Shown here in pieces: positions 1 to 64,000 of a stretch of 64,000 bases of DNA. Below the pieces are notes generated by a model. That model was not told the DNA's origin. It made no database searches and saw nothing but the letters and a program-made list of their open reading frames with translations. Source of the stretch: Asparagopsis taxiformis. Taxonomy: Eukaryota; Rhodophyta; Florideophyceae; Bonnemaisoniales; Bonnemaisoniaceae. The stretch covers positions 37,232 through 101,231 of the forward strand of contig JALQPE010001975.1 of NCBI GenBank assembly GCA_030407315.1, read 5' to 3'. Made by a program: the position numbers and the translations under genes. Every line of letters starts with the position of its first letter. The first letter of the stretch is position 1.

Positions 1-50
1 CGTTGAAATAATTAGATAGAATACTTCAGACATAACACAAACGGATAGAT

Positions 51-197
51 AATGTTGATAACAATCAACATTGACTCCACAAACAACATTTAAGTGGAGA
101 TGAAATGCCCTCTAATAGAGAGAGCCATCATCAGAGGAGACAATATCAGATCATCATCTGAAATGATCAACTTTGACCAGGATCAAGAACTCTGGTC
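51..197. repeat. Run of short inverted repeats
   Basis: Several short perfect inverted repeats follow one another: AATGTTGAT (51-59) with ATCAACATT (64-72); CTCCAC (75-80) with GTGGAG (94-99); TCAGAT (146-151) with ATCTGA (156-161), overlapped by GATCAT (149-154) with ATGATC (163-168); GACCAG (175-180) with CTGGTC (192-197). The stretch lies just beyond the 3' end of the gypsy-1 pol frame, so it may be the 3' untranslated or LTR part of that element. No ORF was found in 1-249 that I would call real. Confidence 0.6.
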
Positions 198-249
198 ATA
201 GGCAAACATTAAACTAACTCTACAGTGTATCGAACATTGTCAAGAAAGG

Positions 250-3200
250 TCACAGGATATTGCGAAGAGAGGAACAAAGATTTGTTACAAGACGCGTTTG
301 GAACCTGTGCCGGTATTGTTTTGTACCTAGATTTTCAGAAAGAGACGGAGTGTTTTCAAGAGACAAATGACCTGGTGGTCGTGATAGTACCAACTCGAAC
401 GGTGCCACCCCAGTGATTCGATGGACTTGGCAGTTATATCCGTACGTGACTGCATCACTGAATTGGTCCCAATCAGTGGCATCCTCGCAAACGTATCGGC
501 GAAGGGCGGACAGTATTGTGCGGTTAAATCGCTCCGCTTGGCCGTTTGTTTGGGGGTGGTATGCGGAAGTGTAAAGATTGCGGACACCAAGGATATTGCA
601 TATTGTGGAAAAGTATTTCGATGTAAATTGGCCACCGTTGTCGGATAGTAGGTAGACGGGGGGGCCGTACACAAACACCCAGTTTCTGCAAAAAGCAGTG
701 GCAACGTTGAATGTTGTAACAGTTTTGAGCGGTACAGTCTTGGTTAGTTTCGAAAAACGGTCAGTGATGACCAATAAGTATTTGTTGCCTGCCGGGGTTG
801 GTCTAAGAGGCCCCAAAATATCAATAGCGACAAATTCGAGAGGGGCGGCTGCGGGAAAAAGCTTAAGGAAGGATGCGTGCTTGCGGAGGTTAATGCGCTC
901 TTTGGCACATTCAGGACATCCTCTTACTGTGGCATGCACGTCCATTGCCATCGATGGCCAATAATATTGCCGGCGCAAGGTCGAAAACATGCGAGTTCCA
1001 CCTGGGTGTCCACTCATGCGGGGGAAGTGAGCTAAAAACAAAACACGGGATCTTAAATCTTCAGGTACCACGATCTGTTCGGACTTGTCAACTGGTGACG
1101 TACGTACAAGTAGTCCACGTTTGTCTAGCTTGAAGGGACAGGTAACCCCTTTGTCTATAAGAGCCATTTTTTCACGGCAATACTTGTCAGAGTGTTGAGC
1201 ATCCACGAAAGTGGTGATCGAAATTGGGGTTACTTCAGGTGATTCCACCGTAAGGATATGTTCCACAACCAATTCATCCAGTAAGTCCAATTCAATTCCA
1301 TCCCAAGTATCATCAGCATCTATGGCGGGAATAGTCAGGGAATTTTGGGTTTTTGTGGTCGCTATCGAGTCGTCAGTGATAATGAAGCATGGTATCTCCA
1401 TATCGACTTTAGGGCTCGATTCACCGTAAGTAGGCAAGCGACTTATGCAGTCGGCGATGGTATTAGATGCTCCTTTGCGGTATTGCACAGTAAAGTCGAA
1501 TTCGAGCAATCTCAGTCGCCAACGTGCCAAGCGCCCACTTGCGTCCGACAAGTTCATCATCCACTTGAGAGCCTGATGGTCGGTGAACACCTCGAAGTGC
1601 GTTCCCTGTAGGTACGGGCGTAGCATATGAACTTCCCAAACAACAGCAAGACATTCTTTCTCGCCCACAGAGTAGTTTTTCTCAGCTGGCGTCAACGATC
1701 GGCTCCAAAAGCCGATGGGATAGCGCTTACCATCTTCCGGGTGAGTCTGCAACAAGCAGCACCCGATTTGGTATTCACAGGCGTCTGTGTCGACAGAGAA
1801 GGGGAGATCGGCTCGAGGGAGACGGAGGATGGGAGGGGAGATAAGAGCGGCTTTGAGGTTAGAGAATGCTTCCCTCTGCTCGCTTGTGAATGGATTCAAT
1901 GTCGGGCCGATGCCCTGGCGTACTAGTGCGAACAGCGGTGCCGCAACGCGAGCAAAGTTCGGTACAAATCGGCGATAGACATTGCATAGTCCAAGAAACG
2001 ACCGTAGATGCGTCTGTGTGGTCGGCTCGTGAAACCCCGAGATTGCGTCCGTATTCTTGGTAGCAACTTCAAGGAGGCCGGGGCGGATAACATGGCCTAA
2101 ATAGTCTACACTTTCCCTGAAGAAGTTGCATTTGCGTAACTTCAACGACAAACCAGCTCCGCGCAATACGCTCAGGACCTCGTCGACGTGTCGAATGTGC
2201 TCTTCAGTAGATTTAGAGAATATGATGATGTCGTCTAGATAGACTAGACAGGTTCTCCAGCGGTAGCCCGCCAATAAAATGTCAATTGTCCGCTGAAAAG
2301 TTGCTGGTGTATTGCATAACCCAAACGGCATGCGACAGAATCGATAGGTTCCGCAGTGGCAAGTAAAGGTTGTCTTGTCACGATCCTCCTCGGCGACGCG
2401 GAGCTGCCAATAACCCGCGTTGCAGTCCAGAGTGGTAAGCCAGCGTGCATCTCCAAGCTAGTCTAAACACTCGTCCATTCGCGGCAATGGGTAAGTGTCT
2501 TTGACTGTAATATTGTTCAATTTCCTGTAATCCACGCAAAAACGAAGCGATCCGTCCTGTTTCGGCACCAGAACCACTGGCGATGCCCATTCTGATGAAG
2601 CGGGCTCAATAACACCGCTTTGAAGCATATCCTGAACTTGTTTCCGTTCGGCCTCTCGTGCTCTCGGACCTGACCTGTACGGTTGACAATAAACAGGCTC
2701 TGATCCTTCTTTTAGTTTGATGCGGTGCTCAGTGACACTTATTTCGCCAAGCTGTCCCTGCCACATATCCGAATATTGATCTAGCATCTCTCGTACTTTT
2801 GACTGTATATCGGCGGGCAAATGTGATAAGTCAATGGCATAGACAGTGGATGGAGGATTATCGTTCGACTCGGCTTGTTCAGTTGATTTTTCTGGAAAAG
2901 GCTTGCCTGAGAGTGAGGAAACCGAGGTATGGTGATTGAGAGTAAGTACCACATCTGTAGCTTGTTGATTTCGTAAATGTTGCGAAAAATCAGTCTCCAT
3001 CCTTGTTGGGGTGGTGGTACGCTCTGTGCAACTTCCACTTGTACTAATATCAGCTTGTGTGGCCGGAGATACGCTCGGTTCATCATTCTCTGTTAGGTTG
3101 ACGGTGATAATGGTTGCCGGTGCCGGTATTGCGGATCCAATGACTTGGCCTTTCGCAAGCTTTTGCGGACTGGCAGCGAAGTTTGCCACTCGTACTACAC

Positions 3201-3396
3201 AGGCGACATTTTTTTGCATATGGATTACGCCATTGCTCAGCGCTATTTGGTATTTTGAAAATAGGTGGGGATTGGTCTCCATGAAGTGGAGACCCGTGAC
3301 ATCAGTTTGCACCAATACATTGACTTCCGTGTGGCTAGGCAACGTTATACTTGCAGCCACACGGATTTTTCCACTCGGCATCGCAGTTTTACGCAT
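250..3396 (-). pseudogene. pol: gypsy-1 pol: reverse transcriptase, RNase H, integrase
   Basis: This is one reading frame of about 1,048 codons interrupted by a single TAG at 2458-2460, right after the RT motif PLPRMDECLD. The frame resumes unchanged with the expected TLDCNAGYWQ block, so one point mutation explains the break (gypsy-2 has a serine there). Visible motifs are FCVDYRKLN, the catalytic YLDD, RNase H (FSVDTDACEYQIG), an integrase HHCC zinc-binding region (HPGGTR...CPECAKER), and the DDE core with LLSDNGGQFTS and HPQTNGQAERFNR. The integrase C-terminal beta-barrel and any chromodomain are missing. The start ATG at 3396 overlaps the protease stop as TGATG. Confidence 0.88.
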
Positions 3397-3896
3397 CAGT
3401 GGCGGCTGTGTACATGAATTCCGGGTCGGCGTGTGGAGGGCGCTCTTCCGTGTAATTTTTGCGAGGTCTCCGTTGACAAGGAGTACCCGCTGGTTTTGGG
3501 TTGAATAGATTCGACGTGCTCGTCCATATAGGTGGCGCCAAGAATGACATCAGCACCTAGTTTCTCCACCACCACAAACGGCTGGCGCACGGTATACTTA
3601 GCGATAGTTACCGTTAGATAAATTATCCCCAACGTTTTTAGCCTGTGATTAGAAGCGCTGGATAGATTGACGATGCGTCTCGTTTTGTTGATTTTTGGTT
3701 TGGCATCAGCAGGTAATAAATCGGCACGAATTAGGTTCGGGCCGGCTCCTGTGTCAAACACTGTGAGTCGGTCGATCTGTGTTTTTGCTGATAATCCAAT
3801 TTTTGCGGTCACTTTATAGTTCCAGGCGGACAGATAGCACACATTGCTTTGCTCGTAGCTTTCCAAAGATGTGTTGGGAGGTAGGCCATACGGCAA
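3396..3896 (-). CDS. gypsy-1 retropepsin-like aspartic protease
   Basis: The 166-codon frame holds the retropepsin active site DTGAGPNLIR and a later hydrophobic strand, VVVEKLGADVILGATYM, that fits the family's ILG block. This enzyme would cut the Gag and Pol polyproteins. The first codon given is TTG, and the frame is open further upstream (towards 3930), so the protease is probably made as part of a longer product by frameshifting from gag rather than from its own start. Its TGA stop shares one base with the ATG of the pol frame (TGATG at 3398-3394). Confidence 0.8.
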   Translation of the reverse strand: MPYGLPPNTSLESYEQSNVCYLSAWNYKVTAKIGLSAKTQIDRLTVFDTGAGPNLIRADLLPADAKPKINKTRRIVNLSSASNHRLKTLGIIYLTVTIAKYTVRQPFVVVEKLGADVILGATYMDEHVESIQPKTSGYSLSTETSQKLHGRAPSTRRPGIHVHSRH

Positions 3897-3976
3897 TGCC
3901 GTGTTTACTTGTGCGTTAAGCCTTTTCGGACTAGGTATGGCTGTAGCGGATGGCCTCTGTAAGGATAACGTGTCAG

Positions 3977-5590
3977 CTATGCCCGCCTCTGGGCGTTTTT
4001 CGCCGGTGGGTTTGTTGTTATGTATCCAGCAGTTTTCACTGTGCCTGAAGATGACGGTGGGCGGCGGAAGCGGTGGTCGCGCCTATTCCCAGAATTTGCC
4101 CTTGTCTGGCAGTACCTGGCGTCTTGCGCCCGGTTATCATGCGGTGCCTCTTGCGTTGGCCTCGAGTTCTGTGCAGATGTTACCGGCAATGAAAATGTTG
4201 GTGCACGTCCGACTCTGACTAGCCACTGCTTCTGTGAAGGCGTGAGTATTTCGTAGTTAGCCATCTGTATGACCATTATGTTTGATTCTGGAAATGAGGT
4301 GGAGAGAAGAGGACAGTTTGGCTTTCTGTGCCCAACCGCGAAACAGTCAAAACATATATCTGTTGGTTGGTTTGCATTGGAGGGCTTCTGGGCTTGTCTG
4401 TCGGATGATTTTGGGGCCTCCGACTGGCTGCTGCGGAAAACATCGGAATTGTTATGCCATCCTGTGCGGTTTTGGTTTGGATTCCATTGAATGGCAACAG
4501 GGGGGAATGGACCAGAAGGGTCTGAATTGACTGCCATTGACTCTGTAGGAGTTTGCTGCATGAAAGCTTCGTAGTCTGTGTCATAAGAAACAGAGCAACC
4601 GTTGGATGGCGGCTCCAATGTGGGTTGTGTGGCGAAGACGGCGTCAGCCGTCATTTCTTGACGCCGTGTCGCCTTGAGTCTCCGATCCACCCGGTGGGGT
4701 GGCATGGGAGCATTTGCATCCACCAACATGGCTCTATGAGCCCGGTCCTGTATAGCCCGCCTTGGGGTATTTGCAGACAACAACGCACGATTAGAGTCAC
4801 CAATAGCCTGTGCACGTTCCACACACTCCGTGTAGGTCATTTGCAACTCCGCTCCCCTAGCTGCTTGTAGAAGTGGCCTAATATCACCCCTCACACCTCT
4901 AATAAACTTGGTTATGAGCTGTTGCTCAGAGTACACGTTACCACATACCCTGGCTTTGCGACGCAAGCGAGTACCATACGTCATTTCGTCCTCATTAGCT
5001 TGCTGACGAGTCGCGTCAAGTTCGGCAACAGCCTTATCAATATATATGTCCTTGGCGTACGTTCTTAATAGGTGTTGAACTGCTTGCGAATATAAGTGAA
5101 ATCCGCCGAGCTGTTCGGTGCCAAGATCAAAGTGCGCTAAATAGTTTTCCCTTGCATCCCCTTCAAGAAAAGAGGGTAATAATAGCATCGCTGCACCTTC
5201 GCTAATATCATTTTCATCACATTGGCGTTTAAAGACAGCCAGAAACTCTAGAATTCCGATTGGGGTGCTGCCGTCAAACTTACGCTCACTAATCGAGTGT
5301 GACAGAAGCCTCCTGTATGCCCCAATATTGGCAGTAACAGTTCGGTCGACTCGAGCGTCGACGTTGCGAAGGCGATAACGCCTGTAAGATAGCACCCTGT
5401 TAAACTGTGTGTCTGATGAGCACAGCTCTTCTAGATCCCGTTCGTGAGGTCCCTTCCACACATGACCGCGTCGATTATGCGACGGATCATTTTCGCAATC
5501 AGTGCAGTAGCATTCCGGTAAAATAACCCTCATTTTCGGATTGCGTTCGTGGCGGTGTGCACGTCTATTCGCCATCCCCAAGCGTGTCAT
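3977..5590 (-). CDS. gag: gypsy-1 Gag (capsid and nucleocapsid)
   Basis: This 537-codon frame has a capsid-like retrotransposon gag region (around residues 100-260, with FLEGDARENYLAHF and LITKFIRGVRGDIRPLLQ) and a CCHC zinc knuckle, CFDCFAVGHRKPNC, typical of nucleocapsid. Gag would assemble the virus-like particle and bind element RNA. Its start ATG (5590-5588) overlaps the stop TGA (5589-5587) of the upstream frame as ATGA, a pattern known from translation by termination and re-initiation. The gag homolog at 39376-41172 has the same layout. Confidence 0.85.
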   Translation of the reverse strand: MTRLGMANRRAHRHERNPKMRVILPECYCTDCENDPSHNRRGHVWKGPHERDLEELCSSDTQFNRVLSYRRYRLRNVDARVDRTVTANIGAYRRLLSHSISERKFDGSTPIGILEFLAVFKRQCDENDISEGAAMLLLPSFLEGDARENYLAHFDLGTEQLGGFHLYSQAVQHLLRTYAKDIYIDKAVAELDATRQQANEDEMTYGTRLRRKARVCGNVYSEQQLITKFIRGVRGDIRPLLQAARGAELQMTYTECVERAQAIGDSNRALLSANTPRRAIQDRAHRAMLVDANAPMPPHRVDRRLKATRRQEMTADAVFATQPTLEPPSNGCSVSYDTDYEAFMQQTPTESMAVNSDPSGPFPPVAIQWNPNQNRTGWHNNSDVFRSSQSEAPKSSDRQAQKPSNANQPTDICFDCFAVGHRKPNCPLLSTSFPESNIMVIQMANYEILTPSQKQWLVRVGRAPTFSLPVTSAQNSRPTQEAPHDNRAQDARYCQTRANSGNRRDHRFRRPPSSSGTVKTAGYITTNPPAKNAQRRA

Positions 5591-6490
5591 AGGCCGTTCT
5601 CTGTTGTCATCTGAACTTGAAGAGTCCGCTCCAGTGTATCAAACGATTTGAGTGTTTCTTTCGGGGCGTTTTGCATGGGTACCGTGATATTTTTAGCTAT
5701 GCCATCCACCCGCTGACTCAACTCGATTACCTTGGCTTGTCCATCCTCCAGTGAAGTTATTTTCGCCTGTGCCTGATGTAGCGCATTACTCAGTGCAGTC
5801 ACATCATCAGCGATGCGATCGACTCGTTCGACAGCAGGTACTTCAGACATATACCTGTCCATTAAGCCGTGTACTTCCGTCTTGATCTGAGCGGATATGT
5901 AGTCTTGCACGTGTTGCATTTTTACCGAAACGACTTCAGTGACGACACGATTTATGTTTTTCTCCAATTGTGTGATTTTGTCCATTATCCTGTCAATGCC
6001 ACTTGGGCTAATTGCCGCGGTCACTGCAACGGGTGATCCCGGCAGTTCTGGCGCTGGTGGTGGGGCCGTTGTTTCATGGTCAATTTGTCGATTAGCTGCA
6101 CCAGTGGTCAGTGGTTGTGGCCGTGTGAGAAAGGGCAGTTTTCCAGATTGGACGTGAAATCGTTCTCGGTATGTTACGACCAGATTTTTTAGCGTCTGCA
6201 CGAGGGGTTTCCAGCCTTACGACAGATGGTGTATCGGCGGAAGGGGAAGGAAAACTGGAACCAATTCCCACATGTTCCAGTACCTCCGAAATTGTCGGAT
6301 TGACGCGTGAATTCGCGTTAGTATGCGATGGTACCTGTGATTGGCCGCTCACATGACGAGCGCTATCGGATCCTTGGGTGACTCGTGGGCTCTGCCTTTC
6401 ACGATGTAGTCGACGGAGTACCTGGGTGCGAGTCTCTCGCCTTGATCCATAACTTGATGGTGCCGTCGATGGGCGGCGCGGGGAGTCCAT
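5587..6490 (-). pseudogene. gypsy-1 upstream ORF with coiled-coil region, frameshifted
   Basis: The first ATG of this frame is at 6490 (MDSPRRPSTAPSS). The frame runs through a Ser/Arg-rich low-complexity region and must shift near a run of six A (T at 6185-6190 on the plus strand) to enter the 204-codon frame ending at 5587. That frame is rich in heptad-like patterns (IDRIMDKITQLEKNINRVV; ALHQAQAKITSLEDGQAKV). gypsy-2 has an equivalent coiled-coil ORF in front of gag, so this is a real element gene, perhaps a matrix-like or particle-forming protein. I do not recognise a named family. The A-run shift could be decay, a base-calling error or, less likely, programmed. Confidence 0.65.
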
Positions 6491-6928
6491 GGCGCAATAA
6501 TGGCAACAGAGACAAAACCCGCGCAGAAAGTAGTAGTAAATAAAAGGTGAAACAAAGAAAAGAACGTTAGATTCCCGAATTCTAGGTCGAGAGACCAATG
6601 TCGTCTCGTAAGTAGCAATGCCGACGCAAACGTAACGTCAGACAAGAGGTTGGTAGAGCTAGTGGGTAGTTAGAATAGACACTAGAACCGGGAAGGTCAC
6701 CGGCGCAGAGCCGCCGGAGCTAACGCTGCCTTCTCGCTCCGCGCCGGTTGTCCACACCTTTATTCAGTAAAATTCCGAAATAGTTCGGCGTCGCGCGAAA
6801 AGGCTAAAAGTTTCAAATTATCTCTAAAAGTCCAATTACAGCAATACTAGAGAGCTTACATGGCCAGCCTGCACTGTAAGGGTGATACAGGCTTACAGTA
6901 TTCCCTGTTCTGACGTTCACTATACTAC
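6491..6928. other. Non-coding stretch beside gypsy-1
   Basis: Probably the 5' leader of gypsy-1. It holds a GC-rich patch near 6690-6750 with repeated GCCGGnGC-type words, but I could not define an LTR, primer-binding site or promoter. No ORF here looks real. Confidence 0.4.
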
Positions 6929-8269
6929 ACACTCATCACATCGGACAGTTTCTGTGTCATCTTCACTTTCAAAGCCTTGCTCCCCGCCACAGCATCTTGA
7001 CAGCACATGCGCTGCTCCTCATTGGAAAACAAATCACACCACGGACTTTGACGCAGTACGTGTCGCACCAAGTCATTCAGCAGATCACTCTCGTCCCTGT
7101 ACGAAGGTGTATACGACTGCAGATTCTTGATGATATAGCCCGGAGGGGTAGCAATGTATCCTTTACCGTTCTCGCTCCAAAGTACCCCTTCTACCGGCTT
7201 TACCTCGATGGTGCGTCCAGTCTAACGTCTCTGCGTTTGTTCCGCTATAGGTTCCAACTCCATAGTCTCGTTCTTGCACCACTTTGGCAGGTTCTCCTCA
7301 ACCGCCCGGAGAACTCCAAGGTATTTCACAGGAATGGCTTGCTGTATCTTTGACTTACCGCCGCCGTGATCACTGCTCCTACCTGTTCTCGCATTTGCAA
7401 TAAGGCTTGCATTTTCCGCCTGCAGAGTCTTCACCTCAGCCTCCAACGCAACTATCTCTGTGGTGAGCGCCTTGTTTGCTATGTCCTGGCTGAACAATTT
7501 TCTTTCTAGCTCCGCGATCTTCTTCTTCTGCGCATTGATAAGACTCGCCATGAAATCAATGGATTCCGGTGGAAGCATCCTCTCTGCCCTCACCTTCCCC
7601 CATCTCGCACACCATCGGGAATATGATGTCCTCGATCGGCAACAACCGGTCCCGGCGCTACGCGCATATTTGGCACCAATGACGGTCTGTTGTGACAAGG
7701 CGCGCACTCTGGTGCTCTCTCCCCTGAGTACCACCTGTCCGCCGATGATGGTTGGCCTCCTGTGAACGTTGCTGAGGAACAACACCCCTTGCATCCATCC
7801 TCGTGTCCCTGACTACATTGCCGGCTGGGGCTGTGGTAATCGGTGTAGGTGGCGCAGCGGGTGTCACAGCCTCCAGCGTCTCGGGAAGCCGCGGCTGGGA
7901 AGCCGCCCATACCACTTCCGCAGCTGCCGACCCGATAGGAGCTACCTTTTCCATGGAACTCTGCCGCAATGCCAACATATTTTGAGCCACGATCATGTCA
8001 TCATCATGGTTTGCACTCTCCTTGCGGGCACGCTTGCTTCGGCCAGGCCCCATATCTCTCCGCGCCTTTCCCCCTTCCGCAATTTCCGGCTGCGGATCCT
8101 CATTTCTGCGCCGCTCCGTGTTGCGACTACCGGACCGCGTTTCAGTGCTGCCGGCAGGCCCAGACCGTTTCTTCGCGCGGGATAGTCGGGCGCTCGATGC
8201 AGCCGCTGTTGACCGGGCTTTATGGAGGCCTGGAGGCTTCGGAACTTTCTTCCCCAAACGCGGGGGCAT
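6929..8269 (-). pseudogene. Decayed paralog of the transposon accessory protein at 48147-49826
   Basis: The reading frame starts at 8269 (MPPRLGKKVPKPPGLHKARS) and is clearly homologous to the 559-residue protein at 48147-49826, including the basic N-terminus, the HDDDMIVAQNML block and the coiled-coil INAQKKKIAELE. It is broken by a frameshift near 7725, another near 7600, and a TAG at 7222-7224 where the relative has Trp. Homology continues past the stop to about 6929 and then ends, so the last ~110 codons are missing. The 5' flank up to 8495 is also shared, showing that both derive from copies of the same transposon. Confidence 0.85.
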
Positions 8270-8495
8270 ACTATGCCTATGCATTTGTAATGAAACTTTC
8301 CCCGAAGCGATGGTACAATCGGATTGCACGAGATACAAAAAGATTTCTGTGCAGTCTCGGTACCCACAACGGTCTGCCCTGAACGCCAGGATAAGTAGCG
8401 AGGTATACTTCAATAGCGGAGGATGCATATATGCCGTATACGGCAGGCAGGCAGTCATCGACAGCATGTAGTGTGTTGCAATTACAGCTGTAGTG
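8270..8495 (-). mobile_element. Shared promoter region and CACTA-type terminus
   Basis: This flank aligns with 49827-50010 in front of the intact paralog. It ends on the plus strand in TAGTG (8491-8495); read on the minus strand the end is CACTACAGCTGTAATTG, so the element begins with CACTA, the hallmark of CACTA/EnSpm termini. Beyond 8495 similarity stops. The intact copy has CTCGACAGCTG at the same place, so its terminus is altered. Confidence 0.6.
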
Positions 8496-10141
8496 CAATG
8501 CCACTTGGCGAAGCGCTTACAGCTAGGTGTTTCACCTCCAATTTTGGGCACTTTACCCAATTCTTTTAATTCTCAACTATTTTGGACTATCTATTCTAAC
8601 AGCAGTGCAATCACTGAACACGTGGCACGTAACACCAGTGATACACTGAATTGTACACTACACCTAACAGTTTACACTGTATTTACAGTGTGCCAGCGCC
8701 GCCGGCGCACCCGTCACTTAGGGTTTTTCGAATACCCCACTGTATCAGTATTTAGCCTACCTATTGGACACCAACCATAAGTACATTTAGGGCTACAAGC
8801 CACATATAACTTAGTATTTAACTAGAGGCGAACCGCCATGTCCTTTGATTGTAAAAGCCAGCCGGAAGCTCGGTGTCCAATCTACCCCCAGGGTGCGTTT
8901 TGCCTACTGATTCAGTGTGCTTCTCCCTTGGCAATGATGCTTGGCACTCTTCCGGTGTCCCTTTCCGCTGATTCAGCTTCTCAATGTCGGGACGCTGTAT
9001 CAGCATTGCCCCTACCACGCGTCACCGGTGGTGCGCGTGCCCCCCAATCAGGTGTCTTCGGCCGCCTGGTTCCCACCTGGAGGTATGGTTGCGAGCCACT
9101 CCCAACTTGCGTTTCGCAGTCTCATTGCAGCCTGCTTCGACTTTGGCTATAGTGTCTGGCCTGCTTCTGGAACCCATTCCCCGCTGTATCAGCTTTCTGT
9201 CCTGGCCGTCGTGCGGGTTCAGCAACCCCCCCCCCGCCGCCGACCAATCGGACTTGGTTATTGATGTGCTCCCAACTATCGTTTTGCAGTCTCATAGAAG
9301 CCTGCTTCGTCTTTGGCTATAGCGCGGACCGCGCCGACCCTGGTCACTCTATGATTCAGTCTTTGACTGGTTATTCTGCTGGATCAGCTTCCCTTTCCTC
9401 GATACCACGCGTCACCGGTGGTGCGCGTGCCCTTCGATCAGGTATCTTCGGGTGCCTAGTGCCCGGCTCTTGAGCCACTGCTCCTCTCCCGCTGTACCAG
9501 CGTATCGCTGTATGCATCGCTGTACCAGCGCCCGCCCTATCCTATAGGGCTCCCCCTTCTTCTTCCCTTTTTGCTTCTTATACAAGTCACTCATCCCTGT
9601 TGTACCTTGTGTCCTCCCTTCTTCCCTATTAGGGTTGGTGAACCACCATCCTTTCGGTGCACCACCATGACTCACCATGTGACCCCAGGGTTCTAGACGG
9701 ATCGTCTGTGTGGCCTTACAACCCACACTAAGGCAGGCGATTCGCCTTTGCTCTACCACACTCGACTCGAGCCTGACTACCGAGACAGGAGGGCTCGAAC
9801 ACCTCGCGGTGGCTCGCCGATTCGGCTTACAGCCAAGGCTGCCCGTTGTCGAATCGACCAAGCCATTGCACTACAACAGCTAGGCAACTTTTTGGGGCTG
9901 CGGCGAGCACGCCTATGGCCCCCTCCTGAAAGGTGGTTTGTCCCAAACCACTATCTTCTCCTGTTATCCTAATTGTAGGTTGGTGTGGAAGAGTTGGATG
10001 ATCCGTTGTGGGAGGTTCCTGAGTAGGACGTGGTGGGGGGCTCGCTTTGTGCTTTTTGTTGGCCGCTCGGCGGTTGGTGTTCTTCTGTACTCGGCGCGAG
10101 GGTGTCTGCACCTGATGGGGTGGCTTGCGCATTAGCGGGGG
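8496..10141. repeat. Non-coding region with dispersed direct repeats
   Basis: No credible gene. A block containing CACGCGTCACCGGTGGTGCGCGTG occurs near 9016-9040 and again near 9408-9432. The phrase ending GCAGCCTGCTTCGACTTTGGCTATAG near 9125-9152 recurs as GAAGCCTGCTTCGTCTTTGGCTATAG at 9297-9322. There is also a 16-bp inverted repeat, CACTGTATTTACAGTG, at 8676-8691. The segment may be the 3' untranslated or LTR part of the gypsy fragment that follows at 10142. Confidence 0.5.
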
Positions 10142-10333
10142 TTATGCAAGTGATGGCGTTGGTTCCTCTGTTGGACGCGGTGCGAGTGCAACTCTGTCGA
10201 GGCTAACCTTTTTGGTAATGCCGTCACGATCGATGTAAATAGTCCGCCGTCCGGTACGGATAACCCTGTAGGGACCTTGGGCTCTCGGAGTTACCTTGTT
10301 CCGTTCGCGGACTTCTGTATTGTCCAGGTACAC
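10142..10333 (-). pseudogene. Orphan C-terminal tail of a gypsy integrase
   Basis: About 63 codons encode YLDNTEVRERNKVTPRAQG followed by PYRVIRTG and VSLDRVALAP, matching the integrase C-terminal barrel just after the DDE core (in gypsy-2: GNHALGPFRVLRND...VNSDRVAYAP). Nothing upstream on the minus strand (10334-10557) resembles the rest of an integrase. It is a remnant of a gypsy copy distinct from gypsy-1, or the displaced end of it. Confidence 0.65.
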
Positions 10334-10557
10334 ATAATCATCCTCAACAAGGTGGAAATGTTCGATTCATAGTCCGACGGTCCCTTTTTGTTCAGACTAT
10401 GGCCCTCATACCGCGAAGGACAGTCTGTTTTCCAATGTATGACTTCATTTTATAACGAGCGCTGGGTGTAAGGAGCGGAGTAGACAACTACTCCGCGTTC
10501 AAAGTGGTAGACATCCAACTACTTTCCTTGTACAATCATTGGCTCAAAAGTAGTGTA

Positions 10558-10580
10558 CCCTCCCTGGAGGGGTATTATGG
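10558..10580 (+). repeat. pogo-like element, left terminal inverted repeat
   Basis: Starts CCCTCCCTGGAGGGGTATT and matches the right end, read on the other strand, with about two mismatches over 23 bases. The first 15 bases are themselves nearly self-complementary. Confidence 0.8.
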
Positions 10581-10786
10581 AACACTTAAGCACATTTTAA
10601 ATGATAATATATCGAGAACTCCATTCTGGAAAGAGATACCATAACGGATATGAAGCGTGGTGTTCCCTCGTTCGATTGGCACCAGTTTCTACGATTAGAT
10701 TTGAGTCACCACCGAGCTTTCCATCAAAATTCCCTCCTCTTCCAGCACCTCAATTCCGTCACAAATTGGACAATTTTGGAACAAGT

Positions 10787-12900
10787 TTATTCCTTCATTC
10801 CATCTGTTGTAGCAGCATCTACAAGCTCTATTACTACTTCTGCTATAAACTGGCACTTTCGAATGCCAGGTGAGGACTTCTTCAACACTACTCCACATTC
10901 CGTTTCCACCATTTTTGTCTTCTTGCCTCTTCTCTTCCCATACAAAACAGCCACTTCCCTTCCTAGACGCTTCGCCCTTTCCCTGCGCTCCCGCAGTAGT
11001 TTATCTTTTGTGACTCTTCTTTCCTTATCTTTCCTGGACAGTAGACGCTCCTTATGCTTTTGAGACACCGTCTTCTGTCTTTTTTCTTCTTTTTCCTGTC
11101 TGTCCTTCTCCTTTGCTCGCCTACGGATGTCGGCATCTATCTTTGCCTGTTCAATACGCCTTAAACGAGCAAATCTATCATCCTCCCTTTGCCTCTTTCT
11201 ATCCTTTTCCTCTCGTTTTCCCTTTTCGATTACATCCTTACGCATTTGTATCCTCTCTGAATGCGTAACCCACTGTGCTGGCGCGCCAGCATTATATAAA
11301 ACTCGCTTCTGTTCGCACATTGAAGCATTGTTAGAAGTAGCTGAAGAAACTGTGTTACTTGTGTTAGCATCCAAAATAGCTGTAATGGTTTCAGAGTTCC
11401 GAAGAAGATTAGAAAGCTTCTCAAGCTTAGAAGAGGTACCAATCGAACTGCTCATTATATTTTGCACCTCTGATATGGTGGCAGAATCAGCTATTCTTTT
11501 CTTCACACTCGTAGAACGTGTAGATGGACCAGTTGTACCACCAACCATTATATCTCGTTCTATACAAGCCTTGAAATCTTCCTCTTGCCGTTTGAATTGC
11601 ACCGCGAAGTCCCTCTTGAACGGGAACAAACCTGTAACATTGAATGAATTAGTAACATTTTTCGTTCCAATGTTTCTCCAAGCGTAGACAGCGCATGCAA
11701 GATTGAAGTTAACTTTGGTAGTGTCAACGTGTCCTTGGCGGCAAAATTCGTCTCGTATCTCTCTCATACAGTCATGGAACCGTTTGTTAATTAGTTGATC
11801 ACAGGGCTGTAAGAAATGAGAAGTGTTTGCAGCGTTGACAATGCACTCAATATTCCTTTCCACACACAACTCCAGCCACTCAATGCTTTTCCTCGACGCA
11901 TGGAACCATGGCCGTCTAAGCACAGCAGAATCTTCTCCTCTTGAGAAACAAATCTTCGTGCGAACGCATCCAGATGCCTAACATAGGTTGCCAACAAATT
12001 ACCTTCCATAGATCCATTTTTTGAAACTTCGATCACTCCATCTCCAGGAAACCAGCCAGGTTTCGTAAACGGAAGTATGATACCATGCGGTTCATCATTA
12101 AAAGAACCTGTAACAGGTGCCCACCACTCTGAATTGATTCGCTTACCAGCTACAATGAAGAATGGCTGTGCAATTTCCCCAGAAGCTGAAGCTGCGATAA
12201 CTGCAGTGATATGTTTTCGAGCGGAGTAGCTAGACTTCACGGCATAACTGCCACCGCTCCTCTTGCCTGATGCTGTGAATCCTCTTTTCAACTTTCCAAA
12301 AGTACAGTCCACTGCAGTCTCATCCATGTTCCAAATTCTTTTTGGATCATCTAGTAAACCATGATGAGAATCTTTTACGTGCTGAACTGCTGCAAAGAAT
12401 GTCTCCACATGTGAAAATGATTCAGCAGCTATTTTAGCCGCCTCCTTGTTCTCGATCTTCTTCTATGCGATTTCATCAAATCGTGCCCTGTAAGCCCGAA
12501 TGGAATCGTCATGTGGAATTCCATTCTTCCACCCGTTCCTACCGTCGGCAGAAACTCTGGATAGAATATGTCTAAAAGAGTCGCGATCAACTGTGATACC
12601 TCTTTGCGCAGCTAGTTTCAGACGTTCATTGATTAGAGCACCTTCGGAATCAGATATTACTGGCTTTCTCCCAGGGGTTATAGTGTCACTCAACATTAAC
12701 TGCAGCTTATCCATATTGCCAGATTCAATGAGCATTTTCATTCGATGAATCGTAGCAACTGGAACGGTGGTTTGGCGGTGAATCGAACGGAGGGATTGTC
12801 GTTGCCGCAAGAGAGCAACAGCCATTTGGCGATTACTAGACTGTTCTTGCAATTGTTTCGCTCTTCTTTTCCGTTTGTGAGCCTGTTTCCGCATTGACAT
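10787..12900 (-). pseudogene. pogo/jerky-type transposase, broken
   Basis: The N-terminal part (12900-12463) carries helix-turn-helix type DNA-binding sequence ending in a CENP-B-like region (GRKPVISDSEGALINERL; NGIPHDDSIRAYRARFDEI). An in-frame TAG at 12463-12465 interrupts it; the same frame continues into the DDE domain with WNMDETAVDC and LCLDGHGS. A frameshift near 11900 then leads to the third acidic site in TSHFLQPCDQ and a long Lys/Glu/Arg-rich, probably coiled tail to 10787. The acidic residues of the DDE_1 fold are therefore present but spread over two broken frames. The charged tail is unusually long for the family. Confidence 0.85.
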
Positions 12901-13099
12901 AGGCGTATTTGAACTCAGAGTAGTAAATCAGCCTTGCTTCGTTGCACCCACCACGAAGGTAGATGCTGAAGTCCAAGTACTAAAAGCCACAAAGGTGTCG
13001 AAATGGTGGGAAAGCTCGTGGGATCTATCTATGCGCGGATGCATGTCTGTATCGCCCACGATTTATTTGGCGCGAAAATGTTCCAAAATCACCCAATTC

Positions 13100-13122
13100 T
13101 CATATTACCCCTCCAGGGAGGG
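13100..13122 (-). repeat. pogo-like element, right terminal inverted repeat
   Basis: On the minus strand it starts CCCTCCCTGGAGGGGTAAT and pairs with the left end. The flanking TA on the plus strand is at 13123-13124. Confidence 0.8.
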
Positions 13123-13124
13123 TA

Positions 13125-14695
13125 GTCAAGTGGTGTATCGTGAAAAAGATTTTTATTTTTAGGAATGGCTCTAGACACAGCGGGTCCTTTAAGCCCTCTC
13201 TGAAGCAGTGTCAATGCTGGAACCAGGTGGTGGAGGTTGTTGGAATGTTCACATCGTTCAGTTTTGGTGCACACGCTTTTATTAGTATAGGTCTACTGGA
13301 CATAAAAAAATGGTACATAGACACTCTTGGTAACTTGAATTAATAAGCAGTTTGCGACTGAAATACTCTTTCGTTGCTTTATTAGGGATTGGTTGAAAGA
13401 AGTGGTCTGTAGATGCGGTCTGGTAGGCTATTGTGCTCTTCAGAAGAGCCTTCTTCGTAACGTATACAATAGGAAATCTTCTTCTTCGGTAACGTTCAGC
13501 ACGTGATGCGTCTCAGCACAAGGGAGGCAGCTATTTGTTTTTCGGCATAGAAAACATGGTTTCCATCATCATCAACTAAATTAGTAAGTGATTCATATAG
13601 AATATCTGGATAGGGAAATAGTTTCCGATTGCATTTCGTTGCATGTGCACCTCAACAATTTTACGCAACTTTGAACACATGTTGAGTCGACTAGCTTCCA
13701 CATTTCGTAGTCAGAGGAACAGAATTGAACTACACGGAATGATTAATGATAGTGGAGTGTTGTTTGGGTAGGTGATTGAGTGGGTGAGTAAGTCGACGGT
13801 AGTAGGGCTGATATTGCGTAAACTGTTTGTTTGTTGGTTGTAGTGCGAGAGAAAATTGATGCGAATGCGGGTGGTGGAAAATGTGACATGGAGACGGTAG
13901 GTTTGTTCATTTACATGTTATCTGCATTTGTGCATCTTACCCCGTACGAATGTGTTGTAGAGGGAAGGTTGAAATGTTTACTACAATTTCTGCCTAAACA
14001 TATGTAGATATGTTTGGAATTAGATTACTCATATCGTATCACACCACATTACATTACTTAACATTGTAGCGTCTATCCGTACTTTCGCTCATCTTTTTGT
14101 CTGGTACGCTGGATGCACTGTTCTGGCTTGATTACAAAATCATTTCACCGAAATTACTCCGTTTCACCTGTGAATGTATTCCTTTACTCGCTATTACTTT
14201 GCAAATGCACTACAATCCAATATGATCTAGGAGTCTTGGTGAGAGCTAGCAGCGGTGTGATGTCTCGAAGAACAGGACATTACTGAAAGTTGGGCGGCCA
14301 ATTTTTGAATAGACGACTCTCATCATGAGAGCGGGGTAGGATGGTTGTCGCAAGGATTGTTGTTACTGGTGAAACGTTGTTTATTGTAATGAAATGTATA
14401 GTGATTTGGTTAAGCGCCAGTAGATGTACACACAAGTTGAGCTAGCTAGGCAGCTGTCTTGAGCTAGAATAAAAGTATAATGGAGTGGAGCCAACAAAAC
14501 TGGTAATGTTCACCGACTCATTGACATGGTCAGGTGACCAGCAGAGAAGGTGGACAGAAGTGAAAAATGCGTGCACATACACCTACTCACACATACCAAT
14601 AAATTTGCATACCATGAATAATAGAGTTATCATGTCACAACAGTTAGTCTTGTGCTCTAGAAATGCACCTCTGAAACTATCAATCCATGCCGTGT
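13125..14695. other. Non-coding stretch, nothing recognised
   Basis: About 1.6 kb of fairly AT-rich sequence with only short ORFs. I see no repeats shared with the rest of the window and no RNA gene. It may hold the 3' end of the cupin transcript. Confidence 0.5.
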
Positions 14696-15208
14696 TTACA
14701 CAGGAACAGTGCCCGGATCAGCAGAGTTGAAGACAGACAGGAACACACAGTCCGTCTTGCTGATGCACTCCGTTTCATGAACCAAGCCCTGCGGGAACAC
14801 AGTAGATTCGCCTGCTCGAATAACATTGGTCACCGTTCTGACCTCACCGAGACCCTCAAATCGGAACGAAATGCGGAATGTGCCCTGGAGGGCATTGAGC
14901 GTCTCGGTAGCGCGAGGGTGGTAGTGGGGAATAAACGGCTGGCCAGCTTTTAGGAACACACGGACAATGGTGGACTGGACGTCGGTGGCAGCGAGGGCGG
15001 GGAAGTTATTGAGATCTGCAATGGAAACCTTGAAGTTGGGGGTGTTGACCTGGGTAGCGCGGGAGAACTGGATGCGGAAGTCACGGTTTCTTAGGCCAGA
15101 GCGCACAGCCGGGGCAGTGTCGAGGCCCAGACTGGGAATCGAGGCGAGGGAGAGGGAGATGAGGCAGGAAAGCAGGGCGAGGAGGGAGAGTGTGTTGAAG
15201 CGAGCCAT
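14696..15208 (-). CDS. Germin-like secreted cupin protein
   Basis: The 170-residue protein starts at MARFNTLSLLALL; this ATG was chosen over the upstream open frame because it begins a clean signal peptide ending around LSLASIPS. The cupin fold is shown by germin box 1, HYHPRATETLNALQG, with the His-x-His...Glu metal ligands, and box 2, GESTVFPQGLVHETEC, with the last metal-binding His. Germin-like proteins are extracellular, usually Mn-binding, some with oxalate oxidase or superoxide dismutase activity; activity cannot be told from sequence here. The protein stops right after FNSADPGTVPV, about 30-40 residues earlier than typical plant germins, so the C-terminal helices may be absent or lost. 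Confidence 0.82.
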   Translation of the reverse strand: MARFNTLSLLALLSCLISLSLASIPSLGLDTAPAVRSGLRNRDFRIQFSRATQVNTPNFKVSIADLNNFPALAATDVQSTIVRVFLKAGQPFIPHYHPRATETLNALQGTFRISFRFEGLGEVRTVTNVIRAGESTVFPQGLVHETECISKTDCVFLSVFNSADPGTVPV

Positions 15209-17911
15209 TGGAGCGGAGTGCAACGGGATGAGGAAGATGTGTTGGGGATGAGCGGGTGGATGGATGGCTGAATGCTGTAGTTGGATGGTATGGTGATGAC
15301 AGAAGTGTGCAGAGAGTGTTGGTGTTGCGTTTAAATGCTCGGGGAACGAAGGAATGATAGGAGGTAGGACAGGAGGAGGACCGTGGAACAAGGAGCGGGG
15401 GTTTGTGTGAGTCTAATGCAGTGAATTGATCGTGATCGGTGCATCACGGCAGGGTCGGTGCAGAGATGGGAGAGGCCATGAATTGCGTCGCTGTAGGAAC
15501 CCAATGACGTCACGTCAATGACGCGCTGGTTCGGTTAACGGACTAACGCAGGTTTGGTTGGTGTCATCAACCAAAAGCTCACCAAGTTGGTGAGCTATTT
15601 CGGACTGGCACTCGCCAGAGAGGCACGGTGCGGAGAGGAGCACGCACGCACCGTGACGTTCATAATGGACCGAGCGGTGCCGCTTCGGCAGATGGTCCTT
15701 TTCGATGACCGGTTCATTTTTCTTCAAAATTTCAAGAACTGTATGAGTCCTTGCTTCATAGAACACGTAATGGAATTTCATTCCACCCACGTCATTGCCC
15801 CGGTACGTTTGGCGTCCCGCATCTTCACTGTAACATCCGGACAGTAACGCAGTAACGTACTGCATAGCATGGTCCTCTGGAGTAGCTGATCGACGTGATT
15901 TGGTGATGATGGAGATAAGGTTTGCAATCAGAGATGCGCGAAATAGGATTTCGGTAAACCCCAGAGGTTTGGGAAAATGCTGCAGGAAACCGACGACTGG
16001 TATCGACAACAAGTGACAAGCAGTCGAGCTGTTCCAAGGCTATTGTCAGTATCAATGAGGACAATACCCAATGGCGCTGTGCCTACATATGTGCCGATGC
16101 CGGAACATTCTAGGTCTGTGTACTTCAAATCCCCATCTCCAACAAGTTTTCGCAATCAATTTGAGCATGGCTGGATCGATCAGCTCCTGTAACCGTCGCC
16201 AATTGTGAACTAGTAGCAGTATTCCATTATGATGTATGTGTATGACAGGTGAGTTTGATTTGTAGAAATGAGTGTTATTAACGGTTTAGACTGGGGATAC
16301 GTGCATGCTCAAACAGGGAAGTAAATGGATTCGGGGGAGATGTAGCGCAGAGAATGCTGAGATAGGCCAGGCTGCGGTGATACTAACAGCGTTTTGGTGA
16401 TAAATAGAAACGAATAGACTTCAATGTGATGTGAATCACGCTACCTCACGCACGATTTCACCAGTTTGATAACGCTGATGTGCTTTAGGATAGGCGTCGC
16501 TGGAGAACTTGATATCGGTGACATGAGAGGTTCTGCGAGAAATCATTGTTGACTATCCGAATTTGCAATTTGCAGGCGGATTGATTCTGGGATGGGCGAT
16601 AAGCTCAGTGCCTCAGCTGCTCTGAGATCAATGGGATGCAATGGAGTAATCGAAGTGGAGCAATATGAATGGGAGAGAAGGCAGCCTTGAAACATTGCAC
16701 TGGAATATGGAATCACTCTCGCCAAGTGTGTGCAGTCGAAAAATTGGATTAGATGCAACTTGGTAAAGCATGCCTCCTGAGTGTCTGATTCAAGCAGACA
16801 GATTGTGCAGCGTCGAGGTATAGCAGACATGTGCAAAGTAATGTAGGACAGCGGTCCAGCAGTTTGGAGGAGGCACACAGCCAGCGGCGGGTGGATCCAA
16901 TTTAATTTTAAAAGTCAAATGACGAAAAGTTGAATCACCAGTGGCGATGTGCTCATAGAAAAGGGAATGAAAAGATCCCGATGGAAGAGTACAGGAGTAT
17001 GACAAGTGGATGAAGGAAATGTGAGATCAGGTCGTAGTCCCATTTCATTGGGTGATGGATACATGATTTTTCATATTTCTTCCAGAAATCGGAAATGATT
17101 GGCTTACAGGCACTTGCGGACACCTTCCCTTGCGAATATTGCTGGAGAGTGAGATTGGGCACATCGTTAGATAGGCTACTGCACTCTACTACAAGCTGTG
17201 GACTCCTCATACGGGCATTTCTACCTCTTATTACAGCCTCCGGGAACGACACTCCAGACAGCTGTTTCTCGACACCGAGTCCAGTGCCCTACTTACGCGA
17301 CCGCATCTTCAAGAAGCGGTACGTGCAACGCAAACGGTTACCTCCTGTCTCTGCGGCGAGGGAGGCACGTCCACGTTTATACGTATGAGTCTACCGATGT
17401 AATTACGTATGATGGTCTTTGACAGTGCGACACGGCCAGAAACAATCCCAGTTCGAATATTTATTTCTCCTATTAATCAACACAACAAGATGTCCATCGG
17501 CACACGTGTGCAACATTTCACGCACACATCATCTCACTGCCCTTAATGATCAAACGATCTATAATTTTATTTCTCCCCAACACACTCACGACCAATCTCC
17601 AGTTTCTCCACCAGTCCTCTAACGTGCCACGCACACGCAGTCATTCTACCAGTCGCTGAGCTGATGGACCGCGGCTGTGGCTGTGGCTGTTTCAACCACC
17701 CAATCAACCTTTGCATCCATGAACGATGTATTCGTGGTCCTCTGCGCGAGGACAACCGACTCATCGATATGGTGATGGGCGTAACAAACTCAGCGAACGA
17801 CCGATCAGTTGAGCCAGTGATGGGGCTAGTGAACGAATGAAGACAATTTGGAGCGAGCGCACCTTACGTGCGCATGACGTGGTAGTAGTGTGGGCGAGAT
17901 ACTAGCTGGGT
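15209..17911. other. Intergenic region with one doubtful ORF and two hairpins
   Basis: The minus-strand frame 15515-16012 (165 codons) is the longest here but has no recognisable motif and overlaps an equally open plus-strand frame, so I do not call it a gene. Two adjacent hairpins stand out: TTGGTTG (15554-15560) with CAACCAA (15568-15574), and AGCTCACCA (15576-15584) with TGGTGAGCT (15588-15596) around a 3-base loop. The remainder shows nothing I recognise. Confidence 0.45.
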
Positions 17912-17915
17912 TGTG

Positions 17916-17924
17916 TATATAAGG
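17916..17924 (+). promoter_or_regulatory. Probable TATA box of the Spondin_N gene
   Basis: TATATAAGG lies about 160-170 bases upstream of the ATG at 18084, in a position fitting a core promoter with a short 5' leader. The leader (17945-18083) is T/G-rich, with repeated TTTGTT words. Confidence 0.5.
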
Positions 17925-18083
17925 AAGCTGGGAGTGTCGGTGTCCACATCAATTCGGCGGTCACACTCACATTTGTTGTTGTTGATCAAGTGCACTAGCT
18001 TAGTCAACTGGGTTGCTCGGTTTGTTCGTTTATCTGTTCGTTTGTTTGTTTGTTTGTCCAGTTTTCGTTGTTGTTGTGTTGGA

Positions 18084-18782
18084 ATGATGTTTTCTCGCAT
18101 GATTTGTTCTGTGTTTGTGGCGGCTGTGCTGGTGGCAGGTTCTGCTGCGATCGAGGATCTTCCGTTCCCTGGATGTCGGGGATCTGCGAAATACAGGGTG
18201 ACGTTCTTCAACCTGCTGACCGCGGAGAATTTCGGGGATCTGATCCCGTCCGATGGGCTGGTGTACTCGCCGCTGGCTGCGTTTTCGCACTCGAACCGAC
18301 AATCGTTTTTCACGATACGCGGATTTGCGAACGGACCTGTTGAGCAGGTGGCGGAGACTGGAGTGAACACCCGAATTATCCGACTGGGACGACGTTTGCG
18401 ACGACAGAGGCGTGGCGTTTTGTCTGTCGTGGATGCGGGTGCAGTGACGATGCCTGGCAAATCGACTAGCGTGATTCTGAGGGTGGATTGTGCGCATCCG
18501 TTTGTGACAGTGCTGGGAATGATTGCGCCGTCTCCGGACTGGATTGTGCAGATTAACAATCGTAACTTGTTTGATGTGTCTCGGGGGCGATTTGTGAGGC
18601 GGATGGCTGGAGATTTGATTGCGTACGACAGTGGAGTGGACGATGGGCGTGAGTTTACGCCGCCGCTTGATTTGTCGCTGGACCTCCGACGGTGCCGCAG
18701 AAGAACATTGCTCCGTTGGTGGAGGACGAGACGGACCGGTTTGAGGGGCGTAATGTTGGTCGGTACACGATTGAGAGGATCT
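18084..18782 (+). CDS. Secreted Spondin_N domain protein, with a likely 1-base frameshift
   Basis: The protein starts MMFSRMICSVFVAAVLVAG, a clear signal peptide. The Spondin_N domain follows, with YRVTFFNLLTAENFGD, the FSHSNRQ-type segment, MIAPSPDWIVQINN and YDSGVDDGREFTPP, all hallmark blocks. Spondin_N proteins are extracellular matrix or cell-surface proteins; the F-spondin N-domain is a C2-like fold. After FTPPLDLSLD the main frame turns into an Arg-rich, non-homologous tail to 18917. The frame offset by one base near 18684-18687 gives PPTVPQKNIAPLVEDE and stops at 18782 after GRYTIERI, as expected for the domain end. A single missing base there is the simplest reading. Confidence 0.8.
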
Positions 18783-19164
18783 GAGGACATAGGAGAGGGG
18801 GTCCCCACGCCGAATAGAAGGGAGGTGGGAGTTGATTTTGAGAATGGTAATAAGCGAGTATGTGTGCGTGCGTGCATGTTAGCGTGTGTGCGTGGGTGTA
18901 CATGCTTGGACCGATAGTGTATGTGCAGTGGATAGGGCAGTAGACTACTAGCTGGAGTAAACTAGACGGAAAGAATAATGATTGTGAAGTGCAAGACGAA
19001 ACGGTGATTGGGTGAGTGGCTTGAGTGAATCAATGGAGTGGTTCTAGGTGGGTAATGATAAGCAGTGGTGAGTGGTGGCGAAAGATATGACATGGGACAG
19101 TAGGTTTGTTTTGCACAATGCAAAATCGTATCACTAGACGATTCGCCAGAGGATATTTACATAT
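18783..19164. other. Non-coding spacer
   Basis: Holds the 3' flank of the Spondin_N gene, including a GTGTG/CGTGC-rich patch near 18860-18905. No gene seen. Confidence 0.4.
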
Positions 19165-19212
19165 ATTAACATCCTTACCACTACCGTTCTCGGCCAAGAA
19201 CCACCACTTAAC

Positions 19213-19344
19213 TGTCAGGATGCTAATAACAGACAGCCTGTCCCAGAGACCGCCGCCGGTCACAGGACAGAAGATTATACTTAACCACTTAAACCAAATG
19301 AATAAACTGAAGAAGGTACTCGCAAGAGACACAATCTTCTCACA
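19213..19344 (+). repeat. copia 5' LTR (132 bp)
   Basis: Runs TGTCAGG...TCTCACA. It equals the 3' LTR minus a 51-bp segment lying between two copies of the 14-mer TCAGGATGCTAATA, so it looks like a product of recombination between them. GGTTATCGGCC follows directly and may be a diverged initiator-tRNA primer site. Confidence 0.88.
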
Positions 19345-19412
19345 GGTTATCGGCCTTAAAGCGCCCACTGCCCACGATCTCATCTCCCTTTTCCTTTTTA
19401 TCTTCAACAATC

Positions 19413-20376
19413 ATGGAACGCGCTCACCTCCCTACCCTCGACCTCGACAATTTTCCCATCTGGCTCCGTACCCTCGAAGTTCTCGCATCCGACCTCCACC
19501 CGACGACCACCTCAATGCATCAACCACCGCACCCACTGACCCCGCCGACTTTACCAATTACAAACGCCAGCAAGATCGGCTATCTCTCATCATCCTTTCC
19601 AGCCTACCCAAAGCCATCACATCCACGCTACCCCCTGAATCCCTCCGACTCCCTCCGCATCTCTTCCTCACCAAAATCCGCAACACAGTTACTGAGCTCT
19701 CAACCATTGACCCAACAATTCTCGAAGCCGAAGCGAGAACCATCACCCCTCAACATCGGTGACAGCATCGATGAATACATCACACACACACGACGATGCG
19801 AAACAGAATGCGAAGCGCAGACTACCCTACTATCTCCAACGAATCCACGACTATACGATTCATGATCCACTGCATACGCAACCACCCAGACTATCAACTT
19901 ACTCACGCCATCTTCTCCCTCAACCCCCCATCAACCATTCACGAATTCACCACTGCCCTGCGCCGTGCGCAAGCACACATCAACACCACAACGAACCCCA
20001 CCAACACCAACTTCCCTCAATCCGCGTTTCCCCCTCCCTCCATCAATCGCAAATACCACCCCGCCAGCCGCACCACAGAAAAATCAGCCCAACGAGCCCA
20101 CAAGCTACCAAATGGTGCTCATATCACAACTCTTCCACCCATACAAACATGGAATGCCGCGCTCAACGCAACAACAAGTTGGCACCACGTGCCAACATAA
20201 TACACGAACAGCTCCACACAATGGACACACCGCACAGCTACAACGACCCTAATCACCCCGACACAGAGCAAAGTAAGTTTATCCTAGACTCAGGCGCTCA
20301 TCCGTCGCACCTTCGCTCACCTCAGCCCGGTATGCGGCCCACCGAATTCCCCCCGCTACACGCACACAGCAACTAA
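19413..20376 (+). pseudogene. gag: copia gag and start of protease, multiply frameshifted
   Basis: Gag begins MERAHLPTLDLDNFPIWLRT. It changes frame near 19495 (to FTNYKRQQDRLSLIILSSLP), near 19760 (DEYITHTRRCETECEA) and near 19800 (NHPDYQLTHAIFSLNPPSTI). A copia-type zinc knuckle, CSYHNSSTHTNMEC, and the aspartic protease start FILDSGAHPSHL follow. No intact Gag could be made from this copy. Confidence 0.78.
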
Positions 20377-21159
20377 CGCCCGCCATCGCATCACGCACCA
20401 CGGTCCATTCAAGGTGAACACGCCACACATCCCTCTGGCAATCACTGACGCTGTCGTCGCACCAGACGTCCAGCACAATCTCGTGTCGGTCAACTCCATC
20501 GCCTCACGCCACGGACCCGTCACATTCACGGACACTGCTGCATACCTCTCCCCTTTCACAACCCCATCCCCCACCAAATTGCCTCATTCCACAACGGGTT
20601 ATACACCATCCTTAATAAACTACCCCCTCTCCCTCACCCTCAAAACACTTGCAACACAATGAAATCCGGATCCTCCGCCAACACTCGGCCATCAACCACC
20701 CCCTCCAATACTGCCAGCGCTAGCAACGCATTCAGACCGAATGAGCGAACAAGGTCACTACGCAGCACACCTCCCCCTGAAGCGCCATCGCAAAACACGC
20801 GCAGCAAGCGCAAGATAGACTGGTCCCGCCCTTGGCGAAATCCACCAACCAATCCCAAGCAGCGCACTCGCGCCCCGCAAAACCGCCAGCCATATACCGA
20901 ACAACCTACAAACCCTCCGAACAGTACGCAAGGCAAACAGACCACCACTCAACCAGACCCCAACCCCCCCACGTTCCGCCAAACCACACGAAGTCCACCA
21001 CAGACCGGCACCAACCACTAACCCCCCTCTTCCACCCTATTCCACACCACACAGACTCCCCAACAACCGCCACCATCAACACTGGCAAACACCTCACCCA
21101 CACACGACAAACACAACCGCACACATAACCCCCACCACCCGAACAACCAATTCCCAGCC

Positions 21160-22131
21160 ATGAACTACACCTCAAAATGGGACACGCCAAACCCACCATA
21201 CTTCGAAAAATGTGCAACCCACCCATGCTCCCAGCCCTCGAGCAACACCGTCACGACCCTACCGCAGACATCAACTGCAGCTCATGTGCCACATCCAAAA
21301 CCAAGGCGTCCCCGCACCGCCCCGCTGCACACACGCACCAAATTGGCCAGCACATATCCTCAGACATCTGCGGTCCAATCAGCCCCCCATCCCGCAACGG
21401 ACACCGCTACTTCATAACATTGTAGATACGCGCTCACGTCACACAACGATCCATTGTATCCCCGACCGCACTTCAATTCCCCAACTAGTTATCAACCACA
21501 TGGAACGGGTCAAAACAACTCAACATCATTATCCCTCCTTCTTTCGGTCCGACAACGCAGCGGAATATACCTCCCGTACACTTCGCGAACAACTCGCCGC
21601 TCGCGGCATCCACCACATCACCACCGTCCCCTACACCCGGAGCAAAACAGCATCGCTGAACGAGTCAACAGTACACTGATGAACGCCGTCCGAGCATGCC
21701 TTGCACACAGCAACCTACCCCCACCCATACTGGGAAGATGCCCTCTACGATTCAGTATTTCAAACGCAATCGCACATTGCATACAGCGACACAACAAATT
21801 CCTGCCACCCTCTGGAATCACTCCCCACCGAAAATACAACGCCTTCTCATCTTCGGCCAATTAGGCCATGCCCCATCCTTACAACCCAAACAAAAACTGG
21901 ACAACAGAGCCACAGCAGTGCGCTACCTATACGGCATAGACGACCACACCATCATGGTACAAAACATCACCACCGGTCTATATGCACACATGTCCGCCAC
22001 CGACTTCCACCCATACGAACCCCAAAAAGACCCCACTTTAACAACTACATCAGCGTTCGCCGCTACGACGCCACCAGCTAACATCGCCACCCCACCATCA
22101 CACATCACACAACGACCCGGCACCCAAATCA
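21160..22131 (+). pseudogene. copia integrase, frameshifted and with a stop
   Basis: A zinc-binding start around 21177-21290 leads to ISSDICGP and HRYFIT, followed by a TAG at 21423-21425. The protein resumes in other frames with VDTRSR, FFRSDNAAEYTS and an equivalent of the H-T-x-PYTPxQN block. These are the copia integrase core signatures, with the first and second acidic residues visible. Between 20400 and 21160 only proline/threonine-rich filler without clear frames is seen. Confidence 0.72.
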
Positions 22132-22929
22132 TTGCGCATGGCACGAAAATATCCTGACGCATCACAATGGGAAGAAGCCCACAACTCCGAGTTACAAAAG
22201 CTCGACGACATGCGCGTCATTGAATGGACTCCACCGAAACAAATTCCAGCTGGCACCAAACCTATTCCCCTCACCATGGCCTATCGATACAAGCGCGACC
22301 ACGCAGGCAACATCATTGAGCACAAAGCGCGATGCGCAGTACGCGGCGACATGATGTCGCCCAACGCCCACTACAATCCAGCTGAGACAGCCACATTCTC
22401 TGCGGACAAAGCCACCATAAGACTCATTTTATGTCACGCATCCGCGCACCAGCTCCCGACGGAGCATTTTGACATATCATCAGCATACCTCCATGAAGAA
22501 TTTACCCACGACGAACCAGTCTTCGTCAGACAACACCCATTATTCGACGGCTCTTTCAAGCACCCCGAGCACTCTGGAATCCTCCGCAAAAACCTTTACG
22601 GTACAAAACAAGGCGGAAGAATCTTCTGCAAAGGAGCCACCAACTTCCTTACAAACAATGGGTACACCCGACCAAATCGGACCCCAGCCTATTTATCAAA
22701 ACGACCGAAAAGGCACAACCATCATCGCAATAACGATAGACGACTTCTTGGCATGTGCGTCCACAAAGAGCTGCTTAACGAACTCTACCACACCCTTGCA
22801 CTCAAGTACTCAATCAAACGACTCGGTCCTCCTACGCGATACCTTAACTGGCAGATCGACCACACGCCAAAAGGCATATACATCTCACAGCCCCAAATAA
22901 TTCAATCCATCATCACAAAAACAACATGA
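22132..22929 (+). pseudogene. copia reverse transcriptase (RVT_2 type), frame broken at active site
   Basis: The frame shows WEEAHNSELQKL, KARCAVRGDMM, EHFDISSAYLHEEF (first catalytic Asp) and KNLYGTKQGGRIFCK. Around 22680-22760 the real frame is displaced: the catalytic IDD pair (TIDDFLACAST) is read only in the neighbouring frame. After that YSIKRLGPPTRYLNWQI returns in the main frame. Two compensating indels around the active site are required. Confidence 0.82.
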
Positions 22930-23888
22930 ACAACGCCAAGCCACTCCATAACCTATATTCTGACGGTATCGACTTATCACCACCATCCGACAACGAAACT
23001 GTCGATGATAGCATTGCCACAACTTACCGAGAAACACTGGGTGAGATCCGGTATCTCACTGACTCCACTCGACCCGACATTCAATTCTACACGAATTGCC
23101 TGGCCAGAGCAAGCCACAAACCCACCCCTCGCCACTGGAAGCACCTCAAACGACTGGTTCGCTTCCTCAAACATACACCAAACTATGGGATATCATTCCC
23201 TAACGCTCCCCACCACGATCCGCTCATAGCGTACACGGACGCTGATTTTGCGAACGACCAAACGTCCAGAAAATCGATATCCGGGTCCGTACACACCCTC
23301 TACGGCGCACCCATAAGCTGGGGATCCCAACGCCAATCACTCGTGGCCATCAGCACGTGTGAAGCAGAAATCATAGCCGCCTCTGACACAACACGCCAGA
23401 CCAACTGGCTATCAGGCATGCTTACAGAATTATCCCTCATTACCCCATCCACCCCCATCCCTACGTACACGGACTCTCAATCGGCAATACAAGTTGCCGC
23501 CCAAACTGCCCCCACTAAGCGTCGAAAATTCATCGACATTCGATTCCACCACCTTATCGACAACATTGCGCAAGGCAAAATTACTCTAACATACATCCCC
23601 ACCGACCAAATGCTCGCTGACATATTTACCAAACCCCTCCCTACCAAAACGTTCACAAGACTATCCACACAACTGCGCATTCTACCCACAATCCGAAAAC
23701 AACGCCGCTACACCCCTTTCACAACCATTCCCTTCAGACTCACCGCCCCTTGGCGACAGGGGGCGTCTCAGGATGCTAATACTAAACAAACGTCGCCAAG
23801 CGGCACCTCAGTCAACTATCAGGATGCTAATAACAGACAGCCTGTCCCAGAGACCGCCGCCGGTCACAGGACAGAAGATTATACTTAA
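22926..23888 (+). CDS. copia C-terminal connection and RNase H domain
   Basis: The 320-codon frame is open across the copia RNase H region: RPDIQFYTNCLARASHKP, IAYTDADFANDQTSRKS, ISWGSQRQSLVAISTCEAE and DQMLADIFTKPLP, all canonical for the copia Pol C-terminus. Catalytic Asp, Glu and Asp are present (TDADFA, CEAE, TDSQSA). The tail beyond about 23700 runs into the G-rich tract and LTR. It belongs to the same polyprotein as the RT just upstream. Confidence 0.85.
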   Translation: MNNAKPLHNLYSDGIDLSPPSDNETVDDSIATTYRETLGEIRYLTDSTRPDIQFYTNCLARASHKPTPRHWKHLKRLVRFLKHTPNYGISFPNAPHHDPLIAYTDADFANDQTSRKSISGSVHTLYGAPISWGSQRQSLVAISTCEAEIIAASDTTRQTNWLSGMLTELSLITPSTPIPTYTDSQSAIQVAAQTAPTKRRKFIDIRFHHLIDNIAQGKITLTYIPTDQMLADIFTKPLPTKTFTRLSTQLRILPTIRKQRRYTPFTTIPFRLTAPWRQGASQDANTKQTSPSGTSVNYQDANNRQPVPETAAGHRTEDYT

Positions 23889-23947
23889 CCACTTAACCAA
23901 ATGAATAAACTGAAGAAGGTACTCGCAAGAGACACAATCTTCTCACA
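23766..23947 (+). repeat. copia 3' LTR (182 bp)
   Basis: Begins TCTCAGGATGC directly after the G-rich tract and ends TCTCACA before the TTAAC duplication. The 14-mer TCAGGATGCTAATA occurs at 23768-23781 and again at 23819-23832; the 5' LTR keeps only one copy. Confidence 0.85.
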
Positions 23948-24086
23948 TTAACAATTGAGACGAAGGAATTAAAGAACGCAGTTTTACTGCAAGGTTTGCG
24001 GGAATTTCACCTGGCCAAACCTGGGGGGTAGGAGTGCTGTAGTCCTTCAGGTGTAACCCTGCCTGCGCATGTAGCAAATGGCCCCC

Positions 24087-24470
24087 CAGAGGTGCCCAGG
24101 GTGACTATAAATTCTACAAGGTCAGCGGGATGGAGGGAGGTTTTCAACGGAAAACGGAAGACGGATCTATGGGGGGAGCGCGATGCAGTCGGGTCGTTGG
24201 AGCTGGGAAGCGAGTCTGCTTGCCCCTTGACCTGGCTTCAGTGATCGGGTGCTGCTTGGCGATTGCCTCAGTCCTGTTATGTCGCCGTCGATAGTTTCCA
24301 TTGCAGTTTCAGCCGTGATTCAATCAATCCCAGTCCAGCCCCGGTACAGGGATGCCCCTCCATTTTGGGTTGCGTACTGTACCCTATACAGAAAGAGTCC
24401 CCGCCAACTACTCATCGTGCCTGCACTATCGTTTTGATGTTAAAATATCTTGTGCGCGTCTTGAAATTCT
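24087..24470. other. Segment between the two DIRS-like terminal repeats
   Basis: In a split-direct-repeat element this would be the A2 part. I could not find its expected counterpart (A1) at the other end of the element near 29.2 kb. No gene. Confidence 0.4.
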
Positions 24471-24647
24471 ATTAACATCCTTACCACTACCGTTCTCGCC
24501 CAGAACACCACTTAATTTGAGACGAAGGAATTAAAGAACGCAGTTTTACTGCAAGGTTTGCGGGAATTTCACCTGGCCAAACCTAGGGGGTAGGAGTGCT
24601 GTAGTACTTCAGGTGTAAACCTACCTGCGCATGTAGCAAATGGCCCC
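24471..24647. repeat. DIRS-like terminal repeat copy 1 (intact)
   Basis: About 177 bp beginning ATTAACATCCTTACCACTAC and ending GTAGCAAATGGCCCC. It is the uninterrupted version of the repeat split by copia and lies between the recombinase stop and the element end. Confidence 0.85.
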
Positions 24648-24905
24648 AATTCCCATGTACCGTATACGGACGGGTTCTGTTCTGCGTGAGAGCAGCGAAA
24701 CACGAGGGTTTCGATGATGTGGGACGACGAGGCGTCAGATGGTTGCAGCGCAATGAGAGCGATGAACCGATATAGACATGAAAGTGTATTGCCTACCTGT
24801 AGGCAGACGACGAGACGCCTTTCTGAGTGAGTTCCTCTTCTAATCGGCCCATGGAACGTGGTCAAAGGCGAGTGGAAGCTCCGCCACCGATGTGCAACGG
24901 AGGAA

Positions 24906-26221
24906 CTAGGTAGTGCCATCCGGTGGCAGCTGCACACAGAGGTGGCGAATATACTCAGCGACAAACGCTGTCCCAATTACGGGGACGTGAGTTGCGCGAC
25001 ACCAGTAAACTGGAAGGGTTTTCTTTTCTCGCCCGGCATCGAGTCTCCTCTGCTTGAATTGATAGAGGGACACTCTGTTTGGGTGCTTGGCTCCATGACT
25101 CGTCTTGCATACGAGGCTCCAGTCTCGCTGGCGATATGAACGCTTAAGCCTACAAGGAGGGAAACAGTGAGCGGATGGGATGGTTGTAGTTGTAGATTTG
25201 GGTCGGATCGGATCACTGGGCGGTGTATTTGTCCCAATTTTGGTCCATGGAGGGTCTTTTCCGACTCTGTACTCACCATGGACTGAATCACGCGTATCAA
25301 AATATTTCTTGAACAAGGACGGCTCTTTGCCGCTGGGGAGAACTGGCAAGGGTGCGGTGTCAAGGAATCCTTGATTGCTGTCCAGAAAATCACGGGACGC
25401 TTGTGCGTATCTCGTTATCATCTGCTCATGGATTGGGGAGAGCGTCATGTTCTGCACGATAGCACGCCCATTTGTTAGGTAGTGACGGAGTGATTTAATA
25501 CTCTCCCATATTCCATGGATCGCTATGGAAGTCGCGGCCATGCCGTGGCAGTAGTCATGCAAAGCCCAGCCGATACGAGCAGAATGGGGAGTAAGCTTCC
25601 CGGAGAGGCCGAAGGAGCTAGCAGCTGATTTAAGCTTCGAAAGATACGTAGAGTAGCAAATAGGAAATGCGCGCCCAGTACGGGAGCACGCTTCAGCATA
25701 GCGGTGGATTAAAGACAGCACTAGTGGTTCCCGAATCGCAGTAAATTGCAGAGGTCCGGTTTTGGCGTCTTTCACGTTAACTCCAACGATCGATTCCGCT
25801 AAATGCTTTGTCCTCACATCTCCTTTTAAGGAGATATCTTCCCAATCTAGTTTCAAGACCTCTGAAGCCCGGAGATAGCCGCCCCATGCAGTAGCGAGGG
25901 CTGCTGCTACAGCAGGTTGATTGTTGCACCTCAAATAATGAACTACTGCCAACAGGACATGAAGGGTGAGCGGTAACGCTGCTTTTGGTGGTGTTAATTT
26001 GTGCCAGCCTTTCAAGTCCGGCGAGCTCGCGGAAGCAGGCGACTCAGTTCGGGCGCAACAATAGAAAGATGTGATATGAGGTTGGCCATGTCTTGTTTTC
26101 GACCCGCAGAAGCATTTTCCATCGCTTCGTTGTGCATGTAGTCGCGGAGAAGGATATCCAGCTTGTATGCGCTGGGAGGTAAGCTTCCCACTTTACTCTG
26201 AAAACGTTTGAACGCGGACAA
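24906..26221 (-). pseudogene. DIRS-like tyrosine recombinase (integrase), one frameshift
   Basis: The N-terminal core-binding part (26221-26012, MSAFKRFQSKVGSLPPSAYK) is one frame off from the catalytic part (26015-24906). The catalytic domain shows the first Arg in GGYLRASEVLKLDWEDI, the HxxR pair in LTPHSARIGWALHD and the nucleophile Tyr in SLRHYL, so the R...HxxR...Y set is complete. It would join a circular DNA intermediate to the target. The catalytic part has no ATG at its start. A long low-complexity tail follows the Tyr. Confidence 0.82.
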
Positions 26222-26457
26222 ATACTTTGCTCTTGTTGAAGTTGCTATGGTATCTGGACGAGCGGGTAGACATCAAAAATTTCTACGGCTTTCTGCTCGA
26301 GGTTTGACATGAAATTGGTGTCGCAGGTAGGACTGTGCAGTATATGGGGGTGCTTGCAACAATTCTGTAGGACTGCCATTGAGAACATGCTCGCCGTACG
26401 ATAGAAATTATGAGTCGAAGGTCGCCAGGGGTATGCGAGGCGGCTTGTCAAACCAAT

Positions 26458-28329
26458 TTAGTAGTTGGCCCGAGTATGGGCGTCCGAAGTTGGCAGGCTG
26501 TTTGGGGCTGCGAGGGTCGGAGCGCGGTACTGCGCAGATACACGCAGGCGGGATGGAGAATCGGCTGGATTAATATCAGACGGGATGTGGATGAAGAGTG
26601 GTTGTAGGTCATGAGCGATGACAATTGCGGCAAAGCGCCGACACGGTAGGGCAAGATCAGGAGATGAGGAGCGGCCTTTCTGGAGTGCTCCGATGGCCAC
26701 CATTGAGTCAGAGAGTAAAAACAAGCGTTTTACTGTGATTGGATGGGAGACTGCCCATTCTACGGCGAGCACGGCTGCATGTGCTTCAAGCGCATTGATA
26801 TGCTGTGTGCGGCTCCACTCATGTGAGAAAGCTGTGGACCATTTTGTGCACCGAACCAGAGCTGCCAGGTGCAAGTTCTGCTGCTTGTCACGCTTTTCCG
26901 GAGACTTGAGCACGAACTTCTCGAATCCATTAATGATGCGTACTGGTACCGATGCGAAACAAACTCCAGCTGCCTCGTTGGATGCATCGAACGCAATCAC
27001 CATGTCCCACGTTGTACGATTCAAGCTTACGTGTGAGAGTGGCAGGAGGCCAGCGATCGTGCGTAGTTCTTTCTTCACTGCGTCTGGGAGGTGTCGCGGG
27101 AAACACTTGCTTGCATTTGCGTAATGAAACGAATGCAGGAGTACCGACAAGACCGGGCGGATACCCAAAGAGATCCAAATGACACGACCAATCGTAGCCC
27201 GCAGCTCATCGTGTGAGATCTCAGCCGAAAGTATGCATCGCCAAACGCCTGAAACCGCTAGATGTAGTTTGTTCTGCAGCGGCTGCAGGATCCGCGTTTC
27301 GAGATGAAATGACCATTCCATAAAGGGCATAGATTTTCGGATAACTTGGTTGAGCTGGGAAGACTTCGCTTGTTTTCGAGGTAGACCGTAGAATACGAAA
27401 ACATCCCTACATATTCTGTTAAATTGTGTCACTGCCTCGTCCGTCCAGCCGATGGAAACTAGATTGACATCGTCAATAATATGCAGCAGTAATGCATCCC
27501 CCAGACGAAGTGATAGGAGACCTTCACCTCTTCGCAGATGCAACATTCGCGCAGTACTATTTTGCCCGAAGGCGGCATTCGATGCTCTGAACAAGGCATA
27601 AGCCTGATGCATGCATCTTGCTGCGATAGTATGAGCAATGTATACTGCCCATTTAAAGCCCATTGGCAACGTGGCTTGAAGTGGTCGGAGATTCTCTGAC
27701 AGCAAAATGGGCCGGCCAAAGTCTTCTTCAATCTTCTGCAAGGTTGCTGGAGATAAGCTACTGGCTTTGACGGGGGCCAGGGGCATAAGTCGAGATAACG
27801 CAGAGGGAAGCCTGATATTATGGAACATGTTATCAATATCAAAGTAAAATCCGGATAATGTGGCAGAATAAGGGACGCGAATGGACGAAAACATATCGGG
27901 AGACGGAAGCTCGGTGTGGGGCGGTTGAGGCATGTAGCTGTTTTGTACTCGTGGCCAGCTTATCATTCTATCATGATTTTGGTCCTTGCGAACGGCAAAG
28001 GAAGTCATCGTTATTTTCGATGCCATTGCGCGATACTCCTGTGTTTCTGATAATGGATCGGACCATGTCACAACCCCCGCTGTGTAAGCCTTTTCGATGA
28101 TGGCTGGAAAGTGGCCAGTAATGGCATATACTCTATGCCCAGGTAGCGAAGCCGCCGAATCGAGCGCCTGTAGCATCGGGTTGGACAGAAAATGTAATTC
28201 CGGGTCTCTCAGCCAACTACAGACCGGTTCCGGTATGAGATGTAGCCAGCGAAGGTGCGGCGTGAGAGGCGACGCAGGGAGATCTACACGTTGTTTGTCA
28301 AGAAGCGTGAAGGTGCCACGTTCATCCAT
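26458..28329 (-). CDS. DIRS-like reverse transcriptase and RNase H
   Basis: The 623-codon frame holds RT motifs: FYFDIDNMFHNIRLPS (first catalytic Asp), LPMGFKWAVYIAHTIA, and LLHIIDDVNLV with the IIDD active-site pair. RNase H follows with MVIAFDASNEAAGVCF, INALEAHAAVLAVEWA, LLSDSMVAIGAL and INPADSPSR. The IIDD box in place of YxDD and the HIPSDINPADSPSRL ending are typical for the DIRS lineage. The frame appears intact and ends at 26458, about 240 bases upstream of the recombinase start. Confidence 0.87.
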   Translation of the reverse strand: MDERGTFTLLDKQRVDLPASPLTPHLRWLHLIPEPVCSWLRDPELHFLSNPMLQALDSAASLPGHRVYAITGHFPAIIEKAYTAGVVTWSDPLSETQEYRAMASKITMTSFAVRKDQNHDRMISWPRVQNSYMPQPPHTELPSPDMFSSIRVPYSATLSGFYFDIDNMFHNIRLPSALSRLMPLAPVKASSLSPATLQKIEEDFGRPILLSENLRPLQATLPMGFKWAVYIAHTIAARCMHQAYALFRASNAAFGQNSTARMLHLRRGEGLLSLRLGDALLLHIIDDVNLVSIGWTDEAVTQFNRICRDVFVFYGLPRKQAKSSQLNQVIRKSMPFMEWSFHLETRILQPLQNKLHLAVSGVWRCILSAEISHDELRATIGRVIWISLGIRPVLSVLLHSFHYANASKCFPRHLPDAVKKELRTIAGLLPLSHVSLNRTTWDMVIAFDASNEAAGVCFASVPVRIINGFEKFVLKSPEKRDKQQNLHLAALVRCTKWSTAFSHEWSRTQHINALEAHAAVLAVEWAVSHPITVKRLFLLSDSMVAIGALQKGRSSSPDLALPCRRFAAIVIAHDLQPLFIHIPSDINPADSPSRLRVSAQYRAPTLAAPNSLPTSDAHTRANY

Positions 28330-28747
28330 TTTTGGAGACCCCGTGGCTTCTTGCAGCAGGTGTACTGCCTCCCATTCCGCTTCCCCGGTTGCAACATGAT
28401 GAGATGTGACCGAGTTTGGGAGCCTGCAAGTGAGTTTACAGGGGTTAGCTGTCTCGGGAGCAGGCGTTAAGAATTTTAGACGATTGGAGAGCGACTCAGC
28501 GGCTCGGTTGGCAGCAGAACTTAGCGGATGGGTGAAAGGTGCAGATGCTTGCTGCCCTGAATATAGTAAATTGAGCGCAATGTGTACAGAAAAGGAGAGA
28601 GGGTCTGATATAGTGGTGGGGCTGTGAAGGGGAAAGGTCCGGCTCCGGTATTTGCGTGGTACTATAGTTGGCTCTTTGGCTCTGGAATGCTCTCTTTCGC
28701 TAGTGTATCCCCGTATCTGCGACTGTAGTTGTTGCGTTTTCGACTCC

Positions 28748-29212
28748 TTACAGAAGGAATGGAACCAGGCGCGGTGTCGGTGTTATTCGCAGCATTGCAG
28801 CATTGGTGCGCGTCTCTGCCGCAATATGCTGCATCCTTGTATTTTCTAGTACCGGCACTATCAATCCATCGTCCCTCTGAGTTTCCAATGAAGGTTTGTA
28901 CCCCTCCCAAATCACTGCCCGCGTGTGTTGCGGGTTTTTGACGTATGTCTCTTCCACCTTGAGGACGGTATACAGTCGACGGAGGACCACCTCCATCCAT
29001 GGGCATGACATTATGGCTACTGTAGGCGACGGGTACTGCATGAGGGTGAGATGTAACGCCCTCGCGAGTGTGAGAGCTTCCAGTTCGATCTGCTCGGGGT
29101 GCTGTCCGTTCTGCCAGCAGGGGCGTGTGCGGACGTACTGTTCGACGTTCATACCATGCTTGATGAAGTTGTAGAGTATTGACGGGCCAATAATCTCGGA
29201 TACTGCTAGCAA
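28748..29212 (-). CDS. Possible gag-like ORF of the DIRS-like element
   Basis: A 154-codon frame in the position expected for gag (upstream of RT, same strand). I see no zinc knuckle or known motif; some overlapping frames of similar length exist, so the exact frame is uncertain. Called from position only. Confidence 0.35.
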   Translation of the reverse strand: MLAVSEIIGPSILYNFIKHGMNVEQYVRTRPCWQNGQHPEQIELEALTLARALHLTLMQYPSPTVAIMSCPWMEVVLRRLYTVLKVEETYVKNPQHTRAVIWEGYKPSLETQRDDGLIVPVLENTRMQHIAAETRTNAAMLRITPTPRLVPFLL

Positions 29213-30519
29213 AATTGGTGAAGTGCCGTGCGTTGGGTATTGGGGGAGCTGGGACTGTGGTGGTTAGTTCTAGAGTAGCTGGTACGAGCCAGTGGACACG
29301 CTGTCCTTAACGAAACGAATAAGTCCACCCGCTGGTGTTTTGACTGTATGTTTGGTAGCAGAGAAAGGATAGGGTAGAGAATAGGTTAGCAGGTAGACAC
29401 GGGCGTCACGACGAACGATCCACGCGTGGACTACGTTAACGGACGAGGTGGCACGTCACCGGAGGCGCTCTCAACCAAGCCCGTAGGCACTACACGCGAT
29501 CAGCCTCACGTGTGGCGATGGGTAGGGAGTACGCAGCTCGACGGAGACGAAGCCTCGTTAGGCGAAAACGTAATACGTAACGTAGAAGTCAGTCGTAGAC
29601 TAGAGCACGTTACCCGATCGTTGTCTTGTCCCCTTTCCCTCCCGGCACGATGCCAATACCTATATAGCCACGATGGAATCGCTTTACAGTGTAAACACTA
29701 CTTGTAACGTCCCCGAATGGGAAAGGACCTTGTGGGTCACACGTAGGGACCCGTTGGTCCGTTGGCCGTTGCCAGTACGTTCGTTGCACACGTGTGCCGG
29801 TTGCGCGCGCGCATGCGCCAGCAATGTTCGTGCATTGCTGTCGCCGGTCGTGTCCGCCGAAATTCGAATTCCGCGGAAAACGTAAATATTTGCAATTTCG
29901 GAATTGCCACGTATACTACACAGCCCCACCCCCACACGTGGACGTCCCGGCCACGCGAGGCCCGTCAGGACGCGCCTGAGACACGGGGCCGTGGCGCCTC
30001 TTCGGGTACAACTGCGGACGTGGCAGTTGTCCCGAAAAATCTCGTTTAAACGTACGCGGCCCGGTTGGCTGATCGAATCGCCACGGCGCCGGAGCGCGCG
30101 CGTGCGCTCCGGCTCTTTCGTAATCATCGAGGCCCGCCCGTTGGCATCGTCCGTCAATGCCCCGCGTAGGCGTTTCCTGCAGTCGAATGCAGTGTCCAGT
30201 TCCACCACGCGGGTGTGCTTCGATTCAGTGTGATACGCACGCAGGCCGCGGCCATTTCGTGAATCTGCCAACGGGCATTACGACAACGATCGTCGGAAGG
30301 TTATTTAAGCCGCGGCTTAACGTGTTAGCGATCGTCGCTCACCCTTCCTCTCACCATCGACATCCAGGCCGTTGCCTTTCCTTTCCGCACTCCCCTTTCC
30401 CCCGCTGGGTACTCCTGGCTGCTTCCGTTCTCCTCGTTCTCTCGTTTCGTCTCGCCCGCGTGGCTCTCGTCCTTGTGCTCGTTGCACTCGTCGTGAATAT
30501 TGCGTACAGCGTAACCACG
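29213..30519. other. GC-rich boundary region and candidate promoter of the antisense ORF
   Basis: Composition turns sharply CpG-rich after about 29400. Two TATA-like words occur (CTATATAG near 29651 and TTATTTAAG at 30301-30309). The second overlaps a perfect 16-bp palindrome, TTAAGCCGCGGCTTAA (30305-30320), about 200 bases before the ATG at 30520. This is probably the 3' LTR or flank of gypsy-2, but no second LTR copy was found to prove it. Confidence 0.45.
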
Positions 30520-32700
30520 ATGGTTACGACCCGTAGCACCGATGCTAAAACTCCGCGGCCCGCAGGCTCTGCTGGAGGTGGAGCGAGGAACCCTTCGCAG
30601 GGCGCTCCCTCCCTCGCCAGGGTCGGTGTGCCGCCAGCGACGGAAGCGTCCGTCGCGCCCGCCCCGTCCGTTGGGGCGGTTCAAGCCGTTGCTCCGCAGG
30701 CCGTTGCCTCATCGTCACGCCCGACGGCTCCCGTTCCGCCTGTCGAGGCTGTAGGGGCCGCTGCCCCTGCTGATGGCGACGCAGCGGCGTCTGTCTCGAG
30801 TCCGGAGTCACCGATAGTGCCGGAGGTCGTGCCCTCTGGTCGTGGAGTGGCTGCGATGGCCGCGGCCGCACGTTTACGTCGTGCCGAGGCAGCGTCGCGC
30901 GCTGGCGAACCTCGTCGTGAGGGTTCACCCCAGTCTCCCCGTCGGGACTCGTCGGGGTTGGACGTCCCCGCGGGAACCGTCGGAACCTCCGACCACAACG
31001 GAGTCGCACTCGACGCGAGTTCCCTATCCCACGCGTGGGCGGTGTTGCCTCGGGTGGCTGTGTCGGACGAGGACGTGGCCACGCTGGCCAAGGATCGCTT
31101 GGACGCACGCGCAGTACTCGAGTACATGCGCATAGCCGAAGATTCGTGGGGGCGTTGTGCCGGGCGTCGTTTCGCCCACAGGCCCGCGGGATCGGTTCGT
31201 TACCAGATCCCGGCGTCGATTCGTTGCGACCGTTCGTGGTTGCGCGACGCTGACGATGCGGTCTACGTAGACATCATGGACGCATACTTATGGAAGGGGA
31301 CGCCCGAGGAACCGCCGTTCACTGCGTTGGCGTCCGTGTACGTGTGTCCGCGGACATTGACGGAGCGGCAGCGTGCCGAGTGGAAAACCGCGCTCTCGTT
31401 GAGCGTTATGGGCAACCGCGTCATATCGTAAGACGACTACTTCGCGCTCCGTTACGCCGACGCGGACGACTTTCGTGTGTCGCACGCGTCCACCTCGCTA
31501 GGTGTTCCGGGTAGGGATTATTTCCCGACGCTGCCAGACGTGGTAGGCGCGTATCCGTATCCCCGCGGGTCATCTACGTTATTACCTCGCGTGGTACATT
31601 ACTTCACCGGAACGATGCAGGACGCGCCTGCGGAGGTGAAGGAAAGTTTCCTCACGGCGGTGGACGTTGAGCACGCAGCGATGTTCGCTTGCTCGCTTTA
31701 CGTGGAGCGGCGTGTGTTTGGGCGCGCGTGCCTACTGCCGGAGTCCACGCTGGACTACTTGGCAGATTACGAATTGCTTCGTGCAATGCCGGTCGAAGGC
31801 TCCGACATGTTCGTTTCCGTCACCGGCGTGGTGGCGGAGACTCGCGGCGCCCTCGCGTTGGGGCCGGAGTATCGCGTTGTGCGCCCGGATTACGCGACCG
31901 GGGACAACCAAGAGTTCGTTCAGGTACGCAGCGACGGCGCGTACGTACCGCGGGACGCTCCCCGAGCCGAACGCCGTCGTGGCAATCGTTCTGGCTACTT
32001 CAGCGGCCTCGGTGGCAGTAATCGGCCTCGCGGGTCACGTTCTGGCCGTCGTGGCCAGCAAGATGAAGCGCCGCGTGCGCCGGATCCTCGTGAGATTGTG
32101 CCTCGCGAGGCTACGGAAGGGGGCGACGTTGCCCGTGTCGGTCGCTCGGATGTGGCCACGCCGGCCGAGCGCGCGCCACGCTTCGTTAGCCTGGACGACC
32201 GCGTCTCCGATGAGGATGCCCGTCGGCTTCTCGGTACGTCGATGGCCGCTCCGCCTCGTGCGGACGGCTGGGTTATTCGTTCCCTCATCTCGTCCGTGGC
32301 TCGCGCAGCCGAAGAGTTCAGGGCCCAGACGTTGGACCTGACTGCCCGCTTGGCAACGGAGCGCGCGATTTCGGAACGTCTCGCCGCGGCGACTCGTGGT
32401 TACGCACCAGCCGTTGGTGGTCGTAACGATCCCTATGGATACGCAAGTGGCGGCGGCTACGGAAACCCCGTTTGGTATGGCCACGCGGCGGCGTACCCTT
32501 CGGATACGCGCAGCCACGGGACTGCGGATCCTTACGCTAGGGATCCCGCGTCGCGTCGCGAGCGAGCCCCCGTGGTCACGCAGACCGTCGATCCGTACGC
32601 GCCGGGCTTCGTTCAGCCCAGTCGCAGCCGCAACCACGATAGCCGCGGCGAAGGCCCTGGTCCGTATGACCCTGCGGGCAAGCGTTCTCGTCGCTACTAG
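30520..32700 (+). pseudogene. Large unidentified ORF antisense to gypsy-2, one in-frame stop
   Basis: From ATG 30520 (MVTTRSTDAKTPRPAGSAGG) a single frame of about 726 codons runs to TAG at 32698, interrupted only by TAA at 31429-31431. Residues 1-150 are Ala/Pro/Ser-rich and probably disordered. The middle (about 170-480, with DARAVLEYMRIAEDSW and CLLPESTLDYLADYELL) looks folded; a short helical stretch (FRAQTLDLTARLATERAIS) and a Gly/Tyr/Arg-rich tail follow. I do not recognise a family. It has the same CpG-rich composition as gypsy-2, lies downstream of that element's pol and points the opposite way, so it is probably an accessory antisense gene of the retrotransposon. A separate host gene is the alternative. 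Confidence 0.6.
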
Positions 32701-34848
32701 GTCGTTCCTAGGTTAGTTCGTAGGCCACGTCGGCTCTAGCATCGTGTTACTTCGTAAACTTCGTCTTGTTTCTTTGCGTAATCGCATGGCTCCGTTGAGC
32801 TTCGTAATTTGTGTTTGGCAGGTCGTCTGCATCGGGGGAGGGGTTAGCGTTAAGCCCCTCCCCACAATTTTTTTGTTGTGGCGTCTACCCCGTCGGGTGT
32901 CGTATGGCTTACGTAGCCCGTGCTTCGAGTTCGCGGCGGCGCGTGCCCGTTGGCAGGTTCGTAACACACGCAACTATTCGGCAAAGCGGCGGCGCGTAGC
33001 GGCGGCTTTTCACTGCGAGTGGTACGTTAACCTCGATCGTAGAGCCCGTTGGCGTGCGTATCATTTAGTAACTAACTTGAAAATCGTTTCCGCCGTCGTT
33101 TCTCGTTCGGATAACCCCGTCGGGTGTCGAATTCCGTTGAGCATTCGAGCTCTTTGGCACGTAGCACGTCGGTGCCAATTTTAATTTGCTCCGATGAGCT
33201 GGGCGAAAATTCGTCGAACGTCAGACCGACTCGCGCGTGAGTTGGCTTAACGTTTCACGCCGTTGCGTGTACGCGGCAGTGCGTCGTGGTGCGTCGCGGT
33301 TCCGTTGACAACGTCTTTGCCGGCGGGCTTGGCTTTTCGTATAGCCGTTAACACCGTTAGCGCCGTCGCGCTTCACGTTCCCGCGGCTTCACGTTAGCCG
33401 GTGGCGCAATCGTTGCGCTAGTCCGCTTCGCGTGGTGGCGTCGTTCGCCGCGGCGTCCGAGGAGCGTTTCGTTAGCTCATCCGTTATGTGGTGCGACGTG
33501 CACCTGGGCATACGTAATGCTCGCCCTCTACGCCGTTGCGTAATTTCGTTTATTCGACTTGCGAACCCGACGGGGACGCGATTGACGAAGTCGTTTCGCG
33601 CGCCCGCGGGTGTTTGAGGCTGTTACGTGAGCCAGCCTTTCGTCGGCTCGTTGCCTTCAGCTGTGCCGTTTACGTTGGCTACCAGCTTGTACGCCGTCGC
33701 GTATTCGTATTTTTGTTCCGTGGGGTCGACCCGTTGAGGTACGTCGTTATCGTTACGACGTCCGCGTACGCGCTCGTATCCTGGCCAACGTGGCCGGTGG
33801 CGCGCGCGCCTTCGAATTCGGACGGGGTCTTAGCTCGTTAGCTTCTCGTTTTGCGACGCGGACGTGCGCGTCTTAGCCTTCGTGACCGTGCGTGGTCTAC
33901 CCGCCTTTCGGGTTTGTTCGTGCGTTTCGACTAGCCGGCGGGCTTTTCGCTTTCGCGCGTCGTTCGTTATGCCCGCGTGGCAGGACACCGTTGTGTCGTT
34001 CCGTGGTTGCCGTACGTGGCTACCGTGTTCGGCGTCGTGCCTCACGATGGCGATACGGTTCGCCGTCCGTCGTCGCGGCCTCGTTGGCTCGTCTTTCGCA
34101 CGCTTTACTTGCGCGCTTCGTGCGATGAGACCCGTTGGTCTAATTCGTCGGCTAACGTATAGCTTCGTTCCGCTTCGTGCGGGAAGTCTCGTAATGAGGC
34201 CGTTGCCATCTTCGTTGGGGACGCGTCCGTCCTACGTCGTTTCTCCGCCTTCCGGCGTCACGTTGCCGTTAGCTCGCGAGCTGTTGGCGTTGACCTCGTT
34301 GGTCGATGCGACTCGTTGTCAGCGGCTGTCCACGGGGACGTACGATGGCTCACGTGACATGCCAAAATTACGAAATTTTCGGGGCACGCGTGTCCCGAGA
34401 TTTGGCCGGATTAGCGCACTGTAATCGGCCCGATTTTTCGTACCGTGCGTCCATGGCCCGCTGGCCCAAGTATAATTTTTCGCGCGAAAAATCTGACGTG
34501 TTGTCCGTCCGTGGCCCGTGGTGTCGTCACCTTTGCCCGTGGGACGGTCAACACTGTCGAGCCAGTCGTGGCTCTTCACATCGTGTGAATCGTCCGCGCG
34601 TGGACTCGTCGTCCAATCTTTCGTTGGCGCTCGTGCCTCCACCAACGTATGGTGTCGAAAACGAAAAGAGCGACGGCTCTAGCACGCATCGCGCCCCCCC
34701 AACGCAAGGGTGGACGTCCCGGCCACTCGTTGTGCCTTCGCTTCTCGTTCGTGCGGCTCGTCGCCTTCGTTTGTTGCATCGTGCAACGTCGCGCACGCGT
34801 GCGCTTAACCCGACGCTCGTGTGCGTTTTCGGGGGCCGTCGTGGCCTT
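32701..34848. other. Long CpG-rich non-coding region between convergent genes
   Basis: About 2.1 kb rich in CGT/ACG triplets with no convincing frame on either strand. It contains a perfect 18-bp palindrome, ATTTTTCGCGCGAAAAAT, at 34475-34492. Its place between the end of pol and the antisense ORF suggests a long 3' untranslated region of gypsy-2. Confidence 0.45.
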
Positions 34849-35982
34849 TCACGTTGTTGCTCGTCGCACGCGTGCGAAGTATCGAGAGACGCTCTCTTCA
34901 GATACGTTCCGGCGGGGCTCCCACGTAGGGGTACGATACCCGACCCACTTCACGAGGAAGTCTAACGTTCCGTCCTCGTTCACGCGGTGGTTTAGTAGGT
35001 CGTCTACTACATACGCCGGACCGTCGCGGTTCTTGTCGAGGTCTGCCTCGGTGGCATCGTATGGCTCCGGCGGGGGCGCGTTCGCCGGCGTTGGCGCGTA
35101 CGCAACGCGGTCCGAGTTGACACGTTCAACTACGTCTCCTCGTTGGATGACGAACGTACGTACGTCGTTACGTAGTACGCGGAACGGTCCCAACGCGTGG
35201 TTGCCGAGCTTCGTGCCCTTCGTGGTCCCGTCCGTCGGGTCGATGAATACGTATTCTCCCGCGCGGATGTTTCGATTCGAGACACGGACTCGTTTGTCGA
35301 AATTTCGTTTATAACGTGCCTGCGCGGCCTTCAGCGTTCGATACGCGTTATCCATCGTTGTGGCGAGCTCACGAACGTAAGTGGCTCGCCCTCCCCCGTC
35401 GGGTAGTTCGCGGTTCGTTACCGACGTGTGTAGCGCCAACGGTGGCGGTGGATTCGTGAGAATCAAATCGAAGGGCGTCGTGCCCGTGCTCGAATGCACA
35501 TGCGTGTTGTACGCAAACGTTAACGCCGATGCGTATCGATCCCAGTCGTTCTGGTTTTCGTTCACGTAATTGCGCAGCATCGCCAGGATCGTCCTGTTGT
35601 AGCGCTCCACCTGCCCGTTCGTTTGGGGGTGGTACGTCGACGTAAAGACGTTCGTTACGCCAATTTCGTTGCAGACGCGCTGGAAAAACTTAGCAGCGAA
35701 CTGCTTTCCGTTATCGCTTATGAGCGTCCGTGGGGGTCCATACGAGAAGACCCACGCGTTGACGAACGCGCTCGCCACGTTGGCGGAATCGATATTTCGT
35801 AGAGGTACGACTCTAGTCAGCTTCGTGAAGCGGTCCGTTATCACGAGAATAAATCGGTTACCACGCGTGGTTTTCGTAAGCGGACCTAGTATGTCGATAC
35901 ATAGGTCTCGCAACGGCTCCGTAGCCGAAATAAACGTAACGGGTTCGTCCGTTTGCGAAGCTTCACGCGGTTCTTCGCACAT
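34849..35982 (-). CDS. gypsy-2 integrase catalytic core with C-terminal chromodomain
   Basis: The frame has the DDE core (CIDILGPL, LISDNGKQFAAKFF, HPQTNGQVERYNRTI) and the GPFRVLRND...VNSDRVAYAP barrel. It ends with a chromodomain around residues 315-370 (YVVDDLLNHRVNEDG, FLVKWVGY, TWEPRRNV). Chromodomains on integrases of chromoviruses direct insertion to methylated-histone chromatin. The HHCC part is read in the preceding frame, so a one-base shift near 35960-35980 joins them. The first 30 codons as drawn are probably out of frame for the real protein. Confidence 0.87.
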   Translation of the reverse strand: MCEEPREASQTDEPVTFISATEPLRDLCIDILGPLTKTTRGNRFILVITDRFTKLTRVVPLRNIDSANVASAFVNAWVFSYGPPRTLISDNGKQFAAKFFQRVCNEIGVTNVFTSTYHPQTNGQVERYNRTILAMLRNYVNENQNDWDRYASALTFAYNTHVHSSTGTTPFDLILTNPPPPLALHTSVTNRELPDGGGRATYVRELATTMDNAYRTLKAAQARYKRNFDKRVRVSNRNIRAGEYVFIDPTDGTTKGTKLGNHALGPFRVLRNDVRTFVIQRGDVVERVNSDRVAYAPTPANAPPPEPYDATEADLDKNRDGPAYVVDDLLNHRVNEDGTLDFLVKWVGYRTPTWEPRRNVSEESVSRYFARVRRATT

Positions 35983-38297
35983 CCAACGCAGTTTCGTACC
36001 GTTGCGTGGATGTCGGCGGCCATCGCGGGCCAGTAGTACGTCCTCCGTAGGGTATAGTACATACGCGTTTGTCCGGGATGTCCAGCGAGGACGTGGTGGT
36101 GCGTTAACTCCAGTAGCCGCGGCCGTAACGAAACCGGCACAACGATTTGTGTACGTTCCTCGTCGTGAGGGTTCCGGCGTCGGAGTAAGCCATCGTGGCC
36201 TTCGAAGAATGCAGCGTCCTGCGTGCCGGACTGTCGTGTCAGTATCGTTTGACAGAACGCGTCCTCGCGTTGAGCTTCGATAAGCTCGTCCCTCGTAATG
36301 GGAAGCTGAACGTCAGCTGGTGGCACGCGTGCCGAATCGTCTTCAGCAGCGCGCTGTTCGTCGAGGAAATCCGGTTCCTCGTCAAGAACGTCATCGAGCG
36401 ACGCGTCGCGGTTGAACTCGCGTTCATCGTGGCTAGCCGTCGTGGCTGGTGTCCGTTCGTCACGAGTCTCGTTCGACGGGTCGTCGTGACCCCTGGCATT
36501 CGTTGCCTTTTTACGTACGGACGTCGTTCGTCCTTGCCCATTTCGTGTGGGTTGTCGACGACTGCGAGTCGTCACGAGGACCGCGTCCCCGTACGATGGT
36601 ACGTCATCGTCGACGGGTCGACCGTCGTCATACGTAGATATCACACGTGATAAAGCGTCAGGTACCTGGTGCACGCGCCCAGGCCTGTACGTAACTTCGA
36701 AATCGAATTCGGCAACGCGTAGCCTCCATCGTAGTAGTCGTCCGGACGCGTCGGTCAACGTCATCAGCCAACGTAAGGCTTCGTGGTCCGTACGTACGGT
36801 GAACCGCTGACCCTCTACGTAGGGTCGGAGCGACGTTATCGCCCAGACGACGGAGTAGCACTCGCGCTCGGTCGCCGAATAACCACGTTCGGTTTCGTTA
36901 AGGGTCTTCGACCAGTACCCAATCGGCACCCATTCGTTGGGCTTACCTTCGTTCTGCTGCTGGAGCAACGTAGCTCCCAGCTGATACGCCGACGCGTCGG
37001 TATCGATCATGAACGGACGTCCCGCCTTCGGAAGGTGCAATACTGGCGGTGACACCAGTATCGTCTTCAACGTTTCGAACGCATTCGTTTGCGCGTCCGT
37101 TGGGTTCGTCCAATCGGGGGAAGCGTCCTTCTTCAACATCGTGTTGAGTGGCCGAGCGATCTCGGCATACGCCTTTACGAAACGGCGGTAAACGTTGGCC
37201 GCGCCCAAAAACGATCGACATTGCGTCTTGTCTCGCGGGAACGTAGCCGTACGAAAGGCTTCCTTGTTCCGTGCTGCGACGTGCAGCTTCCCTGGGGTGA
37301 TCACGTGCCCCAGGTAGTCAACTCGTGGTTGAAAGAACGAGCACTTCGTGAGCTTTAACGTTACTCCCGCTGCGCGTAGCAGGGAAAGCACCTGGTCAAC
37401 GTGACCCAGGTGAGACTCGAGGTCTTTCGAAAAGACGATTACGTCGTCTAAGTAGACAAGGCACGATTGCCAACGTACTCCGGAGAGGATTATGTCCAAC
37501 GTCCGCTGAAACGTAGCGGGGGCATTTCGTAGCCCGAATGGCATTCGCACGTAGCGATACGTTCCCATGAAAGACGTAAACGTTGTCTTATCACGGTCCT
37601 CGGCGGAGACGGGCACTTGCCAGTAACCGGCGTTACAGTCGAGTGTCGTGAAGATGGCGGCGTCGCCCAACGAATCAAGGCAGTCTTCCATACGAGGAAG
37701 CGGGTACGAATCAGCGATCGTTTTCGCGTTCAAACGCCTGTAGTCGACACAGAAACGTAAGGATCCGTCCTTCTTCGGCACCAACACGATTGGTGACGCC
37801 CATTCGCTGGACGCGGGTTCGATAACCCCTTCGTTGAGCATCTTCGTGATCTGCTCCTCGGCTATCGTACGTAGAGCCGGACCCTGACGATAGGGCATTG
37901 AACGTATGGGCCTCGTGCCCGGTTCGAGTTCGATTCGATGCTCCGTAGCATTGATTTCGCCGAGGCGTCCGTTCGTCCACATTGACGAATGTGTGGCTAG
38001 CATCTCGTTGATGCGCTTTCGTAAGTCCTCGTCGTCGAGGTGCGACAAATCGATTGTCGACTGCCAATTCGTGGCGGGGTCGTTCCCCTTTTCGTTGACC
38101 AACGGGTCTGGCGTTTCGTCGCCCAACCCGTTAGCATTCGTTCGTGTCGTCGCGTCGACTAGCGGTAGGTTCAAAACCTTCGCGAGGGCTTCGCCGCCCT
38201 CACGCTTGAGTGGGACGATTCCCAACGGGGAGCGTACCGCATACGAAATCGTCGCGCCCTTCGGCAATTCGCGGTCCTTCTTCGTGAAGTTCGACAC
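35886..38297 (-). CDS. pol: gypsy-2 reverse transcriptase, RNase H and integrase zinc domain
   Basis: The 803-codon frame shows RT blocks FCVDYRRLNAKTIADSYPLP, TTLDCNAGYWQ, MPFGLRNAPATFQR and the catalytic YLDDVIVFS. RNase H follows with FMIDTDASAYQLGATLLQ and YSVVWAITSLRPYVEGQ, then the integrase HHCC region HPGQTRMYYTLRR...CVGCAKNR. It ends in a non-homologous tail after KRTNPLRLFRL, where the integrase core continues one frame over. It is the better-preserved homolog of the broken pol at 250-3396. Confidence 0.9.
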   Translation of the reverse strand: MSNFTKKDRELPKGATISYAVRSPLGIVPLKREGGEALAKVLNLPLVDATTRTNANGLGDETPDPLVNEKGNDPATNWQSTIDLSHLDDEDLRKRINEMLATHSSMWTNGRLGEINATEHRIELEPGTRPIRSMPYRQGPALRTIAEEQITKMLNEGVIEPASSEWASPIVLVPKKDGSLRFCVDYRRLNAKTIADSYPLPRMEDCLDSLGDAAIFTTLDCNAGYWQVPVSAEDRDKTTFTSFMGTYRYVRMPFGLRNAPATFQRTLDIILSGVRWQSCLVYLDDVIVFSKDLESHLGHVDQVLSLLRAAGVTLKLTKCSFFQPRVDYLGHVITPGKLHVAARNKEAFRTATFPRDKTQCRSFLGAANVYRRFVKAYAEIARPLNTMLKKDASPDWTNPTDAQTNAFETLKTILVSPPVLHLPKAGRPFMIDTDASAYQLGATLLQQQNEGKPNEWVPIGYWSKTLNETERGYSATERECYSVVWAITSLRPYVEGQRFTVRTDHEALRWLMTLTDASGRLLRWRLRVAEFDFEVTYRPGRVHQVPDALSRVISTYDDGRPVDDDVPSYGDAVLVTTRSRRQPTRNGQGRTTSVRKKATNARGHDDPSNETRDERTPATTASHDEREFNRDASLDDVLDEEPDFLDEQRAAEDDSARVPPADVQLPITRDELIEAQREDAFCQTILTRQSGTQDAAFFEGHDGLLRRRNPHDEERTQIVVPVSLRPRLLELTHHHVLAGHPGQTRMYYTLRRTYYWPAMAADIHATVRNCVGCAKNRVKLRKRTNPLRLFRLRSRCETYVSTY

Positions 38298-38323
38298 GAT
38301 GATAGAGAACGTCTCTCTCGGTC

Positions 38324-39436
38324 CTACGTCACCACTCCGTTGGCTATGCGTAGCCCATGCCGGAATTGCACCGACGCTTTCGGTTCGAGGAACACGAGTC
38401 CGGTCGCATCCGTCGTCACGTTGACGGTCCGTTGCGACATCGCCGGTACAAGCGTGTACTTCGTCAGGCGAACCGAGAACGTTCGGCTCGGCCTATTCGA
38501 GGCCGCGTTACGCTCGCGGCGTTTCGGGGGCTCCACGTTTGGATTCGTCTCTTCCCCCTCCTCGTACAGAGTCTTCGTATCGCCCTCCGCGATAATGGGT
38601 ATCGTATCCCCCCGGTGGAGGTCGATTGTCTGCGCTCGACAGCGTATAGCATCGACATTCTTCGACATGAACGACGTGCCCATTATAACGGGAACAGCCA
38701 GCGTGTTGGCTACGAAGAATTTTACGCGGAACAGCGAGTTCCCCAGCCTGACGCGAAGCAGGATGGCGCCTTCGATAGGCAAACGTCGCCCGTTGGCGTC
38801 TCCGAGCTTCGGTAGCTCTTTGTCACGTAGACAGCGGTCGACCCAGTCGTAGGGTAGTAAACTTGTTCGTATCAAGTTGTAGCCGCTGCACGTATCCATC
38901 GCGATGGTAATCGCCCTCATCACGTTGAGGTCTAGTCCGATCGTTCCGGACACGATATAATGCTTCGACGCAAGTAGGCACGTATGCCCGTCGAGGACCA
39001 ACGGTTCGGTCCTGACCGGCGCGCGGTCTACGTCTTCGCTAGCGGTTCGTCGCTTCATCGTGTGAGCCCGTATGGCTTCTTTTGCGTCGACACGCTTCGT
39101 ATAAGCCGCGTGCTTGGCTTTCTCGCGCTCGGAAGCGTCGTGCTTCCGGGTAGCGCGTCTCGCTCGTCTGCGAGGCTTCCTCTTCGTGTGAGGTTCGTTT
39201 GTCCCGTCGGACTTCGTTTCTTCCCCCACGTCGGGTGTCGTGTGACTCGAGTTGGCCTTCGCGGCCGTGAGCTTTACGTAACTCTCGTTCATCGGTGAGC
39301 CTGCGGAGGACCAATCATCGACGTCGGTCGTCCCCCTTTTACGTAAGGGTTCAGGCGATGTGGGTGGCTCGTGACCTACATCGCCTGGTCGTTTTCCGGC
39401 GCGGGGCCGTTCGACACGTCGTCGTCGTGAGCCCAC
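38324..39436 (-). CDS. gypsy-2 aspartic protease with unusual active site
   Basis: The 370-codon frame overlaps the end of gag by about 60 bases in another frame. After a Lys/Arg-rich linker it carries ITIAMDTCSGYNLIRTSLLP, aligned with DTGAGPNLIRADLLP in gypsy-1. The catalytic Asp and Thr are kept, but the conserved Gly of the D-[ST]-G triad is Cys. A second block, VPVIMGTSFM, fits the family's ILG strand. It is probably expressed by frameshift from gag. Whether DTC is active cannot be told. Confidence 0.75.
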   Translation of the reverse strand: MGSRRRRVERPRAGKRPGDVGHEPPTSPEPLRKRGTTDVDDWSSAGSPMNESYVKLTAAKANSSHTTPDVGEETKSDGTNEPHTKRKPRRRARRATRKHDASEREKAKHAAYTKRVDAKEAIRAHTMKRRTASEDVDRAPVRTEPLVLDGHTCLLASKHYIVSGTIGLDLNVMRAITIAMDTCSGYNLIRTSLLPYDWVDRCLRDKELPKLGDANGRRLPIEGAILLRVRLGNSLFRVKFFVANTLAVPVIMGTSFMSKNVDAIRCRAQTIDLHRGDTIPIIAEGDTKTLYEEGEETNPNVEPPKRRERNAASNRPSRTFSVRLTKYTLVPAMSQRTVNVTTDATGLVFLEPKASVQFRHGLRIANGVVT

Positions 39437-41172
39437 GAAGCTCGTTCGTCATCGTGACTCGTTTCCACCTCGAGTGGTGTTTCGTCAGCGGAGGTCGTCA
39501 CGTAGACTCCGCTGCGGCCATTACGCTGGCCATTTCGTTCGTTCGCCCACGGGCGGGGGTCACGTCGGTCATTACGAAAGTCGCCGCGGCGCCTGTCGAA
39601 GGGCCTTCCCCCGTCACGATTGGGGTTTCGGAGTATCGTAGGCGGCGTGCCGTACCTCCGCGGGGTCACGTTCCCTCGCTCATCAGGTCGTTCCTGGTGA
39701 CGCTTGGCCATTCGTTGGCGGAAGTACTCAGCCTGACGTGGGTTGCTCTTCACGTGGAAGAGGTAGTACTTGTACGCGAAAAAGATCCGTTGATCTGGCG
39801 TCAGACGCGGACACGTAAACGTCGAGTGGCCATCTTCGCGGCATGACCAACACGACAGCGTCCAGTAATCATTCGGGATTACGGAGTGCGCCAATTGCGT
39901 CTGCTCGCTCGTGAGCTTCGGCACGTCCTCGCATGGACGGTTCAATCGAGCTTCGAGCTCGTCCGGCTTTTCGTTCGCCGTTTTCGTATCGTTGGGCGGC
40001 GGCCCGTTCGTGAAGAGGATCGCCTCCAAGTTCTCGGCAACGTGAGCCGCAGCGAGCGATACGTCGTCATCGTCCCTCGTGGGGATGTTCGGGTTACCAC
40101 CGTGGTAACTGGGCTCGCTAGCCCGTTCATTACGTAAGTACGCGGACTCACCGTAGTCCGCGAACTTACTCGACTCGTGGTCGGAAATAGCCAACGTAGG
40201 CTTCACCGGAAACCGCACTTTCGGTTTCGCGGCTGACGCGAAAGCTGCCGTACGTGCACGGAAGGTCGTTCCTTCGGCCGTCGCCAATCGTCTCACAACG
40301 GTGAGGTCGTTCCTCTCGCGTTCGGGGAGTGACCGGAGTCGTTCCGTCACGGCTGCCCGCGTCGAGGGCAGTAAACCACGTACGTAGTGGTGAACGAGGA
40401 GTCGGTCCGTAAACACGTAGTTACACGCCCGCGTGGCGGTGTCGAGTCTATCAGCGTACTGATTCTCGTCCTCGTTAGGACTCTGCGTGATCATCGTGAC
40501 CTTTTCGTAGGCCTCCTGCAGCACGTCGTCTTGCAGGTATCGTTTGATCAACGCGTTGATCACGTGAGGCCACGAGAACCTCTTCGCCGGATCAGTCGTG
40601 ATCACACCAGTCGTACACTGGGAATCGTAGAACCGTCGGGCGTCCCCTTCGAGGAAGAAGTGCAGCGCACGTACTGCCACTCCCTCGCACACTCCGAGTG
40701 TGCTGAACCCATCACGTATTTGGGCGAGGAATCCGAGTAACGTAATCGGATTCCGGCCGGAGAACGGCTTTAACGTAGGGAAAAGTCCCTCCAGCTCACG
40801 TTTGAGCTTATGTACGCTTTGACTCTCGTTCACGTAGAGATGTTCACGTACATCGTTAAGTCGGTACATACGGTACGACACCACGTTCGCAAATGCGTCG
40901 AGCATTGTCGTATGCTCTGCCAGCGCGTGGCAAACGGGTCCGAGGGCGTTCCCTGGTAGGCGTACCGCGTCGGCACGTTCGTTTTCGTGGACTCGCGTGT
41001 CCGTCGTGCCGAACGTACCCAGCCACGGAATGTACGTCTCACGTGGCGGGGGAGCTCTCGTATCGAGTTGTGCAGCTCGTGCTGCGTCCGCCGACCGCGC
41101 GTGGTCTGGCGTGTCGTTAAAACGTAATTGCCTTCGTGGCGTCTCGTTGGGGTTGGCGATGGCTCGTTGCAC
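39376..41172 (-). CDS. gag: gypsy-2 Gag (capsid and nucleocapsid)
   Basis: The 598-codon frame has a retrotransposon capsid region (FFLEGDARRFYDSQ; LLVHHYVRGLLPSTRAAVTERL) and a CCHC knuckle, CWSCREDGHSTFTC, near residue 450. An Arg/Gly-rich tail (RRGDFRNDRRDPRPW) follows. Similarity with gypsy-1 Gag is plain in the DENQYADRL / DEMTYGTRL block, so the two elements are sister lineages. Its start overlaps the previous ORF by 56 bases in a different frame. Confidence 0.85.
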   Translation of the reverse strand: MQRAIANPNETPRRQLRFNDTPDHARSADAARAAQLDTRAPPPRETYIPWLGTFGTTDTRVHENERADAVRLPGNALGPVCHALAEHTTMLDAFANVVSYRMYRLNDVREHLYVNESQSVHKLKRELEGLFPTLKPFSGRNPITLLGFLAQIRDGFSTLGVCEGVAVRALHFFLEGDARRFYDSQCTTGVITTDPAKRFSWPHVINALIKRYLQDDVLQEAYEKVTMITQSPNEDENQYADRLDTATRACNYVFTDRLLVHHYVRGLLPSTRAAVTERLRSLPERERNDLTVVRRLATAEGTTFRARTAAFASAAKPKVRFPVKPTLAISDHESSKFADYGESAYLRNERASEPSYHGGNPNIPTRDDDDVSLAAAHVAENLEAILFTNGPPPNDTKTANEKPDELEARLNRPCEDVPKLTSEQTQLAHSVIPNDYWTLSCWSCREDGHSTFTCPRLTPDQRIFFAYKYYLFHVKSNPRQAEYFRQRMAKRHQERPDERGNVTPRRYGTPPTILRNPNRDGGRPFDRRRGDFRNDRRDPRPWANERNGQRNGRSGVYVTTSADETPLEVETSHDDERASWAHDDDVSNGPAPENDQAM

Positions 41173-41734
41173 TGTCGCCCCCTTCCGTACGTTGTCGGGG
41201 TCGTCGGACCGGGTGTTGGTGGGTATCCTCCCGGAACGGCCGGGGAGGATTGCGAGTTATAGGCGCGCGAGCCTTCATCGTATTCGGATCGCTTCCGCTC
41301 GGCGGAGCGGAACGTCCGGCGACGATTTCGTTGAATACTACGACAAACGATTCGAGTCTTCCCTCCACGGCGGAGAGGCGGCTTCGTAAATCTTCGTTTT
41401 CCCGTTCGAGGGACGCTGAGCGTTCACGTAACGCACGAGCTTCGCGCTCCGAGACTCCGAGTCTCTGCCTTACGGCTTCGTCGACGGCCGCGTCGCTCGC
41501 CCTTTCGATGTGACCTCGAAGGTCTTCGTACACTACACGTAGTGCCGTGGGAGTCACGTTCCCTTCGTTGAGCTGACCGCGCGTTGCGGGGTCCATACTC
41601 ACGGACTCAAACGGGCTTACAGTACGTGGTAGCTGGCCGATCGCCTCGATATCCGGCGGGATAGATCGATCAGTCGCGAAGATCGCTTCTGCTGACAAGG
41701 CCACGTCGGCTTCGGCGTCCGCTGACGTTGGCAA
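41117..41734 (-). CDS. gypsy-2 5' ORF with coiled coil, N-terminus lost
   Basis: A 205-codon frame with a strong coiled-coil stretch around residues 90-145 (VRQRLGVSEREARALRER; LERENEDLRSRLSAVEGRL). It holds the same place as the coiled-coil ORF ahead of gag in gypsy-1. No ATG starts it (the first usable codon is TTG), and the frame runs into the satellite at 41740, so its true N-terminus has been cut off. Confidence 0.65.
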   Translation of the reverse strand: MPTSADAEADVALSAEAIFATDRSIPPDIEAIGQLPRTVSPFESVSMDPATRGQLNEGNVTPTALRVVYEDLRGHIERASDAAVDEAVRQRLGVSEREARALRERSASLERENEDLRSRLSAVEGRLESFVVVFNEIVAGRSAPPSGSDPNTMKARAPITRNPPRPFREDTHQHPVRRPRQRTEGGDSATSHRQPQRDATKAITF

Positions 41735-41739
41735 CGGTT

Positions 41740-41772
41740 CGTCTGTGTTTTCGGAAGTGGACGCGGACGTCC
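41740..41772 (-). repeat. 33-bp boundary sequence repeated inverted at 63399-63431
   Basis: Read on the minus strand it starts GGACGTCCGCGTCCAC and ends AACACAGACG. It matches 63399-63431 (plus strand) at 31 of 33 positions. It marks the junction between gypsy-2 coding sequence and the satellite. Confidence 0.75.
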
Positions 41773-41864
41773 AGTCTCTCTAGTACGGGTCCTAGTCGGC
41801 CCCGAGATTTACTAGAACAAATGAACGTCCGCGTCCAAAAAAAAATAAAAAATTTTTGGATGCG

Positions 41865-42139
41865 GACGTCCACTTTCTCTAGTACATATGGCGGAATACT
41901 AGGGCCCGACATCCACTTTCTCTAGTACATATGGCGGAATACTAGGACCCGACATCCACTTTCTCTAGTACGTTTGGCGGAATACTAGGGCCCGACATCC
42001 ACTTTCTCTAGTACATATGGCGGAATACTAGGACCCGACATCCACTTTCTCTAGTACGTTTGGCGGAATACTAGGACCCGACGTCCACTTTCTCTAGTAC
42101 ATATGGCGGAATACTAGGACCCGACATCCAGTATACAAT
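41865..42139. repeat. 43-bp tandem satellite, six full copies
   Basis: Six units of exactly 43 bp start at 41865, 41908, 41951, 41994, 42037 and 42080; a seventh begins at 42123 and decays. The unit opens GACATCCACTTTCTCTAGTA, and contains CTAGTA and TACTAG facing each other around ATATGGCGG. Units alternate between ACATATGG and ACGTTTGG variants, which hints at a higher-order 86-bp pattern. Confidence 0.93.
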
Positions 42140-42254
42140 ATATCAGCGAAAACCGGGAGGGAAGAAATTACAGCGGATGGTAAATTCAGGGCCCATATCG
42201 GACCGTATTTTATTCTCTCATTTAGGAAACTGCTCGTATACAATACGTCTCTCT

Positions 42255-42390
42255 AGAATAGGGAATACATATCTGGTCAGAATAGGAAATAAATACCCGG
42301 TTAGAATAGGAAATACGTATCCAGCCAGAATACGGAATATGTATCCAGCCAGAATACGAAATACGTATCCAGCCAGAATACAAAATACCT
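42255..42390. repeat. 24-bp tandem repeat, about 5.5 copies
   Basis: Units start at 42255, 42279, 42303, 42327 and 42351, with the consensus AGAATAGGAAATACGTATCC plus AGCC. Because 24 is divisible by three, one plus-strand frame reads as an eight-residue repeat (RIGNTYPA-like), but no wider gene supports translation. Confidence 0.88.
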
Positions 42391-42849
42391 GTCAGCATAT
42401 CGTCGATCACCCATCTCCCTCAATATCGCGTTCTCCCTACCATCCGAACGCCATGCACCACCATCCGCACATACTTCAAGAACCCTCACGACCTAGATTA
42501 CAAAAATCCGCTCCTTCCCAATTCCATCCCCGCTTTCCTCGACACCACCCCAGCCCATTAAATCATCAAGACATCAAACACGAACATGGTCAGCAAAATC
42601 TTACACCACTTGAAACCACTCTCACTTCTATCGTATGCCCGAAAATATACACATACCAGAAACACCTCACAGCTTCATTCCCCATCTTCCTACATCCCTT
42701 CTTCACTCTCCTTCAGTCCTGCCGTTCCTGCTTCACCACTCCTGCATCACATACAAAACATCAACCCCAACAGTCAGATTCAAAAGCAACGCTTACCACG
42801 ACAGATATCCTAGAAACTCCCTTACTTACCTCTCCGAGAGGATGAGTGA

Positions 42850-43760
42850 ATCATCCATCCTACACAAAATACAAACCATGATCCAAAAACCTTGCAATGA
42901 ATAATCAAAGTCAGCAGTCCATATCTTCGCAAAACAAGTCTTGGTGCTCAGTGAAACTTACCTTCTGTCATCAACATTCCTGCACCATCTACACAACATC
43001 GGAATCAACCACAACAGTCAGACCCAAAACCAACCTTCCCTCGCTGCTTACTTTCAAAACTCGCACACTTACCTTCGCTCCACACAATACACACCATGAC
43101 TCAATAGGCTTCCAATGAAAAATATCGCATCAACGGAAATAGTCAGACTCAAAACCAACCTTCCCTCGCTGCTTACTTTCAAAACTCGCACACTTACCTT
43201 ACCTGTTCCATCCTGCACACAATAAAAACCATAAATCACGTAATCGTGTAGCCAAGAAAAGTAGTCAGCATTCCGCATCTTCGCACAACCGGTCTGGGCG
43301 CCCAATGTGACTTACCTTCCGTCATCACTATTCCTCCATCACCTACGCAACATCGGAATCAATCGCAACAGTCAGATTGAAAACCAACGTTTCCCTCGCT
43401 ACATACCCTGAGAACTCGCAAATGTACCTCTCATCCATCCTACACACAATACAAACCATGATCCAAAAACCTTGCAATGAATAATAATCATAGTCAGCAG
43501 TCCATATCTTCGCAAAGCACATCTTGGCACTCAATGAAACTTACCTTCCGTCATCAACATTCCTGCATCATCTACACAACATCGGAATCAACCACAACAG
43601 TCAGACTCAAAACCAACCTTCCCTCGCAGCATACTTTCAAAACTTCACGTACCTCTCTTCCATCCTCCGCTCAATACACACCATGAGTCAACAGGCTTCC
43701 ATGAAAAATATCGCATCAACGGAAATAGTCAGACTCAAAACCCACGCTTCCCTCAATGCA
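42850..43760. repeat. Long degenerate tandem repeats
   Basis: At least three imperfect copies of a unit of some 230-350 bp. Recurring phrases include ACACAATACAAACCATGATC, CTTGCAATGAATAA, CATCGGAATCAACCACAACA, and GTCAGACTCAAAACCAACCT followed by TCCCTCG. An inner subunit of ~110 bp (ATCGCATCAACGGAAATAGT onward) is also duplicated. No gene. Confidence 0.75.
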
Positions 43761-43827
43761 TACCCTCGAGGGTAGAGGATGGAACGAAGGTACGTGCGCG
43801 AATCTTGATCAAGATTCGCACACGTAC
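43761..43827. repeat. Two neighbouring palindromes
   Basis: TACCCTCGAGGGTA at 43761-43774 is a perfect 14-bp palindrome. At 43790-43827 lies a 38-bp palindrome centred on TTGATCAA, with a single mismatched pair between its arms. They sit at the edge of the tandem repeats, in front of the DNA transposon region. Confidence 0.85.
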
Positions 43828-44423
43828 AAAGCAAAGGCGGTCAAAGAATCTCAGTCGGTGATGAGGGCGGAGTGGAGCCTGCGGCGTCGACCGGACAGCT
43901 TTCTGCGTCCGCTTAAGTCTTGCTGTGCATACTCGAAATCATCGCCGGCAGTGAGATTGAGTATGGCCCAAGCCATGGTCTCTGATTCCCCGAACAATGA
44001 GATCCGGATCGAGAACAACGAATATAAACATATAATCATATATATGAGAATCCATTTGCTTTCCTTACATGATCCGTGGCATATCCGCTGTAAAGCACAT
44101 TCAGATTCCACGAAGTTCGGAAATAAAAAAGTTTATTATTACAAATGAATTAATTGAAAATTCATCTCCCAGGCAGTCGTTCGTCCTTCCATGCACACGT
44201 TGCCAGCACGCAATGTGATGTAACAGTTGGAAATGATTGAACTCTCGGTTAAATTCCACCGTTGGGATGTCAGCTGGAGTGAGCACAAAACTACTACCCA
44301 CAAAACTACGAACACGTTACATTCCAAGTCTCGAAAGCACCACAAAAATAAAATTGGTCGCATCTGGACGGCACAGTCTCCCCTGTTCAGCTCGCAATCC
44401 TCCCTTTTGCGTCAAAACTCGAC
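43828..44423. other. Region upstream of the Plavaka-type transposase
   Basis: AT-rich, no definite gene. A minus-strand frame (43851-44111) is open for 86 codons but unrecognised. The left terminal repeat of the CACTA/Plavaka element should lie here, but I could not match it to the right end. Confidence 0.4.
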
Positions 44424-47400
44424 ATGGAATGCAAGTATGAAGGGTGCTTCTACTACTGCGTAGATGCTTATGCGCTCGCGCTGCATGAGCGAACGTGTCG
44501 CTACCGTTTCAACCCCTCTCCCCAACATTTCAACAACGCTCGTGTCCCTGCCGTCACCCATGAGCCTGCTCGAAACGGCGACCATGATTCCCCGCAACCC
44601 AGCTCCCCAGACCCAGAATCTGGTCGTGCTTCCTCCAGCGACTCACCCTGTGACGCTCCACTGCCACCAACCTCAACCCCCTCCCGCGCAGACCTCCTCG
44701 TGCAATCCCTCGCCGCCAGTCTCACAACCCTCGAGTACAAGGCCGGCGCTGGCCGCGTGAGCGAAGTCATCACCATCCTACAAGACCCCGCATTCTCCCT
44801 AGAAAAGTTCAACAGCGCCGTTCGCACCGTAGAAGAATGTCGCCACGTTACCGCTTCCATGGTCGAAACACATTTCCGCACCGAAGGTTACAAGAGCCAC
44901 ATCATTCCAGACAAAACTGGTAAGTACTCGGCACAGCTGTACCTCCGCGACCCAGTCGACATGCTCCGCAGGCAGTTAGCACTGGCTAACGACCAAAATA
45001 CTCTCTTCCACCCCTCCCCACAGACCGCCCCAGACGGCACCGCAATATTTTCTCATCCCCTACACACAGAATTCGCGAAAACGCTGCACCAGGTTACTAG
45101 ACAGCGCGTGCAGCTCTCGGAAGATCCACAGGTCGTATGGGCAGAGGAAAATGATCCCACCCTTCCTCCTTTGCCGGCCTCCTCCAAGTGTACTCCGACA
45201 AGAGCAGCACAAGCCTCAAGAGCTCCGCAATCGTCGCATACCCCATACACGTCACACTGCTCAACTTCTCCGCCCCCCTCCGTCGCCACTGCATCCGTAC
45301 CGGCCTCACCATCGTCGGGTATCTTCCGTACATTGTTAACCCTTCGTCCAACGCCTTGTTCGGTGATGAAATGCCGACAACCTCTAGTTCTGCTAGTCGC
45401 GCTCGCAAAATTGATATTCTTCATAAAGCACTCGAAAAAGTGTTTTCGTCCCTATCCACCGCGTTCTCTTCCGGGTTCCCCTGCACAGACTCCACTGCAA
45501 CTGCCCGCCAATGCTTTCCCATCCTAGCCAATTATTGCTGCGACTTTCCAGAGGCCAAAGAGCTGTCATGCACTCGCAACAGCACTACCACCACACATCC
45601 CTGCCACCGCTGCTACATCCCCGCCACTCAACTTGAATCCACCGCGCCACACCAGCCCCGCTCCCTCGATGATACACGCTCTGCACGCCAAGAGAGCGCT
45701 CAGGAGCATACAACTGCTCCGCTCGAAGCTCTCTCCCTCCTCGAACAACACTCTGTCCTCGAATCGACCGCTCTTTTACCCACCAACAGTCCCCTAGACC
45801 CCTACAACATTTTCTCCTTCGAGCCTCTGCACAATCTCCACCTCGGCATCTCAAAGCTCATCAAACAGTGCATTGTCCACCGCCTCAGCTCCCCAGACCT
45901 CACCACCACCACTGCCTCCCATTCCGGGACACCTCGCACCTTCAAGAAGGTGAAAAAATCCATCCTCGCCGGCTCAAACAGCATTCTGTCCGCTATCGAA
46001 CGCGACTACTACATCACCGGTCTTCATGTCGACTTCTCCAAGGGTGAGAAGGGCACCAATTTGAACGGCCTCTTCACGGAGGACGGCATACGCGGCATGC
46101 TCGCAGCCAAAGACTATCACCATGTCGACATGGTGTTCCCTTTCATCGCAGCATTCATTGACACATGCTGTGACGAAGTAGAGACAGCCCCCCTCACTTC
46201 CATCTGCACGCAATACTCTGACCTCGTCGCATGGGTCATGAAACGCGGTCGCATCAAGCACTGGACTGCCGCCGAACTAGAAAGCCTCCAGAACTCCATT
46301 TCCTATTTCAAACAATCAATGCTCTCCACCCTCGGCCCATTCCACACCACAGGTCTCAAAACTTTCAAGTTCCATCTTCTAGACCATCTTCCCGGTGACT
46401 TGCAGAGATATGGCGCCCTGGAACACATTGATGCAGGCCCCTACGAACACTCGCATCTTCTGTTCAAACAGAGTTATAGGAAAACCTCTCGAAGGCGCTC
46501 CACAGCCATGGAAGAGACTATTCGCCACATGGAATTCTCCTTGGCCACTCCAACTGGTCACACCCCATCGAACACATTGGGAAACCCACGCATGATATCG
46601 CCCACAGACGGTGCAGTACTCGTTCGCGACGGATTCACCGTTGCACTGCACGACTTTGCCTCCCTGCTGCCCGATGCAACCCTCCTCGTTGCAGATATCG
46701 ACGGACAGCCCGATCCTGCCACTCTTTTGCCTCTGCACAACTCCTCGTTCCCGTCTGGCACCATAACGCTATTCCAGCAACTCGGTGACACAGCTGCACA
46801 AGCGTTCCTCACCCTCGCTAGACTGCGCGCCACGGCAGAAGGCCCTCCAATACATGACATGGACATTTCCGTCACCGTGGTAAAGTCCGCCTACGTCATG
46901 GGAGGGTACGTCCCAGATGCCGACGACTTTGACCCGCACAGTGGCATGCTTCGCCCCACAAACGTGTCGAGGCACAAGCAGCAGCGCGTCTTTGCAACTT
47001 CATCATTCGGCCCCGCAAAGAGATCGCAGTACTCCTTTGTCGTCATCTCCGGAACTGCCGATGACTACAGAACCATATGGGTAGGGCGCGTCCTGGCACT
47101 GGTACGCCTGCAGTCTCCAAACCTGTTTCAACCTGTAGAACTCGCTTTCGTTCAGTATATGACCTGCTTTGCCCCAAAAACCGCTGTGGAAAAATCACTT
47201 GGGTGCATTTGTTTAAAGTGGTCCACATGGGACCCGGACAACGGATCCGTTGACAGCAATGACACTGCATCCCACAGTGCAGGTGGTCCTTGGTTTGACC
47301 TCATTCCTGCATCTACTATATCTGGCACCGTGCACATCGTACGAAGTAACTTTCCAGTCAAGCCATTTACGAAACAAATGCACTGGTCGGACCACCGTTT

Positions 47401-47464
47401 CTATCTCAACCGCTTCTACACCAACACTGATTACCAGTTCACAGATGATAATGAAGAAGAATAA
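44424..47464 (+). pseudogene. Plavaka/CACTA-type transposase, one frameshift
   Basis: The protein begins MECKYEGCFYYCVDAYALAL followed by HERTC, a C2HC-type zinc finger like the one opening Plavaka transposases. The first frame (44424 to about 45155) and the second (from about 45170 to 47464) must be joined by a one-base shift in a pyrimidine-rich stretch near 45160-45175. The second frame continues with LLQVYSDKSSTSL and the domain blocks IFSFEPLHNLHLGISKLIKQ, KTFKFHLLDHLPGDLQRYGA, and DAGPYEHSHLLFKQSYRKTS. These resemble the C-terminal half of Plavaka/Tnp2-like enzymes. A GTAAGT at 44920-44925 could be a splice donor, but reading through it keeps a good frame. Confidence 0.78.
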
Positions 47465-47541
47465 ATCTAAATCGCAGCACTCTATTGATAATGTACTACA
47501 TGATAAGCCTTCTAGTCAACGTCACATTTACTGCACTAATT

Positions 47542-48147
47542 TCAACCATCCTCCATTACGCCAAAACCGTTATCAGCAGTGGCTGCATGGCGCCGCTCCA
47601 TGCCCCCATACTGTGGGGCATTGATTTCGACATTCAGGTTTGCACTCAGGTGTCCAGCATATGGGTCAACGACGAAAAGTTCTGCGCCAATTAGTCCTTG
47701 CGCAATCACACAATCCATTACAGCACCGAGGTTTGACGTAATATGCGATTGAATCCAATCCTCGGACACTAGAACAAGTGATGAGCAGCGGTTTACATCA
47801 TCAACGACATGAACAATTCCAGACCCCTCTCCGCTTTGCCACACTTCAACAGCCTCTCTCGTCACAGTACGGCTTGCAAACACATGCCGTGACTGTGCAC
47901 TAGTCCGCTGTTCGCTCTCGACAACGTCCGTTTCTTCCCTTGCTTGCGAGCCTTGGAGACAAGACATGCAGTACACCACCATACCAACTAATTGCTGAAA
48001 AGCTACCCCCACATATTGACTGTACCGCCTTGTAAACTCCTTCTGCCGTGCACCTCCTTTCCCCTTCGGTTCATCCAAACACTCCACAGTAGTCACTAGC
48101 CAAGCATCCAGGCGCGCCAGCGTTAGTATGCTCGTCTCTATGTCCAT
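47542..48147 (-). CDS. Accessory ORF B of the CACTA/Plavaka element
   Basis: A 201-codon frame (MDIETSILTLARLDAWLVTT) with no recognised domain. Its ATG (48147-48145) shares one base with the TAA stop of ORF A (48149-48147), giving TAATG. This arrangement suggests that both are translated from one mRNA by stop and restart, as in some LINEs. It ends 77 bases from the transposase stop on the other strand. Confidence 0.6.
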   Translation of the reverse strand: MDIETSILTLARLDAWLVTTVECLDEPKGKGGARQKEFTRRYSQYVGVAFQQLVGMVVYCMSCLQGSQAREETDVVESEQRTSAQSRHVFASRTVTREAVEVWQSGEGSGIVHVVDDVNRCSSLVLVSEDWIQSHITSNLGAVMDCVIAQGLIGAELFVVDPYAGHLSANLNVEINAPQYGGMERRHAATADNGFGVMEDG

Positions 48148-49826
48148 TACTTGTTCTGGTCGTATCGAATACCCCTGAAGATGTCCAGCACATTCACAGC
48201 TACTCGGTTGTTAAACCATGCATCACCATTCACTTCCATTTCGAAGCTGTCAGGAACCATGCCTTTGCTGTATCGCAGCTCTGAGAACGGTGCCGTTCGC
48301 CACCTCCCCATATCCAAATCACCGTTGCTTTCCCGTTTCAAAAGCTTCTCAGACGCTTCGCGCTTTTGATCCTCTCGCTCGTCCATCTCAGCTCGCGTCG
48401 TCAGCATCGTGCATCTAGACATTAATTTCGTGTACCCCAGCGAACCGAACAATCTGTCCCTCGCATTACGCTTCCGTGCACTCATCACGTCGGACAGTTT
48501 CTGCGTCACCTTCACTTTCAATTCCTTGCTCCCCGCCACAGCCTCTTGACAGCACACACGCTGCTCCTCATCGGAAAACACATCACACCACGGACTTTGA
48601 CGCAGTACGTGTCGCACCAAGTCATTCAGCAGATCACTCTCGTCTCTGTACGAAGGTGTATACCACTGCAGATTCTTGATGATATAGCCCGGAGGGGTAG
48701 CAATATATCCTACACCGTTTTCGCTCCAAAGTGTCCCTTCTACCGGCTCTACCTCGATGGTACGTCCAGTCCAACGTCTCTGCGTTTGTTCCGCTATAGG
48801 GTCCAGCTCCATAGTCTCGTTCTTGCACCACTTTGTCAGGTTTTCCTCAACCGCCCTAAGAACTCCAAGGTATTTCACAGGAATGGCTTTCTGTATTTTC
48901 GACTTACCGCCACCGTGATCACTGATTCTACCTGTTCTCGCAATTGCAGTAAGGCTGGCATTTTCCGCCTGCAGAGTCTTCACCTTAGCCTCCAACGCAA
49001 CTATCTCCGTGGTGAGCGCCTTGTTTGCTATGTCCTGGCTAAACACTTTTTTTTCCAGCTCCGCGATCTTCTTCTTCTGCGCATTGATGCGACTCGCCAT
49101 TAAATCGATGGATTCCGGCGGATGCAACCTCTCTGCCCTCACCGTCCCCCCATCTCGCACGCTATCGGGATTATGATGTCCTCCATCGGCAATAGCCTGA
49201 CGTCGCGGGGGCGTTACGCGCATATTTGGCACCAATGACAGTCTGTTGTGACGAGGCCCGCACTCCGGCTGCTCTCTCCCCTCAGTACCACCTGACCGCC
49301 GATGATAGTTGGCATCCTGTGAACGTTGCTCAGAAACAACATCCCTTGCCGCTATCCTCGGGTCCCTGACTGCATTACCTGCTGGGGCTGATGTACTCGG
49401 CATAGTTGGCGCAGTGGGGGTCACAGCCTCCAGTGTCTCGCGAACCCCCGGCTGGGACTCCGTCTGCAGCACCTCCGCATCTGCCAACCCGGGAGGAACT
49501 ACCTTTGCCATAGCACTCTGCCGCAATTCCAACATGTTTTGAGCCACTATCATGTCATCATCATGATGTTCACTGTCCCTGCGAGCACGCTTGCCTCGGT
49601 CAAGCCCCATCTCTCTCCGCGCCGTTCCTCCTTCCTCACTTTCTCGCTGCGGATCCCCAGTTCTGCGCCGGTCCGTCTTGCGACTACCGGACCGCGGTTC
49701 AATGCTGCCGGTAGGCCCAGACCGCTTCTTCGCACGGGATTGTCGGGCACTCGATACAGCAGCTGCTGACCGGGTTTTCTGGAGGCCCGGAGGCTTTGGA
49801 GCTTTCTTCGCAATACGCGGCGGCAT
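48147..49826 (-). CDS. Accessory ORF A, basic coiled-coil protein
   Basis: The 559-residue protein begins MPPRIAKKAPKPPGLQKTRS. The first 100 residues are strongly basic and probably disordered or nuclear-targeting. A long coiled coil at about 240-300 (INAQKKKIAELEKKVFSQ; EIVALEAKVKTLQAENASL) suggests dimerisation. A C-terminal region (YLGVLRAVEENLTKWCKNET; ARKRNARDRLFGSLGYTKLM) is well conserved in the decayed paralog at 6929-8269. I do not recognise a named family. Position opposite a CACTA-like transposase suggests a TNPA-like, DNA-end-binding helper; this is inference. Confidence 0.7.
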   Translation of the reverse strand: MPPRIAKKAPKPPGLQKTRSAAAVSSARQSRAKKRSGPTGSIEPRSGSRKTDRRRTGDPQRESEEGGTARREMGLDRGKRARRDSEHHDDDMIVAQNMLELRQSAMAKVVPPGLADAEVLQTESQPGVRETLEAVTPTAPTMPSTSAPAGNAVRDPRIAARDVVSEQRSQDANYHRRSGGTEGREQPECGPRHNRLSLVPNMRVTPPRRQAIADGGHHNPDSVRDGGTVRAERLHPPESIDLMASRINAQKKKIAELEKKVFSQDIANKALTTEIVALEAKVKTLQAENASLTAIARTGRISDHGGGKSKIQKAIPVKYLGVLRAVEENLTKWCKNETMELDPIAEQTQRRWTGRTIEVEPVEGTLWSENGVGYIATPPGYIIKNLQWYTPSYRDESDLLNDLVRHVLRQSPWCDVFSDEEQRVCCQEAVAGSKELKVKVTQKLSDVMSARKRNARDRLFGSLGYTKLMSRCTMLTTRAEMDEREDQKREASEKLLKRESNGDLDMGRWRTAPFSELRYSKGMVPDSFEMEVNGDAWFNNRVAVNVLDIFRGIRYDQNK

Positions 49827-50052
49827 AATGAAGCTTTCCCGGAAGCGATGGAACGATTGAGTTGCACGAGATACAAAAAAGATTGCTGTATAGTGTCGGT
49901 AACCACAACGGTCTGCGATGAACGTTCAGGTCAAGTACCGGAGAATACGCCAACAGCCCAGATTGTATACGGTAGGCAGTCATCAACAGTATTTAATGAG
50001 GTACAATTACAGCTGTCGAGCTAGGCCGCGAGCACCCCTATGTCCGGAAGAC
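49827..50052 (-). promoter_or_regulatory. Upstream region of accessory ORF A and transposon end
   Basis: Conserved with 8270-8495. The element end is near 50010-50017, where the minus strand reads CTCGACAGCTGTAATTG in place of the CACTACAGCTG seen in the other copy. Immediately beyond it starts the ~200-bp repeat, copy A. Confidence 0.5.
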
Positions 50053-50255
50053 GTCCTGATTTGAATTAAAATTTGGGCTATTCTCAAAAACATGCACATG
50101 TGAACATGTTTTTGAGATGGGGGTGTGCCGTACGGCACAATCGACCCGCTGAAATCGATGTTTTTTGCAATATTTTTTTCTGCCCTGAATTGTAGAATTT
50201 CTGGGCTGGACAGCAATGCAACTGAGCTGGACATCCACCGGGCGTCCATTTCAAC
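50053..50255 (-). repeat. Structured ~200-bp repeat, copy A (inverted)
   Basis: Opposite in orientation to all the other copies. The 16-bp palindrome TGTGCCGTACGGCACA is at 50124-50139. A hairpin with 12-bp arms, CTCAAAAACATG and CATGTTTTTGAG, lies beside it. It marks the left edge of the methyltransferase/ParB block. Confidence 0.92.
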
Positions 50256-50481
50256 TTGGTCTTGTATTTTGCATCTGCACGCATAACAGCAACCAAGCAG
50301 TCAGGTTCACTGCTCGGACGAAGTGCACCTAGAGTGTGAACGATTGGTTTTTGACAGGCGAGTACTGCTCAATAGGTTTCACCCTGGACTAATGGTGGCT
50401 GGACATGCTGCATTATATGATATACTTCAACTCTGGAACGTAGCTTTATTTGTAGTCGAAATGAAAACATCTTTCGTGACC
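50256..50481. other. 3' flank of the methyltransferase-SET gene
   Basis: No gene or repeat recognised between repeat copy A and the end of the methyltransferase gene. Confidence 0.4.
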
Positions 50482-53400
50482 CTAATTCCATGCTCTAAAC
50501 GCTGTCCCATAATGAACGTAGAGCTCCTGCCCCGGACGGATATCGCGGATTGCACGTACTACAATGATCTTCGGATTTTCTAGGTCCTTCGCCTTGAGCT
50601 TCTTCCCCGTCGAACCGCTGCTGTAGTTCTCGACAAACTCGACGTTGGCCATCCGCCTGGTGTCTTCCGCCGGAGTGTCCTCACCTCGCAAATACCGCGG
50701 GTCGTTGATGAACTGCGCCGAACAGAACGGAGCCGGAACAATCCAAATTGGATGCTCGATGTTTTCGTCGTCCTCCGCTGTTGCATACAGCTTGATGGCA
50801 TACATCAAGAATGTTTCCTTCGTTATCGCCATGTGACCCTCTCCGTACGCGAACCTCATCGACTCCTTGCTCATATCAGAGTACACAACAGTTCCGTAGT
50901 ATGCACATACTTCGTCGCCAACATTAAATGTCTGTTCAGCGAAGAGCCCTCTTCCTGCATTTGGATGCTTAATCAGCGATGGTCGAACGCTCAATTTTTT
51001 CGCAACACAATCGTGTGCCCGCATCACGCGAGGGTTTTCAGTTTGCAACCAGCGGCGCAGGGAAGGTGGCCAATAATGTACCGGTTTTTCCATGTGCTCG
51101 TGCGACGCAATCGACTCTGGGCACAGCTGCCAGAGGTACTGCCGAATATATTTCGGGAACCTCTGGTACAGGGGAAGGCCAGGTGGGGGTTCGATGATCC
51201 TGCGTTCCCTCTGTGTACGCATCGTGACAGAGGGGGACGCCAAGAACTTCTCAGCACTCTGTTTCGCTTCTGTCGTGACCCTCATGTCAGTGTTGTTTGA
51301 AAGAATTACACGTGACATGACTGCACACAGCTTTGGAAGCGATCGTGCCACACACAATTTGTCCATGTCACTGCCGACGAAAACACGGTGCTCAGGCAAG
51401 CTCATAGCTGCTTTTCCCGTTGCGAAAGTGCCAGAGAATGGATCGACAACAATATCACCAGGCTGTGAATGCTGGCTGATCAACTCCATCATGAGAGCGA
51501 CGCTCTTCTGCTCTGCACGAACTCTGACCGTAGCACCGGTTGTGCTCCTTGTTCGCCACACCATCTCATTCGAATCGATGGCGGGCATATTGATGGTGAC
51601 GTTGCACCACGCCGGGTACGTGCCGTCCATGTATCCGTGGTTCCTATAGGCCACCATCTCGCTTCCAGTCTTGAACGGAACACCTCGCTTCCAGAAGTGG
51701 ATAGCGACCTCTGCCATGTTCATGCGTTGGTACCTCTTCCGCCCCGGCATTTGATAGAGGTGCCCAGGTAGTCGGACAAACAACAGAGGTACCTCGTCAA
51801 CGAAGAAAACTGAATTCCGAACGACGTCCTCCTCCTCCTCCTCCTCATCCGCACTTTCTTCGCCACTGTGCTGCGATGCTTCGGAGTCCGAATTCATGGA
51901 CGTAACCTCTTCTTCATCCGACCCGTCATCACTGGCAGCAGCATCGGTTGGGCCTTCTGACTGCGGTCCTTTGTACGTTTCCAAGTAATGGAACCATTCG
52001 TAGAACTGCAAAACGGAGCAGAACACGATGCCGTGGCCACCGGGGCGCAACAGCTCGTCAAACACTTCGATGCTAGCCTGCATATCTTCTGCAGTTAGCC
52101 TGTCGTACGAAGAGTTGGAATCGTTCCTCTTACGACGAACATTGTAGGGCGGATCAGTCAGAATGAGCTGAACGTTGCCCGTGATGGGCACGTGTTCTCG
52201 GCTCTCGTCGGCACTGACCAAATCTTCGAAAGGGACGTCGTACACCCGGCAATACTGACTCATTTTCGAAAGAAAGTCCTTTGCGAGAGCCTGCCCTTCA
52301 CTTTCCTGCTCTTCTGTCGCATGGGGTGACGGTGACGGGGGAGACGGCCCTTGGGCAGTAAGACTGGTCCTCCCAGGTCCAAGTTGAAGCCTGGTTGTGT
52401 GTCTTGTCGACGGAACCAAACCTCTCCCTCCTGTGTTGCGACGAGTGGGAGTGTCATCAACCGGCTTGGGGACCTTTTCTGCGTCCGCGGCTTGTGGTGC
52501 CGGGCGGAGGACAGCCATAACGTCTTCGTCGAGGGTGTCAAAGTACGCTGGCAGCTTGTCCGGATTTCCGCTTGACAAGTATATTTCCAGCGCCCCCCAG
52601 CGGTCGGACTCCGGCCAGGTGTACAGGTCCGGGTTGACGATAAGAAACTGCAACCGGTCGAAGAACTTCCTCACAAGGTCCCTAAATGCACTGTGCTGCG
52701 CACTGGTTCTTGTCTCTACTTTTCCACCATATCCATCAGGATGAGATAGGGGAGCTTTGTCGTGGTAGAGATCTAGCTTCTGCTCCATCGGTGCGAATAG
52801 ACCTTCATCGAGCACGTCAAACCAATGCTCACTGCTGTCGAAAATGATGTACGGCGCCATCAACTCTTCGAAGCTGGAAAACTTTGCGGCGAAGGCCACA
52901 TCGGTCCAAGCATGGTATAAAACTTGAACCACGTAACAAGCTCGATTAGTGCTTTTCCGATGGGCTGGGACGCGTGCGGCTTCGTTCCCCTCTTCGGCCG
53001 CGTCGCCTATTCGGCGACGCGGCAGGTTCTTGTTGTGATTTCGGATGATAGACAACGCTTGGAAATACATCAATACCTCGAACGTTTCCGGTGGAGCAAG
53101 AACGAAGGCGCTTGGTTCCCCGCGCTGCGGCGCCTGTAGTGGCGAAGGAAGCATGTTACATCCAATAAGGAAGGTCTGCGGCACGATCCCAGAAAGGATG
53201 CAGTGCTCAACCCATTGCCCGATACGCTCATCCTGTCTTGAAAACTCGGCAATGGGTAATGCCAGACGAACAATCTGCTTGGCTCGCTCAACGTTCATCT
53301 CTGCCATGACGATTTCGGCAACATCCGCCTCGACTCCAGCATTCTTCGAACGACCGCTGAAGGCCATGCTGAGTCGACCTTGCAGCGCCAGAAATTGTTC

Positions 53401-53673
53401 TTCCGTGCCCTGCGCAACCCAAGCGCCAAGGTCCGCGTATGTGAAACCTCCCGGCTTGTCCGTCAAGTCTGCGAAACTTGAGTGGGCGAATAAATCCAGC
53501 AAGAGGCGGAGGAAGTCTTTGCCAGCGAGAGTAGTTTCGCGGGCGGCGCGACCTACGTTTCGACGTGTACCCATGTCACTAGAATCCTCCCAAGGGCTAG
53601 CGGGTTCGCGCAGAATTGGCACGGTTGCGTCGTCAACGATCGGATTGCTGTTGCGCCTGCGCTTATTCGTCAT
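50482..53673 (-). CDS. Beta-class DNA amino-methyltransferase fused to a SET domain
   Basis: The 1,063-residue frame is intact. Residues 1-460 have no recognised domain and end in a Pro/Ser/Thr-rich linker. The catalytic motif VQLILTDPPYNVRRKRND has DPPY at 507-510; the SAM-binding motif DIVVDPFSGTFATGKAAM follows at 740-757. DPPY before FxG is the permuted beta-class order of N6-adenine or N4-cytosine enzymes such as CcrM. Between them lies an acidic, Ser-rich insert (576-617). Residues ~890-1060 form a SET domain: NAGRGLFAEQ, QFINDPR, NVEF and GQELYVHYG, so a protein-lysine methyltransferase with its cofactor and pseudoknot motifs. This pairing of DNA-type and histone-type methyltransferases in one chain is one I do not know. 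No intron is evident. It diverges from the ParB/dioxygenase gene. Confidence 0.85.
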   Translation of the reverse strand: MTNKRRRNSNPIVDDATVPILREPASPWEDSSDMGTRRNVGRAARETTLAGKDFLRLLLDLFAHSSFADLTDKPGGFTYADLGAWVAQGTEEQFLALQGRLSMAFSGRSKNAGVEADVAEIVMAEMNVERAKQIVRLALPIAEFSRQDERIGQWVEHCILSGIVPQTFLIGCNMLPSPLQAPQRGEPSAFVLAPPETFEVLMYFQALSIIRNHNKNLPRRRIGDAAEEGNEAARVPAHRKSTNRACYVVQVLYHAWTDVAFAAKFSSFEELMAPYIIFDSSEHWFDVLDEGLFAPMEQKLDLYHDKAPLSHPDGYGGKVETRTSAQHSAFRDLVRKFFDRLQFLIVNPDLYTWPESDRWGALEIYLSSGNPDKLPAYFDTLDEDVMAVLRPAPQAADAEKVPKPVDDTPTRRNTGGRGLVPSTRHTTRLQLGPGRTSLTAQGPSPPSPSPHATEEQESEGQALAKDFLSKMSQYCRVYDVPFEDLVSADESREHVPITGNVQLILTDPPYNVRRKRNDSNSSYDRLTAEDMQASIEVFDELLRPGGHGIVFCSVLQFYEWFHYLETYKGPQSEGPTDAAASDDGSDEEEVTSMNSDSEASQHSGEESADEEEEEEDVVRNSVFFVDEVPLLFVRLPGHLYQMPGRKRYQRMNMAEVAIHFWKRGVPFKTGSEMVAYRNHGYMDGTYPAWCNVTINMPAIDSNEMVWRTRSTTGATVRVRAEQKSVALMMELISQHSQPGDIVVDPFSGTFATGKAAMSLPEHRVFVGSDMDKLCVARSLPKLCAVMSRVILSNNTDMRVTTEAKQSAEKFLASPSVTMRTQRERRIIEPPPGLPLYQRFPKYIRQYLWQLCPESIASHEHMEKPVHYWPPSLRRWLQTENPRVMRAHDCVAKKLSVRPSLIKHPNAGRGLFAEQTFNVGDEVCAYYGTVVYSDMSKESMRFAYGEGHMAITKETFLMYAIKLYATAEDDENIEHPIWIVPAPFCSAQFINDPRYLRGEDTPAEDTRRMANVEFVENYSSGSTGKKLKAKDLENPKIIVVRAIRDIRPGQELYVHYGTAFRAWN

Positions 53674-54001
53674 AATGGAATGAGTGGAAATTCGGTACAG
53701 GATGGCGACCGCTCGGCGAGACAGTCAAATTTGACGACGTATCTCGTGACGTTTGCACTCTTTCGTGAGGAACACTGGTTGATATCGAACGGAACAGAGT
53801 ATACGGGTACACAGCACTGGAAAGGTCTTGAAACCCGTAACCGGTGTAGGTAATAAGTTGTGACGGATACGTGGTAGAGAAAAATTTTAAAAAGATTGTG
53901 ATTCCCTGTCTTTGAGTGTTGTACTGCACGGCCGCCATGGCGGCTGTGACTGCAGTCACATAGGTTGTCACAGGTGCATCACGCTTACCAGGTGAGCGAC
54001 A
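53674..54001. other. Divergent promoter region, methyltransferase side
   Basis: Presumed promoter and leader of the methyltransferase-SET gene. CCATGGCGGCTGTGACTGC near 53936-53954 is a short GC-rich patch. No definite TATA box. Confidence 0.35.
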
Positions 54002-54203
54002 TCCGGACGGCCACTGGACATGGGGATGTCCAGCTCAGATGCATTGCTGGCCAGACCAGAAATTCTACAATTTCGGGCAGAAAAAATATTGCAAAAAACA
54101 TCGATTTGGGCGGTCGATTGTGCCGTACGGCACACCCCCATCTCAAAAACATGTTCACATGTGCATGTTTTTGAGAATAGCCCAAATTTTAATTCAAATC
54201 AGG
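54002..54203 (+). repeat. Structured ~200-bp repeat, copy B
   Basis: Palindrome TGTGCCGTACGGCACA at 54119-54134, with the CTCAAAAACATG hairpin just after it. It lies alone in the divergent intergenic region, about 330 bases from the methyltransferase start. Confidence 0.92.
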
Positions 54204-54499
54204 ATGCAGATATTCGTCTTCTAGCATTGTCAGAACACATTCGTATAACCACATTTGGAGAACCTGAGCCCAGAGCTATCGGTTTTGGCGGGAGCTAAGC
54301 CATATCTCATATAATCAGTAACTACTTCCCGCCAGCTGAGTGGTGGAACCCCTGCTATTTCTACCAACGAGACATACGGGGTGTCAACTCGGCAATCGTA
54401 TATGATTTGGGTGCTAAATTTATTCAAGAGACGAATGGGCTTCGAAAAGGAGCCCAACAACGTCTTCTTGTGATCCATGGGTATAGGACTATCTATTCT

Positions 54500-54815
54500 T
54501 CTCCAGGCTTCCACCATAGCCTCCTCCACCACCTCCGTTAATGGATCGAATATCCGAACCGCACCTCAACATGCTTTTCTTCTCATCCATGGGTACTGAC
54601 ATCTCCGAGATGTGAGTCACATGTTCTCCAGGCTTCCACCGTAGCCGCCTCCTCCGCCTCCGTTAATGGCAACAATATCCGAACCGGACCTCAACATGTT
54701 TTTCTTCTCATCCATGGGTACTGACATCTCACATGTTCAACATGTGAGATGTCAGTACCGGAGAAGTTCTCCAGGCTTCCTCCGTAGCCACCTCCTCCAC
54801 CTCCGTCTGTGGGAA
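54500..54815. repeat. Tandem repeat of ~131-137 bp with a perfect 43-bp palindrome
   Basis: TTCTCCAGGCTTCCACC-type units begin near 54500, 54631 and 54768. The second unit contains a perfect palindrome at 54717-54759: arms of 21 bases starting GGTACTGACATCTCACATG around a single C. On the minus strand the units read Gly-rich (GGGGGGYGGSLEN-like), but the period is not a multiple of three, so no continuous protein results. Confidence 0.85.
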
Positions 54816-55346
54816 TCAACACAACATCACCACTGCGTCTTACCTCACATCCACATCTCTCCGGGATGAAAACGGACGGACGACATAGGGTTTGTAGACG
54901 TTTAGAATCTTGTTAGAAAAAAGTAAACGAAAGAGAACTTCTCTTTCATTGAATGATATCTCGTCCCTGTCGCAATATGTTCCATTTTCATTTTCTCGGG
55001 TTGCACACCCATCATGGGTGATCAAGGCCTGGATCGAACCCTCCGAGGGTCTTCGATGGATAGGACAGATAGTGGAAGGCTTTTAAGCCTGTGACCAAGC
55101 GGCTATTGATTGGTTGGAGGAAGGAAATTACAGAGGAAATATAGCTGAGTACGGTGCTCGCGATAGCTGTTAGGTTAAAGTCAAATATGTTTTTCGATTA
55201 TTTTTCGTACGGAAATGCCTTGGAAAAGACGATGCTTTGTCGTTCTCCTGGAGGGAGTCCGTTGCATTGCACTCAATTCGAGAGCATCGTCATGAAGGAG
55301 AGGATTCTTTCTGCTTGTTAGAATCGGTTTAGAGCAGATAGCTAAT
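54816..55346. other. Intergenic stretch, nothing recognised
   Basis: No ORF or repeat that I can support. A tRNA-like B-box word near 55030 was examined and rejected. Confidence 0.4.
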
Positions 55347-55511
55347 GCATTACTGGCCAGCCCAGAAATTGTAGAATTTCGGGCAGCAAAAATATTGTAA
55401 AAAACCTTGATTTGGGCGGTCGATTGTGCCGTACGGCACACCCCCATCTCAAAAACATGTTCACATGTGCATGTTTTTGAGAATAGCCCAAATTTTAATT
55501 CAAATCATGGT
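55347..55511 (+). repeat. Structured ~200-bp repeat, copy C (5'-truncated)
   Basis: Lacks the GGACGTCCGGTGGATGTCC head but keeps the palindrome at 55425-55440 and the following hairpin. It is followed by the 185-bp spacer that links copies into a ~388-bp unit. Confidence 0.9.
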
Positions 55512-55696
55512 GTCTAATTTGGCCACAACGGCCCCAGGCACCGGCCGCCGCCCCGAGTGGGGTTGTCACTGGCTTCTGTAAGCACTAACTGTAAGGCTAA
55601 ATGGCGTCTGACGAAGGGTCGATTTCAGGCTCAATACGCCAGGGACAGGTCTTGGTCCTTGTTCCATCATGGTCCCACCCACTCTCTCACGACCAA
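55512..55696 (+). repeat. 185-bp linker of the ~388-bp higher-order unit (first copy)
   Basis: Starts TCTAATTTGGCCACAACGGC and includes AGGGACAGGTCTTGGTCCTT. The same linker recurs at 60677-60861 and 61523-61708, each time between two structured repeats; a partial form is at 61065-61215. Confidence 0.88.
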
Positions 55697-55899
55697 CCTG
55701 AAATGGACGTCCGGTGGATGTCCAGCTCGATTGCACTGCTGGCCAGCCCAGAAATTCTAAAATTTCGGGCACAAAAAATCTTGCAAAAATCAACGATTTG
55801 GGCGGGTCGATTGTGCCGTACGGCACACCCCCATCTCAAAAACATGTTCACATGTGCATGTTTTTGAGAATAGCCCAAATTTTAACTCAAATCAGGGTG
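55697..55899 (+). repeat. Structured ~200-bp repeat, copy D
   Basis: Full-length, with head CCTGAAATGGACGTCCGGTG; palindrome at 55812-55827. It ends about 340 bases before the ATG of the ParB/dioxygenase gene. Confidence 0.92.
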
Positions 55900-56239
55900 T
55901 TCCCCGGATAAAGGGGTGCTCGCAGCCGCCCCAAAAGCCGCCTAGCTTGACAGCTGTAATTTTAACACATTACACATCAAGGACACTGCCTGCTTCACGC
56001 CACCTCGTCAGGTTTCGAGAGCCCGACTCGGGCCCGTTCCGAACGGACACTCACATCTCGATTGCCTGTCTTGCATTCCAGCGGTCACGATAGGTGTGTA
56101 CCTAACAAAATTTCGGTTGTATTGTGTTATTATTTCCAGCGATTGGCGTTCACGACCATTCTTCAACGTGAAACATACCATCCACATCACTCGAATACGT
56201 CAACGTCAACCATCTCTTTTCCTTTCCAACTCAACAACC
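55900..56239 (+). promoter_or_regulatory. Presumed promoter and leader of the ParB/dioxygenase gene
   Basis: The ATG at 56240 sits in a good context (AACAACCATGG). The leader is A/C-rich (CTCAACAACC), as seen in many highly translated eukaryotic mRNAs. No clear TATA box. Confidence 0.4.
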
Positions 56240-59200
56240 ATGGCGGATACGCATTTCAGCAGTTTGTTTTCAACGGTTTGCGGCGATCAAGTGAGCGCGT
56301 CAGCGGAGTCGCGCGGACTCAAGCGCGGCGTCGATGTCAATTTGTTTGCGGACGTGGACGGTGCGGCTGTGCATATTGGGACGGCTTCGGTGAGCACTGC
56401 TGGTGGCGATGTTGGCCTTCCGCGCACGCTGCACAACCACAAGCTGCCGGAAACCGACGAGGCGGACTATATCGTCGTGCGCAACATTGCGACTAAGGAC
56501 AAGTTCAAGGACCTCCCGTTCCCGTACATGTTTGATGGCGCCGAGGGACCGCCGGAGACGATGGGTGGAGCATACGCCGCGGCGTTTTACCCTTGGGATA
56601 CTCGGATGATGCGCCCCGCTGCGGAGGATGGCCCTAGCGACATTCGTACCCCTGCTGCAGCGTCAAACTTCAACGCAGCGACGAACCAGGCCAGCTCGGG
56701 ACGGATGCCCAGTACCGGTCCGGCAGGCGAAATCACTGGTTCGGGGGGTACGAAGCATCCAGCACGCTCCGTCCCGGTTTCGGGAGGCACGAAGCGCCCT
56801 GCTCGCTCTGCAGAGCCTCCAGTGGAGGCACGAAGCACCCTGCTCGCTCCAACGTCACCGAAGCTACTACGCAGGACGTAACCGAGGTGGACGACGAACC
56901 GGAGGTGGCGGAAAGCATTCGTGAGCAGCAGGGGACGCAAATTACGGTGCCCAAGTTTGTGACGTCGGATTACGTCGGAGAAGGAGCGACTGTGTTGGTG
57001 AGGCAGCTAGTGGAACCGGCCGTGACCCTTCGGGATGTGAAAGAAGACCACGTGGAGGACCTGCGCAACAATATGTTGGCTGTGGGGTATGTGAGCTCTT
57101 CGCGTATCACTGTGACGGTGCTGAGGTCGCAGAACACGCATCTGCCCGCCGACACGCGTCTGTTCCAGAATGGCAAATTCCATGCCAATGCGAACGTGAC
57201 CGTGATCGACGGACTGCATCGTCTCAATGCTATGCATAGCATTGCCGATGACTTCACGCGCCTCACCCGTATGCACAGAACCAAGCTGCCACAGGACGCA
57301 AACCGCTTGCGCTGGGTTACTCAGCCTCTGGATGTGTACTACCTTCGCCGCAAGGACGACAGTGATCTTCAGCCTCATGAGATCATCCACAAGAGTGCAG
57401 AGTCGAACCATACGACTGGGACGCAACTGACGGAGCGCTCCCTGGTTCGAATCTTGTCGTCCATCCAGCAGTTCATCCGTACGATTGCTGTTGCAAATAA
57501 CGTGGAAAACGCTGGCGACTTGCGTGAGTCTGATGTCATCCGAACATTGTTCGAGGCGCAGTTCATGGGGATGATGAATTCAACGAACACGGCCCGGCGG
57601 TGGACGCGTTTGGCTATAGCAACGCTGAAGCATCCTGTTCTCGACGAAGTGTTGCGTGAGCTGAACAATTCCGAGCGCCGCAACGAGATTGGGATAACGC
57701 ACCTGGACCACAAGATAGTGCGCGAGTTGCTGGAAGAAAACTTTGTCTTCGTCTTGCGTGGTCTTTCGGAGTACTTGAACCCTGCTCATGGTGGACGTCC
57801 GGATGGACGCTTTGACGTGAACGACTTCTATACATACGTCCGTCGCGTGACTGCAATAGCAAATTCTCTGTACGCTGCGTTTGGGCGCCCAAAGAGTATT
57901 ATGCGCAAGTCATTTCTGAGCACAGAGATGGCAATTGGGTCGGTTAAGCAGCCGAAGGAGTTGCAATGGCATCTCACCAATGCCATTGCAATGTATAGAG
58001 GGGACGACCGGAGCAGTGAGGTTCGAATGCGACGGAGAACCACGCGTTTACAGGATTTGGAAACGAACTTGAAAGAGTTTTTCAATCCGACATTGAAGAA
58101 GAAGACTAAGGCTCGACGCAAACGCCGCCCTTCTGCTGCCAATGTGAGACTCACTCACAAGAAGCAGCGGAATGTCGAACATGAGCCTGCTTCGCATGGC
58201 ATCCGCCGCCGTTCACAGCGACTTCGCTCGACGGGGAGCACACGCCTCGAGGAAGAAGAGCCGGTTGTGGTACAACAATCCGCCGGGGAAGAAGAGCAGG
58301 CCGTTGTTGATAAACCCACCGATCAACAACAAGCCACTGCTTCCGGTGATGAGGTTGACGAAGACTCCGCCCGTTCCCCCGATTCTGCCGTTGAGATTGT
58401 CCCCCAAGATAACCAACGTGCTGGTGCGACTCCCTCCAACCAAGAATCTGTCCATACCGCTTCGGACGAGGAAGACAAACAACGGTGCAGACGAGGGCCA
58501 AGTCGAAAGCAAGGGGGTCCGCGAAGTGACAATTACATTCACTGTTCCGGAAGGAGTGGAAGTCGATGAAGACGGTTACATCGTTCGTGACTCTCCTTCT
58601 GAACACGACCTCCTGTTCGACGACCGTATGCCATCTCTTCCTGACGATTTCGAAGTCAAAGACCGAGCCGAAGGGCATCATCTGGCGCAGCGTCCCGCGG
58701 ACGTCATCGCATCGGTGAGGGTTGGCTGTCTGCCCCCGATTGAGCTCAGGTTGTTATTGGAGAGTGTGGAAATCGATGAGGAGGGCAGAGAGGTGAGGTA
58801 TTTGAAGCAAGTGGCGATGGACCCTGTGTTTGAGGGGCTGCATATTCCGGAACAACATCGGGCTCGTCATCTTGTTTTCGAGATCGACACCATCTATCCG
58901 ATGTTTTTCGCAGCGTGGAAGATGGCTGCCAAGGCGATGTGTGAGCCTACATCGACGTTTCTACCCTCGAGGCTGGACTTCGCCCAGGTTGCGCGAATGT
59001 CTACAAGCTGGAAGGATTCGTATGAGGCCGGCACTGGTATGGCGTACTTCCACAATTGCCGAACGGAAATCAACGAGCGAGGGTATACGGTGATGCACAA
59101 TTTCGCGGATGTAAGCTACCTCGATGCGTCGGACAAGTTCCCATTTGACTTGGGTCTCATGGAAGAAATTCCTAACCAGGAATTGTTTCGGTACTTCTTG

Positions 59201-60196
59201 GGAACATGGGAGGGGGAGGAGGTGCACAAGGACCCTGGGAACCGGCAGCTGTGGAGTCCCATTGTCAATACGGGGGACGATGAAACAGATGAGAAGAACC
59301 GGAATGAGGGGAGGGCTCGCTTCACGTCTACGCGCCACTGCCTGGTTGACTATGCCGAGAACGATGAGACGCATATCGACCGGTTCAAGTTTGTGACGCG
59401 GCGAGCCCTGCTGGATGTGTGGTTGGGAATCCTTGTCCGGCTGATAGGGCTGGAGGAGTGCGGTTTACCGGGAGAAAAACTTGTCATGCCGGCATCTGGG
59501 GGACGGTTTTTGATAACGGGAAAGGGGTGTCCTCGGCAGGTCCCACACAATGATTTCCCTGTTCCTCCTCGCGACCGCAAAGATCAACTTCCGGGTTACT
59601 TTGTTATTGCCAACGGAGATGACCCATTCCCTATCTGGGTGTGTCCAGGGTCCCACAAGTACGTCTTTTCCAAAGCGCTGGAATTAGATATGTACGCCAA
59701 GACGATGAAGCTGAAGAAGGTAATCGTTCCGCCACGTTCAGTCTTCATCGGTCACGGCCATGTACAACATGCCGGGGCAGGGCATGTCGACAGAGTTGTG
59801 TCACACACGACAACGAGGTATCACACGTATTTCAGGAATGCGTCGTATCCGATTCCCGACAATGTTTCGTTTGGTTTCATCAGGCGGTTGGGATTCGAAG
59901 AAGAAGTAATCGCCAATGCTCCGCGCCGGTCTGCCAGGCAAAGTCAACCGGCACCTGTCAATGTTCGCCACAAGACAGTTGTTCCCATCCCGGTCAAGAA
60001 AGATCGTAGGCCGAAGACAGGGCAGCTCGGAATCATGCGGATGAAGACGACAGAAGCTCCCAAGAAGAGAACCCTCACACCGGGTGAAGAATTCATCTTG
60101 AGCTATTCAACTCCACGGTTGCCGATAACGCCTATTCTGCCGGGAGATCCTGAATATGATGAGGACGAAGACGAAGAACAATTTTCCGACGGCTAG
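56240..60196 (+). pseudogene. ParB/Srx-like domain fused to 2-oxoglutarate dioxygenase, two frameshifts
   Basis: Three overlapping frames form one gene of about 1,318 codons. Frame 1 (56240-~56815) is an unrecognised N-terminus ending in SGGTKHPARS-type repeats; those repeats continue in frame 2 after a one-base shift near 56812-56825. Frame 2 (to ~58480) holds a ParB/sulfiredoxin-type domain with VKEDHVEDLRNNMLAVGY and the hallmark VIDGLHRLNA, then a helical region and a basic and acidic linker. Near 58480-58490 a second shift leads to frame 3 (to 60196), where a PhyH-like oxygenase is seen: VPHNDFPV (H459, D461 of that frame), VCPGSHKY, FIGHGHVQHAG (H533) and RYHTYF (Arg for 2-oxoglutarate). 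The facial triad is complete. Because codon quality is good on both sides of each shift, base-calling errors are as likely as decay. Confidence 0.75.
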
Positions 60197-60473
60197 ATAG
60201 CTTAACAACTACTACTTTGGTAAACAATTATCGAGAATATAATCATCTCCTTTATCACTTTCAATCTATGAACCTAGTATAATGTACTTCCGTTCCATGC
60301 TTTCAAACTAGATTGTCCATTCCCTCGTGGGTTGGAGCATGATTTCCAGGACGATTCCCTCACATCTCTAGACTCGATGGTCTATGCTAGAAATAGCAGA
60401 ACAATTGGGTTTGTACGTGCTTCATCGCCTACTTGCTTCCGGTAATGTGTGGACGTGCACGATACACGATCAA
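60197..60473. other. 3' flank of the ParB/dioxygenase gene
   Basis: AT-rich, no gene. Probably the 3' untranslated region and polyadenylation area. Confidence 0.4.
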
Positions 60474-60676
60474 CCTGAAATGGACGTCCGGTGGATGTCC
60501 AGCTCAGATGCATTGCTGGCCAGCCCAGAAATTCTAAAATTTCGGGCACAAAAAAATTGTAAAAAATCAACGATTTGGGCGGGTCGATTGTGCCGTACGG
60601 CACACCCCCATCTCAAAACCATGTTCACATGTGCATGTTTTTGAGAATAGCCCAAATTTTAATTCTAATCAAGGTG
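60474..60676 (+). repeat. Structured ~200-bp repeat, copy E
   Basis: Full length; palindrome at 60589-60604. One hairpin arm has a single change (AAAACCATG). First of four copies downstream of the gene. Confidence 0.92.
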
Positions 60677-60861
60677 TCTAATTTGGCCACAATGGCCCCA
60701 GGAACCGGCCGCCGCCCCGAGTGGGGTTGTCACTGCCTTCTGTAAGCACTAACTGTAAGGCTAAATGGCGCCTAACGACTGGTCGATTTCCGGCTCAACA
60801 CGTCAGGGACAGGTCTTGGTCCTTGTTCCATCATGGTCCCGCCTCACTCTCTCACGACCAA
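60677..60861 (+). repeat. 185-bp linker, second copy
   Basis: Nearly identical to 55512-55696; joins copies E and F into a unit in which palindromes are 388 bases apart. Confidence 0.88.
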
Positions 60862-61064
60862 CCTGAAATGGACGTCCGGTGGATGTCCAGCTCGATTGCA
60901 CTGCTGGCCAGCCCAGAAATTCTAAAATTTCGGGCACAAAAAAATGTTGCAAAAAACATCGATTTGGGCGGTCGATTGTGCCGTACGGCACACCCCCATC
61001 TCAAAAACATGTTCACATGTGCATGTTTTTGAGAATAGCCCAAAATTTAATTCAAATCAGGGTG
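60862..61064 (+). repeat. Structured ~200-bp repeat, copy F
   Basis: Full length; palindrome at 60977-60992. It is followed by a shortened, internally duplicated linker (61065-61215) in which a GCCGCCGCCCCGATCGGGG phrase occurs twice. Confidence 0.92.
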
Positions 61065-61319
61065 TCTAATTTGGCCACAACGGCCCCAGGAACCGACCGC
61101 CGCCCCGATCGGGGGCTATCTTTGGCGTCTGTAAGCACCAACTGTAAGCCGGAACCGGCCGCCGCCCCGATCGGGGCTATCACTGGCTTCTATAAGCACC
61201 AACTGTAAGCCAAAACACTCTCTCACCATCACGTTACTCATATTCCGTGCACTTTATATTAGTAGTGAACCCGCCTGCTTAGTTGCTGCAATGCGTGGAT
61301 GTAGGCAGCACACGACCAA

Positions 61320-61522
61320 CCTGAAATGGACGTCCGGTGGATGTCCAGCTCGATTGCACTGCTGGCCAGCCCAGAAATTCTAAAATTTCGGGCACAAAAA
61401 ATATTGCAAAATTCAACGATTTGGGCGGGTCGATTGTGCCGTACGGCACACAACCATCTCAAAAACATGTTCACATGTGCATGTTTTTGAGAATAGCCCA
61501 AATTTTAATTGAAATCAGGGTG
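61320..61522 (+). repeat. Structured ~200-bp repeat, copy G
   Basis: Full length; palindrome at 61435-61450 is intact although neighbouring bases (ACAACCATCTC for ACCCCCATCTC) have changed, so the palindrome is better conserved than its flank. Confidence 0.92.
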
Positions 61523-61708
61523 TCTTTATTTGGCCACAACGGCCCCAGGCACTGGCCGCCGCCCCGAGTGGGGTTGTCACTGGCTTCTGTAAGCACTAAC
61601 TGTAAGGCTAAATGGCGTCTGACGAAGGGTCGATTTCAGGCTCAACACGTCAGGGACAGGTCTTGGTCCTTGTTCCATCATGGTCCCGCCCCACTCTCTC
61701 ACGACCAA
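61523..61708 (+). repeat. 185-bp linker, third copy
   Basis: Same as 55512-55696 with small changes; leads into truncated copy H. Confidence 0.88.
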
Positions 61709-61785
61709 CCTGAAATGGACGTCCGGTGGATGTCCAGCTCGATTGCATTGCTGGCCAGCCCAGAAATTCTAAAATTTCCGAAAAA
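61709..61785 (+). repeat. Structured repeat, copy H (truncated, no palindrome)
   Basis: Only the first ~77 bases (head and AGAAATTCTAAAATTTC) are present; the palindrome and hairpin are lost. It forms the right edge of the array. Confidence 0.85.
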
Positions 61786-63139
61786 TCAATTTGGTGGCCC
61801 AGCATCTCCTGTGCCGAAAATTCCCGCAGTCACTTCTGATATACTATATCGTAGTAGTAGTAGTAGTCTAGACGTGTTTCGCACTTGACGCATCAGGGAA
61901 GGCTGCACGGAAGGTTGAGACTACGCTACTTGCGTACCGCGTCGTCTGAAATAGCGAGTAGTGTTTGTTGTATAGTTGTGGAGTATGCGTCTAGTGGTTT
62001 GTAAAGCTTGCAGAACGGGATAGGGATGTGGGTGGCCCTATTTTATGAGTACATGAGTACCAATATTCAGGGTTGACAAAGCGGAAAGTCATAGGCTCGT
62101 ACATGTTTGAGATTGCATAGTGGAGAAAATATTTACATCGAAATTTACATGGAGCAGATGGAGGTTTTAAGGATGAGGTATGAGAGGAAGAAAATTCTTC
62201 TGTGGTATGAGGATGTGTTCTGTGGGGGATGCAATCTTGGGATGGTACAGGGGGAGGTGGAAATGTACGGAGTGCGGGTTTAGAATGGATTGTGATTCGG
62301 AGAGGAGTGCCGACAAGCATATTATGGGGATTGGGGAGACGCTGCGGGGTGTTGGGGTAGTGAGGGCAGAGGAGGTGTTTAGGTGGGACCGTAGGAGGGT
62401 GCGGTTGAAGGCGCCGAGAGGAGGGGTTTTTAGGAAAGTGAGGAGAAAGAAGGGGAGGGGGTGGCGTCTGTTCTGGCTGTGGTGAGTGGGGATGTGATGG
62501 AGAAGAAGGGGGTTATTGTATTTGGGGAGGGAGGGGAGTGGGAGGATGGGTGCGAAGTGGGGGGTTGATATGTGGTTCAGAGCGGGGAGGTTTCTGGGGA
62601 GACGGCGGGGGAGCGGGAGCGTGGGGCCAGTGTGGTGGTGTATACGGTATCGAAGATGCGGATGGCGTGGGGGCATGGAGCAGCTGAGGGAGGGAGGGGT
62701 GGAGCAGGTCGGGTACGGGATGGGGAGTGAGAGGTTTTGGAAGAGTAAGCTGCAGGGGAAGTTTGTGGAGAGGGCGAAGGAGAGGGGTTGAAGGTAGAGG
62801 AGAGAGGGTATTGAAGAACAATACGTTTCAAAGGTGATGGGGGAGAGCATGGTCGAGGAGATAGGGGGTGTTTTTCCCTATTCTGAGGTAGTATGAGGAC
62901 TGGTTATACGAAATCTGTACGGTAGAGCAGAACAGTAGGTATGGAATGGAGGTGTGCACCGTGGAAGCGGGGATAGGTAGCTGAAAATGCGTGCTAGAGT
63001 GGTATTGGGGGTGTTTGAGGTACAGTACGGGGGAGGTGAGCACCAACTGGAAGGGGGTGTGAGCGAGAGGATGAAAAAATTAAAGACGAAATTGGAGTCG
63101 ACCGACAAGGAAAAATAGAGTGGTCGCCGTGATGGATGC
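61786..63139. other. G-rich non-coding region
   Basis: From about 62160 to 62830 the plus strand is strongly G-rich and C-poor, which makes long but meaningless Pro/Leu/Ser-rich frames on the minus strand. A G-quadruplex-type stretch lies at 62596-62626, with four G-runs of three or more. A short plus-strand frame at 62180-62485 contains CTECGFRMDCDSERSADKH, slightly like a zinc finger, but it is not supported as a gene. A TAG/TAC microsatellite (GTAGTAGTAGTAGTAG) is near 61852-61867. Confidence 0.5.
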
Positions 63140-63431
63140 GGACATCCATGTCGAGCACGGCGGCAGAAATTTCTGGGGTCGAAATTTTTGAATTTCTGAA
63201 CCGGCGCCCGTCCTAGGTGGACATAGACATGGCGGAAGTCCATCCCGAGGGGGACATCCGTGGTACTAGAAACAATGAATGTCGTCCTAGTAATACTAGA
63301 CGTACTAGACCGCATGGACGTCCGGTTCTAGGCGGACATCCAAAAATACTGGAGAACATGGACGTCCGCCTAGTAATACTAGGTGTACTAGAGGTTGTGG
63401 ACGTCCGCGTCCATTTCCGAGAACACAGACG
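63140..63431 (+). repeat. GGACGTCC / CTAGTA-TACTAG satellite and boundary copy
   Basis: Contains several GGACATCC or GGACGTCC words, and CTAGTAATACTAG at 63287-63299 and 63370-63382. It also has CAGAAATTTCTGGGGTCGAAA, similar to the core of the ~200-bp repeats. It ends with the 33-bp sequence shared, inverted, with 41740-41772. Confidence 0.7.
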
Positions 63432-64000
63432 TCGACGCTGTTCGCAGGACCGCTCGCGGACCGGGCGCCCGGAACAGCGCGAATTGATGGACCATGCCTA
63501 GGCTAAGGGAAGGTAGAACGGGCTCTCAGGACTTCCCGGCAAAGGAGTTGCGAAAGCGCGGAGCGGCGGTCGGCGTGCGAGTAGGCGTTGTCATTTTCGT
63601 CGCCGGGAGCCGACGCCGGCACTGAGCCAGCCAGGAGGGATTCGTCGTCGTGCGCCATCGCGACGAAGGAGCGGGCGACGAGGCGAACGGAGAACGTGAG
63701 TAGAGGAGAAGGAACGAAAGAGGAAGGAAAGTGAACAGCGAAGGGAAGAACAGAGAAGAACGAGGAGAAAAGCAGACGCGAGAAGAAGCAACGGAAGGTA
63801 TGCGTGAGAAGATGACGCGCGAGGACGCGCTGTGGAGTTAGTCGGGGGAGTGTGGTACAATTTATTCGGTCGACGCGCGCGCGCTTCGTAACGAACTGCG
63901 TCTGGCTGAGTCCGCATGCAATCCGCGAATTAATTAGTTAGTAAGCGAGCGTACCGTAGCGATTCGATTACGTGTCACGGCGCGCCGGAACGAACGCGTG
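63432..64000. other. GC-rich segment, probably the edge of another element
   Basis: Composition changes abruptly to CpG-rich, as in gypsy-2. An inverted repeat, GCTGTTC...GAACAGC, lies at about 63438-63476. A minus-strand frame at 63591-63917 is hydrophobic and Arg-rich but unrecognised. It may be the start of a second gypsy-2-like element cut by the window end. Confidence 0.4.

Follow-up and report, generated by a model that had tools for sequence, protein, structure and literature searches.

The window, a stretch of 64,000 nucleotides from the red alga Asparagopsis taxiformis, contains a whole DNA transposon of the Plavaka type, whose features are listed in Table 1. In addition to its transposase gene, the element carries one or two putative coiled-coil reading frames, a gene that encodes a DNA methyltransferase fused to a SET domain, and a divergently oriented gene for a ParB-like protein that also resembles Fe(II)/2-oxoglutarate oxygenases. 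The original prediction had described the latter two genes as long divergent partners, and the first of them is intact and has Pfam domains above their cut-offs. The second is split over three frames in the window copy and is Pfam-negative.

Table 1. Features of the Plavaka-type element and its surroundings (positions within the window; TIR, terminal inverted repeat).
Feature	Position	Strand	Remarks
Whole Plavaka-type DNA transposon	41740..63431	+	21,692 bp; left neighbourhood common to 20/20 fetched copies
Left TIR	41740..41786	+	5'-CGTCTGTGTT...; 47 nt, 87% complementary to right end
Subterminal tandem array	41822..42165	.	43-bp unit; motifs resemble inner part of inverted repeat
Plavaka transposase	44424..47464	+	Pfam Plavaka, 8.8e-23
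Putative coiled-coil ORF(s), 559 and 201 aa	47542..49826	-	all coiled-coil matches below cut-off; region common to 20/20 fetched copies
Palindrome, inverted	50082..50117	-	about 365 bp beyond methyltransferase-SET 3' end
DNA methyltransferase-SET fusion (N6_N4_Mtase with motifs in beta-type order)	50482..53673	-	1063 aa, intact
Palindrome, intergenic array	54141..54176	+
Palindrome, intergenic array	55447..55482	+
Palindrome, intergenic array	55834..55869	+
ParB-like / Fe(II)-2-oxoglutarate-oxygenase-like protein	56240..60196	+	three frames in window, single frame in some copies
Palindrome, right array	60611..60646	+	one mismatch
Palindrome, right array	60999..61034	+	reference for 67-bp core comparison
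Palindrome, right array	61457..61492	+
Right TIR	63385..63431	-	...AACACAGACG-3'
Empty target site TT of shorter C12 copy	40808..40809	.	both 40-bp flanks match window, 2-bp overlap
Empty target site TA of shorter C138 copy	41534..41535	.	both flanks match window, overlap there

The transposase had been overlooked in the original prediction. Its Plavaka domain (PF18759) scores 81.5 bits against a cut-off of 26.3. The window copy has a frame break near 45161, which may be an assembly error, and both halves match a single protein of 1013 amino acids (P0018, 16 member sequences) at 98-99%, whose own Plavaka domain scores 86.1 bits. The protein searches each scored about 8000 candidates, namely those sharing most words. 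This transposase is likely the mover of the element. The termini read CGTCTG..CAGACG, with a CAGATG end in two copies (C2876 and C847), and they match neither those of PlavakaA (TGT..ACA) nor those of PlavakaB (CATCA..TGATG), which places the element outside both named sublineages. On the basis of the Plavaka domain, the inverted repeats, the 2-bp target duplications, two empty target sites and the counts of exact 45-mers, there is hardly any doubt that it is a cut-and-paste giant transposon of the Plavaka type (CACTA/EnSpm-related) that has recently been amplified and carries accessory genes.

Exact 45-mers of the element's parts occur at least 736-1200 times in the 141.5-Mb genome, while their reversed controls do not occur at all; the count is 1200 for the left TIR (control 0) and 1170 for the right TIR (control 0). 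Shorter copies with the same ends are present as well. Twenty copies were fetched from a list of 43 places of the methyltransferase-SET gene, and these copies are nearly identical. The ParB-oxygenase gene could be aligned in part or whole at the expected place in 17 of the 19 copies, chosen by the methyltransferase-SET gene, whose other side could be fetched, and the other two are truncated by contig ends. An exact probe found the right border at 10 of 19 right-side loci, and the left border was found at 7 of 10 loci. The target duplication that the original prediction had proposed to look for was seen in 13 of the 20 complete copies, measuring 2 bp in twelve and 3 bp in one, where about 1.3 would be expected by chance; the other seven have none, and three of six further copies have one. 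The window copy has no target duplication at its borders. Both empty sites lie outside the transposon within one Ty3/gypsy-like element, as judged by eye. The left flank of the window copy resembles a Ty3/gypsy gag, and the matching stretch at locus L029 continues differently from the right flank of this copy, a mismatch that could stem from recombination or an assembly join. The proposal of a mobile module is supported by the gene pair in 17 of 19 copies, the target duplications and the two empty sites, but the proposed borders at 50053-61785 were wrong.

The pairing of exact 45-mers was counted from places on contigs up to C199, comprising 91 of 1200 for the left end (L), 80 of 968 for motif P, 50 of 736 for the methyltransferase (M), 71 of 828 for the oxygenase (X) and 100 of 1170 for the right end (R). 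From L, P was found at the expected place in 51 of 91 cases and R in 7 of 91, while X was followed by R in 57 of 71. M had X at the expected distance in 14 of 50 cases, in 7 more the expected place falls before the start of the contig, and 29 are other misses. Partners may be missing because of contig ends, mutations in the 45-mers, shorter elements or nesting.

In the methyltransferase-SET protein, Pfam N6_N4_Mtase matches residues 501-772 (2.6e-15, above the curated cut-off) and SET matches residues 907-1056 (1e-6; 29.5 bits against a cut-off of 22.4). Beta-class amino DNA methyltransferases are characterized by a DPPY motif that precedes the FxGxT motif, and here DPPYN is located at 507 and DPFSGT at 744. 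DPP and GT are invariant in all eight aligned proteins, and so are the SET residues N990, N1010, E1050 and Y1055. M.BceJIV, M1.HpyAVI, CcrM and N4CMT (8s9m) are among the top fold matches of the methyltransferase model, and its best PHROGs match is the phage methyltransferase family phrog_67 (4.9e-17). The reading frame is open at 43 of 43 places, a count that is skewed toward intact copies because only the candidates with the best scores are included. For the relative P0004, an N-terminal ParB box is not claimed, as just 14 columns around DGAHR align. Viral relatives were also rejected: a virus scan with query A4 found none, and query A1 gave three weak matches, one of which (L001) has a separate methyltransferase-like ORF of 300 aa, while the other two (L002, L003) have no 250-aa ORF at the match.

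The profile searches that had been suggested for both proteins thus recovered N6_N4_Mtase and SET, whereas Pfam detects no domain in the ParB-oxygenase protein, including no Tet_JBP match. Among 17 other fetched copies, four have all three marker motifs of this protein in a single uninterrupted frame, and one of these encodes 1304 aa (P0017); in the remaining 13 they do not share a frame, and in two of these the oxygenase motif was not found. The ParB-like part of the gene product is supported at the level of structure prediction, where a ParB/sulfiredoxin fold is predicted in a relative of the protein. Fe(II)/2-oxoglutarate oxygenases share the signature H-x-D ... H ... R, and H1088, D1090, H1162 and R1178 of P0017 are conserved without exception in the nine proteins aligned. 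Fold matches of the oxygenase region are weak, a Foldseek search with the P0009 model returned no match below E 1, and a sequence search of the PDB with the ParB-oxygenase found no relative below E 0.3. According to the available part of PMC12730594, PE-type TET proteins are likewise hard to recognize by sequence. A bacterial source was considered and rejected: a single scan of bacterial and archaeal genomes found one locus (L094), a contig of 3.4 kb assigned to a Moorena MAG that is probably misbinned eukaryotic DNA.

The expectation of at least seven structured repeats, with the one at the left edge inverted, was borne out by seven copies of a 36-nt palindrome in the window, six on the forward strand and an inverted one at 50082. 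A genome-wide count gives 7333 places for the exact 36-mer and none for its reversed control, and one copy with its surroundings (101 nt), folded as single-stranded DNA, gives z = -5.2; both the abundance and the folding are far from chance. Palindromic repeats are also found in shorter elements that lack the exact gene motifs. When the palindrome at 60999 was compared with its counterpart in the central, non-coding part of a shorter element, 0 differences were found in a 67-bp core and 20 in 100 positions of the flanks, in what amounts to one comparison only, since the two copies of the shorter element are near-identical mirror images. A core that is unchanged while its flanks differ by 20% suggests a cis-acting site. 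On the 357-kb contig C12, two elements bounded by TIRs make up 7.5% of the sequence and contain all nine exact palindromes, and the corresponding numbers are 6 of 10 on C14, 7 of 10 on C11 and 4 of 13 on C20, where the remaining palindromes adjoin other exact element motifs, as judged by eye. Of the 20 contigs that hold the first 100 of the 7333 places, three (C7, C32 and C39, with 8 of these 100) have none of five exact element motifs. The predicted tie between repeats and genes is therefore upheld by contig C12 and weakened by these three contigs and by the 14 of 50 M-X pairs; that the repeats are unrelated to the genes is rejected by the copies that share both and by contigs such as C12.

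We give about an even chance to the explanation that this giant transposon manages its own chromatin state with a writer and an eraser of marks and with sites where they dock, most likely against silencing. The methyltransferase-SET protein would write 6mA or 4mC onto the DNA of the element, and its SET part may methylate a histone or a protein partner. The ParB-like/oxygenase protein would dock at the core of the palindrome, perhaps in the form of an NTP-gated clamp, where its oxygenase part could oxidize methylated bases. Together, both proteins would keep full-length and shorter elements open to expression and transposition, and the enzymes and docking sites would form an anti-silencing system akin to VANC proteins and TET-bearing transposons. 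The identity and mobility of the element are shown; the catalysis, the binding to the palindromes and the direction of the effect are inferred. A bolder version, to which we lend some weight while doubting it, is that of a complete private DNA-marking system, in which a eukaryotic element would give its own copies a bacterial-type base mark (6mA or 4mC) together with a histone mark, and would read and erase at the palindromes via a loading and spreading ParB-like clamp; its chromatin state would then be set by itself and not by the host.

The same enzymes could also serve self-restraint or licensing, if they mark element DNA for recognition by the transposase or limit the transposase, for example by methylation state or by SET silencing of excess copies. 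The conserved palindrome core that recurs in shorter elements, the subterminal arrays with their likeness to the inverted repeats, and the presence of a candidate writer alongside a candidate eraser are consistent with such a role, but the high copy number and the near identity of the fetched copies do not look like restraint, and we regard it as rather unlikely. Both genes might instead be captured passengers of no epigenetic benefit to the element. Giant Plavaka repeats of Amoebidium with captured intron-poor genes (PMC11244446, as far as its available text goes) provide a precedent, and cargo would fit the disrupted ParB-oxygenase frames of the window copy and of 13 among the 17 fetched ones. 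Intact copies exist, though, the palindrome core is conserved along with the ends, and both gene families have kept residues of catalytic type even where relatives are just 23-30% identical, all of which makes passenger cargo improbable.

A ParB-like protein next to palindromes also recalls parS/ParB, and could partition an extrachromosomal stage or cluster copies. No ParA-like gene was recognized by eye among the listed ORFs, however, and the insertion signature is typical of cut-and-paste transposition, so that such a maintenance function is very unlikely. That the 12-kb gene pair is itself the mobile unit, bounded by its outer palindromic repeats as the original prediction had it, was suggested by two copies of a repeat, at 50024-50178 and 61396-61526, in inverted orientation. 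This is scarcely credible now, given that all 20 fetched copies continue leftward past 50024 at 99% identity and that the borders lie at 41740 and 63431.

In our preferred reading, that of a transposon managing its chromatin, the element may control its own silencing through enzymes with the apparent capacity for writing and erasing DNA and chromatin marks, encoded beside conserved palindromes. Transposons with a single epigenetic enzyme are known, and the presence of DNA-methyltransferase/SET, ParB-like/oxygenase and a candidate docking array in hundreds of copies would allow a direct test of how a parasite sets its own chromatin state. No title or abstract found by full-text search describes this enzyme set. 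TET/JBP oxygenases have been described in Plavaka elements and in other transposons (PMC12730594, available part), and Plavaka elements with or without TET/JBP resemble ours in the PF18759 transposase, the 2-bp duplications and the accessory oxygenase. Our element, which adds a Plavaka-type lineage beyond the two named ones and is probably non-fungal, differs from those in its termini, in an oxygenase that lacks a Tet_JBP match and shares its protein with a ParB-like domain, and in the additional methyltransferase-SET gene and palindrome arrays. The giant repeats of Amoebidium are similar in their very large size, their richness in genes and the transposase at the edge, and matches of their proteins have been reported in red algae and dinoflagellates; they have tyrosine recombinase genes, and methyltransferase-SET and ParB-oxygenase go unmentioned in the available part of that report (PMC11244446).

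A functional analogy exists to VANDAL elements of Arabidopsis, whose VANC proteins act on noncoding tandem repeats (PMC10398659), so that an element-encoded sequence-specific factor is combined with noncoding repeat arrays as cis targets (PMC10398659; PMC5735166; both from the parts available). VANDAL is of the MuDR type, whereas our element has predicted writer and eraser domains. SET genes are also carried by HarbingerS and MuDR transposons of Phytophthora, which have another transposase and for which the available part of PMC12730594 does not mention a fused DNA methyltransferase. N4CMT of bdelloid rotifers (PMC8885841) is, like our protein, a eukaryotic bacterial-type N6_N4 methyltransferase with a chromatin domain, but it is a rotifer gene with a chromodomain whose product is described as depositing 4mC at transposons, while ours is transposon-borne and has SET. 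Phage fusions of ParB with N6_N4 methyltransferases (PMC12704722) combine the same pair of domain types in mobile elements, where ParB is joined to the methyltransferase, whereas in our element the ParB-like domain is on the oxygenase. The element also adds a possible entry route of bacterial-type DNA methylation into eukaryotes.

The two long divergent genes and the at least seven palindrome-bearing repeats that the original prediction had placed at 50053-61785 are both present in the sequence, and they are almost certainly carried by a giant mobile element of the Plavaka type. Its transposase ORFs match the Pfam Plavaka family (8.8e-23), and both halves match a single 1013-aa protein (P0018) at 98-99%. 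The gene carries a frame break in the window copy, and the 16 member sequences of P0018 indicate that uninterrupted copies exist. Within the source assembly (141.5 Mb in 3156 contigs, the window included), the exact left terminus lies within 40 kb of the exact right one in 24 pairs, each on a single contig and in the correct order and orientation. Flanks were examined for 20 of these, and 12 have a 2-bp target duplication, one has a 3-bp duplication and seven have none, where about 1.3 of 20 would be expected by chance; three of six further copies also have a 2-bp duplication. Empty sites are available for two shorter copies (contigs C12 and C138), both flanks of which match, with a 2-bp overlap, one Ty3/gypsy-like element of the window.

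The tabulated right border was recovered with an exact probe in 10 of 19 right-side loci, and in four of the others the contig ends before it; the left border was recovered in 7 of 10 loci, and over 47 nt the two ends are inverted repeats of each other with 87% complementarity. At the left palindrome, a stretch of 130 bp is exact at all 40 places scored (of 1357 candidates), and by eye its offset to the methyltransferase-SET gene is constant at 435-436 bases in the six copies compared (C348, C284, C360, C136, C250 and C236). Leftward of that gene, all 20 fetched copies run on at 99.2-99.8% identity to about window position 47090, which is the limit of the fetched stretch. The ParB-oxygenase gene aligns partly or wholly in 17 of the 19 right-side loci, the remaining two being truncated by contig ends. 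Exact 45-mers occur 1200 times for the left end, 1170 for the right end, 968 for the transposase, 828 for the oxygenase and 736 for the methyltransferase, and the 36-nt palindrome occurs 7333 times; the reversed control of each word gave zero. We estimate that the 736 methyltransferase copies alone, if most are near full length, would account for roughly 10% of the assembly.

Features of the window and their coordinates
Feature	Position	Remarks
Ty3/gypsy-like element	250-6216	by eye
Stretch resembling the coiled-coil ORF	6930-8397	87% identical to 48479-49937; no palindrome repeats nearby; either a relic or part of another family of elements
ORFs resembling DDE transposase of another DNA transposon	10787-12462	by eye
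DIRS-type retrotransposon-like ORFs	24906-29306	recombinase and reverse transcriptase, by eye
Ty3/gypsy-like element	35886-41779	by eye; contains both empty target sites
Left flank of window copy	41640-41739	resembles Ty3/gypsy gag
Plavaka-type element	41740-63431	
Transposase ORFs	44424-47464	
Coiled-coil ORF region	48479-49937	
Methyltransferase-SET gene	50482-53673(-)	
Direct repeats in spacer between divergent genes	54443-54815	short, diverged, 112-143 bp apart, distinct from the palindromes
ParB-oxygenase gene	56240-60196(+)	
Right flank of window copy	63432-64000	no match to the continuation seen in locus L029

The methyltransferase-SET ORF is uninterrupted in the window copy, and the protein is full length and stop-free at all 43 places scored in the assembly, a biased sample as these are the best-scoring of 4135 first-look candidates. 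The ParB-oxygenase gene of the window copy is broken across three frames. Its N-terminal, ParB-like and oxygenase motifs share a single frame in 4 of 17 fetched copies, and thus the ParB-like and oxygenase parts form one protein (P0017, 1304 aa); they are also joined in one sequence in several relatives. Eight oxygenase relatives were found, one of them, a hypothetical protein at 27%, from the red alga Gracilaria domingensis, and a red alga is the likely host of the element. A ParB-oxygenase with 30% identity is also encoded on a 3.4-kb contig of a cyanobacterial MAG (Moorena), which is probably misbinned algal DNA.

The window copy's own flanks show no target duplication, and the two seem not to belong together. 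Recombination between copies may have caused this mismatch, or an assembly join may have done so. In another locus (L029:9255-10000), a stretch at 9283-9924 resembles the left flank of the window copy at 94% and continues, free of the element, past the point where the element starts, making it a possible empty site; directly before it stands the left end, in reversed orientation, of a different copy of the element.

Among the 24 terminus pairs, 14 have ends 10-12 kb apart with no exact gene motif between them, and the other ten span 14-29 kb with at least one such motif inside. One short element (on contig C14, locus L093) has mirrored palindrome repeats in its middle 3.15 kb, where neither an ORF longer than 139 aa nor a tblastn match to the protein set P0001.fa was found. 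Between its two mirror copies and the window palindrome w60999, the 67-bp core has no differences and the flanks have 20 of 100 (Fisher p = 1.6e-5), which counts as one comparison, the mirror copies being near-identical. Across the seven window copies, cores differ at 0-2 positions and flanks at 7-12 of about 100, with p < 0.05 for five of six contrasts and p = 0.32 for w61457. As single-stranded DNA, a 101-nt stretch spanning the core folds with z = -5.2. Gene conversion may account for the conservation of the core, but the simplest reading is that it is a candidate cis-acting site retained along with the element ends.

We consider it probable that the element's own enzymes direct the control of its silencing or licensing; anti-silencing is the form that we favour, at roughly even chances. 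Among the papers listed by searches of open-access full text, none presents a transposon with this enzyme set in its title or in the beginning of its abstract. TET/JBP oxygenases are known from Plavaka elements and SET genes from other transposons (PMC12730594), anti-silencing is described for VANC (PMC10398659), giant Plavaka repeats are reported from Amoebidium (PMC11244446), and in phages ParB is fused to an N6_N4 methyltransferase (PMC12704722).
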